DNA from: Marinicella algicola
GTDB taxonomy: Bacteria; Pseudomonadota; Gammaproteobacteria; Xanthomonadales; Marinicellaceae
Direction of reading: 5' to 3'
Length of the DNA stretch: 64,000 nucleotides
Assembly: GCF_028401385.1 (NCBI RefSeq)
Contig: NZ_JAQOMR010000001.1
Coordinates: 1,490,501-1,554,500 of the forward strand
Below are positions 1-64,000 of the stretch, piece after piece. A program made the translations under genes and the position numbers. Every line of letters begins with the position of its first letter. The stretch's first letter is position 1. Under the pieces are notes generated by a model. That model saw only the letters and a list, made by a program, of their open reading frames with translations. It made no database searches and was not told the origin of the DNA.

Positions 1-188
1 CGTTAACGTCATTAAATATACCAAAGAGTGTGGGTGTGAGCTTATTTGCTAAAATGTTGCCAAACCGCAACAGTCAGCATTGTCAGCCGGAGGAGAATGC
101 GAAGATGGTTGTGCCGCCTGGATACCTGTCGGGACAGTCGGCTCCGGCAACAAGGCCGAACAACTGGTTCACACCGGCGGCATCTGCT

Positions 189-1111
189 TCATACTTCAGG
201 CACAGGTTCTGCCGTGCCGGAGATCTGTTGGAAATATGTTTCGATCAGTTTGACGAGTTCGGAGAAGGCTGGCGACAGGGTTGAGGTGTGGCGGTAGATG
301 GCCTTGGCACTCCAGTTCAGGACCGGCCCGGTATAATCGAGTGCAACGAGGGAATTGTCCGCAAGGTAGGGCACCAGCAAGTGGCCCGGTGCGCCCGTGA
401 TTGCGTTGCTTTCACGCGTGGTGCGGAACAACAGCTCATAGTGGTCTGTTTGAAGGGCGATCTGCGGTTCAATGTCGGAATTGGGTGCTGCGAACCATGA
501 CAACATTTCAACCGGGATTTCCGGCACGGCCAGGGGAATTTAAAGATGTCTTCCCTGCAGACGTTGCGCAGGCCTGCCAGAGGGTGCTTCGTGCTCGCTG
601 CGAAAACGATAGGTTCGTTGACAACCTCATGCATCATGATGTCACCTGTGTCTGGCAGGTGGGCGCTTGCGGCAATTCCAAGGTCAATACGCCCCGCGGC
701 GATATCGGTCAGGACTTTTTGTGTCGCGTCGGTGCGAAGCGACAGATGCACATTCGGGAATTTCCGGCAAAATTCAGGAATAACTGCGCGCATCGCTCCG
801 TGGATCAGCACTGGTCCGGCAGAAAGCTTGATCTCGCCGCGTTCTCCGGCCGCAATCAGGTTGAGCTCATCACGAAGCCGCTGCAATCGCGACAGGATTT
901 CAGGGGCCGTTTCAACAATGTGCTGGCCGAACACAGTCAGTTCGACACCGCGATGGTTTCTTACAAACAGCGCAAACCCCAGGTTTTCCTCGAGTTTCTG
1001 AACGCTCGAGGTCAACGCAGGCTGGGTCAGATTCAGCTCTTTTGCGGCGCCGTTGAACGTGCCGCAGCTGTGAATAGCCAGAACTTGTTTAAGGTGTTTT
1101 GCGGAAATCAT
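189..1111 (-). CDS. LysR-family regulator of the alkyl-sulfate cluster (frameshifted)
   Basis: Transcription regulator, probably controlling the divergent alkylsulfatase operon; the LysR activator SdsB sits beside sdsA in Pseudomonas in the same way. The N-terminal winged helix-turn-helix (residues about 3-60) contains FNGAAKELNLTQPALTSSV, and a LysR substrate-binding domain follows from about residue 90. The frame breaks near 530-535. Reading CCCCC for CCCC there joins the two halves as FPLAVPEIPVEM and gives about 307 residues, the normal LysR size. The start at 1111 places the HTH at the usual position. The effector is unknown; a long-chain alcohol or alkyl sulfate is a guess from context. 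Confidence 0.85.
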
Positions 1112-1214
1112 TTCTATCTAATAAGTAAAATCTATAGCTTTTGCAATTTAAATCAATTTTTACTGCCTTAAGACTCCCTGTAAGACGCCGAAATAGTGTT
1201 TTGGGAGGAATATT
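1112..1214. promoter_or_regulatory. Divergent promoter region between LysR gene and alkylsulfatase
   Basis: A 103-base AT-rich gap separates the LysR start from the alkylsulfatase start, the usual place for LysR binding and for both promoters. A strong ribosome binding site (GGGAGG) lies just before the alkylsulfatase ATG. I cannot define an exact operator. Confidence 0.5.
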
Positions 1215-3174
1215 ATGAGATGCTTAAATATGGCGCGCATTATATTGTTGTCCGGCGTGTGCCTGAGCGGTACTGCGACTTTTGCAGACACTGCAAGCCC
1301 GAAGACCGCCGCCGCTAACGCCCTGATGCTGCAGCAACTCGATTTTTCCGATCGTCGGGACTTCGAGGATGCGACACGCGGCTTCATTGCTACGTTCGAT
1401 CCCGCGATCATTACGGATTCCTGATGGCGCACCGGTCTGGAACCAGGATCAATATGGATTTCTGGAAGGCAAAGCCCCGGCGACGGTCAATCCAAGCCTC
1501 TGGCGACAGGGACAGCTGAACGCGATCAACGGCCTGTTCGAGGTCACTGACGGGATTTACCAGATTCGCGGTTTCGATCTTTCCAACATGACGCTGGTAC
1601 GCGGCGACACGGGCTGGATTGTGATCGACCCGCTTGTCTCCGAGGAAACAGCGCGTGCAGGACTGGAGCTTGCCAACCGCGAATTGGGTGCTTTGCCGGT
1701 GGTTGCGGTTATCTACAGCCATAGCCACGCCGATCATTTTGGCGGTGTGCGCGGCATCGTGGACCCTGACCGGTTTGCAGCGGGGCAGGTCGAGATCATC
1801 GCGCCGTCCGGGTTTATGGAATATGCCGTGGCTGAGAATGTCATGGCCGGCAATGTGATGACCCGCCGGGCGGCCTATCAGTTCGGCAATGTTCTGGAAA
1901 AGGGACCCAAGGGCCAAGTCGGCAGCGGGCTGGGACAGACCACATCGACCGGGACTGTGACGTTGATTCCGCCGACCGATATTGTTTCCGAAACCGGTAC
2001 AGAAATGGTTGTCGACGGTGTGCCGATCATCTTCCAGATGGCGAACGGTTCGGAGGCACCGTCAGAGTTCATATTCTACTTTCCGGAACAAAAAGCGCTC
2101 TGCCTTTCCGAAGTCGCAACCCATGTCATGCACAATGTCTACACCCTGCGCGGTGCGAAAATGCGCGATGCTCTGGGATGGTCCAAATATATCAACGAAA
2201 CCATTCAGCTCTTTGGCGACGACGTGAAGGTTGCCTTTGCCGGCCACCATTGGCCAACCTGGGGACAGGAGCGGGTCGTGGATCTTCTGGACGGCCAGCG
2301 GGATATTTACCGGTTCATCCATGATCAAACCCTGCGTCTGGCCAATCAGGGTTACGGCCCGCGCGACATTGCCAACATGATCGAATTACCGGAGGCGCTT
2401 GCGCAGAACTTCGCCACCCGCGGCTATTATGGCAGTCTGAAGCACAATGCCGAAGCGGTGTACAATTATTATCTGGGCTGGTTTGACGGTAATCCCGCAA
2501 ATCTGGATCGTCTGCCGCCGGCTGAAAGCGGTGCGCGCTACGTGGAATTTATCGGCGGGCCGGACGTTCTGCTTGCCAAGGCGCAGGCCTCCTTCGACAA
2601 GGGTGACTATCGCTGGGTAGCCGAGGTGGTGAATCACCTGCTGCTCGCCGACCCCGAAAACGAGGCTGCCCGCGAATTGCAGGCGAAGGCGCTGACGCAG
2701 CTTGGCTATCAGGCGGAAAGCGGACCGTGGCGGAATTTCTATCTCTCAGGTGCGCAGGAGTTGCGTGACGGGGTCATGCCGACACCCGCGCCGCGCATCG
2801 GTGCCGATGTTATGACGGCGATGACGCCGGAAATGATCTTCGATTTTCTTGCGCTTCATCTTAACCCCGCGAAGGCGGGAGATCAGACGCTAACGTTCAA
2901 TTTCGAATTCACCGATGTCGATGAACAATACGCCGTCAGCCTGGAAAACGATGTGTTGAACAACACCGAGGGGCTGGTTGCAGAAGACGCGGATGCATCC
3001 TTTCAGCTGACCCTTCCGGCGTTTGGCGCCTTGTTACTGCAGCGTGCGACCGTCCCGCAGCTTGTCAAAAACGGCACGCTCACCTTTGACGGTAACCTGC
3101 AAGCCCTCGGTCAGCTCATGTCCATGATGGATACGTTTGATCCGTGGTTCCCAATTACAACTCAGGTGAAGTGA
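1215..3174 (+). CDS. sdsA: Alkylsulfatase, SdsA1/BDS1 family, secreted (one frameshift)
   Basis: Hydrolyses primary alkyl sulfates such as dodecyl sulfate to the alcohol plus sulfate. The start at 1215 has a GGGAGG ribosome binding site and encodes a signal peptide (hydrophobic stretch ending near TATFADT), so the enzyme is probably periplasmic. A metallo-beta-lactamase domain carries the zinc motif SHSHADHFGG at about residues 168-177. A dimerisation domain and a C-terminal SCP2-like domain follow, ending near FDPWFPITTQVK. There is one extra base near 1421 (GATTCCTGATGG): removing it joins AIITDS to DGAPVWNQDQY. The corrected length is 652 residues, as in the family. The gene is first in an operon with the three genes downstream (8-base gap to the next). 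Confidence 0.92.
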
Positions 3175-3181
3175 CAAGACA

Positions 3182-4793
3182 ATGCGTGAGTTTGATTACA
3201 TCATCGTTGGCGGCGGTTCCGCCGGTGCCACCCTTGCCGGGCGGCTCAGCGAAGATCCGTCAGTTTCGGTCTGTCTCCTGGAGGCTGGAAGAAAGGACAA
3301 ATCCGTCCTGATTCACGCTCCGCTGGGTATGGCGGTGTTGATCGGCACGCCGATCCACAACTATCAATACAAGTCTGTCCCGCAAAAGGGACTGAACGGG
3401 CGGCGCGGTTATCAGCCGCGCGGCCGCGGACTTGGCGGTTCCAGCTCGATCAACGCGATGCTTTATGTGCGCGGCAACCGTCAGGATTACGACCACTGGC
3501 GTAGCCTGGGCAATCCGGGCTGGGGCTATGAAGAGGTTTTGCCCTATTTCATCCGCTCCGAAGGGAACAGTCATTTCGCGAACGAATATCACGGGAAGGA
3601 CGGCCCGCTGGGCGTCAGCACGCCGACGGATCCCAGCAATCTGAACGACATGTTTCTCGAAGCCTGTACGCACCAGCAACTTCCGGTAAATCATGATTAT
3701 AACGGCGCCGATCAATATGGCGCGCATATCTTGCAACGCACGATCAGGAATGGTGAACGCTGCTCCGCCGCTACAGCCTATCTGACGCCAAACCTGTCAC
3801 GCACGAACCTGAACGTTATCACGCAGGCAAGGACCGAACGGGTGGTGCTGGAGGGCAAGCGCGCCACAGGTGTTGCCTATCTGAAGAACGGCACACGGTA
3901 TGAGATCAAGGCCCGGCGCGAGGTGATCCTGTCTGGAGGGACCTTCGGCAGTCCGCAAATCCTGATGCTGTCGGGGATCGGGCGGGGGAGGAACTGCGCC
4001 GGCACGGCGTTACCCCGCTGCACGAATTGCCGGGTGTGGGCCAGAACCTTCAGGATCACATCGACTATGTGATGACCTTCCGTGCGCCTGCGAAATCCGA
4101 AACGCTGGGCTTTAGCCTGCGCGGCGGAATGCGGGTGATGAAAGGTATTGCTCAATGGGCGCGCTACCGTCGCGGGATCGTGACCACCAGCATCGCTGAA
4201 TCCGGGGCATTTTTCCGGTCTTCCCCTGATGTGGAAGCGCCCGATCTGCAGCTCATCTTTGTGATTGGCATTGTCGATGACCACAACCGGAAACTCCATC
4301 TTGGTCATGGCTTCAGCTGTCACGTCACGGTGGCCCGCCCCAAAAGCCGCGGGTATGTGGCTTTGCAGAGCGCCGACCCGGCCCGGTCGCTGACGATCGA
4401 TCTGAACTTCTTCGGCCACCCCGATGACATGGATGTCATGCTGAAGGGGGCGGAGAAAATGCGGTCCATTTTGATGGATGAAGCGCTATCTCGCGTGCGT
4501 GGCAAGCCGCTTTATGTGGATATGCTGGGTGACCGTGCGACATTGGAGCAGGACATTCGCAACCGGGCCGACACGCAATATCACCCGGTTGGAACGTGCC
4601 GCATGGGCGGGAAGGAGGACCCTCTCTCTGTGGTCGATGCCGAATTGCGGGTCCACGGGATAGACGGCCTGCGGGTTGTCGATGCGTCGATCATGCCGAC
4701 GCTGGTTACGGGCAACACCAATGCACCAACAATCATGATTGCCGAAAAGGCCGCGGATTTGATCCGGACCGCATATCAGAGGGGAGGGACTAA
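3182..4793 (+). CDS. GMC-family alcohol dehydrogenase (two frameshifts)
   Basis: FAD-dependent oxidation of a primary alcohol to the aldehyde; by context the substrate is the long-chain alcohol released by the upstream alkylsulfatase. The N-terminal FAD motif [15 protein letters not shown] starts at about residue 8. The GMC signature [14 protein letters not shown] follows, and the C-terminal block has VGTCRMGG and [18 protein letters not shown] missing base near 3985 breaks the frame after LMLSGIG. A second missing G in GGGG near 4781 hides the stop: with it the gene ends AYQRGRD-TAA at 4791-4793. Without that correction the frame runs on into the next gene. The corrected length is about 537 residues. 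It resembles AlkJ- and choline dehydrogenase-type enzymes. Confidence 0.88.
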
Positions 4794-4794
4794 G

Positions 4795-6427
4795 GTGTTC
4801 GGGAAAATGATGGAACGTCCGCTGATTGTCAGCGACCTGATCGTTCACGCCGCGAAATATCACGGCAGCACTGCCGTTATATCGCGCGAAACATCAGGCG
4901 AAATCACCCAAACGGACTGGTCTACGTTGGAACGGGACGCACGCCGGCAGGCCAGTGCCCTTGCCGCGCTCGGTCTGGTTCAGGGCGACCGGGTGGCAAC
5001 GATTGCCTGGAACAATCATCGCCATTTGCAGACTTGGTTCGCCACCTCTGGAAGCGGGTTGGTTTGTCATACGATCAATCCGCGTCTGTCCCCGGAGCAA
5101 CTGGTGTTTGTGATCAATGATGCGTCGGACAGGATTTTGATCTTCGACAAGACATTTCTGCCGCTGGTCACCGGGGTGAAGGACAGCCTGATTGCGGTGG
5201 ACCATTTGGTCTGTCTCGGCGCTTTTGACGACGAGGTACTGTCCGCCTTGCCTGATGTTCTGTTCCTTGATGAGATGGTCGCCGGACAGGGTGACGATTA
5301 CACCGGCCTGTGCTGGACGAGCATCTGCCGTCTTCGCTGTGCTATACTTCCGGTACCACGGGACACCCGAAGGGTGTGTTGTACTCCCACCGCTCGACTA
5401 TGCTGCATGCGTTTTCCATTTGCCTGCCGGATTCGGTTGGACTGTCGGCGCGCGAGATCGTATTGCCGGTGGTGCCGATGTTCCATGTCAATGCCTGGGG
5501 CATGCCCTATGCAACAGCGATGACAGGGGCAACACTGGTTCTGCCTGGTCCGGGCCTTGATGGCGACAGCCTGATTGAGTTGATCGACGGCTACAAGGTC
5601 ACGGTTGCGCTCGGTGTGCCGACGATCTGGCAGGGGCTGCTCGCTGCTGCCGATAAAAACGGGACGAAGCTGCCTTCTCTGACACGCAATGTGGTGGGGG
5701 CGCGGCCTGCCCGCCTGCAATGATCGATACATTTCGCGAGGTCTACAATTGCGACACAATTCATGCGTGGGGTATGACGGAAACGTCTCCGCTGGGTAGC
5801 ATCAATCAGCCAAAAGCCAGGCATGACGAACTATCTAGCGCCGAAATTGTTGCTTTGCGTTGCACTCAGGGTCGTCCGCCTTTCGGCGTGGATTTGCGGA
5901 TTGTCGGCGAAGAGGGGGCGGAACAGCCCCGAGATGGTGTTGCGCAGGGCGAGTTGCACATACGTGGGCATTGGGTGGTCGATACCTATTTCGGAGAGGA
6001 TCAGAACGCCCTGACCGACGATGGCTGGTTTGATACCGGCGATATCGCCAGCCTTGATGCCGATGGGTTCATGACCATTCGCGATCGCTCCAAGGACCTG
6101 ATCAAGTCCGGCGGCGAGTGGATTTCCTCCGTTGCACTGGAGAATATCGCCGTTTCCCATCCCTGTATCGTTCTGGCCGCCGCCATTGCCGCACGACACG
6201 AAAAATGGGGCGAGCGTCCGGTCATCGTCGCTGTTCGTGCCGAGGGCGCCGAGCTCGATGAGTCGGACCTCATTGCATATTTTCGCGGCAAGGTCGTGTC
6301 ATGGCAGATCCCTGATGCTGTGATTTTTGTTGACAAGATTCCTGTGAACGGCGCCGGCAAAATGCTCAAGACAAGCCTGCGCAAGAACTACGGCAATGTC
6401 CTGATAGAAGGAACGATGTGCTCATGA
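4795..6427 (+). CDS. Medium/long-chain acyl-CoA ligase, AlkK-like (two frameshifts)
   Basis: ATP-dependent activation of a fatty acid to acyl-CoA. I chose the GTG at 4795 because it gives [16 protein letters not shown], closely like the AlkK N-terminus, and it follows a GAGGGGAGGGA ribosome binding site. Motifs are the AMP-binding loop [27 protein letters not shown], and [17 protein letters not shown] followed by [14 protein letters not shown]. Missing bases at about 5311 (one C, giving [12 protein letters not shown]) and 5700 (one G of six, giving [11 protein letters not shown]) split it into three frames. The corrected length is 544 residues, as expected. Its stop overlaps the next start (ATGA). 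The gene provides the last step of the pathway, feeding beta-oxidation. Confidence 0.9.
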
Positions 6428-8131
6428 ACGTGACCGATTTTGCCGAATTGGATCAGGATCTGAAAACGCTTGATGCATCCAAGGATGATTGGGCGCGCAC
6501 GTCGATTCCGGACCGGATCGCCATTCTGCAGGCAATCAAGGAGGCGCTTTTACCGGTGGCCTTGGCCTGGGTCGAGGCGGCGGCGCAGGCAAAACAAATC
6601 CCCACCGGTTCGCCCCTTACCGGTGAAGAATGGGTCTCCGGCCCGTATGCGGTTATGGGGGCGTGCAACGGATTGATGCAGACGCTGGCCGCGATGGAAG
6701 GCAAGGCGTTTCTGGACGACCTGCCGAAACGCCAGACTATCAGCGGTCAGCTTGCTGTGAAGGTCACCCCCACAGCGTCTGGGATCGGCTTTTGCTGTCG
6801 GGTGTCAAGGCAGAGGTCTGGATGCAGCCGCATGTCATGGCGGAGAATCTGGCTGCGTATACCGCCAATGCCTATGACCTGCCGCCGCAGGAGCGAAAGG
6901 GCAAGGTGGCTCTGGTTCTGGGCGCAGGTAATATTGCGTCCATCGCTCCGCTGGATTGTTTTCAGAAACTGTTCCTGGAAAATCAGGTTGTCCTGCTCAA
7001 GCTGAACCCTGTGAACGATTACCTGATCACGGTCCTCAGGACCGCGCTGAAAACGTTGATTGATCGCAACGCATTGCGGATCGTCAAGGGTGGCGGAGCC
7101 GAAGGGGCCTATCTGACAGGTCACTCGCTAGTCAGCGAGTTGCACATCACAGGCTCCGGCTCGACCCATGATGCAATCGTTTGGGGGACGGGCGAAGAGG
7201 GAACCGCCAACAAAAAGGCTGGAACGCCCAAAAACACCCGCCGCTTTACCTCGGAGCTGGGCGCCGTTTGCCCAACCATCATTGTGCCGGGGCCATGGTC
7301 GCCGGCTGATATCGCTTTTCAGGCCGAACATATTGCCACGCAAAAATGCACAATAGCGGTTTCAACTGTGTGGCCTGCCAGGTGTTGATTCTGCCGACAA
7401 CCTGGCGTCTCAAGGACGACCTGATGAAGGCCGTGACCGCTGCCATAGCAGCATCGGCCCGTCCCGCCTATTACCCCGGTGCCGAAGGCCGCCTGTCGGA
7501 ATTTGCCGCAAGGGGCGAAGTGCCCGAAAGGATCGCGCGGCCTGTCGGTCCCGATTGTGTTGTCACGCGGGCCGATGACGATCCGATGTTTACCACAACC
7601 GAAGTGTTTGCCCCGGCTCTCAGCACCCATGAGGTTGCTGGCGACGGTGCCGAGAGCTATCTGCGCGCGGCAATTGCCTATGCCAATGACACATTGCACG
7701 GCACGCTGGGCGCGAATATCCTGGTCCACCCCAAGACCATCCGCGACATCGGCAAGGACCGGTTTGAAGCCCTGATCTCTGATCTGCATTATGGCACGAT
7801 TGCCATCAATGCCTGGACCGGGCTGGCATTTCTGCTGCCGCCATGTCCCTGGGGCGCTTTTCCCGGCCATACTCCTGAAGATGTGCAAAGCGGGATCGGA
7901 TCGGTACACAATTCCTTTATGTTCGAGGCCTCCGAACGTGTCGTGGTTCAGGCACCATGGCAGCCTTTCCCGCGCAGTCTGTTGTCCGGGCAGTTCACGC
8001 TATTGCCCAAACCGCCATGGTTCATAACCAACAAAAAGGCAGACAAGCTGGGCAAGCTGCTGACCGGGTTTGAGTACAAACCGGCATGGGGCAAGCTGCC
8101 CGGAATTTTGCTGAATGCTCTGCGCGGGTGA
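6424..8131 (+). CDS. Aldehyde dehydrogenase family protein (two frameshifts)
   Basis: Probably oxidises the fatty aldehyde made by the GMC enzyme to the acid used by the ligase. The Rossmann-type segment GKVALVLGAGNIASI, the catalytic glutamate block SELGAVCPTIIV and the catalytic cysteine block GFNCVACQVL are visible. Frames break at about 6770 (C5 for C6) and 7345 (A5 for A6). Correcting both gives 569 residues, longer than a standard aldehyde dehydrogenase, with an extended C-terminus. The start at 6424 overlaps the ligase stop, so the genes are translationally coupled. An acyl-CoA reductase-like role is possible, but the operon favours a dehydrogenase. Confidence 0.85.
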
Positions 8132-8846
8132 TCCGCTTGAAGCAACTGGTGCGAAGTCAGCGTATAACGGGAGGAGCAGAAGTTGGCTGGTTGCGCGGCA
8201 GTCTGGCGAGCGGAATGCTGTTGTCGTTCACGACTCGTGTGGGTGCGGTAGGGAGATTATCCTGAGCAGATGGTTATTGCATTCCGACGCGAAAGTGACT
8301 GCAAACGTGCAGGTTTGTCCGTTTCGTCACGTCGGTGGTGGAAGGCTATGGCCGATACCAACCGTCGCTGACTAGACCCCTTGCCCCCATTGCCGTGGCC
8401 AATTTGGGCGGCTGCGGCAGCATGGTGATGTTTTCGGGTACAACGAGGTCGTTGAACATGTGCCATCCCGCCTTGATCGATTGATACGGCCGTCGGCACC
8501 GCGAACATTGATGCGTACTGCTCAGATGCGCGGGGTCTGAACAGTAACGCTGCCGAGCCGCGCTGAATCGGTACGCGAGCCGCCATCATAAATCGATACG
8601 AGGGCGAAAAATGCCTCGTCAGGTCGCCATCTCGTGTCTGGTGAGCCACAAACCGCAACCTGACACCATACTCGTAAAGAAATCGCTGAACCCATAGCAA
8701 ATCCGCTGTTTGAACCAGAGATTCAGATCCGGAGGCGATGGGGAACCCGAGAGACGTAAGCGTTGCAATTGCCCCTGAGAATTGGACTATCGAAGCCAAA
8801 TCGCCAGATGGTAATTTCTCCCTGCCTTTGAAATCAGGAGGGAAGA
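8132..8846. other. Gene-poor stretch with transposase debris
   Basis: I see no intact gene in these 715 bases. The only recognisable part is a short IS630-type transposase fragment on the minus strand (listed separately). The rest reads as degraded sequence at the junction between the catabolic operon and the mobile-element region. Confidence 0.5.
8398..8480 (-). pseudogene. IS630-family transposase fragment
   Basis: The minus strand reads SIKAGWHMFNDLVVPENITM followed by LPQPPK. This matches the pattern AGWH...L.VP.NIT..PLPP near the C-terminal catalytic part of IS630-family DDE transposases. Only about 28 residues remain and there is no start or intact frame around them. I call it a remnant of an old insertion. 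Confidence 0.5.
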
Positions 8847-8963
8847 ATGGCGTCAGTGGACATTTGGGGCTTCAAGGTCGGGCTCTCTACCGATGGCATC
8901 CGAAGATCGCCTGATCAGGCGGTCTCGTCCCTTCTTTTTCTGTATCCGGACATTGTAGTATGA
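8847..8963 (+). CDS. Short ORF (38 residues) coupled to the next gene
   Basis: It has a strong ribosome binding site (AGGAGGGA) six bases before the ATG. It encodes a 38-residue product starting MASVDIWGFKVGLSTD, and its stop overlaps the start of the following ORF as ATGA. I do not recognise the protein. It could be a leader peptide, a small protein, or the true 5' end of the next gene thrown out of frame by an indel, as happens widely here. Confidence 0.4.
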   Translation: MASVDIWGFKVGLSTDGIRRSPDQAVSSLLFLYPDIVV

Positions 8964-9291
8964 CGCGTATCCCCTTTGTCGAGGCGAAGCTGTTCCCGGT
9001 CGGCGACAGCGAAACCGATCTTGAATACCGATTTGAAAACCACCTGCGCAAGCTGCGCGAGGACAAGCATTCTGTCGAAGAAATCTCCGAAGAGGACGAC
9101 TGGCATCGCTCGAGAGACATTGTGACAAGTCGCGACCGGGCACGGATCAGGCGATGGGCAGTACGGATCATCAAGGGGCGGGAAAAGGTGTCCGGCATCA
9201 TGCATCTGCGGGCCGAGGACCGCAAGGCGATCGAAATGCTGAATACCGGCGTGCAAGTGGTCGAGATCGAAAGCGAAGCGCGCGCTGATGA
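8960..9291 (+). pseudogene. 5' part of a gene (possible AAA ATPase) cut by IS3
   Basis: The frame encodes about 110 residues starting MTRIPFVEAKLFPVGDSETD. The segment GIMHLRAEDRKAIEML followed by SEARADEV resembles the region before the ATP-binding domain of a family of alphaproteobacterial AAA ATPases; this is recognition from memory and only tentative. The frame then enters the IS3 element at 9292, so the downstream part is absent. No matching continuation is seen after the element at 10487, so the gene was also lost by deletion. Confidence 0.45.
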
Positions 9292-9361
9292 GGTAATCCC
9301 CCGAAAAATAATGGGCTTCAAAAGTAGAATTTTCTCGGGTTTTATGACTGAGGAGATTTTG

Positions 9362-9751
9362 ATGAAAAAGACGAGATTTAGCGAAGCACAGATTATTGGC
9401 ATTCTGCGTCAGGCAGAAGGTGGCGTTCCTGTGCCTGAACTTTGCCGGGAGCACGGGATGAGTTCAGCGAGTTTTTATAAATGGCGGGCCAAATATGGCG
9501 GCATGGATGCGTCGATGATCAGCCAGATGAAAGCGCTGGAAGACGAGAACCGCCGTCTGAAAAAGATGTATGCGGAGATGAGCATGCAAACCGAACTGCT
9601 GAAAGAGGCTTTGGGAAAAAATGACGCGGCCATCTCTACGCCGGGAGGTGGCCGCGCAAGCCGTGGCGATACGTGGGGTGAGCATAGCACTTGCCTGCCG
9701 AACGTTCGGTGTCAGCGAAACTTGCTACCGATACAAAGGCAAACGCAATGA
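9362..9751 (+). CDS. IS3-family OrfA (copy 1)
   Basis: DNA-binding part of the IS3 transposase. A helix-turn-helix ([16 protein letters not shown], then [20 protein letters not shown]) is followed by a leucine-zipper-like segment ([18 protein letters not shown]). A run of six A at 9616-9621 precedes the orfB start. In this assembly orfB lies in the +1 frame. One more A would stop orfA at once (KEALGKK-TGA) and place orfB in the usual -1 frame, so the tail read here after about residue 86 may be an artefact. Both copies share the same six-A run. Confidence 0.8.
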
Positions 9752-10448
9752 TGAGAATGAACAGATCGCCGATCTTCTGACCGGCTTGACGCAGGCAAAG
9801 AAGAACTGGGGCTTTGGCCTTTGTTTTCTCTATCTGCGGAACGTACAGGGACGGCGCTGGAATCATAAGCGTGTTTATCGCATCTACCGCGCGCTTGAGC
9901 TGAACCTCAGGATCAAGCCACGCCGGCGGCTGAAACGGGAAAAACCGGATACACTCAATGTCCCGACAACGCCGAACGCGGTCTGGTCCATGGACTTTAT
10001 GGCGGATCGGCTGGCCGATGGCCGGCAGTTTCGGCTTTTGAATGTTCTGGATGACTTTAACCGTGAGGGGCTTGGCATTGAGGTCGATTTCTCTCTACCT
10101 GCGGAGCGTGTCATCCGTAGCCTGAACCAGATCATTGAGTGGCGCGGCAAACCGCTGGCAATACGTGTTGACAATGGCCCGGAATATGTCAGTGGAAGGC
10201 TTATGGACTGGGCTGAAAATCAGGGCATTGCGCTGAATTACATCCAGCCTGGAAAGCCGCAGCAGAACGCTTATGTCGAACGCTACAACCGGACAGTACG
10301 ACACGAATGGCTTGACCAATACATCATCGAGAGTATCGAAGAGGCGCAGGCGTTCGCCACACAATGGTTATGGAGCTATAACAACGAGCGACCCAATATG
10401 GGCATCGGCGGAATGACACCCGCACAGAAACTGAAAATGGCTGCGTGA
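9621..10448 (+). CDS. IS3-family OrfB transposase (copy 1)
   Basis: Catalytic integrase-type (rve) domain. [16 protein letters not shown] holds the first catalytic aspartate and [14 protein letters not shown] the second. The glutamate lies in [20 protein letters not shown], and the C-terminal block is [19 protein letters not shown]. The length is 275 residues, complete. The ATG at 9621 overlaps the orfA A-run, where a fused OrfAB product would be made by frameshifting. Confidence 0.92.
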
Positions 10449-10486
10449 ATTCTACCAAAAAGCCCCGTTAAAAAGGGAGGATTACC

Positions 10487-10570
10487 CATGGTCTTCTCGC
10501 CCTTGATCGCTGCCAGGGCGACTTTCGCTTTGAAAGCGGGGCTATGATTACGGCGGGGTCTTCTTGTCAT
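10487..10570 (-). pseudogene. 5' fragment of another IS3-family orfA
   Basis: The minus strand encodes MTRRPRRNHSPAFKAKVALA followed by AIKGEKTMG. This is the N-terminus of a different IS3-group OrfA of the kind with RRNHSPAFKAKVALAAIKGE. It is cut at 10487 by the right end of IS3 copy 1. Confidence 0.75.
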
Positions 10571-10919
10571 ACGGGCTCCTGTTGACGGCATGATGCCGAA
10601 TTCCAGAGCCGAAAACCACTTATACCGCCTGTGCAGATTTCCCGAACCACTTCACTCTTCTCTGTGCGATTATGGCTAAAGCGTTACGAGTCTACGGCCT
10701 AAGGGAGGGAAATCGGCGGGAATCGGCGTTCCCGGTTTTATACCGAAGTGGCGGAGGAGGTGGGCCTGACGTCCAACCTTCTCTGCCCCTAAGCCATTGA
10801 ATTTACTATAACGACCTGTGGTTTGAAAACCCGCTTGCTGCAAACGCCAACTTGAAGGCTTCGATCCACCTGTCCCCTACCGGCGGAGCAAATTTGCCAG
10901 GAGCTTACGTGCCACAATT
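10571..10919. other. Non-coding stretch containing a 16-base match to tRNA-Ser
   Basis: No gene is evident. Bases 10749-10764 (TGGCGGAGGAGGTGGG) match exactly, and in the same orientation, the 3' end of the tRNA-Ser gene at 53635-53650. A short coding-like remnant may also account for it (frame reading YTEVAEEVGLTSN). Confidence 0.4.
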
Positions 10920-12883
10920 TCAATCGCCGGATTTTCCAGGTTTCTCATCCGGATTTCTTTCTGAATCCGGTTCTTGCGGCTGATCCGCTGAAAGCGTTTC
11001 GCCACCTTCCGCCAGTTCCTCATTGGTCGCGAAATAATCCGGTGAACCTGGTGGCGGGTATTTCAGTTTTCCGGAAAGACCTTCAAGCGCTGTGCTGGAA
11101 AAGCGTGGAAACGGCAGTTGCCGCTGTCGCCGCCAGGTTGCGACTTCCTGATGCGCATGTTCCGTGCGTTCGGCATCCAGGCCGGGATCGCGACTCCAGT
11201 AGAGCGTCTGAGACGGAAAAGCGAAGCCCGTACCGGACGCTTCCACGATGTCATCGATCCGCAGGAGAACGTCCTCTCTGATGGAGTAGAAATCGTTCCA
11301 CTCCCGTGTCATGGCATAGATGCGCAGATCAACGTTTTTGGACGAGTCCCCATACCCAACGAACCGGACACGGATCGTTTCGGCCTCGATCCGCGGATGC
11401 GAATGCAACATTTCACGGATTTTCGCGAGAACATGGCGCATCTGCTCCGCATCCGTCTCGAAGCGCAGCCCCAGAGTTTCCCGGATCAACATCGTGTCGC
11501 ATCTGGCCCAGTTGACGATCTGCATGTCGGCGAATTGCGCATTCGGAATGGAAATCTGTGTACGATCCATCGCACGCAGCTGGGTCGAGCGCACGCCAAT
11601 GGCTTCGACGGTTCCACTCTGATCGCCAAACGTGCAGTAATCGCCAACCCGGACCGGTTTATCCAGGAACAGGATGAACCCGCCGATCAGGTTCTCCAGC
11701 GTCGGCCTGACCGCAAGAGCCACGGCAATGCCGCCGATCCCGAAGCCTGCGATCATGCTGAGAACGGGCACGCCCAATTCATATGCCCCGTACCCAAGGA
11801 TCAGGACGCCGCCGATAACGCCGATGATCCGTCCCACCAACCGGACAAAACTGTCGTCGAGACTTTGGTTTGCAAGCCTGGGGTCAACGATGATGGTGTC
11901 AAAGAATGCTCTGCACATGGCCCAGACGGCCCATGTGGCGGCGCCGTAAAAGACCGCCACGAGGCAGGATTCGGTCAGCTCGAAGAACCGTCCGGCGGTG
12001 TTCACCTGAAACGAGAACACGTGTTGAAGCCAGAGCACTGCGAGCATGATGGCGATCGGACTCAGGATCCTGAAACGGACAATTTTGACCGGATCGTCTG
12101 TCAGCCAATCGACCAGAATTCGATGCCAGACGCGCAGAGCGACGCCTGTTGCGACGAAAAACAGGATAACGAGGAGAATCTTCCAGACCGGAGTGTCGAG
12201 AAGCGTGCGTTTCAGAGAGTCCGGCAGCTTCGCGATCCAGGAGGTCGGGATCCATGGACCGGCAAGCTGGCGTCCCGTGTCGTCCCAGGACTTTATGGCA
12301 AGAGATGACCGAAGCGGAAGCGTTGCCAAGCCCGCGAAAAATCTGGGCGCGCCGTGGACCGTATCCGCAGAAAACAGGTACTCGCCGGCGCGGTCACCTT
12401 CCGCCACTTCAACGATGCGCAGGGGTGTGCCGGGCAAACGAAACCCGGCGGTGGATTGGTCATCGAGGTCGTCAGGCCCGGGCAGGTCCGCCGCGTCGAT
12501 AGGTTTGATCCGCCCGAGGATATCGAGAAGGAACAAGCCGGTCTGCGATCCGACCTCGCGATTTGAGGCCAAGGGTAATTGGGACAGATCGATCAGGGCC
12601 CTGATCTGCCCCATCACAAAGGCGATCCGAGCCGCGTTCGATGTGTTCTGCTGCTGCCAGTATGCGCCCAGAGAGATTTCGAGGTCATGGCGCAACTGGT
12701 ACAGAGACTGAAGAGTATTGCGCGGGCTTTCTGTCCGGATCAGGGTGATCTCGGCGGTTTCGACCCTCTCAAGCATCGAATCCAGCTCACTGACGACACT
12801 TCCTCGGTCGCCTCCTGTGCTGTGACCTGAGAAGCACAGAGCAGTGAGACCGAAGCCACGAGCAGAAATCTGAAAAATGTCAT
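10920..12883 (-). CDS. MscS-family mechanosensitive channel, large form
   Basis: Membrane channel that releases solutes on osmotic downshock. The real start is probably the ATG at 12883: it has a GGAAG ribosome binding site and encodes a signal peptide (MTFFRFLLVASVSLLCASQV). A missing G near 12787 separates it from the main frame at ELDSMLERVETAE. A periplasmic N-terminal domain of about 200 residues precedes several membrane spans (VWKILLVILFFVATGVAL and others). The MscS pore and beta domain include FGIGGIAVALAVRPTLENLI and DKPVRVGDYCTFGDQSGTVE. An acidic tail ends the protein, about 654 residues after correction. The gene stands alone. Confidence 0.9.
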
Positions 12884-13153
12884 GTCTTCTTCCTTACGCC
12901 ATACGCTCGTTGCTTGGACCCATCATTCGCTGTGAAGGCGTTTGATGTCCAACATCCGAAACGACGGAGCCGGTCCCTGCGGTGATCAACTGGCGGAACA
13001 TACCCTCTGGTTTTGGTCATATCGCGCCAACGTCCCGGATCACGCGAGAAAGCCTTGAGCGCGACGGATCAAACCAAGCTGCAGGCGGTGTCTCCGACAG
13101 ACGACAAGCCAGAATATCCGACCCCTGCGGCCGAACACGGCCCGCTTGGGACG

Positions 13154-13465
13154 TCAGGATCGTCGGTTCGGTATGCCCTGTCGGCATTCGCGCAGAAGGC
13201 GTACGCGCAACTGCTTCGGGGACTGTCCTGTCAACTTCCGGACTGCACGTCCGAAGTTGCTGGGGTCGCTGTAGCCGAGCATCCGTGCGATCTCGGACAT
13301 GGTAAGATCCTCCTTTACCAGAAGCTGAACCGCTTTTTGCCGCCTGTCCCGTTCGAGCAGCTGGGAGAAGCTCGTCCCCTGTTCCATAAGCAACCGCTGG
13401 AGCGGCCTGGGGCCCAACGGAGCAACACAGATCCGGAGCTCGCTGTCGCGCAAACCCGCCTTCAA
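13154..13465 (-). pseudogene. AraC-family regulator, DNA-binding domain only
   Basis: 103 residues with both helix-turn-helix units of AraC: QKAVQLLVKEDLTMSEIARM and LGYSDPSNFGRAVRKLTGQS, then PKQLR. The N-terminal effector domain is missing. The next gene upstream begins only about 85 bases away, so there is no room for it. It is probably the tail of a decayed regulator, though a free-standing DNA-binding domain cannot be excluded. Confidence 0.65.
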
Positions 13466-13549
13466 ACCGTGACGGCAGGAACAGCGCCCTCATCAAAACC
13501 GGCACCCCTTGGCAGCTTCAGCCCTCCTGACTAACACAGTTGCTAGAAC

Positions 13550-14281
13550 TTAGAACCGGTATGTAACGCCCAAAATTGGGCCAGACTGCTCAAACCGAAA
13601 GTCAACATCATCATCTTTGTTTTCGACGCTGATGTATCTGTAGCCTAGACGCCCGAACCAGTTATCGCTGAACGCATAGCCGAACGTCAGGGTCGCGCTG
13701 TAGGTCTCTCGGTCATCGACAAAGCTCCCGTAATCCACGCCCAGCATTGAGCTCCACTTATCCGACAAATTGAAGCTTACTTGTGCGGCGATCAGTGGGT
13801 CCGTCCAATCATCGTCAGTGCCAACCTGACGGGTTGGAAAAAGATCACTCCTTACTGTAATAGTGGTCTCATTGCTGAAATACCTGAATCCGCCGCCCAA
13901 ATCGATAATCGCATTTGGTGTCTCGTAGACACGATAAAGCGCGTAACCGGAAAAAATCGTGTTCTTTTGATCGGTATCGATTCCGGATATCAAAGGTCCA
14001 GATCGATCATTTTCAAACCCAAGATTAAAATACATCAGGTCGCCGATGAAGGTCCATTGATTGTTGGTCGCTTTCAAAGACGCCATGCCGGCGAAATCCA
14101 GGTTGTCCAGAGCATCCGAGAAGGACAGCGTCCCCTTTACGTCGCCAACCGTTGCATCCGTTTCGGCCGCGAACAGATATAACGAGCCGTCGAAAATCCA
14201 TTCATCGCTTTGGGCGGCGACAGGTGCACACATGGATGCGAGGAGGAGGCCGCAGATCGTAATACTATTCCAGGCACTCAT
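13550..14281 (-). CDS. Outer-membrane beta-barrel protein
   Basis: Secreted protein; I chose the start at 14281 because GGGAGATTAAC precedes it and a signal peptide follows (MSAWNSITICGLLLASMC, then APVAAQ). The rest has alternating amphipathic strands with many aromatic girdle residues and ends in VTYRF, the C-terminal phenylalanine signal for outer-membrane assembly. About 243 residues. The substrate or role is unknown. A truncated relative lies immediately upstream. Confidence 0.75.
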   Translation of the reverse strand: MSAWNSITICGLLLASMCAPVAAQSDEWIFDGSLYLFAAETDATVGDVKGTLSFSDALDNLDFAGMASLKATNNQWTFIGDLMYFNLGFENDRSGPLISGIDTDQKNTIFSGYALYRVYETPNAIIDLGGGFRYFSNETTITVRSDLFPTRQVGTDDDWTDPLIAAQVSFNLSDKWSSMLGVDYGSFVDDRETYSATLTFGYAFSDNWFGRLGYRYISVENKDDDVDFRFEQSGPILGVTYRF

Positions 14282-14433
14282 GTTAATCTCCCGACGTCGC
14301 CAAAGTCTGTTGCGATGGATGTATCCATTCCAGGCAACCAACCATAAAGAGAAACTGCCTCCTCCCACCGCTCGGCATGACCTACCGTTGGAAGCGCAGC
14401 AATGAATACGGCTGAAATAATTCTCCTTGTCAT
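14278..14433 (-). pseudogene. N-terminal fragment of a second outer-membrane protein gene
   Basis: It encodes a signal peptide (MTRRIISAVFIAALPTVGHA) and then ERWEEAVSLYGWLPGMDTSI before stopping after about 51 residues. Its stop overlaps the start of the next outer-membrane gene. The SLYGWLPG segment looks like the first strand of a barrel, so this is probably the stump of a duplicated gene. It could instead be an expressed leader. Confidence 0.5.
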
Positions 14434-14604
14434 CGGTTTATCCTTGTTGGCGTTTGTATCGTTCTTTGAAAGCCATAATATCTCATACCTCGTGCACAAC
14501 AGGGTTCATGTCAGCGAATGCGGACCTTCCAAACCGGTCACCTCCGGCCGGCAGACCAGGGGTCAAAAATCGTTTCATACTACCTCCCGGTGCAGCCCTT
14601 TGGA

Positions 14605-15404
14605 TCATTTCGGAAACAAGAATGTTACCTGAAAGCGCGCACCCCAGCCTTCCGGTCCACCGTCGGGCGAATCCAGCCAATATCTTGCGCCGAGGCTAAG
14701 TTGCACGGGTTGCTTGCCGAGTTTCACGACCTGCGACACGACAAGGTTGACGGGAACTGCCCACTCCTCTGTTTCCCAGTTATAGCTGCTTTCGGTATTC
14801 ACTGAAAAGCTTGTTGCCTTGGGCGTCGTGTAGGACACGAACGGCTGGAGGAACATCGAAGACTGATCCCCGAACTCTTCGCTGTCGCTGATCGACCAGA
14901 CATTGTTTGCGAGCGCGCCGACCGTCCAGGCGCCGGATTGCTTCAGGGCGACCCCGGTGATCCCTGCGCCCCATTGGTCGGGTGCAACATCGTCGCTGGC
15001 CGTCGGAATTTGGATGACGGGCCCGACACCCCAAATGAGCCCCCGGCGGTGGGGGCCTTGGGGGAAAAGAAGAAGCTCTGCAAGATGTTGCCGACGCCGC
15101 TTTGCGAACCCGACCCCGGACTGAGATTGTCCTGATCTACAAGCGGAATGATTGTACGGGAGATCACGTTCCAATCGGCGCTAATGGAAAACGGGATCAC
15201 CGGCTGGATGTTGACGTAGCTTTGCTTACCGGAGCCATCGCCGTAACCATCGTTGAAGTTGTACTGGAGCGGTACGCTGATGAGGTTTGCAATCGGGTTG
15301 GAGAGTTGTTTGGCCAGATCGGCGCCATCGTTTCCGCCGTCTTGCGCGAGGGCTAGAGTGGGAAAGGCGATACATGCAAGTGCGGCAAGATGATATTTCA
15401 GCAT
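14605..15404 (-). CDS. Outer-membrane transporter-like beta-barrel (one frameshift)
   Basis: Signal peptide MLKYHLAALACIAFPTLALA, then barrel strands including SNPIANLISVPLQYNFNDGY and a C-terminal FQVTFLFPK. The frame breaks near 15050, where five G are read; six give TAGGLIWGVGPVIQIPTASD. The corrected length is 266 residues. It resembles the short 'transporter' outer-membrane proteins often found next to DUF1254 genes, as here. Function unknown. Confidence 0.7.
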
Positions 15405-15579
15405 TGAAATTTCTCCGGTGGTTGGTCTTTGGCTTGCAGATTGTTTCTATTCGGCGATGCAGGAGAAGTCATAAGACCAACCACCAAGACGCGGTCAATG
15501 GATGGAGCGCAGGGCCGCGAAGCAGGAATTGTCAGTCAGCATTACGCCGAACCTGTGCGACCTTATTTGTATCTTCGAC

Positions 15580-17085
15580 TCACTCTACGAGCTCGATCTC
15601 GCCCGGCCGCCAGGTCTTATCAATCCACGCCTGCTCCGGACCGTACGTGCGCAGCAATATCAACCAGCTCTTGCCGGGGATCGTCTGTAGCCAGTTGCCC
15701 TCTTTACCCTTGGGTGGCTCAGGCGCGAAGTAGATGTCGTAGGAGCCGTCGGCATTCTTCTGCAAGCCCTCCGTCTGGCTGCCGAGGGTGGGAAACTGCT
15801 CATCGGTCTGCAGCTGCGAGCGGGTCTGGGTGTCGTAGATGGTCACTGCCCAGAAGTCCTTGACCGGCACATTGGGCGGCAGGGTCAGGCGGTAGGTTTT
15901 GGAGCCATCCAGCGCGCGCTTTTCAGAGTCGATACTGAGAAGGCCGTAGTCGGAGCCAACGCCGGGGCGGGTGACCGCCATCGCCGGGGTTACACCGATG
16001 GCGTTGTAATGGAACAAGGTCGCGGCGTCCACATTGTAGGCGCCGTCGTAGGTAAATGTGGTGTTCTTGTCCGCATAACCCATCAGCCAGCCGCTGTCCT
16101 CGCCGTACATGTAGTTGCCCGGGTTACGGGGGTAGAAGGTGATGGCGCGGGCGGTGGCGTTGCCGATGGCGACGGCTTCGGTGAGCAGTTTCTTCATACG
16201 CGCGTCTGGCTCGAACGGCTGGTCCTTGATGATGCCGACCGAAGCGAAAAGGCCGCGGGTCACCGGATCCAGCGATTCGATGGGTTCGTACTGGACCACA
16301 GCGTTCAGCTGCTCGAAGAAGGTGAAATCATTGGCGGGAACGAAATTTGCAACCTTGCCGGATGCGTCAATAAATTCGGTCGCGGGCGGATTGTCGGCCT
16401 TGGCCAGTGGGTAGACCTTGAGGTTTTTTCGATATTCTCGACCGCCGGTTCCACACCGTTGGCGATGGAGCCGCGCAGAAACACCCAATTGCGGTTGGTG
16501 GGGGCTTCCAGCACGAAGTAGCCGTCCGGCACGGTGCCGGTGTATCCAGGCGGGAGCACAAGGTATTTGCCGCCCTTGCCTTTATCCTGCCCGGCGACAC
16601 CGAAGTTATCGATAAACTTGAACCAGGCGCTGTCGAGCATCCCGAGCATGCCCGGCGGCAATTCGATTACGGTGGGGCCGTCTGTCTTCAGATCCAGAGT
16701 GGTGAGCGCATAGAGAGTCGACGTATTACCCGTCAGTAGCAATGTTTTCGAGATCCATCATCTCTTTAAAGATCTGGATTTTGTTGGGTCTGTCGGCGCC
16801 TATCGCCTTTGGACCATCGTACAGGGCATACGCGGAGGCGGCCGGATAGCCGGCGAGAAAAGTCTGCACGCCGCGCATGCTATCCAGGTTGTCGTACAGA
16901 GTTTGCACCGTCTGCTCCGAGGGCACGCCGTCGAAGAACTCGAGGTTGCCGATGGAAGTCTCCACCTTGTCCGGCGTGGTGATCGACTCCGGAATTTCTG
17001 TGGTCATTTGGAACTTGGGAAGCTCGGCCACTGCCGGTACGGCGGCCGCGGCAATTGCAACTGCGCAGAGCATTGCAGATTTCAT
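15580..17085 (-). CDS. Secreted DUF1254/DUF1214 protein (two frameshifts)
   Basis: The start at 17085 has an AAGGAT ribosome binding site and a signal peptide (MKSAMLCAVAIAAAAVPAVA). The N-terminal DUF1254 part includes VETSIGNLEFFDGVPSEQTV and LLTGNTSTLYAL. The C-terminal DUF1214 part includes TYRLTLPPNVPVKDFWAVTI, then YDTQTRSQLQTD, and ends KTWRPGEIELVE. Frames break at about 16740 and 16430; at the latter, A7 for A6 gives ENIEKNLKVYPLAK. About 501 residues after correction. The biochemical function is not known. A divergent paralogue lies immediately upstream. Confidence 0.8.
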
Positions 17086-17324
17086 GGGGTTTATCCTTGT
17101 GCGGAGTGTCATTGCAGCAACGCCGCAAAGCAATCTGTTCGTGAGTTTCATCGGTAGATTCTCCATGTTCGTGCGACAGTCTGGGCCAAAAACGATCTAT
17201 CCCGGGGCCGCAGTATTCTGCCCGCAACCGAACGTCGCAAAGCGGTTAGCATCACGACGCGGCTGACATGCGCGGAGGCAGCGAGCTGCTCGATCCGCAC
17301 CTGCATCCCAGCCGCGCCGTCGGT

Positions 17325-18939
17325 TTACTTCACGAGTTCGATCTCGCCCGGCCGCCATGACTTGTCGAAATAGGCCGGCTCGGGGCTGTAGAGGCGCAGG
17401 ATGTTGAACCAGCCCTTCTCCGGGTCGGTCTGGATCCAGTTGCCGCGATCCACGCCGTCCGGCTGTTCGGGGCTGAAATAGACCGTCGTCGAGCCGTCCT
17501 CGGCAGCCTCGGCGGCCGGCGAGGGGTAGCTCTGGCTGCCGGCGCGCGGGTACTTCTGCGGCGTCTGCAGCATCGAACGGGTCTGGTTGTCGTAGAGCGT
17601 GAAGGACCAGAACAATTCGGCCGGAATGTCCTTGGGCAGCGTCACCTTGTAGGTCTTGGCCCCGTCGAAGAGGTCGCCGTCGGCATCGCGGAAGGCGATC
17701 ACATACTGCGAGCCGACGCCGGGGATGTTCATGATCATCGCCGGGCTGTCGAGCGTGTAGGCGTAGTAGAAGGCCGTGCGGCTGTCGAGCGTGCGCGCGC
17801 CGGTGGGCGGCAGCGGCGTGAACACGCCGTCCTCGAAGGCAGGCGGCGGCGTCTCGAAGAACGCGCCGCCCTCCCAGAGCATCAAGGCCCATTGCGAGTC
17901 CTCGTAACGGGCCCATTCGGGATGCGCGTCGGCGAAGTTCCACTGCAGCGCACGGCCGACCCCTGGCCGACAGCGGCGGCGTCGGTCAGGATCTTCTTCA
18001 TCCGCTCGTCGGGGGCGAAGTCCTTGCCCTTGACGATGCCGATGGCGGAGAGCTGGCCGGCCAGTTCGAGATCATAGCTCGTCGCCGGCTCGGTCTGGAC
18101 GTTCTCGTTGATCATCTCGAAGAAGCCGTAATCGCTGGGCGGGATGGTGTTGAACGGCTTCCCGCTGCCATTGATGAACTTCATCTCGGGGATTTTCGGC
18201 TCGCCGGCGAGCTTGACCTCGCCTTTCAGCGCTTCGGCGATGGATGTCCCGTAGCTGCCGGGCGCGTAGGGATAGATCTTTATGTTCGCCTTGATGTTCT
18301 CGACCGTCGGCTTGGGGTCGTTGCCGTCCTTGATGAAGGCGCGGTCGGCGTAGAGAACGGTGTTGGTTTTGGAATGCGCGACGAAATAGCCGTCCTCGGG
18401 CAGTGGACCGTCATAGCCGGGTCCGACGATCAGGTACTTGCCGCCCAGCCCGCGGTCGGGCCCCGGCCTGCCGACGTCGATGACCCAGGAAAACCACATG
18501 TCGTTGATCGTGCCGAGCCCGTCGGTCGGCTGGTCGATCACGACGGGACCATCTGACAGATCCAGGTAAGAGAGGTAATATACGGTGTCGGCGTTGCCGG
18601 TCAGGAACAGCCCGGACGAGATCCAGAAGTTCCTCGAAGATGACGACGTCGCCGCTGCCAGCGCCCAACTCCTGGAACCCCTTGACTAGCCCCAGCGCCG
18701 AGGCGCCGCGGAAGCTGTTGTTGTAGACGTTGAGCGCGTTGGTGAAGGCGAGCGTGTCGAATACTTTACTGGCGGTTTCGGTCGTCGGGACACCGTCCTT
18801 GAACTCAAGCGTGCCGATCGAGGTCTCCACGCTGTCAGGCGCAGCCAGCGAGTCTATGGTCTCCTGCGAGACGTCGGCCCACGCGGGACCCAATGTCGCT
18901 GCGAGCGCCATGATGCTAATAGTGGCAAATCGAGATCAT
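17325..18939 (-). CDS. Secreted DUF1254/DUF1214 protein, paralogue (three frame breaks)
   Basis: Same architecture as the preceding gene: VETSIGTLEFKDGVPTTETA near the N-terminus, FWSFTLYDNQTRSMLQTPQK in DUF1214, and the end KSWRPGEIELVK. The start at 18939 follows an AGGAG ribosome binding site; a frame break just after it lies inside the signal peptide. Other breaks are near 18620 and 17960. It has higher GC and different codon choice than its neighbours, so the two paralogues probably came from different sources rather than a recent local duplication. An operator-like motif lies about 82 bases upstream. Function unknown. Confidence 0.75.
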
Positions 18940-19020
18940 TATTTTTCTCCTGCATCAGATTCACGGTCGCCGGAGCGCCCGAAGATCGACGCAATGCTAA
19001 ATCACGACGCACTGCTAGTC

Positions 19021-19037
19021 CGCCCATTTTGCGCCAC
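19021..19037 (-). promoter_or_regulatory. Operator-like motif, copy A
   Basis: GTGGCGCAAAATGGGCG on the minus strand, about 82 bases before the start of the DUF1254 gene at 18939 and just after an AraC C-terminal fragment. Close variants occur at 21978-21994 and 22411-22427. Probably the binding site of the local AraC-family regulators. Confidence 0.5.
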
Positions 19038-19043
19038 CTCTGT

Positions 19044-19160
19044 TCACGAGTGCCCCCTTCGCGTGGCGGCTTTCCGGAAGGACTGGGGTGAGCATCCGGC
19101 CCAGGAAGCAAACGCGCGGCTAAAACCACTGGGCGAACCCAACCCCATTCGCAAGCGAAA
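19044..19160 (-). pseudogene. C-terminal fragment of an AraC-family regulator
   Basis: The frame reads MGLGSPSGFSRAFASWAGCS followed by PQSFRKAATRRGHS and a stop at 19044. This is the last helix of an AraC DNA-binding domain, very like that of the gene at 22001-22357. The rest of the gene is missing upstream. It lies before a DUF1254 gene exactly as the other AraC does. Confidence 0.7.
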
Positions 19161-19285
19161 GGGGCCAGGTGCGTCTCTTGCGGCGTCTGTCATGTGAGCT
19201 CTCATTGCTTTTGCGGAACTATGCCCGGCGATACTCTTTGCCGCCGGGTCACGTTTTGACTAACTGTGTTCGTCAGTAACTGATG

Positions 19286-21658
19286 CTACTCCAGATAATT
19301 GACCTTCAGCTGATCAATCGTGCCGTTGAAAGCGAACGGTTTCTTATCGAAATACGCCAGCGATACCGGTGAATAGCTGTCCCGTCCGACATCGAACGCA
19401 TCGTTTGCAGTGAACGTAAGCGGTGCCAAGCGGGGAACCGTACCTTTCGCCATCTCGGTGCCGTTGACCCGGATCGTGACATCAAGGGGGCCGGCACGCT
19501 CGTCGCTGGTTTTCCGGGTTTCGACTTCGATCGTCACCTTCCCGGTCGGCAGAGGTTCCGTGGTTGCAATTCGCGTCCGCTCGATCTCGAACAGGTTGTA
19601 TTCGTATGTCAGCTTGCCGTCATCGACCCACAACGCGAGGCCGCCAGAGAAGGCACCGAGCGCATAGAGCACACCTTGAGACTCCGGCGTCAGTTCTGCC
19701 TCGATGGTGACGAGGTTGCTGCGCGCACCGACCTTAGGGGCGGTGAATTCGGGAACGCCAGTCACCTCCTGTGTGTAGGTGAACTCTGTCGCGGGATTGG
19801 ATGGCGCATCTTCGGGGTGGAAAACGGCTGACCACAATCCGCCGCCGATCGGCCAGACCTGGTTGTCCTCGGCTACGACATTGAACGCCTGCTTCAGCTC
19901 TTCGAGTTTTTCGGGGTTAGCATCTGCAAGATTGTTGGCCTGTGAACTGTCTTTGCTAAGATCATGCAGTTCCCAGGTATCGTTGTCGGGCGTCCATTCA
20001 AAAATGGCCGGATCGATCCCCGGCGTCCAGGGCGTGCGCGGGCCAAAGACCGAAGCGATCCATTCGTCCTGGTAGTAGGCACGGCTTCCCATCACCTCGA
20101 AATACTGACCCTGTTTTTGGCCTTCGGCCGCACTTGAATCGAAAGTATAGGCCAGGCTGATACCGTCCATCGGATCCTGGCTGATTCCGTCAACCGTTTG
20201 CGGTGGCTCAATATCCAAAACGTCATAGATTGTGGGTACGATATCGTTGACGTGGTGAAACTGCGCGCGCGGCGTATCGTCCGGCGTGATCTGATCCGGC
20301 CAGGAAACCACCAGCGGCGTGCGTGTTCCGCCAAAATGCGCCGCGACCAGCTTGGTCGAGCGGTATGGCGTTGAACCGGCCCAGGCCCAGCCGGCGTGGT
20401 ACATGTTGTCAACCTTGGGCGAACCCAGGACTTCGAGACCGCCCAGTTCGTCCAGCGCGGTGATATGATCCTGGATCTCGGTGCTGATCCCGTTTTGCGC
20501 AAGAAGTTCGCTGATCGTCCCGCCCTGTCCTTCGGCGCTGGAGCCATTGTCGCCCCAAACGTAGAAAATCAGCGTGTTATCACGAACGCCAAGTTCGTCG
20601 AGCGTGTCGAGCAGCCGGGCCGCCTGCGTATCGGCGTGCTCGGTGAAGCCGGCAAAAACCTCCATGAGCCTCAGTTGAAATGCCCGTTCATCTTCCGGGA
20701 TGTCGTCCCAGCCCGCGAGCGACTCTGGCCGTGGCGTGAGAATGGTATCCTCGGAGGTCCATCCGATTTCCTTTTGGCGCGCAAAGATCGTTTCGCGCAT
20801 GGCATCCCAACCGCCATCAAATTTTCCGGCGTATTTATCCGCCCACTCCTTGAAGATATGATGGGGGCCATGCGACGCGCCCGGTGCCCAATAGACAAAG
20901 AACGGCCGATCAGGGGTCAGCGCATGAACCTGCTTCATCCAGGATACGGCCTTGTCCGTCATATCCTCGGTAAAATGATATCCTTCTACCCCATGCGAGG
21001 GATCGCTGCGAACGGTGTTTTCGACCACGGCAGGTTCCCACTGAGAAGATTCTCCCGCGAGAAAACCGTAGAAATAGTCAAAGCCGATACCTGCGCCGAC
21101 CGGCCAGTTTGTGTAGGGGCCCACGGCGGTGGTTTCATTGGCGGGGGTGTTGTGCCACTTTCCAAAGGCTGACGTCGCGTAGCCATATTCGCTCAGAACC
21201 TTGGCGACGGTTGCCGAGGTGCGCGGAATCTGGCCTGTGTATCCGTCCCAGTCATTGGCCAGCTCGGCGATCTGGCCGTTGCCGACCCGGTGATGGTTGC
21301 GCCCGGTAAGAAGCGCAGCGCGGGTGGGCGAGCACATCGCGGCATTGTGAAAACGACTATAGGCGATACCTTCCGCCGCCAGCCGGTCCATGGCTGGCGT
21401 CGCAATTACACCGCCGAATGTTTCCGGCAAGGCCGGGCCGACGTCGTCCAGCATGATGATCACGATGTTCGGCGCATTATCGGGAAGATGGGAGACCTCC
21501 GGCAGCCGATTGTATGTAGACTCCGCCAGCGTCGGGCCAGCTGTGCTGCCTGAAGGCGTCGGCGGGAACGGAAGGCTTTCCTGTGCGACTGCCGGGGCCG
21601 CCAACAGCAGGCCGGCGCCGAAGCCTAACCAACCGCTTCTCTTCTTAAGTCTAAACAT
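19286..21658 (-). CDS. Type I (formylglycine) sulfatase, secreted
   Basis: Hydrolyses a sulfate ester; large arylsulfatase family. A signal peptide (LGFGAGLLLAAPAVAQ) is followed by the metal-binding NIVIIMLDDVG and the modification site AAMCSPTRAALLTGR at about residues 106-120, where the cysteine becomes formylglycine. FGKWHN and PFFVYWAPGASHGPHH add further active-site residues. A C-terminal beta-sandwich (about residue 620 on) ends with FNGTIDQLKVNYLE. It is intact at 790 residues, unlike most genes here. It is 45 bases downstream of a DUF1254 fragment and probably shares its promoter. No formylglycine-generating enzyme gene is in the window. The substrate is unknown. Confidence 0.9.
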   Translation of the reverse strand: MFRLKKRSGWLGFGAGLLLAAPAVAQESLPFPPTPSGSTAGPTLAESTYNRLPEVSHLPDNAPNIVIIMLDDVGPALPETFGGVIATPAMDRLAAEGIAYSRFHNAAMCSPTRAALLTGRNHHRVGNGQIAELANDWDGYTGQIPRTSATVAKVLSEYGYATSAFGKWHNTPANETTAVGPYTNWPVGAGIGFDYFYGFLAGESSQWEPAVVENTVRSDPSHGVEGYHFTEDMTDKAVSWMKQVHALTPDRPFFVYWAPGASHGPHHIFKEWADKYAGKFDGGWDAMRETIFARQKEIGWTSEDTILTPRPESLAGWDDIPEDERAFQLRLMEVFAGFTEHADTQAARLLDTLDELGVRDNTLIFYVWGDNGSSAEGQGGTISELLAQNGISTEIQDHITALDELGGLEVLGSPKVDNMYHAGWAWAGSTPYRSTKLVAAHFGGTRTPLVVSWPDQITPDDTPRAQFHHVNDIVPTIYDVLDIEPPQTVDGISQDPMDGISLAYTFDSSAAEGQKQGQYFEVMGSRAYYQDEWIASVFGPRTPWTPGIDPAIFEWTPDNDTWELHDLSKDSSQANNLADANPEKLEELKQAFNVVAEDNQVWPIGGGLWSAVFHPEDAPSNPATEFTYTQEVTGVPEFTAPKVGARSNLVTIEAELTPESQGVLYALGAFSGGLALWVDDGKLTYEYNLFEIERTRIATTEPLPTGKVTIEVETRKTSDERAGPLDVTIRVNGTEMAKGTVPRLAPLTFTANDAFDVGRDSYSPVSLAYFDKKPFAFNGTIDQLKVNYLE

Positions 21659-21702
21659 GAACTTACCCTTTTGTTTGTTTCAGATCTTAGGACGGAGGTA
21701 GT

Positions 21703-21897
21703 TTATGCGAAGGTGAAGTCGTTCTGATCGCGGAGCGCCTGCGAGGTTTCTTGGGTGGGCACGACGTCCTTGAACTCGAAGGTGCCGCGCGACGTCTGCA
21801 CCACGTCGGGGGTGACGGCCGACGCGGGCATGTCAGCCCAGCCAGCGGTGGCGACCGCGGCGATGGCGAGGCCACTCAAGAGGGGTAGTCGGATCAT
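21703..21897 (-). pseudogene. N-terminal fragment of a DUF1254 gene
   Basis: 64 residues: a signal peptide (LPLLSGLAIAAVATAGWA), then VVQTSRGTFEFKDVVPTQET, which matches the N-terminal block of the two DUF1254 proteins at 15.6-18.9 kb. It stops at NDFTFA, where those continue. It keeps a ribosome binding site and an upstream operator-like motif, so the promoter may now drive the sulfatase that follows. Confidence 0.75.
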
Positions 21898-21977
21898 CGT
21901 TTGGCTCCTGTTTCAGATGATGCACGCAGCGGCGCCACCGGTTGGCCTCCATGGTATACTTGCAGGGACAGTCGGTT

Positions 21978-21994
21978 CGCCCATTTCACGCCAC
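21978..21994 (-). promoter_or_regulatory. Operator-like motif, copy B
   Basis: GTGGCGTGAAATGGGCG on the minus strand, 81 bases before the DUF1254 fragment start and immediately after the araC stop at 22001. The spacing to the start is the same as for copy A. Confidence 0.5.
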
Positions 21995-22000
21995 GCCTGC

Positions 22001-22357
22001 TTATTCCTGAGCGCTTCGCTCTTCGGTCTTCCGGAAGGTCTGCGGTGAGCATCCAGACCAGCGGACGAAGGCGCGGGCAAAGCTGCTGGGCGTGCTATAA
22101 CCGGCGCGGACCGAGATTTCCTGGACGTCAAGATCGGTCATGCGGAGCAGCACCCGGGCGATCTGCATCCGGCTCTCCACCACCATTGCACGCAGGCTGA
22201 TCCCCTGCTGTGCCAGTTGTCGCTGGAGCGTCCGGGTACTGGTGTCGAGGTGGACCGCAATCCGCTCGACCGTCACCGGGCCTGTCAGCGCGAGGTCCGC
22301 AGCGTAGGCCCGGACTTGAGCGGGATCGATGAGACCGTCTTTTTCACGCATGGCCAT
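22001..22357 (-). CDS. AraC-family DNA-binding domain protein (short)
   Basis: About 118 residues from the ATG at 22357. It contains VERIAVHLDTSTRTLQRQLA and VQEISVRAGYSTPSSFARAF, the two helix-turn-helix units, then VRWSGCSPQTFRKTEERSAQ. No effector-binding domain is present. A variant of the operator-like motif lies 54 bases upstream. It may be a truncated regulator of the DUF1254/sulfatase genes that follow it on the same strand; whether it is still active is open. Confidence 0.65.
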   Translation of the reverse strand: MAMREKDGLIDPAQVRAYAADLALTGPVTVERIAVHLDTSTRTLQRQLAQQGISLRAMVVESRMQIARVLLRMTDLDVQEISVRAGYSTPSSFARAFVRWSGCSPQTFRKTEERSAQE

Positions 22358-22410
22358 GCTGCTAAACTGATATGTAGAATCGCAGCTTGGCAGATATCGA
22401 CGGTTCGAGT

Positions 22411-22427
22411 CGCCCATCTTGCGCCAA
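22411..22427 (-). promoter_or_regulatory. Operator-like motif, copy C
   Basis: TTGGCGCAAGATGGGCG on the minus strand, in the divergent gap between the short AraC gene (minus) and the full-length AraC gene (plus), 13 bases before the latter's GTG start. The position suits autoregulation of one or both. Confidence 0.45.
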
Positions 22428-22439
22428 CGGAAAGACGAA

Positions 22440-23465
22440 GTGACCGAAATTGCAATCATCAGGGCGGCGCATCTGCTCGTCTACATCGACGAGCTTCGAG
22501 AAATCGGCGTGCCAGTGGAACGGGCGCTTGCCCGCTCCCGTCTACCACCCTGGGCCCTGGAAGACCCCGACGCCTATGTCAGCTATGCGCTTTGCCTTGA
22601 ATGGCTGGCCGGTTGCAGCAGCGATATGGAGTTGATGGAATTTGGGTTCCGCGCCGCACGGCGCGGATCGCTGGCAACCCTGAGCGGGCCATTTCGGCGT
22701 GCGATCCTTGGCGCGCCCACCGGTTTCGAGCGTCTCCAGACATTCGTTCGCTGCGCGGCGCTCGAGGACAATGTGCTGTCGATCCGACTTCAGCCCGAGG
22801 GTGACCGGATCCGGGTGATCAGCACCCAGGCGGGGTTCGAGACGAATCCGTTGATCAGTATTGGCGAATGGGTAGACCTCCAGGGCATGATCTCGATTGT
22901 CCGAAGCGTGGCGGGTCCTCGCTGGTGTCCGCACGAGATGACCTTCGTTTCGCGCCAGCGCCCGGACGCCGTGATACTGGAAGCGTTCCCGAACACCCGC
23001 ATCCTCGTCGGCCAGCCTTGCACGTCCATCCTTGTCAGCAGCAGTTTGCTTGCCGTGCCATACCCGCCGGGCAGCGGGGCCCCGGCCAGACGAACAGAGT
23101 CCCCGACCGATGCCGTTCCGGAAGATGATCCGACGGGATGGAGTTTCGCCGCGGCGCTCCGGGTTGCCGTCCGACCCTATCTGGCCGACGGATACCCCGC
23201 GCTTCCGGAAATCGCAGAGGCTTTCCAGATGAGCGGGCGAACCCTCCAGCGGCGGCTGAGCGAGAGCGGCCGCTCCTATCTAGACGTCGTGCAAGAGGCG
23301 CGATTTGACCTCGCGCGGGAACTTCTCGGCGATCCGTCGACGAGGATCACCGAGGTCGCGTTGGCCACAGGCTACGGAAATCAGCAGCACTTCGCGCGGG
23401 CGTTCCGCAGGTATGCAGGGGTGTCCCCGTCGGTTTTCCGAAAGGCGCTTTCCGAGAACGCCTAA
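22440..23465 (+). CDS. AraC-family transcriptional regulator, full length
   Basis: About 341 residues from the GTG at 22440, which has an AACGGAAAGA ribosome binding site. The N-terminal domain is of the OruR/ArgR-like arabinose-binding type (LEWLAGCSSDMELMEFGFRA and GRRGSLATLSGPFRRAI-like segments). The C-terminal AraC DNA-binding domain has LPEIAEAFQMSGRTLQRRLS and ITEVALATGYGNQQHFARAF. It is the only complete AraC regulator near the DUF1254/sulfatase genes, so it is the best candidate to bind the three repeated motifs. The gene end overlaps a convergent prophage remnant. Confidence 0.85.
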   Translation: MTEIAIIRAAHLLVYIDELREIGVPVERALARSRLPPWALEDPDAYVSYALCLEWLAGCSSDMELMEFGFRAARRGSLATLSGPFRRAILGAPTGFERLQTFVRCAALEDNVLSIRLQPEGDRIRVISTQAGFETNPLISIGEWVDLQGMISIVRSVAGPRWCPHEMTFVSRQRPDAVILEAFPNTRILVGQPCTSILVSSSLLAVPYPPGSGAPARRTESPTDAVPEDDPTGWSFAAALRVAVRPYLADGYPALPEIAEAFQMSGRTLQRRLSESGRSYLDVVQEARFDLARELLGDPSTRITEVALATGYGNQQHFARAFRRYAGVSPSVFRKALSENA

Positions 23466-23535
23466 GATAGAGTATCCGGCCGCAACGCCGCCCGTATCCA
23501 CGGGATGCCGGCGAACCCGGTCAGGAGCGTGGCGA

Positions 23536-23870
23536 TCACCGTCGCCCCCGGCGCCAGTCATCGAGGCGGGCGTAGATCGTCACTGCGATGCCACCGAGTG
23601 CCACGACGATGAACGCCCAGCGGAGCGTATCAAGATGCGGCACCAGCGGCAGGATCGCGGTCTGGGTCTCGGCGAGGATGCTCTGCACCACCTCCACACC
23701 CGCGGCACCCAGCGTCGCCACGCCAGCCGCACCGCGGTGCGGCTATCAGCCAAAACCTCGCGCGCGGGCGGCGCCTCCGCTGCGAAGGCAGTCGCCCGGA
23801 CCGGGAACCGCTCGCCCCACTGCCGTGCCATCGATGAAGCGGTTGCCGATGAGGCGGTGGTCCCACTTTT
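23536..23870 (-). pseudogene. C-terminal part of a prophage lysis protein (tentative)
   Basis: The last 61 residues end TLRWAFIVVALGGIAVTIYA followed by RLDDWRRGRR: one membrane span and a basic tail, as in the C-terminal anchors of endolysin-type proteins in alphaproteobacterial prophages. A short coupled frame (GTG at about 23538, reading VIATLLTGFAGIPWIRAALR) follows. The 5' part is frameshifted and ends where hsdR sequence begins. The assignment rests on recall of such proteins and is uncertain. Confidence 0.4.
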
Positions 23871-23929
23871 GTACGAGGGGCGACTGGTTGAACAGCAGAT
23901 CACCGGCACCGCCAGACGACAATGAAGGG

Positions 23930-24912
23930 AACGAAGAAGTCGATCAGGAATCCAAGGACGTCGTCCGCAGCTTCTGGTCGAAAATGATGGCCCAATATAA
24001 AACTGAGGATGAATATAACCGTCAGATAATCGACGCCTTCAAGGGATCAGGGATCCCGAAATCCTCATTGTCGTATCGAAGTTGTTGACCGGCTTCGACG
24101 CGCCGAGAAACACGGTTTTGTACGTTTGCAAGTCCCTGAAGGAGCACAATCTGCTTCAGGCCATCGCGCGCGTGAACCGCCTGTACGAGGACGGGGACAC
24201 AGAAAAACAATTTGGGTTCATTGTTGATTATGAGGGCTTGCTTGGTGAACTTGACAGTGCCCTGACGACCTACAGTGCTTTCGAGGGCTATGAGGCTGCG
24301 GACCTTGTCGGGACGGTCCACGACGTCAGGGAGGAGATCCGCAAACTCCCCCAACTGCACGACCAGCTCTGGGATATCTTCAAGCCCGTCCGCAACAAGA
24401 AGGATATGGAGCAGTTCGAACAACTGCTTGGTGATGAAGCCCTGCGGCAGGATTTCTATGCACGGCTTCGGGCCTTCAGCCGATGCCTCCACATATCGTT
24501 ATCATCAGACAAGCTGCTCGATGTCTTTGACGAAGCCAAAATCGACACGTTGAAGCGTGACTGGAAGCAGTTCTCTGAACTGAGGCGCTCGGTTCAACTC
24601 CGGTATCAAGAAACCGTCGATGTCCGCGAGTTCGAACCGAAGATTCAGAAACTGCTTGATGACCACGTCGTGGCATTGCCAGCGGAAACAATCATCGAAG
24701 TGGTCAACATCAACGATCCCGATGCATTGAAGGCGGTTGTTGAAGAAACATGTGTCTCGGAGGCGTCGCGAGCGGATCGCATTGCCAGCGCCACACGCCC
24801 CGCCATCACGGAAAAGATGGAGGAGGACCCCACGTTCTACCGCGAGTTCTCGGAGCTGCTTGAGGACACGATCCGCGCCTACCGGGGACGCCGCCTTTCA
24901 GAGCGCGACTAG
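23930..24912 (+). pseudogene. hsdR: Type I restriction enzyme R subunit, 3' fragment
   Basis: The sequence reads FWSKMMAQYKTEDEYNRQII, then (after restoring one G near 24050) PEILIVVSKLLTGFDAPRNT, then ARVNRLYEDGDTEKQFGFIV and DYEGLLGELDSAL. These are helicase motifs V-VI and the helical C-terminal region of HsdR. The N-terminal nuclease domain and the first helicase lobe are missing upstream, where prophage sequence abuts. No hsdM or hsdS remains. It marks an older restriction system at this defence locus. Confidence 0.85.
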
Positions 24913-25040
24913 ACAGTAATGGTCACTACGAGGAGGGCAATCTTCAGGTGGTTTGCCAGTTCATCAATTTCTGGAAGGGCGATGCTGATAATGAAGAATT
25001 CAGGCTACTGCTGAATCTCGTACGCGGCCTGGATGATTAG
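24913..25040 (+). pseudogene. C-terminal remnant of an unidentified gene
   Basis: A frame ending at the TAG of 25038-25040 reads NGHYEEGNLQVVCQFINFWK followed by GDADNEEFRLLLNLVRGLDD. The pattern GNLQVVC.FIN.WK looks like the tail of a conserved hypothetical protein in this bacterial group; I cannot name it. No start is present. It may have been joined to the hsdR fragment by deletion. Confidence 0.35.
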
Positions 25041-25069
25041 CCTCTCGAAAACCCTTGAGATCGAAATTG

Positions 25070-25143
25070 ATGACAATTCCCGACTTCCAATCCCTGATGC
25101 TTCCCGTCCTGTCACTCGTCACCGATAGCGGTGCGAAGCAACC
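25070..25143 (+). pseudogene. mrr: 5' fragment of an mrr restriction endonuclease gene
   Basis: The ATG at 25070 begins MTIPDFQSLMLPVLSLVTDS, the typical Mrr N-terminal winged-helix start, for about 25 residues. The similarity then ends abruptly. The C-terminal end of an mrr gene lies at 49113-49263 on the opposite strand. Confidence 0.6.
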
Positions 25144-25505
25144 GGCTGGCGTTGCGATGAGCGTAACCGATCCCCGTCCGGCAGGCCTCAACGAGAACCG
25201 TGAGCACCACAAGATGGGCGGTCATTACTGCGTGCAGCCATAGAAAGGTAGCCGCCGGTCCCGCGCCGGGCTATTGTAGATATGATCGCGGCTCGTGGTC
25301 TGTCGCGGACCCAGGCACGCTCGGGACGAAGCCGATATTCGACTTGCATAAGCCCACCGAGCGGCTCTCCGCCGTCATAGGGCCGAGGCCGGACATCTTG
25401 TCCGTTCGGTTGGCTCATGATCGTCTTTCCGGCCCATCAAAGCAGGCAGACGTCTGCAATTCCTTGTCCTCCTCAATTCGAAGAATGGAAGACGGCCAAT
25501 GCTAA
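25144..25505. other. Non-coding stretch
   Basis: I see no supportable gene between the mrr fragment and the IS5-family element. Small open frames on both strands show no recognisable domain. Confidence 0.4.
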
Positions 25506-26433
25506 GAACCCGATTTAAAAGTTGTTGAGTGATATCAGAAGGATGTGATTCAACCACCTCTGCCAAGAACGTGGAGGATTGCATGCCCTGGACTGATATC
25601 ACCCGCCTGCAGCATAACCGCGATCGCCTTCGCTATCCAACCGATTTGACGGATCGTGAGTGGGCTGTAATTGCTCCACTGATACCGCCGGCCAAGCCCG
25701 GTGGGCGGCCACGGAAAACGAATATGAGGGAAGTGGTGAACGCGATCCTTTATATTGCGGGCAGTGGCAGTCAATGGCGGGCACTGCCGAAGGACTTCCT
25801 CCGGTCTCCACGGTGCGAGGCTATTTCTATGGCTGGCGCGATATCGGCTTTTGGCAGACCATCAACCATCTGCTTGTCTGTGCTACGCGCGAACTGGAGG
25901 GGCGTGAGGCCTCGCCCACGGCCGGTGTGATCGACAGCCAGAGTGTCAAGACCACCGAAAGTGGCGGGGTCTCGGGCTACGACGCCGGCAAGAAGATCAA
26001 GGGCCGCAAGCGCCACATTATCACCGATACGCTCGGTCTGATGCTGTTCGCGCATGTCCATGAAGCCGATATCCAGGACCGCGACGGCGCACCCGATGTC
26101 CTGAAAGCCATCCGCTACCGTTTCCCTGGTTGCGCCATGTCTTCGCAGATGGCGGCTATGCCGGGCAGAAGTTGCGAAAAGCGCTGCGCGGATGCGGCCA
26201 ATGGAACCTTGAGATCATCAAGCGTTCCGACACAGCGAAAGGCTTTGAGGTTCTGCCACGCCGATGGGTGGTCGAGCGCACCTTCGGCTGGTTCGGTCGA
26301 TGCCGTCGACTGGCCAAAGATTGGGAAAAGTCCATCGCAAGCGCCACAGCATGGGTCAACATCGCAAGCATCAGGGTGATGACCAGACGCCTCGCACGAT
26401 ATCGTTTCCCATCATGAACTTTTGAATCCGGCT
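25506..26433 (+). mobile_element. IS5-family insertion sequence
   Basis: Inverted repeats GAACCCGATTTAAAAGTT at the left and GAGCCGGATTCAAAAGTT on the opposite strand at the right bound a single transposase gene. CTAA flanks both ends (25502-25505 and 26434-26437), which fits the YTAR target of the IS427 group. The intact ends suggest a simple insertion just upstream of the Zorya operon. Confidence 0.85.
25583..26417 (+). CDS. IS5-family transposase (two frameshifts)
   Basis: The N-terminal block [22 protein letters not shown]-type start is followed by [20 protein letters not shown] (first catalytic aspartate) and [16 protein letters not shown]. Then come [11 protein letters not shown] and the C-terminal [20 protein letters not shown]. 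Missing bases near 25797 (C) and 26129 (T) split the frame; correction gives 278 residues, the family size. Confidence 0.88.
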
Positions 26434-26539
26434 CTAAAGCGAAATCCGTTGCGCATGAAAACAAAGGTATGCTTAAAAACTTAATCTTAGTATTTGGTGA
26501 TCGAGGACGGTCTGCTTTTCAGACAGGGGGATAGGAATT

Positions 26540-28011
26540 GTGCCACAAATATTGATGGAGATTGGTGAAAGTGTAAAGACGTTCATACTTTTTGCGGCGA
26601 ATGCCGTCACCAATGATTATTCGCCAGGGTTAATCAGCTCTTTCATTTTCCTTTTGATGATATTTGTGGCTGTTCGTATTTTCTCTATCTCGCACCAGCG
26701 CCAGCACGCTCTCCAAACGCTCCGCAAAAGGATCGTCGCACTAAGGAGCAAGGAAGATTTCCAACAAGACTTTGAAGCGATCTCAGATGAGATGAATACC
26801 AAGAAAGGCAAGCCGAACAAGCAGCTGGCATTTGCCTTTTCCGAGTTTGGGGAAACCCTGATCCAACCGAAACAGATGGGCGAAGGTGTTGTGCTGAATG
26901 GCATCAGACCATCTGTCTTTATCAATCTGGAGGACCTCGGCTTTTCGCTTAGCGGCTGGCGCTTCTGGCCAGGCGTGTTCGTGTCAGTCGGTCTGTTGAT
27001 GACGTTTCTTGGGCTGATCGCAGTACTAAACAACACTCAAGGATTGCTTCCGGACGGCGCGGTTGATCCGCAGCAGACCATTTATGCATTGAAGCAACTT
27101 CTGTCCCGTGCTTCGGCAAAGTTCATCATGTCGCTGACGGGGCTGTTTTGCTCGATCCTCCTTACCTTGCTGATCCGCCGACAGACACGCAACCTGAACG
27201 GAAGTGGTGAAGAACTGAATCGCGCGATTGAAGAAAAGGTTGTCTTCGTCAGTCTGGAAAGCTTGGCAACACGCCAGCTCGAAGCGATCGAGGCCCAGAG
27301 CGCCGAGATGAAGCTTCTGAATTCCGAGTTGATTGCGAAGCTCAGCCGCCCGCTTGAAAACATGGCGGACAACTCCATGAAGGCCGTCGGGACGATGGTC
27401 AACGATCTTTCCAGCGCCCTGACAGAAGGCATTGGCACCTCTCTTGCGTCGCTTGGCGAGAGCATAGACAGTTCCGCAAAGTCCATGACAGCAGTGAGTT
27501 CGGCTCTTTCCGGCGCAGCCGAGCAGTTTGACCGGAACCTCACCAATGGCATCGATAGACTGCAGACAATCGTCGAACAGCTTGGGACTGTCAGCGGTCA
27601 GCTAGCCGAGGCAGCAAACATGGTTTCCGAAACTGCCGGACCTGTCCTTGAGACAGTCAAAGAGAACAACACCGCAAGCAGGAAATCGCCGAAAGTTCCC
27701 TCGTCATGATCAACGCGGCCAAGCAGACGCTTGAATCGGAGCGAGAGACAGTTGTCAGCGCTACACAGTCCATTGATCTGGCCATCCGGAGCTTTAAGGA
27801 CCTTGCTGCTGCCTACGACGGCCAGCTCGAAAAAGCCTTCGATACACAGGCAAGCGCAGTGGAGCGCGTGATCGCCGAGCTCGAGGCTCATACCAAAGGC
27901 ATTCATGAGCGGTTCGCCGAGGCGCTTTCGACGCTGAAAGGCGTCATCGAAAACGCTAAATCTTTCGAACCGGAAAGCGCCCCACCTTCCAATGAAAATG
28001 CGGGGCAGTAA
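26540..28011 (+). CDS. zorA: Zorya anti-phage protein ZorA (one frameshift)
   Basis: MotA/ExbB-like stator subunit of the Zorya defence motor. Membrane spans are visible at LISSFIFLLMIFVAVRIF, FWPGVFVSVGLLMTFLGLIA and FIMSLTGLFCSILLTLLI. A long cytoplasmic coiled-coil tail follows (about residues 230-490), rich in SLGES- and LEAIEAQ-type heptads, which in known ZorA forms an intracellular filament. A missing A near 27680 breaks the frame; AAA gives TAKQEIAESSLVMINAA. The corrected length is 490 residues, shorter than the well-studied E. coli type I protein. The start is the GTG at 26540 with an AGGAATT site; it is the first gene of the operon. Confidence 0.88.
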
Positions 28012-28928
28012 GAGGTATGAGGGAGGAAGTCGCCGACACAATTCCGAAGACGAAGAGGAGTCAGCGTTCGTCTCCATGACGGATATGACAGTGAGCTTCC
28101 TGTTCATCGTTCTGATATTGCTGGCATTCTTTGCCACACAGGTCGCTCCGCAAGAGAAGGATCAAGTCGTACCTCGTACAATCCACGACGCCGCTCTCGA
28201 CCAACTCGCAGAACGTCAGAGGGAGATTGTTTTGCTCAAGAACGAAGTCGAGCGTCTTCGAAGACTCGTGCCGCAATCCACTGACACAAATCCCATTGAA
28301 ACGTACAACACGAATGTCGCCGCCAGCCGGGGAAATTGCTTCGCGAAATCAAGAGCAAGATCGAAAGCCAGGATCTTAACATCGAAGTTACCGTTAGCCG
28401 CGACATGGACGCCCTACAATTCAAGGGCAATGGGCTTTTGCGGTGAGCAGTTCAGAACCTTCTTCGGTTGGGCGAGAACAGATGGTCGAAGTGGCGAAAA
28501 TACTGATCGATGAATTGCGTTGTTACACACTGGGATTGGGTTCTGCCGTGGAAGGTAGCTGCAATCCTGACCTTGCCCTAATCGACTCGCTTCAGATTGA
28601 GGGACATACAGATAGCCAGGGCACGGATATCTTCAATATGGATTTGAGCACGAAACGCGGCGACCAAGTCTTTGAAATCCTGGTTCAAGCTCAACCCGAT
28701 TTACTGGCATTCGATAACCTTCATGCTCAACCAATCCTGTCCGTAGCAGGTTATGGAAAAGGCCGCCCCATCGCTGATAACGAAACTGCGGAGGGACGCG
28801 ACAACAACCGCAGGATCGACCTTCGTTTCATCATGTTTTCTCCCGTCAGTGAAGAAATGATCCCGCATGACGTGGCCGACATTGGAAGAATTCAAGATAT
28901 CTTCGATCGTGGCAGGGCTTCCCAATGA
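27992..28928 (+). CDS. zorB: Zorya anti-phage protein ZorB (two frameshifts)
   Basis: MotB-like partner of ZorA. After a short charged cytoplasmic N-terminus, one membrane span carries the ion-binding aspartate: SMTDMTVSFLFIVLILLAFF. A coiled segment follows (REIVLLKNEVERLRRL). The C-terminal OmpA-like peptidoglycan-binding domain has LQIEGHTDSQGTDIFNMDLS and GRDNNRRIDLRF. Breaks near 28327 (CC for CCC) and 28437 (T4 for T5) are repaired to ASPGKLLREIKSK and GNGLFAVSSSEP. About 312 residues. The start overlaps the zorA end by 20 bases, so the two are coupled. Confidence 0.88.
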
Positions 28929-30263
28929 CACTTCGAGATCGAATTGTCCTGCCTGTCGAATATCGCTTGCGGCCTTTTGGTTCAGATGCGCTGGGGGTGA
29001 TTTGCAAGCAGATCAGCGATGCCTATCCAGGAATTTCGAGCGCGCGGCCGGACGAGACTTTCAGAACTTTTCGCGCTTGCCGAAAAGGCCGTCGCAAACT
29101 GGGACTGGAGCACGCTCAAGCAGGGCGACTTTGCCGTGGTCATTGCAGCGGCCATGACCGGAAAGGTCCAATGCAGCAAAGAGCTCCTTCGCTTCATCGA
29201 CGCGGAGCTTGAAGCCACCACCCGACCGGTGCTGCTTGGAGCTCTCTGCGAAGCCTACATGGAAAACTGGGAGGTCGGCGCAGACAAAACCCGACGCCTT
29301 GCCAAGATGATCATTGGCAAGAGCGCGTCTTTGCCTGCGCGATGGCAGGTGCTTTTCCGCCGATACCCACAACTGCTGGATACTGAACGCGGAGCAGAGG
29401 CGCTTGGCCACATCCTTGCTGTCGACAATAGCCCCTTTGAGACACTGCGCAGCGCGGGTCTTCCAGCTCCCCACGGGCCCGGGATGATGACCGAAGTACA
29501 TGAGGCGTTCATTCACGCCCTGTCGCCTGCAGAAACAAAAGCGACCGTGGACCGCATACTGGGTTGGATTGCACCAGCAGGTCAGCCAAAACTCATCGAT
29601 GTTAGGGCCATTTCTGCGGTGAGGGCAATCCTATCACCCTGGCGCGACAGAAACTGCCCGGAAGCCTTGCGTCTGCATTGCGTGAAAGAACTGAACAGGC
29701 TGTTCGGCGATCCGAGACATCGGGACGCTGACGACAGTCATATCGAAGAAGCGCGGATCTGGCTGGATCTCGGGCACGAATATTTGCGCGTCATGCTTAA
29801 ATGGCTGGCAGGACAAAGCATGGAAGCCATTTTCGAAATTGTTTCGAGGGCAGAATCTATACGGGACACAAACGAGCAATGGATCAAACGCAAACGCTTC
29901 TGGATGGACCTCTATAAAAGGGGTCGCATCGATGAAGCGTGGCTTGCGCTGGGAAAAGATTCTGAGACCGCAGCGGCCAATCTTTACCGCCGAACAGGCG
30001 ATCCTGCTTATCGCAATTTTGGGCGACAGCGTTCAAGATCAGATACGAGTATTCTCATGATGAGGATCGGCGAAAAGATCGTTGTGGAGGGCTCTCACAG
30101 CTTCCGCGTCCATGTTTTCGATAAACCGGTGCAGGAAAGACCTGAGCTTTATGCAACAGACTACGATCTCGGAAAGATCGTTCTGCCATTAGGCGATGCC
30201 CGCACGCGCGTACATGACACGGGTGGCAACTGGATGAGTTGGGTCATGGAGCGCATCAGATGA
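28925..30263 (+). CDS. zorC: Zorya type I protein ZorC, EH-signature domain (one frame break)
   Basis: Third gene of type I Zorya; it acts in the cytoplasm with ZorD on invading DNA. The protein is largely helical. The C-terminal EH-signature region reads MMRIGEKIVVEGSHSFRVHV, with the glutamate and histidine in VEGSH at about residue 390. The 5' frame starts at 28925 (MTLRDRIVLPVEYRLRPFGS), overlapping the zorB stop as ATGA. It shifts to the main frame near 29050 (RGRTRLSELFALAEKAVANW). About 445 residues. Assignment rests on the domain and the operon position. Confidence 0.85.
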
Positions 30264-33200
30264 GCCTTTCCTTTTCTCCTCACTACGACGCCAACGGCGC
30301 CGTGCTGGACCTGACCAGCGAAGAAAAAGGCATTTTTGGCCGGTTGCGCAAACAACGAATGCCCGACCTGAGGCACATTACGAAGGACGAGCGCGATATT
30401 GCTCTGGCCATTGCCAGCTTGCGCTTTCTCGACCCTGAAAACGGACACCACACGCTCGACGCAAGCAAAATAACGCTCGATCACTGGCTCATTTCGCGAC
30501 TTGATGATCACACGGCGACAGTCCTGGGCCTGCCGCCACGCGTCAGCAATCTCGTATTCCGGGCAGAAACGAAAGGCGAGATGGGACGAGCAAATTTCCG
30601 GTTCAACTGGTGGTGGGAGCAACATGGTCAAAGTAAACCCCAGAACCGTCTCGGGGCGATCATCGGCGCCGGCCGGAAGCAAAGGATCCCTGCGCCGATC
30701 TACGACGCCATTCAGCTTTCCGAAGCCTTTAATGCAAACGCGCCGTTACCCGCTCACTGGAAGGCACTTGCCGATTTCTGCAAGTTGCTTGGAGCTGAAT
30801 CGATTACGGATCTCAGTTCTCCCGAGCAATTCCTGAAAGACATCTCCATTGTCAGCTGCGATCGCGTCGGTCTTGATCTCGACGATGATGATCCTTCGCA
30901 GTTCCGCCCTCTGCCCTTCAATGACGAGTTTGATTCCGAAGAATTCTCACACGGTTCCGCCGCCCTCAAGGATGAAGAACTTATCCAGTTTCAGCAGCAG
31001 GTTGAAAAACGTGGTGGCCAGCCAGCCTTCAGCATTGGAAAAAACGATTCCTGATCCTGGATCGGACGGCCATGACAATCACACGCGTGATCAGCGAACA
31101 TGCCGCCAAGGATGAGGTATCGCGACGCCATTTCATCGAAAATGCCGAGCGTATAGTGTTTGAAGCCGTCGCCGAACAACTTCGAAGTGATGGCAGCCTC
31201 AAAGCGCTTCAAAGCATCGAGGCGCAGGAAGAGGCCTTCGAGAACACATTTTCCCGCGGGTGGGCGGAGACCCGCGAGTGGTCGGCGCGGGTTATCGAAA
31301 TCCGCGCTTGGCAAAAGCCCGTTCTGGAGACAATTCAGGCATCGGGAAGGAACTGGCTCCCGGCGGATATCGATCCATCGGTCGGCGAGACGTTGGGCCG
31401 AATCCCGGATCATGACGTCGAGGGAATGCTGAAGGCGGTTCGCTCAGCCCTAGAAAATGCTCTGCCCGCAGTTGTTCACGAAACTGCAGGCGAGTTCCCG
31501 GCGACCGAATTGATAGCTGAGGCGCTGGAAAGGCGCCTTGAAATCATGAAGGAGAAGCATCTGGCCGGCGGCAATGACGCAGAACCGGTGCTTCCGATAT
31601 CTCACGACAATTTTTTCGAGTTGACTTTCCGCGAGCAACCGGTCGAGCGACAATCTGCACGGGACAACGCATTACCCGACGGCGTTTTGAGACCGCTGCA
31701 ATATCATCAACGTCAAGCGCTCAACTGGCAAATTGAATGCTGGCGTAAAGGTCTCCCGGGCATTCTCAATGCGGATGAGCAAGGGCTGGGAAAAACGCTA
31801 CAAACACTCGCCTTTCTGACCTGGCTGACCGAAGTGATGCGTTTCGATCCCAAATGGGCGGCTCCCATCCTGATTGTCGCGCCGACGTCTCTGCTGCGAA
31901 ATTGGGAAGATGAGATAGGCAAACATCTGAAGCCTGATATCTGGGGTAAGCCAGTTCGCCTCTATGGAGCTCATTTGGTACCGTTCAAGACCAACGGCGT
32001 CAGTGGTCAGGACATTCAGGATGGGGAGGCACGTCTTGATTTCGGTGCACTCATGGATGCGAAAGGCCCCAAGCTGGCGGTGACCACTTATCAGACGCTT
32101 GCAAATTACGCGGTGAGCTTCGCCGAAACGCGTTTTGCGGCGATCGTTTATGATGAAATCCAGAACCTGAAGAACCCGGCAACACTGCGCTCAACCGCTG
32201 CCCGTGCGACCCATGCGGATTTCAAGATCGGGCTGACCGGAACGCCAGTCGAGAACAAGACACAGGACCTCTGGGCGATCATGGATCAACTTGTCCCAGG
32301 CGCGCTTGGCTCACTTGTCGATTTCAAGGACCTCTATGATACGCCTACGGCCGAGCGGATTCGCGGCCTAAACGCTGCCGTCTTTACGCGACATGGAGAT
32401 ATTCCCCGCTAGGACAACGGCGGCTGAAATCTGAGGCTGCGAGCAGCCTGCCTCCGAAGGTGCGTATCTATCATCCACGCATCATGCCCCTGTACAGGCG
32501 TTGCGCTATGACGAAGCCCGCGCCAAACGTTTGCAGATGTTTGCTTTGCTTCATCACATTCGTCGTACGTCGCTGCACCCGGGCCTGATTGACAGCGAAC
32601 TGACAGACAATTTTACCGAAGCCTCAGCTCGACTGACCGCTGCGATCGATATCCTCCGATGGATAAAGGCGAGAGGCGAGCGAGCACTGATCTTCGTTGA
32701 GTACCGCGATGTCCAAAAGTGGCTGGCAGAACTCATCCGCCTCGAATTCGACCTTGAGAGGGTTGATATCATCAACGGAGAAACGTCCGTCGATCAGCGC
32801 AAGCAGTTTACTGATCGTTTCAACCGTCATCTTGAAAACGACGAAGGATTTGACGTGCTGGTGCTTGGTCCGAGAGCCGCCGGCACTGGGCTGACTCTGA
32901 CCGCAGCCAATCACGTCATCCACCTGACACGATGGTGGAACCCTGCTGTGGAAGAGCAATGCAACGATCGTACGCATCGTATTGGACAGACTAAGCCGGT
33001 GACCGTTCACATCCCGCTTGCCATCCACCCGAAACTTGGCCGCGGCTCTTTCGATTGTCTGTTGCAGGACCTGATGCGCAGCAAGCGCAACCTCGCCGAC
33101 AGCGTGCTCTGGCCCCAGGAGAGCAATGAAAGTGAACTGCATCTATTGCATGACAGGATCGTCGAAGCTCCTGAGAAGCCGCAGGAAGGGGCCAGTTCGA

Positions 33201-33456
33201 AGCGCTGGAAGGTCGCGTTGATCTGGTTTTCGAAATGATGGGCAATGAAACCATGCGTGTTGCGTCGAAGGCTGGCGGCAGCAGCGTGGTGATTGCGCGT
33301 GCGAAGAAGCCTAGCGACATCGAAAACCTGTTCTCCGCGCACGACGCTGCGCTCATTGTCATGGACAGATGCGGAGACAACCCGGCCAATCAGAGCCTTC
33401 CAACTGTGTGTCTTCCGGACCGCTCCTTGTGGCCGGACTATTTATTGCCCGACTGA
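30260..33456 (+). CDS. zorD: Zorya type I protein ZorD, SNF2-family helicase/nuclease (four frameshifts)
   Basis: Effector of type I Zorya, an SNF2-type ATPase. An N-terminal domain (about residues 1-265) precedes a linker. Helicase motifs follow: Walker A NADEQGLGKTLQTLAFL at about residue 505, box II YDEIQNLKNP at about 630 (DEIQ rather than DEAH), LTGTPVENKTQDLW, and the C-terminal GTGLTLTAANHVIHLTRWWN with NDRTHRIGQ. Four missing bases break it, near 31040 (A6 for A7), 32405 (C4 for C5), 32490 (C4 for C5) and 33190 (G4 for G5). Each correction joins conserved sequence. The corrected length is 1066 residues, as for ZorD. Its start overlaps the zorC stop (ATGA). Confidence 0.9.
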
Positions 33457-33524
33457 TGCGGGTTTCGCGACATCATCCTGCGGAGCAAGGCCTGAGCCGC
33501 GCCGGTCCATGAGGGGAGAACACG

Positions 33525-34445
33525 ATGCCGAAGGTCTTTTTCACATATGTCTGGGGCCCGCCCGGCGAGCCTTGCTGGCCGCTGACCTTCAGCTCGAAGG
33601 GCGGACGCACCCAGGCCAGAAATGTCCTGTCCGACGGCGACTATGTCTTCACGATCGGAACCCGGCAGCAAGAAACCGATGAACAATATCGCGGTCGTGT
33701 GCTTGGCCTCTATCAGGTCACGACACAAGAAGTGAACACCCGGGACTATATCGACCCGTTAAGCGCCGGCGAGGCGATGCGGCGCACGGCGGAGGAGTTT
33801 GCCTTCGCCCTCCATCCGGCCTTGGTCTGGGAGATCACCGACACAGACAATGATTTCGGCAACCTTGTTGGATCGTTACCCCGCGCGCTTTACTATCGCG
33901 CCCAGACCGGCGTCGCAGAGCTTTCGCCGGAGGCCGCTGAAAGACTGCTGGTGCTGACGCGCCGCCCGGTTCGGCTTGCCGAACCGACAACGCTTCTGGG
34001 ACAAAGGCGGATCCAGCAAAGCAGGCTGGCGCCCAAACATGAGGGCGAATTCAGCGGTCGGTTCGGCGAACATGAGACGTGGTTTGTCTACGTATTCGCT
34101 CTTCATGACCGGCAAGGCCGAAGCCTCGCCTTCAAAATCGGTTATGCTAGTGATCCCGAAGCGCGCCGGAAAGCCTACCAGTTTCCGATGGCTGAGGAAG
34201 TTACCGGTCTTCGCTGGAAATTCCTACACAAAGAAGCGTGGGCGACCGAGGACGACGCGCGAAGCGTGGAACAAGCATTGCTGAAACGATTTTCGAAGAA
34301 CCGGCTCGTGAGCAATGGCGAGATTATCCATGGCCTACCGCCTGCAGCCCGACAGTCTGCAGGGCAGGACCGACCTTCCGGAACAGCCGACGCTAAACTG
34401 AGAGCACCGCCGGGCGAAACCGCACTCGGACTGCTGATGCGTTAG
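33525..34445 (+). CDS. GIY-YIG-like (T5orf172/MUG113-type) protein next to Zorya
   Basis: 306 residues, intact. It starts 68 bases after zorD on the same strand with a GAGGGGAG ribosome binding site, so it is probably in the same transcription unit. The C-terminal half (about residues 185-285) resembles a GIY-YIG nuclease fold: WFVYVFALHD, then AFKIGYASDPEARRKAYQF, and a later glutamate in SVEQALLKRFSKNRLV. The N-terminal half (MPKVFFTYVWGPPGEPCWPL, then DGDYVFTIGTRQQET) is beta-rich and might be a PUA/EVE-like reader of modified bases; that part is inference. It is not a known core Zorya gene. It could be an independent defence gene. Confidence 0.6.
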   Translation: MPKVFFTYVWGPPGEPCWPLTFSSKGGRTQARNVLSDGDYVFTIGTRQQETDEQYRGRVLGLYQVTTQEVNTRDYIDPLSAGEAMRRTAEEFAFALHPALVWEITDTDNDFGNLVGSLPRALYYRAQTGVAELSPEAAERLLVLTRRPVRLAEPTTLLGQRRIQQSRLAPKHEGEFSGRFGEHETWFVYVFALHDRQGRSLAFKIGYASDPEARRKAYQFPMAEEVTGLRWKFLHKEAWATEDDARSVEQALLKRFSKNRLVSNGEIIHGLPPAARQSAGQDRPSGTADAKLRAPPGETALGLLMR

Positions 34446-34559
34446 CGGCAGCCGTTCCGAGATCCTCCTTCGCCCGTTTCCGAATAATCGACCCGGACTT
34501 TCCGGATACGCCGCGCTGTCAACGATGTGTTGGGCGCGGAAGTGTCGAGTCATGCCTGT

Positions 34560-34877
34560 TCAAATGGAGCACAGCCCATGTTCGAGAAAAACAGCGGCGG
34601 CCGTCTGCCACGCAAACATAAACAACCCTACACGCAGTAGTCTGGCCTTTTCAGCCCGGGTCAGGTGCGTGCACATCTGAAGATCTCTAACGATCTTCAT
34701 GATTTCGCCAGTGCGGCGATCAAGCTCTCGCAATCTCGCGCCGCCGCCAGCCAGAAGGCAGAGACGGACGTATTTCGCCTTTTGCTGCTCGCGGCATTGC
34801 AGCATATGCCACCGGACTGCCGACGCCTCCGATCGCGTAAGGCGGGTCTGGAAAATTTCCGTCCTTTGAGAACTCAT
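34560..34877 (-). CDS. Small hypothetical protein, possibly MobC-like
   Basis: About 105 residues from the ATG at 34877, which has a GGAGGAGT ribosome binding site and overlaps the stop of the AlpA-like gene (ATGA). The segment FQTRLTRSEASAVRWHMLQC followed by REQQKAKYVRLCLLAG resembles the ribbon-helix-helix start of mobilisation accessory proteins, but the match is weak. Its pairing with an AlpA-type regulator suggests it belongs to an integrated element. Confidence 0.45.
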   Translation of the reverse strand: MSSQRTEIFQTRLTRSEASAVRWHMLQCREQQKAKYVRLCLLAGGGARLRELDRRTGEIMKIVRDLQMCTHLTRAEKARLLRVGLFMFAWQTAAAVFLEHGLCSI

Positions 34878-35089
34878 CGCCACTCCTCCTCCGCCAGAGG
34901 AAGCGAGTCGATGAAATCGAGAACGTCGGCCAATCGCCATCGGACGGTGTGAGGCCCCAGACGGACGGGTCTCGGGAAATCGAGGTCCTCGCGCAGCCTT
35001 CTGTCGATGGAGCTCTCGCTCCATGACAGCAGCTCCATGAGTTCGAACTTGGAAATTAGTCGGTGTTCTAGCGGGATTTTCGTTGCCAT
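34874..35089 (-). CDS. AlpA-family excisionase/regulator
   Basis: 71 residues from the ATG at 35089 (GGAGG ribosome binding site). The MerR-like helix-turn-helix is visible as LISKFELMELLSWSESSIDR, then DFPRPVRLGPHTVRWRLADV and LDFIDSLPLAEEEW. Such proteins regulate or excise integrated elements. It faces the Zorya operon, so it may mark the edge of the mobile unit that carries the defence genes; no integrase gene is present nearby. Confidence 0.75.
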   Translation of the reverse strand: MATKIPLEHRLISKFELMELLSWSESSIDRRLREDLDFPRPVRLGPHTVRWRLADVLDFIDSLPLAEEEWR

Positions 35090-35849
35090 CTTGGCCTCCG
35101 GAGAGTGTTGAGATGGCAAGACAATTTAGACAGATTTTCGGAATGCGATATAGGGGAGTGTCTGGAAATGTGGAAAGTGGGCGGTTCCGCAGACTTTCGT
35201 GCGCAATTGTCGCTTAATTATGTGGATAAACGAACTTTAAGTATTCCAATTTATAAAAGTGCCCGAAGAATTCTTATGATCTACCAATCACGACGATGTC
35301 AGGCGCTGTCTAGCCCATACGTCGTGCCGATCGGGCAAAAGTGCGGATGAAATCGGCATTGTGCGTGTTCCCGCAGTCAAGAGATTTCGGCAAGTCTAGA
35401 GTTTTGCGTCTTCAGCCACGGAATCGAGCGTAGCCCTTTCGGTTTTCCATGTGTCGGCCCTTTAGTCGGCGCGGCATCTGGGAACGACAGCTTAGCGCCT
35501 GCATTCTGGACATTCGCAGGAATTCGGCGCTATCCATAAAGCTGCCGTTCGTTGCGGGGCGGGCGAAAGTCTATTGAGGGCGGGAAGCGGCTATCCGATC
35601 TGAAACCGTAGAATGGTTGTCTGTGGGATAAGCAACCATTTACAACATCTGGCCAGTTCTGGTTCAGTCTCCAGAAGCCTACATCTCAGCTCGGCATAAT
35701 GATGTGCACGCTTCGGCCAATGAAAATCGCAACTTTTGGGGAACAGGCTCATATTGCGCGGGTATGATCCTCTGGCTGGGGTTGTAAGGCGTCTTTCGCG
35801 TTTTGTTACCCAGGTCCAATCCTAACTGCTTCGAAGCCGCCTTCCGTTC
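35090..35849. other. Non-coding stretch between AlpA-like gene and IS256 remnant
   Basis: 760 bases with no supportable gene. Open frames here are short and without recognisable domains. The AlpA promoter must lie in the first part. Confidence 0.45.
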
Positions 35850-36262
35850 GGGACTGTCCTGATTTTTGTGCTCTGGCGTGGTAACTGCTCTTTGAGGAGA
35901 CCCACGTATGAGCATCGACAAAGAACTCCTGGACCGCCTGATGCAAGGGCGCTCGCCCGGTGACCTTTTCGGCAAGGATGGTATTCTGTCCGAACTGACG
36001 AAAGCACTGGCCGAACGTGCCCTGAGCACCGAGATTGACGTCCATCTCGACGAAGAGCGGGCTGAGGCTGTGCCCGAAGGCCATAACGAGCCGGCAAACC
36101 GCCGCAATGGCAGCAGCAGCAAGACGGTGACCACCGACAGCGGCAAGGTGGTCCTCGACATCCCACGCGACCGCAACGGCACCTTCGATCCGGTGCTGAT
36201 CGCCAAATACCAGCGCCGCTTTCCCGATTTCGACCGCAAGATCATCTCGATGTATGCCCGGG
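35850..36262 (+). mobile_element. 5' remnant of an IS256-family element
   Basis: The probable left end starts near GGGACTGTCCTGATTTTTGT at 35850. It contains the transposase start and is cut at 36262 by IS3 copy 2. The rest of the element is not present on the far side of the IS3 copy. Confidence 0.7.
35908..36262 (+). pseudogene. IS256-family transposase, N-terminal fragment
   Basis: 119 residues: MSIDKELLDRLMQGRSPGDL at the start, then EIDVHLDEERAEAVPEGHNE, NRRNGSSSKTVTTDSGKVVL and YQRRFPDFDRKIISMYARG. This is the standard N-terminal part of IS256 (mutator-type) transposases. The catalytic domain is absent because IS3 copy 2 interrupts the frame at the conserved MYARG. Confidence 0.9.
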
Positions 36263-36300
36263 GGTAATCCTCCCCTTTTAACGGGGCTTTTTGGTAGAAT

Positions 36301-37128
36301 TCACGCAGCCATTTTCAGTTTCTGTGCGGGTGTCATTCCGCCGATGCCCATATTGGGTCGCTCGTTGTTATAGCTCCATAACCATTGTGTGGCGAACGCC
36401 TGCGCCTCTTCGATACTCTCGATGATGTATTGGTCAAGCCATTCGTGTCGTACTGTCCGGTTGTAGCGTTCGACATAAGCGTTCTGCTGCGGCTTTCCAG
36501 GCTGGATGTAATTCAGCGCAATGCCCTGATTTTCAGCCCAGTCCATAAGCCTTCCACTGACATATTCCGGGCCATTGTCAACACGTATTGCCAGCGGTTT
36601 GCCGCGCCACTCAATGATCTGGTTCAGGCTACGGATGACACGCTCCGCAGGTAGAGAGAAATCGACCTCAATGCCAAGCCCCTCACGGTTAAAGTCATCC
36701 AGAACATTCAAAAGCCGAAACTGCCGGCCATCGGCCAGCCGATCCGCCATAAAGTCCATGGACCAGACCGCGTTCGGCGTTGTCGGGACATTGAGTGTAT
36801 CCGGTTTTTCCCGTTTCAGCCGCCGGCGTGGCTTGATCCTGAGGTTCAGCTCAAGCGCGCGGTAGATGCGATAAACACGCTTATGATTCCAGCGCCGTCC
36901 CTGTACGTTCCGCAGATAGAGAAAACAAAGGCCAAAGCCCCAGTTCTTCTTTGCCTGCGTCAAGCCGGCCAGAAGATCGGCGATCTGTTCATTCTCATCA
37001 TTGCGTTTGCCTTTGTATCGGTAGCAAGTTTCGCTGACACCGAACGTTCGGCAGGCAAGTGCTATGCTCACCCCACGTATCGCCACGGCTTGCGCGGCCA
37101 CCTCCCGGCGTAGAGATGGCCGCGTCAT
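36301..37128 (-). CDS. IS3-family OrfB transposase (copy 2)
   Basis: 275 residues, identical to copy 1 except for one residue (LLAGLT here). All three catalytic blocks are present: [18 protein letters not shown] and [15 protein letters not shown]. Confidence 0.92.
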
Positions 37129-37387
37129 TTTTTCCCAAAGCCTCTTTCAGCAGTTCGGTTTGCATGCTCATCTCCGCATACATCTTTTTCAGACGGCGGT
37201 TCTCGTCTTCCAGCGCTTTCATCTGGCTGATCATCGACGCATCCATGCCGCCATATTTGGCCCGCCATTTATAAAAACTCGCTGAACTCATCCCGTGCTC
37301 CCGGCAAAGTTCAGGCACAGGAACGCCACCTTCTGCCTGACGCAGAATGCCAATAATCTGTGCTTCGCTAAATCTCGTCTTTTTCAT
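36998..37387 (-). CDS. IS3-family OrfA (copy 2)
   Basis: Same product as copy 1, starting [20 protein letters not shown]. It has the same six-A run before orfB and the same uncertainty about where orfA really ends. Confidence 0.8.
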
Positions 37388-37457
37388 CAAAATCTCCTCA
37401 GTCATAAAACCCGAGAAAATTCTACTTTTGAAGCCCATTATTTTTCGGGGGATTACC

Positions 37458-38094
37458 CTCCTCCTCAAGCCGCTCGGGAAAATGGCTCAGCGCATGTTCG
37501 GCCGGAAGACCCGGTGCGATGTCGAACGCGGCCGGCAGTTCGCTGACCCACTCCTCGCGCCGGGGCGATCGCCAGCCGACGCGCTCCATCCTCACCATGA
37601 TCCCTGATGGCGAACGATGCGCTCCTGGTCTGGCCCTTGTGGTTGATCTTCGCCACATAGACCGGATCCTTGCCCCAGCGCAGATGACGGTAGACCCCGA
37701 TGTCGCCGGTTGTCGTTGCCAGCGGCTTGCGCGCCCGCTCGCGGTTTGTCAGCGGCGGAATAATGTCAAGGACCGCATCGCGCCAGGCCTTGGCGATGGC
37801 AAGGGCTTCCGCCTCGCCGCCCCAGACGCCATGGGGAAAGGTGCGCTTCAGCAGGATTGTCCGACGCGAGATCGTCACGGTCCAGTGTGGCGCGCCGACC
37901 CGGCTCTTGCCTGCCGCGATGGCATAAAGATCATCCTCCCGGGCAATGCGCGAACCATCCACTGTGTCAACGCGCGCTAACTTGCCCTTCTTGTGACCGC
38001 GCTTCCCCTTGCCGCCCTTGGGGCCCTTGTCGTTTCCGGATCTTCCGCCGCGCTTTGCTTCCATTTCAATGCCGTCGCGCTCAAGCGTCGTCAT
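37458..38094 (-). CDS. AP2-like DNA-binding domain protein, 3' end cut by IS3
   Basis: Last surviving gene of the VgrG-led operon. A very basic glycine/lysine-rich N-terminus (GNDKGPKGGKGKRGHKKGK) is followed by two segments that look like AP2/ERF beta-sheet units: PHWTVTISRRTILLKRTFPH and GVYRHLRWGKDPVYVAKINH followed by KGQTRSASFAI. One extra C near 37568 breaks the frame; removing it gives RLAIARREEWVSELPAAFDI. The frame reaches the IS3 end at 37457 after FPERLEEEG, so a few C-terminal residues may be lost. Its start overlaps the DUF4150 stop. The role is unknown; it could be a cargo or a regulator. Confidence 0.6.
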
Positions 38095-38485
38095 AATTCA
38101 GCTTGCCGAGCGTGTTCGATGGCCCGTCGGGGCCGGCGCAGTTCATTTCGTAGACGCAGTTGTCCTGCAGAACCTGATGGCCTTCGACCAGAAAGCTCGA
38201 CTTGTTCGATTGCGGCCGGCACCAGCCGACATTGACGCCGGACGAGACCCCGCCGCCGGTGCCCGGCTCGTTGCCGGTCACTTTCTCCGTGCGACTGGCC
38301 ATGGTGAAAGCCTGATCGCCGCCGAAGCCGGTATTGGAGATCGTCTTCGTGCTCCATTCGAGCTTCGAGACGATCATATAGGGCACCGGCACCATTTTCG
38401 GGCCGCGCGGCGTCAGGCACACGCAGGGCGAAAGACAGACGATCGCGTTGTTCTTTCCGGTATTGCGGGCAGCACTGCGGCTCAT
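38081..38485 (-). CDS. DUF4150 (PAAR-like) type VI secretion tip protein
   Basis: 134 residues of the DUF4150 family, which replaces or resembles PAAR at the VgrG spike tip: NAIVCLSPCVCLTPRGPKMV near the N-terminus and SSGVNVGWCRPQSNKSSFLV, then EGHQVLQDNC. It starts with an ATGA overlap at the end of the DUF2169 gene, so the two are translationally coupled. Such proteins carry effectors onto the spike. Confidence 0.85.
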   Translation of the reverse strand: MSRSAARNTGKNNAIVCLSPCVCLTPRGPKMVPVPYMIVSKLEWSTKTISNTGFGGDQAFTMASRTEKVTGNEPGTGGGVSSGVNVGWCRPQSNKSSFLVEGHQVLQDNCVYEMNCAGPDGPSNTLGKLNYDDA

Positions 38486-39569
38486 GATGGTTCCTTCCTC
38501 AAGGCATGCGGCAAAACTTCGATTGCTGTCACATCATTGGGGTTTTCGATTGCCTGCCGCCAGACCAGCGTCATTTGATGTTTTTCCGGGTCCGGATCGG
38601 CGATATCGCAATGGACGGTATCAAGGCGCATGATCAGCGTGCGGTCATCGGCAGTGTCGGCATAGCGCACGGCCGCTTTCAGCCCGCCCTCGGGCAGCGT
38701 GAAGCGATAGGGGCGGGGTCATGGCGCACACCGTGGACGGTGATTTCTTCCATGCCGGTGAGAAACGGCGCAAACTGCAATCGTTGCGGCGCTGCGTTCC
38801 AATAGGCAAAGTCATAATCCGCCGGCATGCGCGGATGGCGTTCGCGCTGCCAGGCATCGTCAAAGGTGCCGGCGAGCGCAAGACGCGGCTGCCAGGATTT
38901 CGTCAACGGCCCGACCCCGCAGATGGTCATCTCCGCGCCCGGCACCCAGGCGGCGAATTCGCCGGCGAGGCCGATCTGCGGGGCGGGCAGGGCCTCGCTG
39001 GCCTCCAGCAGATAATCGCTGACCATGCCGCGCCCGATCGGGTTGAACACATGCGCGTCTTCGCTTTCGTCATCGATCCTCACCGTGCCGCCATAGGCGC
39101 GTTCATAGACGAGCGGCACTTGCGTAACCGGCATTGCGTCAGAAAGCTGCCAGCGCTTGCCGCCTTTTGCCGTCTCCGGCTCCATCAGCCGCTCGCCGAA
39201 CACATGAAAGCCGTGGCTGCCGATGACCTCGGGCGCCGCGCCATCCTCCGTGGGCCGGGCGATATCCACCCGCACCGGCCAACTCGCAAGCTGCTTTTCC
39301 TCCGGCGAGCGGGCAATGGCGGAAAAGGTCAGATCGGTTTTCGGCTTGAACGGCGCGATCTCGCTTTCGGCTTTCAGCGACGAGACATTCGCCTCACCGT
39401 AAAACGCATCCGAAAGCGCCATCTCCGGCTGCGCCTTCGGCAGCACCGCGCGTCTGCCCTCGTCTATTTCGAACACTGCCCGCACCACCAGCACCCCCAT
39501 CTCACTGCCGTCCAGATACCAGTGGCGGAAGAACAGGCACGGAAAGGGAAGCGAGATTTGGGGGATCAT
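38482..39569 (-). CDS. DUF2169 type VI effector adaptor (one frameshift)
   Basis: The DUF2169 family acts as a chaperone/adaptor loading PAAR-linked effectors onto VgrG. The main part runs from LPFPCLFFRHWYLDGSEMGV to FLTGMEEITVHGVRHDP. The frame is restored by one C near 38717 to PRPYRFTLPEGGLKAAVRYA and ends ALRKEPS. About 362 residues. The start overlaps the lipase stop (TAATG) and the stop overlaps the DUF4150 start. Confidence 0.85.
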
Positions 39570-40993
39570 TATTCTGAATCCAGATATTGTTCGAAGGTCG
39601 CGATCACATAATCCATGCCGTGATAGGTCGCTGAAACGCCGAAGAGGTCCAGAAGATAGGAAAATTCAACGGCGAACATCGCAAGTGCAGGGCCTACCGT
39701 CGGAAGAACGACCTGCGCGTCAAGGAAACCTCTGTAATCCTTGACGACGGATCTCGTTCTGTCCTGGGCCATCTTGCCGAGAAGATCGCCGAACGTGAAC
39801 TTGTCATAGACCCAGGGCTGATAGGATGTGTTCGGGCCGGGCGGCGGCACTTTATCTTCGAATTGGCGTTTACCGCGTCTTCCACCCAGCCGGGGATGCG
39901 GGCGGAAAGCAGGTTGAGCGCCTGCACGAACGAAGCGGAGTTGTTGAGAATCCCGTCCAGCGCAAGGGTCAGGCGGAAGTTATTGGCAAGGGCGGCGGGA
40001 AAGACGGTCTGTTCGGTGATCGGCCAGACCACGGGCAGTTCCTCCCCGTGCGGGCGGCTGCCAGGTGGGGATGATTTGCTGGCCGATACCGCCGGTCGGC
40101 AAGACGACGGGCCGCGTTTGCGGTGGATCGCTGGAGGGACCGGGACTGATGCCCTTTCTCGGGACGAAATTGCCCGCTGGCGCGGGAAACCCGTCGATAT
40201 TCGCCTCCGCCTTGGCCCATCGCAGAATGGCGCCGAGAAACGGCAATTGTCCGGCGCGGGTCTCGATCGTCGTCAGGATTTCATCGCGCACGCCGAATGC
40301 ATTGATCGTCGCCTCGCCGAGCGAGGCAGGCTTGACCGTTTCGGTATTGACGCCAGAAGGATTGAAGGTGTGGCATAGCGTGGTGATGTCGGTATGGTAA
40401 AAGTGTTCGACTACCGTAGCTGTTGCACTGGCCAATCCACCGCCCAATGAATGACCTGCGATATTCAGACGACGATCTTGGCCGGGTTTGATCTTACTCT
40501 TGGCTATTTTTCCTCCGAACCTTTCAGCTTTGTTGTACTGCTCGCTCGGCTTCCCCAACCCCTGTTCCACATTGTTGGCCCAGTCACCATTCGGCCCGCC
40601 AAGAAAGATCAGTTGCAGGCTTGCCTGATAGGGAACGCCCAAAAGTCTAAATGCACAGGAACTGTTCAGAAGCGTGATCGGAATGAAGTTGTCGGCGATC
40701 AGCTCCTTGCGGCTCTTGCCCTTCAGCCGCTTGTCCATGGCGAACATGATCTCGCCGCCGGGATATTGCTTTTCCAGCACATCCTGAAGATCGATCACCG
40801 GCGTCTCGCCCGCGCCTGGCGCGATGTTGAGGATGACGCAGAAGGCGAAATCGCGCATGTCGTCAAAATCGGTTCCGCGAAACACCAGTGTCGGCGGACA
40901 CGTGTCTGTCTTGCTGCTCGGGTCGTAGCCCTTCACCTTGTAGAGCTTTGCGACAAGCCCGGTAATGTCCTGATCGTTCAAGCCATCCCCCAT
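39569..40993 (-). CDS. Putative type VI lipase effector, class 3-like (two frame breaks)
   Basis: Alpha/beta hydrolase with the nucleophile elbow NIAGHSLGGGLASATATVVE (GHSLGG, about residues 160-165) and the earlier LVFRGTDFDD expected of class 3 lipases. A C-terminal extension of about 170 residues has no recognised domain. Breaks near 40045 (an extra G, giving PPAREELPVVWPITEQTV) and 39853 (a missing A) are net neutral; about 474 residues. It sits between a probable immunity gene and the DUF2169 adaptor, the usual place of the VgrG cargo. It probably attacks membrane phospholipids of rival cells. No signal peptide. Confidence 0.75.
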
Positions 40994-41252
40994 TCTTCCC
41001 AGTTCTTCTCCGCCTCAGCGATCTTGTCCGGATAAAGTGTCGAAAAGCCACCGGTCGGAGGCGGGTTCTTATAAACCAGCTTGCACAGATAGGCCGCCTG
41101 CCGCCGACAGGTTTTCGGGTTGGCGTGCCCGTGGATCACCGTGGTGTTGGCCGTATCCGGGGGATGGGCGGAATGTCGATCTTAGGCGGGATGATATGGT
41201 CGGTGTCCCGCATCGGCGGAATCTTGACAACATGTTCCTGATCATTTGGCAT
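40978..41252 (-). CDS. Small protein of the VgrG operon (one frameshift)
   Basis: 91 residues, starting MPNDQEHVVKIPPMRDTDHI. After restoring one C near 41157 it continues PIPPDTANTTVIHGHANPKT and CRRQAAYLCKLVYKNPPPTG, ending KNWEEWGMA. Its start overlaps the ankyrin stop and its stop overlaps the lipase start, so it is coupled to both. I do not recognise the family; it may be a short PAAR-like or chaperone protein serving the lipase. Confidence 0.6.
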
Positions 41253-42171
41253 TTTCCACCTCCTTCCAGGGGATCGGTCCGCCAAAGATGTCTTGCGTGT
41301 TCTGGTCGGGAGGGTAGTCCGGATTGCGTTTCAGAACGCGTAGCGCGATCTGCTGTATCTCCTCGCTCATTCTGTCACGACGCTGGGTATAAGCTGCAAG
41401 TGAACTCATGAAATTCTGTAGCTTCTTCAAAGGAATTTTTAGAAAATATCCGTCATTGATGAGTTCATTGATTATGTTGAGCGAGGATGAAGTCCCTGCC
41501 ATTGCGAGAACATCCATGGATGAGTCTCCATAACTGTCTTCATCCCAAGGGTCCGCGCCAGCCCTGACCAACTCAATAAAGCCAGCATAATTCTTATTGC
41601 TAGCCGTTGCTTCGGCCACCGTGTCATTGAATCCGCCTCCCAGCCTATGATTGGGATCGCCGCCGTGTTTTAGATATAGCTGAATCAGCGACAGCATGAA
41701 CGAATGCCCATCTTTTTGATCTTCCGGGCTTCCGGGCATGGTGACATAATAGGCGAAGTTGCGTGCAGATCCCTGCGATGGCCGGTCAACAATATAAGGG
41801 TCGGCTCCAGCCGCCAGCAGTGTGTCGATCGCTTTAAGATTATGTGCCTGAAGCGCCAGAAACAGCATGGTGATCTCATCGCCATAGCGTTTGTCGACGC
41901 CGTCCGGGAGCGCCTTCACCTCGGCCTCGGAAATCGCATCGCCGCGCTCGATCTTCTGCGCCAGCCGATAAGGCTGTTCGCCATAGGGCAGGATCAACCT
42001 GCTGGAAAGCGGCGTATCCGGAGAACTCTCGATCATGTCCTGCTCCGTTCGATAGGTTTCGTATTTGCCATAGCCCCACCAGACGAGAGGCGTGACGATA
42101 ACGGCAGAGGCCACGAAAACGACCGCGTAGAATCGCCGGATAGAGGCCTGTCTCTTGTCGGGTGTGGTCAC
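41242..42171 (-). CDS. Membrane-anchored ankyrin-repeat-like protein, probable immunity protein
   Basis: 309 residues, intact. One N-terminal membrane span (FYAVVFVASAVIVTPLVWWG) leaves the rest in the periplasm. Ankyrin-like repeats include MLFLALQAHNLKAIDTLLAA with GADPYIV, then LIQLYLKHGGDPNHRL and FIELVRAGADPWDEDS. Periplasmic ankyrin-type proteins commonly protect against type VI phospholipase effectors encoded next to them. It lies between VgrG and the lipase operon part. Confidence 0.7.
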   Translation of the reverse strand: MTTPDKRQASIRRFYAVVFVASAVIVTPLVWWGYGKYETYRTEQDMIESSPDTPLSSRLILPYGEQPYRLAQKIERGDAISEAEVKALPDGVDKRYGDEITMLFLALQAHNLKAIDTLLAAGADPYIVDRPSQGSARNFAYYVTMPGSPEDQKDGHSFMLSLIQLYLKHGGDPNHRLGGGFNDTVAEATASNKNYAGFIELVRAGADPWDEDSYGDSSMDVLAMAGTSSSLNIINELINDGYFLKIPLKKLQNFMSSLAAYTQRRDRMSEEIQQIALRVLKRNPDYPPDQNTQDIFGGPIPWKEVENAK

Positions 42172-42181
42172 TGACGGCTCC

Positions 42182-44248
42182 TCAATTCACCTTCACGACA
42201 TCGGACAGAAGCTTGATCAGTTGACCGACGTTGTGGCTGAGTTGTTTGCCATTGATCTGGATCGAGCCGTCGGAGTTGAGCACGATCACACTGTCGCCGC
42301 TCTTGAGGAGAATCCGCTTGCCGGCGGTGATCACCAGTTCCTCGCCGACATCGAGATAATAGCTCTTGAGGACGTTGACGGTCTTGGTGTTCTGGACCAG
42401 TTGAGAGTCATTATTGCCGATGCTCTCGTTCCGGTTCTTCTCGATGCTGACCTGCATCGACCCTTCGCCGGCCCCGGCTCCCTTGTCGCCAAGGCCGTAG
42501 GGGACGCCCGGAAGGCCGTCGATCATCCTGTCAGCGCCGGTGGGCGTGAACATGCCCTTCTGCGCCGGGCCGACATAAAGCGCCATATCGCCGCCGATCA
42601 CCTCGGTATGATTGTTCTCGACCTCGATGCCCTTGTTGTGGCCGACGGACTGGACCCAGTTGTTGTTGATGCGTTCGGAGTGGTTGTTGTTGGTCTTTTC
42701 GTTGCGGTCTTTCTGGGCGTGGACATAGACTTCCTGCCGGTCGTTCTCGTCCTCAAATCTGAGTTCGTTATAGCCATTGCCCTTGTGGGTCTGGGATCGC
42801 CAGACGGTTCTGGTCTTGTTGTCGGGAAGCTTGTAGGGCGGCAGGTTGAGGGCGTTGTAGGAGCGTCCGGTGATGATCGGCTGGTCGGGGTCGCCGCCCA
42901 TGTAACTGACGAGCACTTCCTGTTTGACCCGTGGCAGGATCACCTCGCCGAAAGTGCCGCCCGCCGAACTCGACGTCACCCGCGTCCAGACCGAGGAGTG
43001 CTCATTGTCTTTCGAGCGTCTGTCCCACGGATAGGAAAGTTTCACGCGGCCCCAGTCATCGCAGTAGATTTCCTCACCCTCCGGGCCGCTGACGGTTGCG
43101 ATCTCCGGACCGTCGGCTTTCGGCTTCGGCTGTTTCGGCGGGGCGTAATTGAGGTCCGCCGGCATCGCCAGGAAGCGATTGGCATAGGTGGTGGCGCCCG
43201 CTCCGGCTTCTTCCTTCAGCGCCTGCGGCTGTTCGCCCACATGGGTGACGGTGAGAAGATGCCAGAAGACGTTGCAGTCCTCATTCGGATGCTCGGTGAG
43301 CCGGACCTTGCGGCCCGGCGTCAGCGCCGGCGCATTGGTGCGGCCTTCGCCGGTGGTGGCCTCGACGCGCACCGCCTCGATCTGTGTTTTGGTAAACGGC
43401 TTGCCGGCATTGTCGTATTTGTAGCCGCCCGGATAGTTGTAGAGATCGTAATCGCCTTTGGTGCCGTTATCGGCCTGGCGGTCGGCGCGATGCTCTTGGC
43501 TGTACCCCGGATTCGTGAAGAGACGCTCGCGCTGGGTGAAGCTCGTCGCCCGCAGGCGCTCGCGGAAGGTGAAGCTGCGGCAGAAGACGCCCTTCGCCAC
43601 GCCGCCGGGATTGGCATTGTATTCGAGTTCCGGCATCTCCTTCAGCTTCGGCACGATCATCGGTGTATCGATGAAAGTCACCTGGTTCTGGCCGTTCTCG
43701 CCGGATGTGAAGAAGAACCAGATGCCTTCCTCGGCGGCGATGCGCCGGACGAAATCGAGATGGGTCTCGTTGTACTGGACGCAATATTCCCGCGCCACAT
43801 GGGTGCCTTCGAGCACGAAGCGCATATCCTCGACGCGGCTTTCCTTCAGCACCTCGGCGATGATCTCGGGCACGCTCTTCTGCTGGAAGATGCGGCTGTC
43901 GGAGCCATGGGCGAGCCGGCCGAGCGCAGGCATGAGGACGACCGTGTAGAAGGTGCGGTGAAGCCCCTCGTCGCGGCGGGCCATGTCGGCGATGATGCCG
44001 GAGAAATGCCGGATGCCGGCATATTTGTGATGGATGGTCAGCGTCGCCGGTGTGTCGAGCAGGGCGTTGATATCGATTTTGGGATCGTCGGAAACGAGTT
44101 CGATCACCACCTCGGAAAGTTCGAACAGCTTTTCTTGCGCCGTAAACCCGTGAACAAGAAGTCCGGCATCCTTCAACGCCGGGGCCTCGAAGGTGAAGGC
44201 GATGTCCTGATCCTGAAAGAGGACCGGCATGTCGATGATCGCGTTCAT
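42182..44248 (-). CDS. vgrG: Type VI secretion spike protein VgrG (TssI)
   Basis: 688 residues, intact. The N-terminal gp27-like part (FTFEAPALKDAGLLVHGFTA, then ESRVEDMRFVLEG and ETHLDFVRRIAAEEGIWFFF) precedes the gp5-like OB fold. That fold has EEIYCDDWGRVKLSYPWDRR, SSVWTRVTSSSAGGTFGEVI and LVSYMGGDPDQPIITGRSYN. A beta-helix needle with N-rich repeats (NEKTNNNHSERINNNWVQSV) follows. There is no C-terminal effector extension. It is near the head of the effector operon; the core T6SS genes are not in the window. Confidence 0.95.
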   Translation of the reverse strand: MNAIIDMPVLFQDQDIAFTFEAPALKDAGLLVHGFTAQEKLFELSEVVIELVSDDPKIDINALLDTPATLTIHHKYAGIRHFSGIIADMARRDEGLHRTFYTVVLMPALGRLAHGSDSRIFQQKSVPEIIAEVLKESRVEDMRFVLEGTHVAREYCVQYNETHLDFVRRIAAEEGIWFFFTSGENGQNQVTFIDTPMIVPKLKEMPELEYNANPGGVAKGVFCRSFTFRERLRATSFTQRERLFTNPGYSQEHRADRQADNGTKGDYDLYNYPGGYKYDNAGKPFTKTQIEAVRVEATTGEGRTNAPALTPGRKVRLTEHPNEDCNVFWHLLTVTHVGEQPQALKEEAGAGATTYANRFLAMPADLNYAPPKQPKPKADGPEIATVSGPEGEEIYCDDWGRVKLSYPWDRRSKDNEHSSVWTRVTSSSAGGTFGEVILPRVKQEVLVSYMGGDPDQPIITGRSYNALNLPPYKLPDNKTRTVWRSQTHKGNGYNELRFEDENDRQEVYVHAQKDRNEKTNNNHSERINNNWVQSVGHNKGIEVENNHTEVIGGDMALYVGPAQKGMFTPTGADRMIDGLPGVPYGLGDKGAGAGEGSMQVSIEKNRNESIGNNDSQLVQNTKTVNVLKSYYLDVGEELVITAGKRILLKSGDSVIVLNSDGSIQINGKQLSHNVGQLIKLLSDVVKVN

Positions 44249-44281
44249 GGTGATGTCCTTCCTGACGCGGGAGAGTTTGGC

Positions 44282-45226
44282 TCAAGACCGTGGGGATGGG
44301 GAAATGACGGGAAGGCCATTGGCGCCGATCCGGCCTGCCGCCTTCAGCACCTTGTAGGCGCGGCGGTAGCGGCGCGCCGATGTGTAGCTGAGCCCGATTC
44401 TGGCGCGCAGCGCCTCGCCCTTGGCCGCGCCGTTGTCCTTGCGCTTGCCCGACCAGTCATCGATCATCAGATCGAGAAAATCCCTGTCTGCCGGCGTCTG
44501 CGACAGGCGTTTTTCGACATAGAGCACCGCCCGCCGCTCGTCGGCCGCGACATTGGGCCTGCGACCGTGACGGGCGGAAAAATCCTCCGGCGTGAGCGTC
44601 AGCAGGTCGCCGAACCGCTCCGCCCACCATGCCGCACGGTCGTCATGCCAGGACAGGCCGAGCCGGTTACGCAGGTTCATCAGGATCTTGGTGTCGAAGG
44701 GCAGGAACGCATCGAGCTTCATGGGAAAATCGGCCCATTCGCGGATGAGCGCGGCAAGCGCCGGCGTCAGGACAACCTGCGGGCTGGTCTTGGGCCTGCC
44801 GATCTCGACGCCGCGCAGGATGGTGACGCCGAGATCCGTCTTCTGTTCGCGCCGGACCCTGAAGCGGGCTCCGTCGATATCGTCAACGATGCGCACCGGC
44901 TTTGCGAGCGCCGCGCGCCGCGCCCGCTCTTGACGGTCGCGGCCATCGACGATGCCGAGCCGCTTGCGAAATTTCTTCAACCGCACCAATCCGAGCGGCA
45001 GGCCGGAACGCTTCTTCGAGAAGCCATGGGCAAGCAGATGGTCGGCGAGTTCGCGCGTCAACACCGCTTCCGGCGTGCCTTGCGACCGATCTTCGGGATA
45101 ACCGAGAAAGGTGAGAAAGCCGTGTCCGCTGTCAATCGCCTGCCGGCAGGCAAACACCCGTCCATCGATATCCGTGATCGGCGTAACTGTTTCCAGCATC
45201 GTCAAAGAGGACATACTAATATCCAC
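44282..45226 (-). CDS. Hypothetical protein upstream of vgrG
   Basis: 314 residues, intact, 33 bases before vgrG on the same strand. It begins near MDISMSSLTMLETVTPITDI; an internal ATG at 45214 is an alternative start. The sequence is basic and arginine-rich, with a likely helical C-terminal segment (IGLSYTSARRYRRAYKVLKA). No domain is recognised. The position suggests a type VI-linked role, perhaps a regulator or accessory factor; this is inference only. Confidence 0.55.
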   Translation of the reverse strand: MDISMSSLTMLETVTPITDIDGRVFACRQAIDSGHGFLTFLGYPEDRSQGTPEAVLTRELADHLLAHGFSKKRSGLPLGLVRLKKFRKRLGIVDGRDRQERARRAALAKPVRIVDDIDGARFRVRREQKTDLGVTILRGVEIGRPKTSPQVVLTPALAALIREWADFPMKLDAFLPFDTKILMNLRNRLGLSWHDDRAAWWAERFGDLLTLTPEDFSARHGRRPNVAADERRAVLYVEKRLSQTPADRDFLDLMIDDWSGKRKDNGAAKGEALRARIGLSYTSARRYRRAYKVLKAAGRIGANGLPVISPSPRS

Positions 45227-45569
45227 TATCGCTAATATGACAGCAGAAATTTTACAACTTTAAGGGATGATGTCAATCATAGTCCGGCAAAAATGCAACC
45301 GGAGTATGGCATCGGACCTGAGAACGGTGGTGTTGATCAACATCAACGAGAAGATTGTTCTGAACGAAAGTCATTGGAAAACCCGACCCGACAATAGTTG
45401 GGACGTGTCCCATGGGTAACGGACCTGCCACCTAAAGGCTGTTCAGGAAACGAGGGTTTTTGAGAGATCCACAGCGAGGGCCACTATGGCCTGAGAACGT
45501 CTTCTCAAAACTGTTATAGAAACATTTGTCGCAAATGCTATACGTCCGACGACTTTCGAGAACATTGGG
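45227..45569. other. Intergenic region before the resolvase gene
   Basis: No gene seen. The region separates the vgrG operon promoter from the transposon. The palindromic ATTTGTCGCAAAT just before the resolvase is a candidate res subsite; the left transposon end is not defined. Confidence 0.35.
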
Positions 45570-46170
45570 ATGGCTATGCGGGTCGGGTACGCCAGGGTCA
45601 GCACGATCGATCAAAATCCGGAGCTTCAACTTGAGGCCCTGAGGCGCGCCGGTTGCGAGAAGGTGTTTACCGAGCGTGGATCCGGCGCTCGGGATGACCG
45701 CCCGGAACTGGGTCGAATTCTTTCCGATGTGCTGCGTGGCGGCGATACGCTGGTTGTCTGGAAACTCGACAGGCTGGCGCGATCACTGAAGAAGTTGATT
45801 GCGACGGCGGAAGAGTTGGAGCGCGCGCAGATCGGCCTCGTGTCCTTGACTGAGAGCATCGATACAACGACGCCGGGCGGCATGCTGACCTTTCATGTCT
45901 TCGGTGCGATCGCGCAGTTCGAACGCGCTCTGATCCGCGAACGCACGACGGCTGGATTGGTTGAGGCGCGGCAACGTGGTCGCAAGGGTGGCCGGCCTCC
46001 GCGATGCGCCCGGGCGATATTGCCGCCGCGCGCGCCCTGATGAAGGAGGGAAGCATACCGGTGCGCAATATTGCTCAGCGCATGGGGGTTTCCGTGGCAA
46101 CCCTCTATCGCCATATCGGCAAGAAGGGGGCGGTCCCAAAGTCACAGAATCCGAGGAAGCCAATGGCTGA
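45570..46170 (+). CDS. Serine resolvase/invertase (two frameshifts)
   Basis: Site-specific recombinase. MRVGYARVSTIDQNPELQLE holds the active serine at about residue 11. It is followed by LVVWKLDRLARSLKKLI and the E-helix FGAIAQFERALIRERTTAGL. The C-terminal helix-turn-helix is NIAQRMGVSVATLYRHIGKK. Missing bases near 45999 and 46128 (G5 for G6) are repaired to GGRPPAMRPGDIAAARALMK and GKKGGGPKVTESEEANG, ending at 46170. 200 residues. It overlaps the transposase start by eight bases. Confidence 0.88.
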
Positions 46171-47761
46171 GCGGAGAAAGCGGCCGCCCGGCGAGGCACT
46201 TGTCGACATCAGGCGCCGGTTGTCGCTGCTTTCTCCCCGTGATCCCGGCCGCACCGAGATAGTCGCTCGCGCGGCGCAGGCCTACGGCGTTTCGATCTGG
46301 ACGCTGTATCGGGCGCTGCGGGAGTTGAACCGTCCCAAATCCGTAAGACGCGCCGACCATGGAACCTCCCGGATCGCTCCGCAGCCGGAAATGGAATCCT
46401 ATGCCGAAATCATCGCCGCCCTGAAGATCAGAACGGCGAACCGGAAAGGGCGGCACATTTCCACGGCGCGGGCCATAAAGCTGCTTGAGGAAGACGGCGT
46501 TGAGACACCCGATGGCCTGGTGCGTGCGCCGCCCGGGCTCTTGAAACGGGCAACGATGGATCGGCTGCTGCGTGTCTGCGGGCTCGACCATAAGCGCGTC
46601 ACCCGGCCGGTGGCTGCCGTCCGTTTCCAGGCGCAGCGCTCCAACGAACTGTGGCACTTCGACATGAGCCCGTCCGATCTGAAGCAGGTGGAAGCACCGC
46701 TTTGGGTCGATGAGAGGCGCGGCAAACCAACCCTGATGCTGTTTTCCGTGGTCGATGACCGTTCTGGCGTGACCTATCAGGAATATCGTTGTGTCTACGG
46801 CGAGGATGCCGAATCCGCGCTGCGGTTTCTCTACAACGCGTTCGCGGCCAAACCCGAACCGGAGCTACCGTTTTAGGGTATTCCGACGACGATCCACATG
46901 GATAACGGGCCGGTCAGCCGCTCGCGCGTTTTCCAGTCCGTTATGGGCAGTCTCGGTGTCCGGGTTCTCACGCATATGCCCCCGTCGGACAGCGAGCGTC
47001 GCACGCCGGCGCGTGCGAAGGGCAAGGTGGAGCGGCCGTTTCGCACAATCAAGGAAGTGCACGAAACCCTCTATCATTTCCACAGGCCGAAGGACGAGGA
47101 GGAAGCCAACCTGTGGTTCAGGCGCGCTTTGGTCACCTACAATAACGGCGAGCATCGCACCGAATCCCATGCACGCATTGAGGATTGGCTGCGGCATCTT
47201 CCCCGGACGGCGTGCGGGCCATGTGCTCTTGGGAGCGGTTCTGCGCCTTTGCGCGCGAACCGGAACGACGGACGGTTGCTGGAGACGCGACCGTATCGAT
47301 CGAGGGGCATCCTATGAGGTCGAGCCCGAACTCGCCGGCGAAACGGTGACCTTGCTTTGGGGCCTGTTCGATCAGGAACTGTTCGTCGAGCACGAGGGCA
47401 AGCGCTTCGGACCGTTCCAGCCTTCGCGCGGGGCGGTGCCCCTCTTTCGTTATCGCAAATACCAGAAGAGCCGGGTCGAAGAACGGCTCGACAAGGTAGT
47501 GCGGTTGGCAGACCAGCTTGGGCTCCCCGAGCCGCAGTCACCGGCGGGAACCGTCCATTGCCCTCGTTGCCCGCAACTGCGGCCGGGCTGAGCGTCCGAA
47601 GAACGCCGTTTGCGGAGCCGGTGATAGAGACCGCTTATCCAAATGGTCTCACAGCTCGTGGGGCGATTGCCGACCAGCTCGGCCGGCCGATCGGTGCGAT
47701 GAATGCTACCGATCGCGCCTTCATTGATGAACTGCTCGCAGAAACACTCGACAAAAGATGA
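46163..47761 (+). CDS. DDE transposase, TniA/Mu-like (amber codon and three frameshifts)
   Basis: The integrase-type core starts NELWHFDMSPSDLKQVEAPL (first aspartate), then HMDNGPVSRSRVFQSVMGSL (second) and the glutamate in ARAKGKVERPFRTIKEVHET. An N-terminal helix-turn-helix reads RAAQAYGVSIWTLYRALREL. The C-terminal Mu-type beta barrel includes LFDQELFVEHEGKRFGPFQP. An in-frame TAG at 46874-46876 interrupts PELPF-GIPTTI where CAG would read through. Missing bases near 47208, 47310 and 47552 shift the frame. About 533 residues after correction. It is followed by its partner ATPase. Confidence 0.8.
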
Positions 47762-47807
47762 TCGCGGCCCGTATCCGCGAACGCTTCCAGGCGCGACGAA
47801 AGGAAGA

Positions 47808-48787
47808 ATGATGCTCGCTGACGTTCAATCCAGTTACGGCCTCGACCGACCCTTCCAGGGGCCGGCAACTTCGAGACCGAGCATCAGCGCACCATCATTC
47901 GCGAGGTGTGTGCGGCCGTCCAGACCGGCCGGCTTGTCGTGGTCTCCGGCCTCGTCGGTTCGGGGAAAACGCACCTTCTGCGGCGCATCGAAGCCGAGCT
48001 CACCAAGGCCGGCAAGGTTGCGCTCGCCAAGTCGCTGGCGGTCGACAAACGGCGCACTTCGCTGCCGTCGCTCATTGAAGCCCTGTTCTACGACTTGTCG
48101 CCCGGCGATCGCGCGCAAGTGAAGATCCCCAAACAGGCCGAACGCCGGGAGCGCGATCTGCGTGACATCATGAAAAAGGGCAAACGGCCCATCGTCCTGG
48201 TGGTCGACGAGGCCCATGACCTGCACCACAAGACCCTAACCGGCCTGAAACGGCTGATGGAGGTGGTTGCCGACGCAGGCATCCTCCTCTCCGTGCTGCT
48301 TGTCGGCCATCCCCGTCTGCGCAATGATCTGCGTCGTCCGCAAATGGAGGAGATCGGGTATCGAACGACCATATTCGACTACGAGGGGATCGGTTCCGCG
48401 CGTCGCGACTATGTCGCATGGCTGCTTGGCGCCTGTGCGACCGAAGGGGTGAAGGTTGGTGAACTCCTCGAGGAAGAAGCCATCGACCTCCTCGCCGACC
48501 GGCTGCGGACACCGCTCCAGATCGAAATGCATCTCACCCTCGCATTCGAGCAGGGCTTTCGTCTCGGCGCCAAACCGGTCACCGCCGAAATCGTCGAGCA
48601 GGTGCTGTCCCGCGCCATCGACGATCTCGAGCCGACATTGACCCGCAATGGCTACGACGCAGCGGCTCTGGTCACGCATCTCAACGCGCGGCCGTCAGAT
48701 ATCCGCGCTTTCCTGGCCGGCACCCTCGATCCCGAACACTCCCGCGACCTGACCGAGCAACTGCGCCAGGCGGGCGTGCCGGTTTGA
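47808..48787 (+). CDS. AAA ATPase, TniB/ExeA-like transposition protein (one frameshift)
   Basis: Partner of the DDE transposase. The frame starts MMLADVQSSYGLDRPFQG, shifts at a missing G near 47862 (QGAGNFETEHQRTIIREV), and then shows Walker A VVSGLVGSGKTHLLRRIE and Walker B IVLVVDEAHDLHHKTL. Sensor and lid sequences follow (LLVGHPRLRNDLRR). 326 residues. Such ATPases choose the target and activate the transposase in Tn5053/Mu-like elements. Confidence 0.82.
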
Positions 48788-48844
48788 TCATGCCCTCGCT
48801 GGCAGTTAATGTGAGCACGGGCCGTCGTTTGCGAGCAGCGCAGG

Positions 48845-48955
48845 ATGTTGGCAAGCACATTGGCAAAGAGCGTGAGCAAATCACGCTCTCCATTGTCAGA
48901 TAATCCGAGCAGAAATCGCCGATGTTTGCAAGCAGAGGCCGTTATGTTTGCAAGC
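48845..48955. repeat. Repeated ATGTTTGCAAGC motif at the transposon's right side
   Basis: ATGTTGGCAAGC at 48845, ATGTTTGCAAGC at 48922 and ATGTTTGCAAGC at 48944. Spaced direct repeats near the end are typical transposase-binding sites of TniA-type elements. The last overlaps the start codon of the zinc-ribbon gene. Confidence 0.4.
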
Positions 48956-49090
48956 GCCTACAACTACAACCAGAAGGCATACATTCTTCAGTGCACGAGA
49001 TGCCAGGAAAGATACGGCGCCAACGGGTCAGATATATTTCAACGCAAGTGTCCGCATTGTGGCGGTGGTCGGCGGGGGCTGCCTATCTGA
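48944..49090 (+). CDS. Small zinc-ribbon protein (48 residues)
   Basis: It starts MFASAYNYNQKAYILQCTRC and ends SDIFQRKCPHCGGGRRGLPI. Two CxxC pairs (CTRC and CPHC) form a zinc ribbon. Similar very short proteins ending in CPxCxGGxPGLPI are, as I recall, widespread in this bacterial order. Function unknown. It may be transposon cargo or a host gene next to the insertion. Confidence 0.6.
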   Translation: MFASAYNYNQKAYILQCTRCQERYGANGSDIFQRKCPHCGGGRRGLPI

Positions 49091-49112
49091 CCAAACGCAT
49101 CAGAAAGCTCAA

Positions 49113-49263
49113 TCAACCGTCTTCATTGAAAAAGTCCTCGTCAAGACGCTGCACCTTCAACATCCGGTAATCGCGCGTTCCCACGCCATGTTCGATCATC
49201 AAATCCGCAAGCCTTTCACGGTGAAGAGAGGTTCGTTCCGTGAGGGTTGGGGCGCGCATTGTC
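49113..49263 (-). pseudogene. mrr: 3' fragment of an mrr restriction endonuclease gene
   Basis: The minus strand ends LHRERLADLMIEHGVGTRDY followed by RMLKVQRLDEDFFNEDG. This matches the Mrr C-terminus (LxxLMIxYGVGV...R.DxDFFEE). It is cut by the IS21 element on its upstream side. The 5' end of an mrr gene is at 25070 on the opposite strand. Confidence 0.7.
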
Positions 49264-49317
49264 AACGGCGGCGTAAAAACCGGCCACGGGGCGGAGCAAA
49301 AGTCGGCCACCTCGGGC

Positions 49318-49369
49318 GCAGGTATGAGGCCCGCGGGAGGGCGTAGCCCGAGCGGGGCCTCATACCTGC
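49318..49369 (-). terminator. Large hairpin after istB
   Basis: GCAGGTATGAGGCCCGC at 49318 pairs with GCGGGGCCTCATACCTGC ending 49369, one C short of perfect. An inner GGGCGTAGCCC hairpin sits in the loop. It lies between the istB stop and the end of the element, so it probably ends transcription of the IS or shields it. Confidence 0.55.
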
Positions 49370-49388
49370 GTAGCGATTTTGAAGGGTT

Positions 49389-51740
<2,352 letters not shown>

Positions 51741-51859
51741 GGTGTAAATCCTCTGTCCCTCCTGCGCTCATTGCAGAAGGAAGATAGGTGGCCGGATTTT
51801 ACTCCGCCCGCGGACGAGATTATTCCGCCGCTTTCGTGGCCGACTTTTGCACCGCCGTT

Positions 51860-52261
51860 CTCAATAAGGCCTTTTCTCTCAAGCGCGAGAATATGCTCCG
51901 AATCTGGTTTTGCCGGAAAAGAACGATTTTGAGACGTCCGCGCGATGCAGATGAAAAATAGCTCAGAAATGCCGACACGCAGAAGCTCTCGCCGAATGCG
52001 CCTCTTTCTAAAGGGCGTCAGCAGAAACCGCCCAAGTTTTTTCAAACTCGAACATATGGGTTCCACTGCTGATACGAGCGCAAACACCCCGAAAATGGTC
52101 GCCACCAATCTAACGACAGGCATCGCCCATTGAGGCAGCCCGAAAAACCATTCAGGCCTCAAATGGTAGAGGTATGTTGCCACGATTGCAGCGAGAAAAA
52201 TGCCCCAGAGGAACTTGGCGCCTGCCTCAAACGCAGCTTTTATCTGTCCGACAATGTCCAT
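51860..52261 (-). pseudogene. Two-span membrane protein, SieB-like, cut by IS21
   Basis: From the ATG at 52261: an amphipathic start (MDIVGQIKAAFEAGAKFLWG), spans at IFLAAIVATYLYHL and VVRLVATIFGVFALVSAVEP, and a cytoplasmic segment RELLRVGISELFFICIARTS then HILALERKGLIEN. The layout resembles superinfection-exclusion protein B (SieB) of prophages. It runs into IS21 at 51859, so the C-terminus is lost. The family assignment is tentative. Confidence 0.5.
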
Positions 52262-52763
52262 TCTGCAGAATCACCCCCAGCGCAGATGCAAAGCTAGCAT
52301 AGCCTAGGGTTTGAAGCAGTACGTGCTTCCTGACCAATGCAACACAGTCTGCAAATCTGCGACATGCATTATGTCCGGTTAGATCATCGTGCGCTAGCGA
52401 TTTGCGTGTCCGGGAGAACCGGGGCGCATTGCCACCGTGCACTTTGGAATAATGGTCCACTCGCCTCGGCGACCGCACCGCAAACATCTTGGCTTCAGGC
52501 GCAAGGTGGATTTTTGAGGGAGAACAAGGCCGACGTCGACAGGGACGTTTATCCGTTTACAAGGCCAACAGGTTACGTAGTAGTTGTGATACTCGCGAGA
52601 AACCAATGGTAGAGCAGTCAATTTCATCTTTGCGCGGCATTCCGGGCTTCCTTCTCTCTGCCCTTGTTTGTGTTTCTGCCGCCAAATAGACGGATCGCTG
52701 TTTCTGCGAGGCTCAGTCAAGCGGGAACGCAGCGGCACCATTGTGCGCGACGAGGGGTAAAAG
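52262..52763. other. Intergenic region
   Basis: 502 bases between two divergent genes. I see no supportable gene. Promoters for both are expected here. Confidence 0.4.
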
Positions 52764-53510
52764 ATGGAAAAGAAGTCACCCGACGACCGACCGAAGATCC
52801 TAAAAACTGCGGTCGTCACCACAATTGTGATACTCGTGCTTGAAGGCCTCATAATTCTTGCGACGGGTTGGCCAGAGCGAGCCGAAGGCTGGGGCGACTT
52901 CCTCGCGGGCGCATTCGCGCCGCTGGCCTTCGTTTGGTTGATAGCCGCCGTGTTCATCCAGTCGAACGAACTTCGAGAGCAGCGAGCTGAACTCAAGCTC
53001 ACTCGGCGCGAGTTTGAATTAAATCGCAACGTGATGGAGAGCCAAGCTGAGGAAGCCCGGAGGCAAGCCGAATACGTTGGTCAGCAGACGGCGTATCTTA
53101 AGGAGCAAAACGCGCTTCATGCCTTTAACACGGCCCTAGCCCAGTTTGCGGCTCAAATCGAGGCCGACCGGGAAACACTGAACCAGCATCGAAAGGGGAC
53201 AAAAATCATATCGACAACAATGATAAATTGGAGAGACGACGAACTTGATGAAACCAGCCTCCTTCTCCGCTTTTCTTCAAACTTGGATAGATTTGCCAGT
53301 GAAAAGCCTGTTCCGAAGTGGATCACTGAAGGCTGGGAATCCAATGATCCAGACGGGCATCGCCGAGTGCTTGCAGCAGCAGAACGCCTACAAAACTCGG
53401 CATCAATGCTGAAAGAATGCGGTCGATCCGATCCGCTTATCTTCGACATAGATCGCTTATTTAAGAACTTAAGTGATTTGAAGGAGCAAGCATTAGGTGA
53501 GAACGACTGA
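52764..53510 (+). CDS. Membrane protein with coiled coil, unknown function
   Basis: 248 residues, intact. There are two N-terminal spans (VVTTIVILVLEGLIILATGW and FLAGAFAPLAFVWLIAAVFI). A long coiled coil follows (NELREQRAELKLTRREFELN, then MESQAEEARRQAEYVGQQTA) and a helical C-terminal domain. Proteins of this layout are frequent in accessory regions, but I know no defined role. The start at 52764 has a weak GGGGTAAAAG site. Confidence 0.6.
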   Translation: MEKKSPDDRPKILKTAVVTTIVILVLEGLIILATGWPERAEGWGDFLAGAFAPLAFVWLIAAVFIQSNELREQRAELKLTRREFELNRNVMESQAEEARRQAEYVGQQTAYLKEQNALHAFNTALAQFAAQIEADRETLNQHRKGTKIISTTMINWRDDELDETSLLLRFSSNLDRFASEKPVPKWITEGWESNDPDGHRRVLAAAERLQNSASMLKECGRSDPLIFDIDRLFKNLSDLKEQALGEND

Positions 53511-53634
53511 CATCGTGTGTCACTACATCGAAAATTCCTGAACCGCGCGTCACACCACAATGGCATGCAGGATGGCAGGCGGCGGCAGAACTCTATAATA
53601 TAAGTAATATAAAACAAGGACCTACATAGCTGAA

Positions 53635-53724
53635 TGGCGGAGGAGGTGGGATTCGAACCCACGGTACGCTTTCACGTACGCCGGTTTTCAAGACCGGTGC
53701 CTTAAACCGCTCGGCCACTCCTCC
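53635..53724 (-). tRNA. tRNA-Ser (anticodon UGA)
   Basis: The minus strand has the acceptor GGAGGAG pairing with CTCCTCC, the D-arm GGCCGAGCGGTTTAAGGC, the anticodon stem CCGGT/ACCGG with loop CTTGAAA (anticodon TGA), and a long variable arm (CGTACGTGAAAGCGTACC). The T-arm is GTGGGTTCGAATCCCAC and CCA is encoded. The long variable arm and sequence identify serine. Confidence 0.95.
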
Positions 53725-54030
53725 GCATCGGCTGGAATACCTCAAAAGGTATGCTGTGGTTTCCAATCCGGCGATCGGGCTTTATCATCGCAATCTTGTA
53801 ACGGTCAATGCCGGATTGCCTTTGCCGTGGCAATATGATTGCAACGGCATCCGCCAGACGGCGGGTGCCGGGACAAAACAATTTCGGGTTGAAAGGGGCG
53901 CTGAATTTGATACGCGCCTTAAAGCAGCCATGAAGTCCCGCGATAGGGGACGGAATCCAAATTTCAAGATGGCGTGATCCGGCGGAAAGTGTTCCGCGGT
54001 CTGATCAAGACAGATGGAAGAATTGCTGGC

Positions 54031-54912
54031 ATGAAAGAATTCCGATTTCCTGTTTCGGCGGCAATGCTTGCAGTGACAGCACTGTTGGGCGGGTGCGCCA
54101 CAACGGGCGACGCAACCGATAATACCGAGGACGATGCCAACGTAACTGTCGAGGCGGCCGGAACGGAGACCGCGACCTCCGCAAGTCTTGGCTACCTGAA
54201 AGTCGGAAAGCCCTACAAGGTGAGGGGTAAATGGTACACACCCAAACATGTGGAGAAATACTCCAAGGAGGGACTTGCCTCCTGGTACGGTCCTAATTTC
54301 AACGGTGGACAGACGGCCAACGGTGAAGTCTATGACATGAATCACCTTTCGGCTGCACACAAGACTTTGCCTTTGCCAAGCTATGTCCGCGTGACCAATC
54401 TGAAAAACGATTCCTCGGTTATTGTGCGTGTCAACGATCGCGGACCGTTTGTGTCGGGACGGATTATCGACCTGTCGAAGAAGGCGGCCGAGATGCTCGA
54501 CATGACGCATGAAGGCGTTGCGGATGTGCGCGTCGATTACGTTGGTCCGGCGCCCCGGTCTCCGGACGATATGAATTACCTCCTTGCATCTTACGAGACG
54601 AAGCCGGCTCTGCCAGCGGGTGTTGATCCGGCACGCATGGGTGACGCCCAGGTGCAGATCGCTCAGATCAAGACGGAAGAGAAGGCGGAAGGCTCCGGCA
54701 CGACGCTTCTGGCGCTCGCCAAGATGAAGTCCGTTCCGCAAGCCGGCTCTGACAACACTTCCGTTGCCAAGGTCGCCAATGTTGCGGCGGACGGCCATGC
54801 GCTTGCTCTTGTCGACAACGCGTCGGAGACGGCGGCAGTTGAGGCTGCCAGTTCCATCCTTGCTGATCGTGGTGACCTGTCTTCGGCAGTGCCTATTCCG
54901 TTCAAGAAGTAG
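54031..54912 (+). CDS. rlpA: Septal ring lytic transglycosylase RlpA family lipoprotein
   Basis: The start at 54031 gives a lipoprotein signal with lipobox LLGGC (MKEFRFPVSAAMLAVTALLG). The double-psi beta-barrel RlpA domain spans about residues 85-180: GLASWYGPNFNGGQTANGEV, HKTLPLPSYVRVTNLKNDSS and VNDRGPFVSGRIIDLSKKAA. The C-terminal tail (about 100 residues) is alanine/glutamate-rich with no SPOR domain visible. About 293 residues, intact. First gene of the rhizobial rlpA-tmk-holB-metG-tatD cluster; the usual dacF between rlpA and tmk is absent. Confidence 0.9.
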   Translation: MKEFRFPVSAAMLAVTALLGGCATTGDATDNTEDDANVTVEAAGTETATSASLGYLKVGKPYKVRGKWYTPKHVEKYSKEGLASWYGPNFNGGQTANGEVYDMNHLSAAHKTLPLPSYVRVTNLKNDSSVIVRVNDRGPFVSGRIIDLSKKAAEMLDMTHEGVADVRVDYVGPAPRSPDDMNYLLASYETKPALPAGVDPARMGDAQVQIAQIKTEEKAEGSGTTLLALAKMKSVPQAGSDNTSVAKVANVAADGHALALVDNASETAAVEAASSILADRGDLSSAVPIPFKK

Positions 54913-55055
54913 CCATTGTCCCGTCAGGGCTTTTTCCCGGTCCGAATCTCTGCATTTTGCCATGGCGCGCTTTGGGGGCGCGGAAATCGATTCCGATTTC
55001 GGTGCGGGTGCGCTAAACCGTTCGGAGATCAGACTATCCGAAGGCAGGCGTTGCG

Positions 55056-55729
55056 GTGCACACAGGCATGTTTATCAGTTTTGAAGGCGGAGAGGGTGTT
55101 GGCAAGTCAACGCAGATCCGGCTGCTTGCCGCCCGGCTGAGTGCACTTGGGCATGATGTCCTGACCACGCGTGAACCCGGTGGGTCGGCTGGCGCCGAAG
55201 CGGTTCGTAATGTGCTTCTTTCCGGTTCAGCGGAGCCGTTCGGGGCCGGTATGGAGGTTTTACTTTTCGCCGCCGCCCGGAACGATCATGTCGAAGAGGT
55301 CATCAAGCCGGCGCTCGAGGGCGGCCGTATTGTTCTCTGTGACCGTTTCATGGATTCCTCGCGGGTCTACCAGGGGTCTCGGGCGGGCTCTCGCCGGAAT
55401 TTGTTACAACAGTCGAACGTGTCGCGGTCGACGGTATCGTCCCTGATCTGACCCTCATATTCGACCTTCCGGCGCCGGAAGGGCTACAGCGTGCGCGCCA
55501 GCGGTTGCCGGAGACGGCGCTTGCGGGCGCACCCGATCGGTTTGAAAAAGAGGATCTGGCTATTCACGAAGCTCGTCGCCGCGCTTTTCTGAAGATCGCC
55601 GAAGCTGAGCCTCTGCGGTGCAGGGTGCTGGACGCTGGCGGGACGCCCGAAGACGTGGCGGCAGATGTGTGGCGCGCTGTCGATGGCGCGCTGAGGGCGC
55701 GACAACTGAAGGTCGGTTCTGATGGCTGA
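55056..55729 (+). CDS. tmk: Thymidylate kinase (one frameshift)
   Basis: dTMP to dTDP. P-loop [20 protein letters not shown], then [15 protein letters not shown] (DR[EP]G loop), [13 protein letters not shown] and the lid [18 protein letters not shown] missing G near 55375 breaks the frame; five G give [20 protein letters not shown]. 224 residues. The start is either GTG 55056 or ATG 55068. It overlaps holB by eight bases. Being essential, the break is almost certainly an error. Confidence 0.92.
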
Positions 55730-56767
55730 TGATCTTTTACTGGATGGGGCGGTTGAGCCCGCACAGAACCGGCAGCTCTTCGGTCACGGCGAGGCAGAGC
55801 AGTTTCTTGCGCAGTCCTATCGCAGCGGTAAGGGCCACCACGCCGTTCTTCTTGAAGGCGCCGAAGGGATCGGCAAGGCCACGCTCGCCTTTCGCTTCGC
55901 CAACCATATTCTGCATTTTCCCGACGCGACCCACGCGCCCGATACTCTGATTGTGCCCGACCACGCCGCGCCGCTGACACGTCAGATTATCGCCGGTGCC
56001 TCCCATGATCTTCTGCATCTCAAACGGCCTGTCGACCAGAAAACCGGCAAACTCAAAACGGCGATCACCGTGGAAGAGGTTCGTCGGGCCGGGCATTTCT
56101 CTCTCAGACCTCAGGCACGGGAAACTGGCGGATTGTGATCGTTGATGCTGCCGACGACCTCAACCGCAGCGCAGCCAATGCCATCCTCAAAATTCTGGAG
56201 GAGCCGCCGAAAAATGCGATGTTCCTGCTGGTGTCGCATGCGCCGGGGCGGCTTTTGCCCACCATACGTTCGCGTTGCCTGCCGCTGCGGCTGCGACCGC
56301 TTTCGGCCAACGATCTGGCCGCGGCGCTGTCTGCACTCGGGGTTTCGGCAGGCGAACAGGATACGCAGCGGATGGCGTCTCTTGCCAATGGCAGTGTGTC
56401 GGAGGCGCTGAAGCTTCTCAACTATGGCGGACTGGAGATCATAGATACCTATGACGCGGCACTGAAGGGCGAACCGGCTGCAGCGCGCCTTGTGATGCAC
56501 AAGCTCGCCGACGCACTTGCCAAGCGAGAAAACGAAACGGTTTTCAATTTCCTGCTTGGGCATATCGATGGAGACATCAAGGCGCGTGCCCGAAACGCGG
56601 CGCTTTCCGGCGACCTCGTTGTCGCCGACAAACTGGCGCTGCTGTCTGCCCGGATAGCGGGGGACGTCATCGAGGCGGAGGCCTATAATCTCGACCGCCG
56701 GCAACTGACCCTCGATCTGCTGTCGCGTCTGAGATCCGCACTGGGCCTGCAAGCCGTGGCGGGCTGA
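55722..56767 (+). CDS. holB: DNA polymerase III delta' subunit (one frameshift)
   Basis: Clamp-loader subunit. HAVLLEGAEGIGKATLAFRF is the modified P-loop. DAADDLNRSAANAILKILEE and VSHAPGRLLPTIRSRCLPLR carry the typical delta' sequences. A missing T near 56096 (TTT for TTTT) is repaired to GHFLSQTSGTGNWRIVIVDA. 348 residues. Coupled to tmk upstream. Confidence 0.92.
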
Positions 56768-56930
56768 TGCAGGTTTGACTTGATGCGCCTTGGCTGTGGC
56801 GTTAAGACCGGTCTGGTTTCAAGCACCCGGGGCCGGATCTTAACCGGAACCCGGCTTGCCCCGACATCGAAGATAGCCTGCTGAGCGGCCCGCCGCCAGC
56901 GCCGCGACAGCCATGCACACGGACAGTAGA

Positions 56931-58474
56931 ATGAGCGATAAAGACAAATACTACATTACAACGCCGATCTTCTATCCTAATGGTGCACCGCATATCGGTC
57001 ATGCCTACACCATGATTGCCAGCGATGCCCTTGCGCGCTTTCGCAGGCTGGACGGCGTGGATGTGCGTTTCCTGTCCGGCACCGACGAGCATGGCCAGAA
57101 GATGCAGCAAACCGCCGAAAAGGAAGGCATCGCGCCGATCGAACTGGCGGATCGCAATTCGGCAGTGTTTCGCGGGCTGCTCGCTGAGCTGAATTGTTCC
57201 AATGACGATTTCATCCGCACCACGGAAGAGCGCCATCGCAAGGCTGTACAGGCGCTCTGGAAGCGCATGCAGGACAATGGCGATATTTATCTCGGGAAAT
57301 ATGGCGGCTGGTATTCGGTGCGCCAGGAAGCCTATTTTGACGAGAGCGAAACGACTGTCGGTGAGGATGGCCTGCGCCGTGAGCCGCTCGGTTCTCCGGT
57401 CGAATGGGTCGAGGAGGAAAGCTATTTCTTCAAGCTGTCTGCCTATGGCGACAAGCTGCTCGAATATTTTGACCAGCATCCCGATTTCATCGGCCCGGCC
57501 GAACGGCGCAATGAGGTCGTCTCATTCGTGAAATCCGGCCTCAAGGATCTTTCGATCTCGCGCACCACCTTCGACTGGGGTGTGCCGGTTCCAGATAACC
57601 CGGATCATGTGATGTATGTCTGGGTCGACGCGCTGACCAACTATATCACGGCGCTCGGTTTCCCCGATGAGAGCGATCCGCTGTGGTCATACTGGCCGGG
57701 CGTACACATCATCGGCAAGGATATCATCCGTTTCCATGCGGTTTACTGGCCGGCATTCCTGATGTCCGCCGGTGTGCCGCTGCCGGAACGGGTCTATGCG
57801 CACGGGTTTCTCCTCAACAAGGGGAGAAGATGTCGAAATCCGTGGGCAATGTCATCGACCCCTTCAATCTTGTCGACCATTTCGGCCTCGACCAGATCCG
57901 CTATTTCCTGCTGCGTGAGGTCTCGTTCGGTCAGGATGGCAGCTATAGCGATGAAGCGATTGGCATCCGCATCAATTCCGATCTTGCCAACGGTATCGGC
58001 AATCTCGCTAGTCGGTCGCTGTCGATGATCGCCAAGAACTGCGACGGCCAGATCCCTGAATGCGGGCCGTTGGCGGCCGAAGACGAGACGATGCTGGCCG
58101 CTGCTGACGCGGCGATCGATACTGTCCGCGACGCCATGGAGAAGTTCGCGATCCACCGCGCCATGGCGGCCATTATCGGGCTTGTCTCGGAGGCCGACCG
58201 TTATTTTGCAGGGCAGGAGCCCTGGGCTTTAAGGAAAACCGATCCGGAGCGCATGGCGACCGTGCTTTATGTGACGGCCGAGGTGGTGCGCCAAGTGGCA
58301 ATCCTGTTGCAGCCGGCTATGCCGACCTCTGCGGGAAAACTGCTCGATCTGATTTCGATACCGGAAACAGAACGCGACTTTAAGCATTTGGGTAAGGCTG
58401 GCCGGCTGAAGGCTGGCACACCGCAGGAAAAGCCGTCCCCAGTCTTTCCGCGCTATGTCGCGCCTGAGGAATAG
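56931..58474 (+). CDS. metG: Methionyl-tRNA synthetase (one frameshift)
   Basis: Class I synthetase. The start at 56931 gives [20 protein letters not shown] and HIGHAYT (HIGH motif). The KMSKS motif appears after restoring one G near 57825 (G4 for G5): [20 protein letters not shown]. The anticodon-binding domain follows, ending FPRYVAPEE. 514 residues. No C-terminal dimerisation domain, as usual in the group. Confidence 0.95.
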
Positions 58475-58480
58475 GAACTC

Positions 58481-59260
58481 ATGCTGATCGATACGCACTG
58501 TCATCTCGATTTTCCCGACTTCGACGCCGAGCGTGACGATCTCGTTACGCGGGCGAAGGAGGCGGGCGTTGCACAGATGGTGACGATCTCAACACGGGTG
58601 AAGAAGTTCAATCAGGTTGTTGAAATCGCAGAAAAATATGAGAATGTGTTCTGCTCTGTCGGAACCCATCCGGCCAATGCTGATGAAGAACTCGATATCA
58701 GCACCGATGACGTCATTCGCCTGAGTGATCACCCCAAAGTGGTGGCGATCGGCGAGGCCGGGCTTGACTACCATTACCAGCCGGAAAAGGCAGAGGCACA
58801 GAAGACGGGCCTCAGGCGCCATATTGCTGCCGCTCGCAAAACCGGTCTGCCACTGGTGATCCACAGCCGTGATGCCGATGATGACATGGCCGCAATCCTG
58901 CGTGAGGAGGCAGGCGAGGGCGCGTTTCCCTTCATTCTGCATTGCTTCTCTTCCGGCGCGGCACTGGCGCGCACAGGTGTCGAGCTCGGCGGATACGTTT
59001 CCTTTTCAGGTATCCTGACCTTCAAGAAGTCGGACGAGTTGCGGGCGATTGCCGCCGATGTTCCCATGGACCGCCTGCTGGTGGAAACCGACGCGCCCTA
59101 TCTGGCGCCGACACCGTTTCGCGGCAAGCGCAATGAGCCATCCTACGTGGTCAACACGGCCCGCGTTCTGGCTGAGGTCAAGGGCATAAGCGAGGCTGAG
59201 ATAGCTGATACGACCACAGAAAACGCCTTTCGTTGCTTCTCAAAGATGACGCGGGTCTGA
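58481..59260 (+). CDS. tatD: TatD-family metal-dependent DNase
   Basis: 259 residues, intact, six bases after metG. Metal ligands: LIDTHCHLDFPDFDAERDDL, then GEAGLDYHYQ, LPLVIHSRDADDDMAAILRE, ILHCFSSG and LLVETDAPYLAPTPFRGKRN. TIM-barrel amidohydrolase fold; 3'-exonuclease/DNA repair activity is known in the family. Confidence 0.93.
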   Translation: MLIDTHCHLDFPDFDAERDDLVTRAKEAGVAQMVTISTRVKKFNQVVEIAEKYENVFCSVGTHPANADEELDISTDDVIRLSDHPKVVAIGEAGLDYHYQPEKAEAQKTGLRRHIAAARKTGLPLVIHSRDADDDMAAILREEAGEGAFPFILHCFSSGAALARTGVELGGYVSFSGILTFKKSDELRAIAADVPMDRLLVETDAPYLAPTPFRGKRNEPSYVVNTARVLAEVKGISEAEIADTTTENAFRCFSKMTRV

Positions 59261-59262
59261 CC

Positions 59263-60089
59263 TTGGTCTACCGCCGCCGTTTCACCATTCTCGGCTGTTC
59301 GTCATCGCCCGGTGTGCCGCGCATCACCGGAGACTGGGGGCTTGCGACCCGCAAAACCCGAAGAATCGGCGCACACGCACGGCACTGTTGGTGGAGCAGT
59401 TTGCTCCCGACGGCGGCGCGACGACGGTGGTGATCGACACCGGGCCTGATTTTCGTGAGCAAATGGTGCGCGAAGGCGTAGGCCGTATTGATGCAGTGCT
59501 GTTCACCCACGCTCATGCCGACCATATTCACGGCATTGACGACCTTCGCGGTTATTTTCACGCTCAGCGTCAGCGGATTCCCGTTTATGCTGACGAGCAG
59601 ACGATGGCGCGGATGCTCGAAGGCTTTGCCTATTGTCTCGAAACACCGAAGGGCAGTGCCTATCCTCCGATTGCACAGGCCAATGTCATTGCCGATTTCG
59701 AAAAGCCGGTTATCATCGATGGACCCGGCGGAATGATGCGGTTCATGCCGCACCGCCAGCAGCATGGCGATATTATTTCGCTCGGCTATCGGCTGGGCGA
59801 TGTTGCCTATTGCACAGATGTTAGCGACTTTCCGGCCACCGCCATCGAAAAGCTGCGCGATCTCGATCTTCTGGTGATCGACGCACTGCAGTACCACCCG
59901 CATCCGAGCCACCTGTCGCTGGGGCAGGCCTTGTCCTGGGTGGATTATCTCGGCGCGCGCAGGGCGATTCTGACCCATATGCATATCCCTCTCGACTATG
60001 AGACGGTTGCAAAAGAGACCCCCGATTATGTTGAACCTGCCTATGACGGGTTGAGCGTCGAGGTCTTGATTGCCGACGAGGCGCTCTGA
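59263..60089 (+). CDS. MBL-fold phosphodiesterase-like hydrolase, PhnP-like (one frameshift)
   Basis: The frame begins at TTG 59263 (or a nearby lost start), giving LVYRRRFTILGCSSSPGVPR. A missing G near 59338 (G5 for G6) is repaired to ITGDWGACDPQNPKNRRTRT. Metal motif LFTHAHADHIHGIDDLRGYF, later YCTDVSDF and AILTHMHIPLDY. 275 residues. It follows tatD as in most Hyphomicrobiales. The substrate is not established; cyclic phosphodiester is known for PhnP relatives. Confidence 0.85.
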
Positions 60090-60389
60090 ATTTTCCTAAT
60101 AGAAATTTCTGAGAGGTGCCGGGATTCCGTGTGTTCGGCATCGTCGATCGGCTTGAATTTCCTGCCATAAACATCTGTTTTCGCAGTAAAGCCAATACAG
60201 ACGAAAGTCTGTCAACCCCATAAAATCATCAAACCCCGGTTGAAATTGCGATCATTTTTGCCCATTCTTTGTCCGTTATTTAAATTTGAGGTTGATTTAG
60301 GCAGCGCGAATTGCAGTATGAAGCCGGATCATTTGAGAAGGCGCGCACAAGAATGCGGCCCGCGAGGTCCAAAATAATAAGGGGACAAA
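60090..60389. other. Intergenic region before the ABC transporter operon
   Basis: 300 bases, AT-richer than the flanks, without a gene. It should hold the promoter of the transporter operon. A ribosome binding site (AAGGGGAC) lies just before 60390. Confidence 0.45.
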
Positions 60390-61482
60390 ATGGCTGAAAA
60401 CCGGGGTGCTTCGGTTAAGTACGATAGTGTTCAAAAAGTTATGATGGCGAAAGCCTCGTTGTTAAAAAATTAAATCTGGATATTCCGCCGGGCGAATTTC
60501 TGACCATGCTCGGCCCGTCAGGTTCAGGAAAACCACCTGCCTGATGATGTTGGCCGGGTTCGAACCGGCCACTTACGGTGAGATCTATCTCAACGAAAGG
60601 CCGATTAACAACGTACCGCCGCACAAGCGCGGAATCGGCATGGTGTTCCAGAATTACGCGCTGTTTCCGCATATGTCGGTGGCTGAAAATCTCGCGTTTC
60701 CGCTGCAGTTGCGCAACATCGGCAAGGCCGAGCAGGAGGAAAAGGTCAAGCGTGCGCTCGACATGGTCCAGCTCGGAGATTTCGGAAGCCGGCGTCCTGC
60801 GCAGCTTTCCGGCGGCCAGCAGCAGCGTGTGGCCGTGGCCCGCGCGCTGGTGTTTGACCCGGAACTGGTGCTGATGGATGAACCTCTCGGCGCGCTCGAC
60901 AAGCAGCTGCGCGAGCAGATGCAGTACGAGATCAAGCACATCCACGACAACCTCGGCGTGACCTTCGTTTACGTGACGCATGACCAGACCGAGGCGTTGA
61001 CCATGTCGGACCGCGTCGCAGTGTTCAACGACGGTATCGTGCAGCAGCTTTCGGAACCATCCGCGCTTTACGAAAACCCTCAGAACTCGTTCGTCGCCCA
61101 GTTTATCGGCGAGAACAATAAGCTCAGCGGGACGGTTACCGAGGTTCGCGGCGATGAATGCGCGGTCAAGCTCGATGACGGCACCATGATCGTTGCCGAC
61201 AAGGTGAATGTCGACAAGGTCGGCGACCGCACCACTATTTCGCTCCGTCCAGAGCGTGTCGAAATCGTTCCCACGGATGATCATGCCAACACCATTACCG
61301 GCACGATCGAGGAACTGATCTATCTTGGCGACCACATCCGCGTGCGCATGAATGTGTGCGGAAACAACGAGTTCGTCGTCAAGGTTAGAAATCGCGGCGA
61401 GCGCTGGGATTTGCACCAAGGCAAGCAGCAGGCGATCGGGTTTACCGCCGCCGACTGCAAGGCGCTTGATCCTGTCGCGTAA
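60390..61482 (+). CDS. potA: Polyamine-type ABC transporter ATPase, PotA-like (two frameshifts)
   Basis: Energises import of a polyamine or related cation. Walker A after adding one A is LGPSGSGKTTCLMMLAGFEP; the Q-loop is MVFQNYALFPHM, the signature QLSGGQQQRVAVARALVFDP, Walker B LVLMDEPLGALDKQLREQ and the H-loop VTHDQTEAL. A C-terminal TOBE domain follows from about residue 245. Missing A near 60437 (giving QKSYDGESLVVKKLNLDIPP) and near 60530 break the 5' part. 364 residues. Confidence 0.9.
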
Positions 61483-61572
61483 GTAGCGTCCGCTGGTCCT
61501 GTGACCGGCGGTTCTCTCAAGATGCGGGCATTGAGGCCCGCAGAATTATCTCGAAGAAGGGGAAGAAAGACT

Positions 61573-62673
61573 ATGAAAACCAAGTCTATTATTCTGGCAC
61601 TGGCGGCATCGCTTGCCACATCGACGGCGGCCTACGCCGAAGAAATGACCATCGTCTCGTGGGGCGGCGCGTACCAGGCTTCTCAGAAGAGCGCCTACAC
61701 GGATCCCTATATGGAAATGAACCCGGATATCGAAGTTGTCTGGGACAGATCGTCGAATGAGGCCGTTGCCAAGCTCAGAGCCATGAACGAGGCCGGCAAT
61801 GTCACATGGGATCTGGTCGATGTTGTTGCCGCTGATGCCATGCGTCTTTGCGACGAAGGCCTCGCCATGGAATACGATCCCGACGAAATGCTCGCTCCGG
61901 CGCCGGATGGCACACCGGCATCGGAAGATTTCGGCGACCTGATCGTTTCGGACTGCTTCATTCCGCAGATCGTTTATTCAACAACCGCTGCTTACCGTCC
62001 GGATCTTCTGCCGGAAGGTGCGCCGGCGCCGGAATCTATCTGCGCAATGTTCGACACCGAAACCTATCCGGGCAAGCGCGCTCTTGAAAAGCGCCCGATC
62101 AACAATGTTGAATGGGCTTTGATCTGCGACGGGGTTGCCAAGGAAGATGTCTACGACGTTCTGGAAACTGAAGAAGGCCAGGACCGCGCTTTTGCCAAGC
62201 TCGACACCATCAAGGATGACGTGATCTGGTGGTCGGCCGCTGCTGAGCCGCCGCAGCTTCTGGCTGACGGTGAAATCGTGATGGGCTCTTCCTATAATGG
62301 CCGTTGGTTCTCCGCGATTGTTGAAGAAAACCAGCCCTTTAAAATGCTCTGGGATGCCCAGGTGTTCGACCTTGACGGCTGGATCATTCCCGCAGGTCTT
62401 CCGGAAGACCGCCTCGCCATGGTCAAGGATTTCGTGAAGTACGCGACCGATACGCAGCGCCTGGCCGACCAGGCCGCATACATCTCATACGGCCCGGCGC
62501 GTAACTCCTCGGCTCCGCTCGTCGGAAAGCATGCCGAACTCGGCGTTGACATGGGCCCGCACATGCCGACCGCTCCGGAAAACTCCAAGAACGTGTTTGT
62601 CTATAACTACGAATGGTGGGCTGACTACCGCGATGACCTGGACGCCAAGTTCCAGGCCTGGCTGGTACAGTAA
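61573..62673 (+). CDS. Periplasmic polyamine-type binding protein, PotD-like
   Basis: 366 residues, intact. Signal peptide MKTKSIILALAASLATSTAA YA-type cleavage near AYAEE, then MTIVSWGGAYQASQKSAYTD, TWDLVDVVAADAMRLCDEGL and IVMGSSYNGRWFSAIVEENQ of the PotD/bacterial solute-binding family 2-like fold. A strong AAGGGGAAG ribosome binding site precedes it. The ligand is probably spermidine or putrescine, but related proteins bind opines or other amines. Confidence 0.85.
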   Translation: MKTKSIILALAASLATSTAAYAEEMTIVSWGGAYQASQKSAYTDPYMEMNPDIEVVWDRSSNEAVAKLRAMNEAGNVTWDLVDVVAADAMRLCDEGLAMEYDPDEMLAPAPDGTPASEDFGDLIVSDCFIPQIVYSTTAAYRPDLLPEGAPAPESICAMFDTETYPGKRALEKRPINNVEWALICDGVAKEDVYDVLETEEGQDRAFAKLDTIKDDVIWWSAAAEPPQLLADGEIVMGSSYNGRWFSAIVEENQPFKMLWDAQVFDLDGWIIPAGLPEDRLAMVKDFVKYATDTQRLADQAAYISYGPARNSSAPLVGKHAELGVDMGPHMPTAPENSKNVFVYNYEWWADYRDDLDAKFQAWLVQ

Positions 62674-62694
62674 GCTCTGACTTCGATCAGACAC

Positions 62695-62720
62695 GCGGAA
62701 GGGCCGGTCGGCCCTTCCGC
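62695..62720 (+). promoter_or_regulatory. Intercistronic hairpin after the binding-protein gene
   Basis: A perfect 11-base stem (GCGGAAGGGCC and GGCCCTTCCGC) with a GGTC loop lies 22 bases after the stop. It has no T-run, so it more likely protects the binding-protein mRNA or reduces read-through than ends transcription. This is usual where the binding protein must exceed the permease. Confidence 0.6.
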
Positions 62721-62795
62721 ACCGCAAATGTTGAACGGTCGCGACAGATGGCCGACAGCGAATGCCGAAGGCCGAACCAGAAAGAAGCGGGGAAC

Positions 62796-64000
62796 ATGAG
62801 CGACACGACCACCAACACGGCGGAGAAGCTGACGACCTCCGACGGCAAGCCGCTGAAGGCTAGCCTGGCCAAAGCGCTGAGACGCCAGAAGATGCGCGCG
62901 CTCCTTCTCATTGCGCCGCTCCTGCTGTTTGTGCTGATTTCCTTCGCCGCGCCGATCGTCGATATGTTGTTTCGCTCGGTGCAGAACGAGATTGTACCCG
63001 AGACGCTGCCACGCACGGTCACGGTGCTTGAAAGTTGGGATGAGAGCTCTGGCGAAATACCCAGCGATGTTGTGTTTTCCGCACTGCGCGATGATCTTGT
63101 GATCGCGGCCGAGCGCAAGCGGCATACGCGCCTTGGTTCACGGCTGAACTACGAAATGACCGGGATGTCGAGCCTGTTCCGCAAGACCGGACGCAGGGTC
63201 GATGATTTCGGCGAGATCTTTACTGAGCAATTCGAAAATCTGAATGAAGCCTGGGTCGAGCCCGCCACATGGGTCTCCCTGATGGCATCTGAAGACTGGG
63301 TCGCTGCGCAGTCCAAATGGGCAGCCGCTGGCGATGATGCGGTGCCCCAGCCCGCTTTCGTGCTTTCCGAGGCCGCGAAACAGGCACTGCCGCGCACGGC
63401 CGATATTTACAGCGGTTTCGCTGACGTCATCCGGACAGAAGACGGTGACAGCCCGACGCAAGAAGAACCCTGGAATCCGGTCTACGCTGCGCTTTATGAT
63501 GATCTGATCGAAAATCCGGATGCTGCTTCATCCTATTCTGGCGCGATGGCTGAGTTGCTGCTGACGGCGGCCGAGGCGGTCCCGAGTTTCGAAGCGCTCA
63601 CCGCGCGTGAGGAGTTCATCGATGCCGATGAGGACTGGGGCTCGCTCGCGGTCTGGCAAACGCTTGATCGTTATTCCGGCCGCTACACCGACGGCTATTA
63701 TCTGGCGGCGCTTGATGCCCAGCGAACCGCGGATGGTATCGAGATGGTGCCTGAGGGGCAGCGCATCTATCTGCTGCTGTTCATGCGTACACTGATTTTG
63801 AGTGTCGTGATCACGTGCTCGTGCCTGCTGCTTGGCTATCCTGTGGCATTCCTGCTGTCGCATCTGCCGCTGAGGTCCGCGAACCTGCTGATGATCCTCG
63901 TGCTTCTGCCATTCTGGACATCGCTTCTGGTGCGCACCTCGGCCTGGAAGGTTCTGCTGCAGCAACAGGGTGTCATCAACGATATGCTGGTGTTCATCGG
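62796..64000 (+). CDS. Polyamine-type ABC transporter permease, PotB-like (partial)
   Basis: From the ATG at 62796 (GGGGAAC ribosome binding site) the frame is open to the window end, about 401 residues so far. A first span (MRALLLIAPLLLFVLISFAA) is followed by a periplasmic segment of about 265 residues. The conserved permease spans then start at LFMRTLILSVVITCSCLLLG, with PVAFLLSHLP and LLPFWTSLLVRTSAWKVLLQ. The long insertion between the first two spans is notable. It continues past 64000; a PotC-like partner is expected next. Confidence 0.85.
   Translation, partial: MSDTTTNTAEKLTTSDGKPLKASLAKALRRQKMRALLLIAPLLLFVLISFAAPIVDMLFRSVQNEIVPETLPRTVTVLESWDESSGEIPSDVVFSALRDDLVIAAERKRHTRLGSRLNYEMTGMSSLFRKTGRRVDDFGEIFTEQFENLNEAWVEPATWVSLMASEDWVAAQSKWAAAGDDAVPQPAFVLSEAAKQALPRTADIYSGFADVIRTEDGDSPTQEEPWNPVYAALYDDLIENPDAASSYSGAMAELLLTAAEAVPSFEALTAREEFIDADEDWGSLAVWQTLDRYSGRYTDGYYLAALDAQRTADGIEMVPEGQRIYLLLFMRTLILSVVITCSCLLLGYPVAFLLSHLPLRSANLLMILVLLPFWTSLLVRTSAWKVLLQQQGVINDMLVFI

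Follow-up and report, generated by a model that had tools for sequence, protein, structure and literature searches.

A type I Zorya system requires four proteins: ZorA, a MotA/ExbB/TolQ-like motor protein with a cytoplasmic helical tail; ZorB, a MotB-like protein with a transmembrane aspartate and an OmpA-like domain; ZorC, an EH-signature protein; and ZorD, an SNF2-type helicase. Type II systems are recognized by a ZorE effector, without ZorC and ZorD. In PMC11890865, a 5:2 ZorA:ZorB complex and protection against phage are reported for other Zorya systems, and the tail of Shewanella ZorA is placed at residues 236-696, a length of 461 residues.

Here we describe an operon of the type I kind in a window of 64,000 nucleotides, this being the whole stretch of DNA that was analysed. 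Two relatives came out of a scan in which each species was represented by one genome. The first, strain USBA-857 (L001), deposited as Martelella mediterranea and marked UNVERIFIED, has the same gene order, the same four proteins and a ZorA as short as that of the window, but differs from it in its open frames, in a 5-base gap between zorA and zorB and in the gene that follows zorD, which is HsdR-like in L001 and a GIY-YIG-like ORF in the window. The second, Hoeflea poritis E7-10 (L002), carries zorA-B-C-D in the order of the window, in open frames joined by 4-base overlaps (ZorA 494, ZorB 347, ZorC 437 and ZorD 1067 residues); unlike the window, its ZorB reaches these 347 residues, and the two ZorA proteins are 35% identical. 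RpoB of the window genome, compared over 557 residues, shows 96% identity to its counterpart in the L001 genome and 85% to the Hoeflea protein. Among the 41 genomes searched there was no other species of the window's genus, and a search for SSU (16S) rRNA in the 4.67-Mb genome, rated 100% complete, returned no match, for which masking or the first step of the search may be the cause.

More distant systems share the same plan. The Zymomonas plasmid pZA1001 has the four genes in the same order with a longer ZorA of 675 residues; another GIY-YIG gene precedes its zorA. The ZorA structures 8VVN, from Shewanella ANA-3, and 8QYD, which we take to be the E. coli protein, have the motor fold of the window's ZorA and longer tails.

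Results

Gene content of the operon

The genes zorA-zorB-zorC-zorD lie at positions 26540-33456 of the window, all on the forward strand and broken into a series of frame pieces (Table 1). Even unmended, these pieces match the PADLOC type I Zorya profiles of all four proteins, ZorA1 (487 positions), ZorB1 (293), ZorC1 (437) and ZorD1 (1012), and OmpA, EH_Signature, SNF2 and Helicase_C matches are found with Pfam. This agrees with the initial annotation of four type I genes in this order at this place. The first zorC piece, the short zorD piece and the last zorD piece were found only by comparison with L001, the last giving no match to PADLOC or Pfam profiles.

Table 1. Features of the Zorya operon and its surroundings, in window positions
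Feature	Position	Strand	Evidence
IS4/IS5-type transposase just upstream of zorA, likewise spread over more than one frame	25529..26417	+	PF13340 and PF01609 on three ORFs
Stretch common to the window and L001, with a 6.5-kb core at 0.34% substitutions and ends at 15% and 8%	26427..33481	+	
zorA, first frame piece (motor domain and proximal tail)	26540..27709	+	PDLC00595 positions 3-377, 1.2e-119; 98% identity to L001
zorA, second frame piece (tail tip)	27706..28011	+	PDLC00595 positions 386-483, 4.7e-35
zorB, first frame piece (end of the ORF out of frame)	27992..28513	+	PDLC00612 positions 4-112, 8.9e-27; junction compared with L001
zorB, later frame piece (OmpA-like peptidoglycan-binding domain)	28443..28928	+	PDLC00612 positions 140-282, 4.5e-52; PF00691 4.5e-10
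zorC, first frame piece (about 50 residues, start inside the ATGA overlap with zorB)	28925..29089	+	tblastn of L001 ZorC
zorC, second frame piece	29019..30263	+	PDLC00619 positions 49-437, 2.2e-106; PF15611 EH_Signature 2.9e-45, above cut-off
zorD, N-terminal frame piece	30260..31054	+	PDLC00629 positions 3-271, 1.2e-46, for the ORF read from 30239; alignment
zorD, SNF2 ATPase frame piece	31072..32412	+	PDLC00629 positions 284-717, 1.2e-141; PF00176 2.2e-36
zorD, short piece in a third frame	32406..32489	+	tblastn of L001 ZorD residues 724-751
zorD, helicase C frame piece	32501..33238	+	PDLC00629 positions 752-982, 8.4e-112; PF00271 8.5e-17
zorD, C-terminal frame piece	33235..33456	+	tblastn of L001 ZorD residues 986-1073; no profile match
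metG (methionine-tRNA ligase), in two frames	56913..58474	+	NF008900 and TIGR00398 on both pieces, each under cut-off

Each protein has the traits of its type I counterpart. ZorA joins a MotA/ExbB/TolQ-like motor to a cytoplasmic helical tail, and ZorB is MotB-like with an OmpA-like domain and a transmembrane aspartate. The aspartate in the ZorB motif SMTD is kept in the window, L001, L002 and Zymomonas, and is presumably the ion-binding residue. ZorC is an EH-signature protein, and in ZorD the SNF2 and helicase C domains fall on separate pieces of one SNF2-type helicase; the best match of the L001 ZorD is 8qy7 (2.1e-65), presumably E. coli ZorD. A type II assignment fails since the ZorC1 and ZorD1 profiles are present, and ZorE was absent among the PADLOC matches listed for the 10 ORFs scanned (for one ORF, 25 of 33 matches). 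The ZorA pieces have no Pfam match, as might be the case if another MotAB/TolQR-like motor lay beside an unrelated helicase, but the ZorB1, ZorC1 (EH_Signature) and ZorD1 profiles stand in operon order and the best structural matches of ZorA are type I ZorA proteins, ranking over TolQ and ExbB, which leaves that reading hardly credible. From sequence comparison, the operon appears to be a complete, probably working type I Zorya system of an alphaproteobacterium, in a genome assembly that drops single bases from homopolymers, a reading to which we assign a probability of roughly 0.92.

An intact copy and the frame breaks

The L001 copy is 98.7% identical to the window in nucleotide sequence over their common stretch, and the match ends on both sides. 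All four zor genes are open in L001, encoding a ZorA of 490 residues if translation begins at the matching GTG (503 with an ATG farther upstream), a ZorB of 304, a ZorC of 445 and a ZorD of 1066 from an ATG within the zorC overlap (1073 from an upstream TTG). Across the coding span, nine one-base length differences separate the broken frames of the window from the open frames of L001. zorA and zorC have one each, zorB has two and zorD four, and a further one falls where zorA meets the start of zorB. Eight of these are losses, falling in runs of identical bases that are 2-5 long in L001 (five in 5-base runs, one in a 2-base run), and the remaining one is a gain. Three more gaps lie upstream of zorA, and there is no nonsense substitution.

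These comparisons bear on the gene models that had been drawn from the sequence. The initial annotation expected eight or more frameshifts, in line with the nine differences found, and its lengths of 490, 445 and 1066 residues for ZorA, ZorC and ZorD agree with the open frames of L001, whereas its ZorB of 312 residues does not. Likewise, both 4-base overlaps (zorB/zorC and zorC/zorD) stand, but the 20-base zorA/zorB overlap has no counterpart in L001, where zorB starts with the ATG at L001:11479, 5 bases past the zorA stop. One loss falls shortly past the start of zorB, so that neither the 20-base overlap nor the 312-residue ZorB is likely to be genuine; the true zorB start in the window is probably the ATG after the zorA stop, as in L001. 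Fragmentation by automated annotation had also been foreseen, and in the protein collection the ZorA of the window is indeed represented by no more than a fragment of 384 residues (P0001). Programmed frameshifting or other recoding could be invoked to read through the breaks and has no support beyond the breaks themselves; it is exceedingly improbable given the plain open frames of the near-identical L001 and the occurrence of breaks at many sites, housekeeping genes included.

Frame breaks across the genome

Four of six essential genes inspected (rpoB, rpoC, valS and metG) are split between frames, the valS pieces carrying internal stops, and ileS and alaS are whole. The six were not sampled blindly: the choice began with rpoB and ileS and went on to rpoC and alaS, and the four in six is not a rate, as valS was chosen after its pieces appeared in the ileS search and metG after split ORFs were seen in the window. 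The split metG is a sign of assembly error inside the window itself.

Frame changes that do not coincide with a gene boundary were counted with a frame-switch model, trained separately for each genome on its long ORFs. In 464 kb of the window genome there are 186 (4.0 per 10 kb), whereas two controls have 3 (200 kb) and 11 (220 kb); a stricter setting gave 179 against 3 and 9. An earlier detector had been too strict to report any known Zorya break as such. Because the model used here labels most of the Zorya breaks that it finds as gene boundaries, we also give the totals of all same-strand frame changes. These amount to 8.68 per 10 kb, compared with 4.08 for the sister genome G041 and with 3.60 and 2.95 for the others. 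Long homopolymers are depleted in the 464 kb sampled: G/C runs of at least 6 occur at 0.06 per 10 kb (0.51 in G041 and 0.46 in G027) and A/T runs of at least 7 at 0.02 per 10 kb (0.72 in G041 and 0.14 in G027), with close agreement with G041 for runs of 3-5. Such shortening fits a long-read assembly without accurate polishing, a platform that we infer; gene-fragmenting errors of this sort are the subject of PMC12007338 and PMC8011154.

The breaks might instead be real, the operon being a recently acquired and decaying pseudo-operon beside insertion elements. Its nine frame changes in 6.96 kb (12.9 per 10 kb) exceed the genome mean of 8.7, albeit within the spread, as they are equalled or passed in 16 of 80 overlapping same-size slices, which were cut from 20 stretches across this genome. 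In a comparison with the right flank, counts made partly by hand give 7 in 6,975 bases for Zorya versus 6 in about 10,400, no clear difference (p 0.40); raw tallies on which these counts partly draw include antisense shadow ORFs. This higher density is also compatible with some real decay. An insertion sequence and an HsdR remnant adjoin the operon, and the truncated HsdR indicates that degraded genes do occur here. However, breaks of the same sort are found in rpoB, rpoC, valS and metG, all eight losses lie in identical-base runs, long homopolymers are depleted in the genome sample, and nonsense substitutions are absent. Nine frame-breaking indels to 22 core substitutions is moreover indel-rich, by judgement rather than by a test against a decay model. 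Decay of the operon is very unlikely. Points that count against assembly error are the two whole genes among the six essential ones, the loss in a 2-base run and the single gain. The frame breaks in zorA-D are almost certainly assembly errors, as judged from assembled sequence rather than from sequencing reads of the strain. The earlier proposal that sequencing indels hide the operon thus holds, supported by the intact near-identical copy, the split essential genes and the depleted homopolymers, with one contrary lean in the denser frame changes of Zorya.

Transfer and genomic surroundings

Within the stretch shared with L001, the core (26601-33100) differs by 22 substitutions, against 15% over the 174 bases at the left end (26427-26600) and 8% over the 381 bases at the right end (33101-33481). 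The right flank of the window (53635-64000) is 82-83% identical to the L001 genome, falling to 74% next to the tRNA. Since the core differs by 0.34% and the right flank by 17-26%, the core was shared recently by horizontal transfer, directly or via a third genome. The diverged ends suggest that it was swapped by recombination between two related, homologous operons, though stronger selection at the ends may also account for them. Plasmids gave no close DNA match to the operon; among 72,556 plasmid records the ZorA protein matches 3, each with less than 60% identity, and among 50,697 phage records it matches none.

Synteny with the sister genome G041 begins at a tRNA-Ser gene (53635-53724), and no syntenic block was found for window positions 1-16000. 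Sixteen bases at the 3' end of the tRNA-Ser gene are repeated exactly at 10749-10764 (E 0.003). It is possible that they form the attachment repeat of a 43-kb island holding the Zorya operon; no phage-type integrase was seen among the ORFs scanned, a part of those in the window.

Several other genes surround the operon. A piece of a type I restriction HsdR gene lies to its left at 24082-24912, and in L001 the HsdR-like gene directly after zorD encodes 926 residues. Directly after zorD in the window there is an ORF of the GIY-YIG type (T5orf172/MUG113, 33525-34445; T5orf172 1.2e-05). It was considered as an accessory gene and dropped, the window and Zymomonas copies having no mutual tblastn match; neither had a tblastn match in L001 or L002, nor in ten additional loci, some of them not complete Zorya operons. 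Farther right, the reverse strand carries an AlpA-like prophage regulator (34874-35119), a DUF2169 gene (38679-39569) and, at 42182-44248, a VgrG-like gene of the phage/type VI spike kind.

The short ZorA tail

The ZorA of the window, with 490 residues, is short because mid-tail sequence is missing, the proximal part and the tip of the tail being kept. An alignment was made from the best 120 of 592 homologues, a list that favours relatives of the query: 116 of them and L001 gave 117 aligned sequences, after removal of the piece from the window and of three entries shorter than 430 residues. Among these 117, 85 are shorter than 530 residues and 32 longer than 580. The long proteins have about 160, 20 and 18 extra columns in mid-tail, and the motor region and tail tip align, with a coiled-coil alignment that is uncertain in detail. 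A tree of the motor part with 77 thinned rows (67 short, 10 long) needs two changes between short and long, in either direction. The named members of the short-tailed lineage in the homologue list are alphaproteobacteria, most rows carrying no name. Of 369 genomes drawn evenly from the class, 10 had a ZorA match; the 14 matches outside the window's genome comprise 11 open frames of 563-781 residues and others of 224 (at a contig edge), 457 and 1482, not all of them from Zorya operons. The short tail pointed out in the initial annotation is real, yet it is a feature of a whole ZorA lineage, already modelled by PADLOC with 487 positions. We make no claim that it is unpublished.

The tail helices (residues 239-475, approximately) fall in a low-confidence part of the structure model. 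If continuous at 1.5 angstrom a residue, the tail would measure roughly 355 angstrom, about half of the roughly 690 angstrom that the same rise gives for the Shewanella tail.

A ZorA of similar length has been engineered. The delta 359-592 'tail middle deletion' (8QYK), which we take to be an E. coli protein, has a 495-residue chain against 490 here, both without the mid-tail. However, 8QYK is a laboratory construct, whereas the natural short ZorA has its own conserved tail tip.

Discussion

The operon is a type I Zorya system, of a known kind, and its breaks almost certainly belong to the assembly. By homology and from the literature on other systems, complex formation, sensing and DNA degradation may be envisaged as follows. 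Five ZorA and two ZorB subunits would form an ion-driven inner-membrane motor, as in the type I systems studied. When a phage disturbs the envelope, ZorB would grip the peptidoglycan, and the helical tail of ZorA would carry the signal into the cytoplasm. In turn, the entering DNA would recruit ZorC and the SNF2 helicase ZorD and be degraded by them.

A whole defence system can vanish from annotation through homopolymer errors, and therefore counts of such systems in unpolished long-read genomes may be too low.

One may further speculate, at about even odds, that type I Zorya motors have two natural tail lengths, with the short lineage working at about half length, its tip kept and its middle section gone, and the length of the tail being set together with ZorC and ZorD rather than by a fixed requirement. 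If so, the published view that each Zorya family keeps the sizes of its components well conserved would fail in general. The short-tailed ZorA lineage offers a natural comparison for the function of the tail and for whether its length matters.
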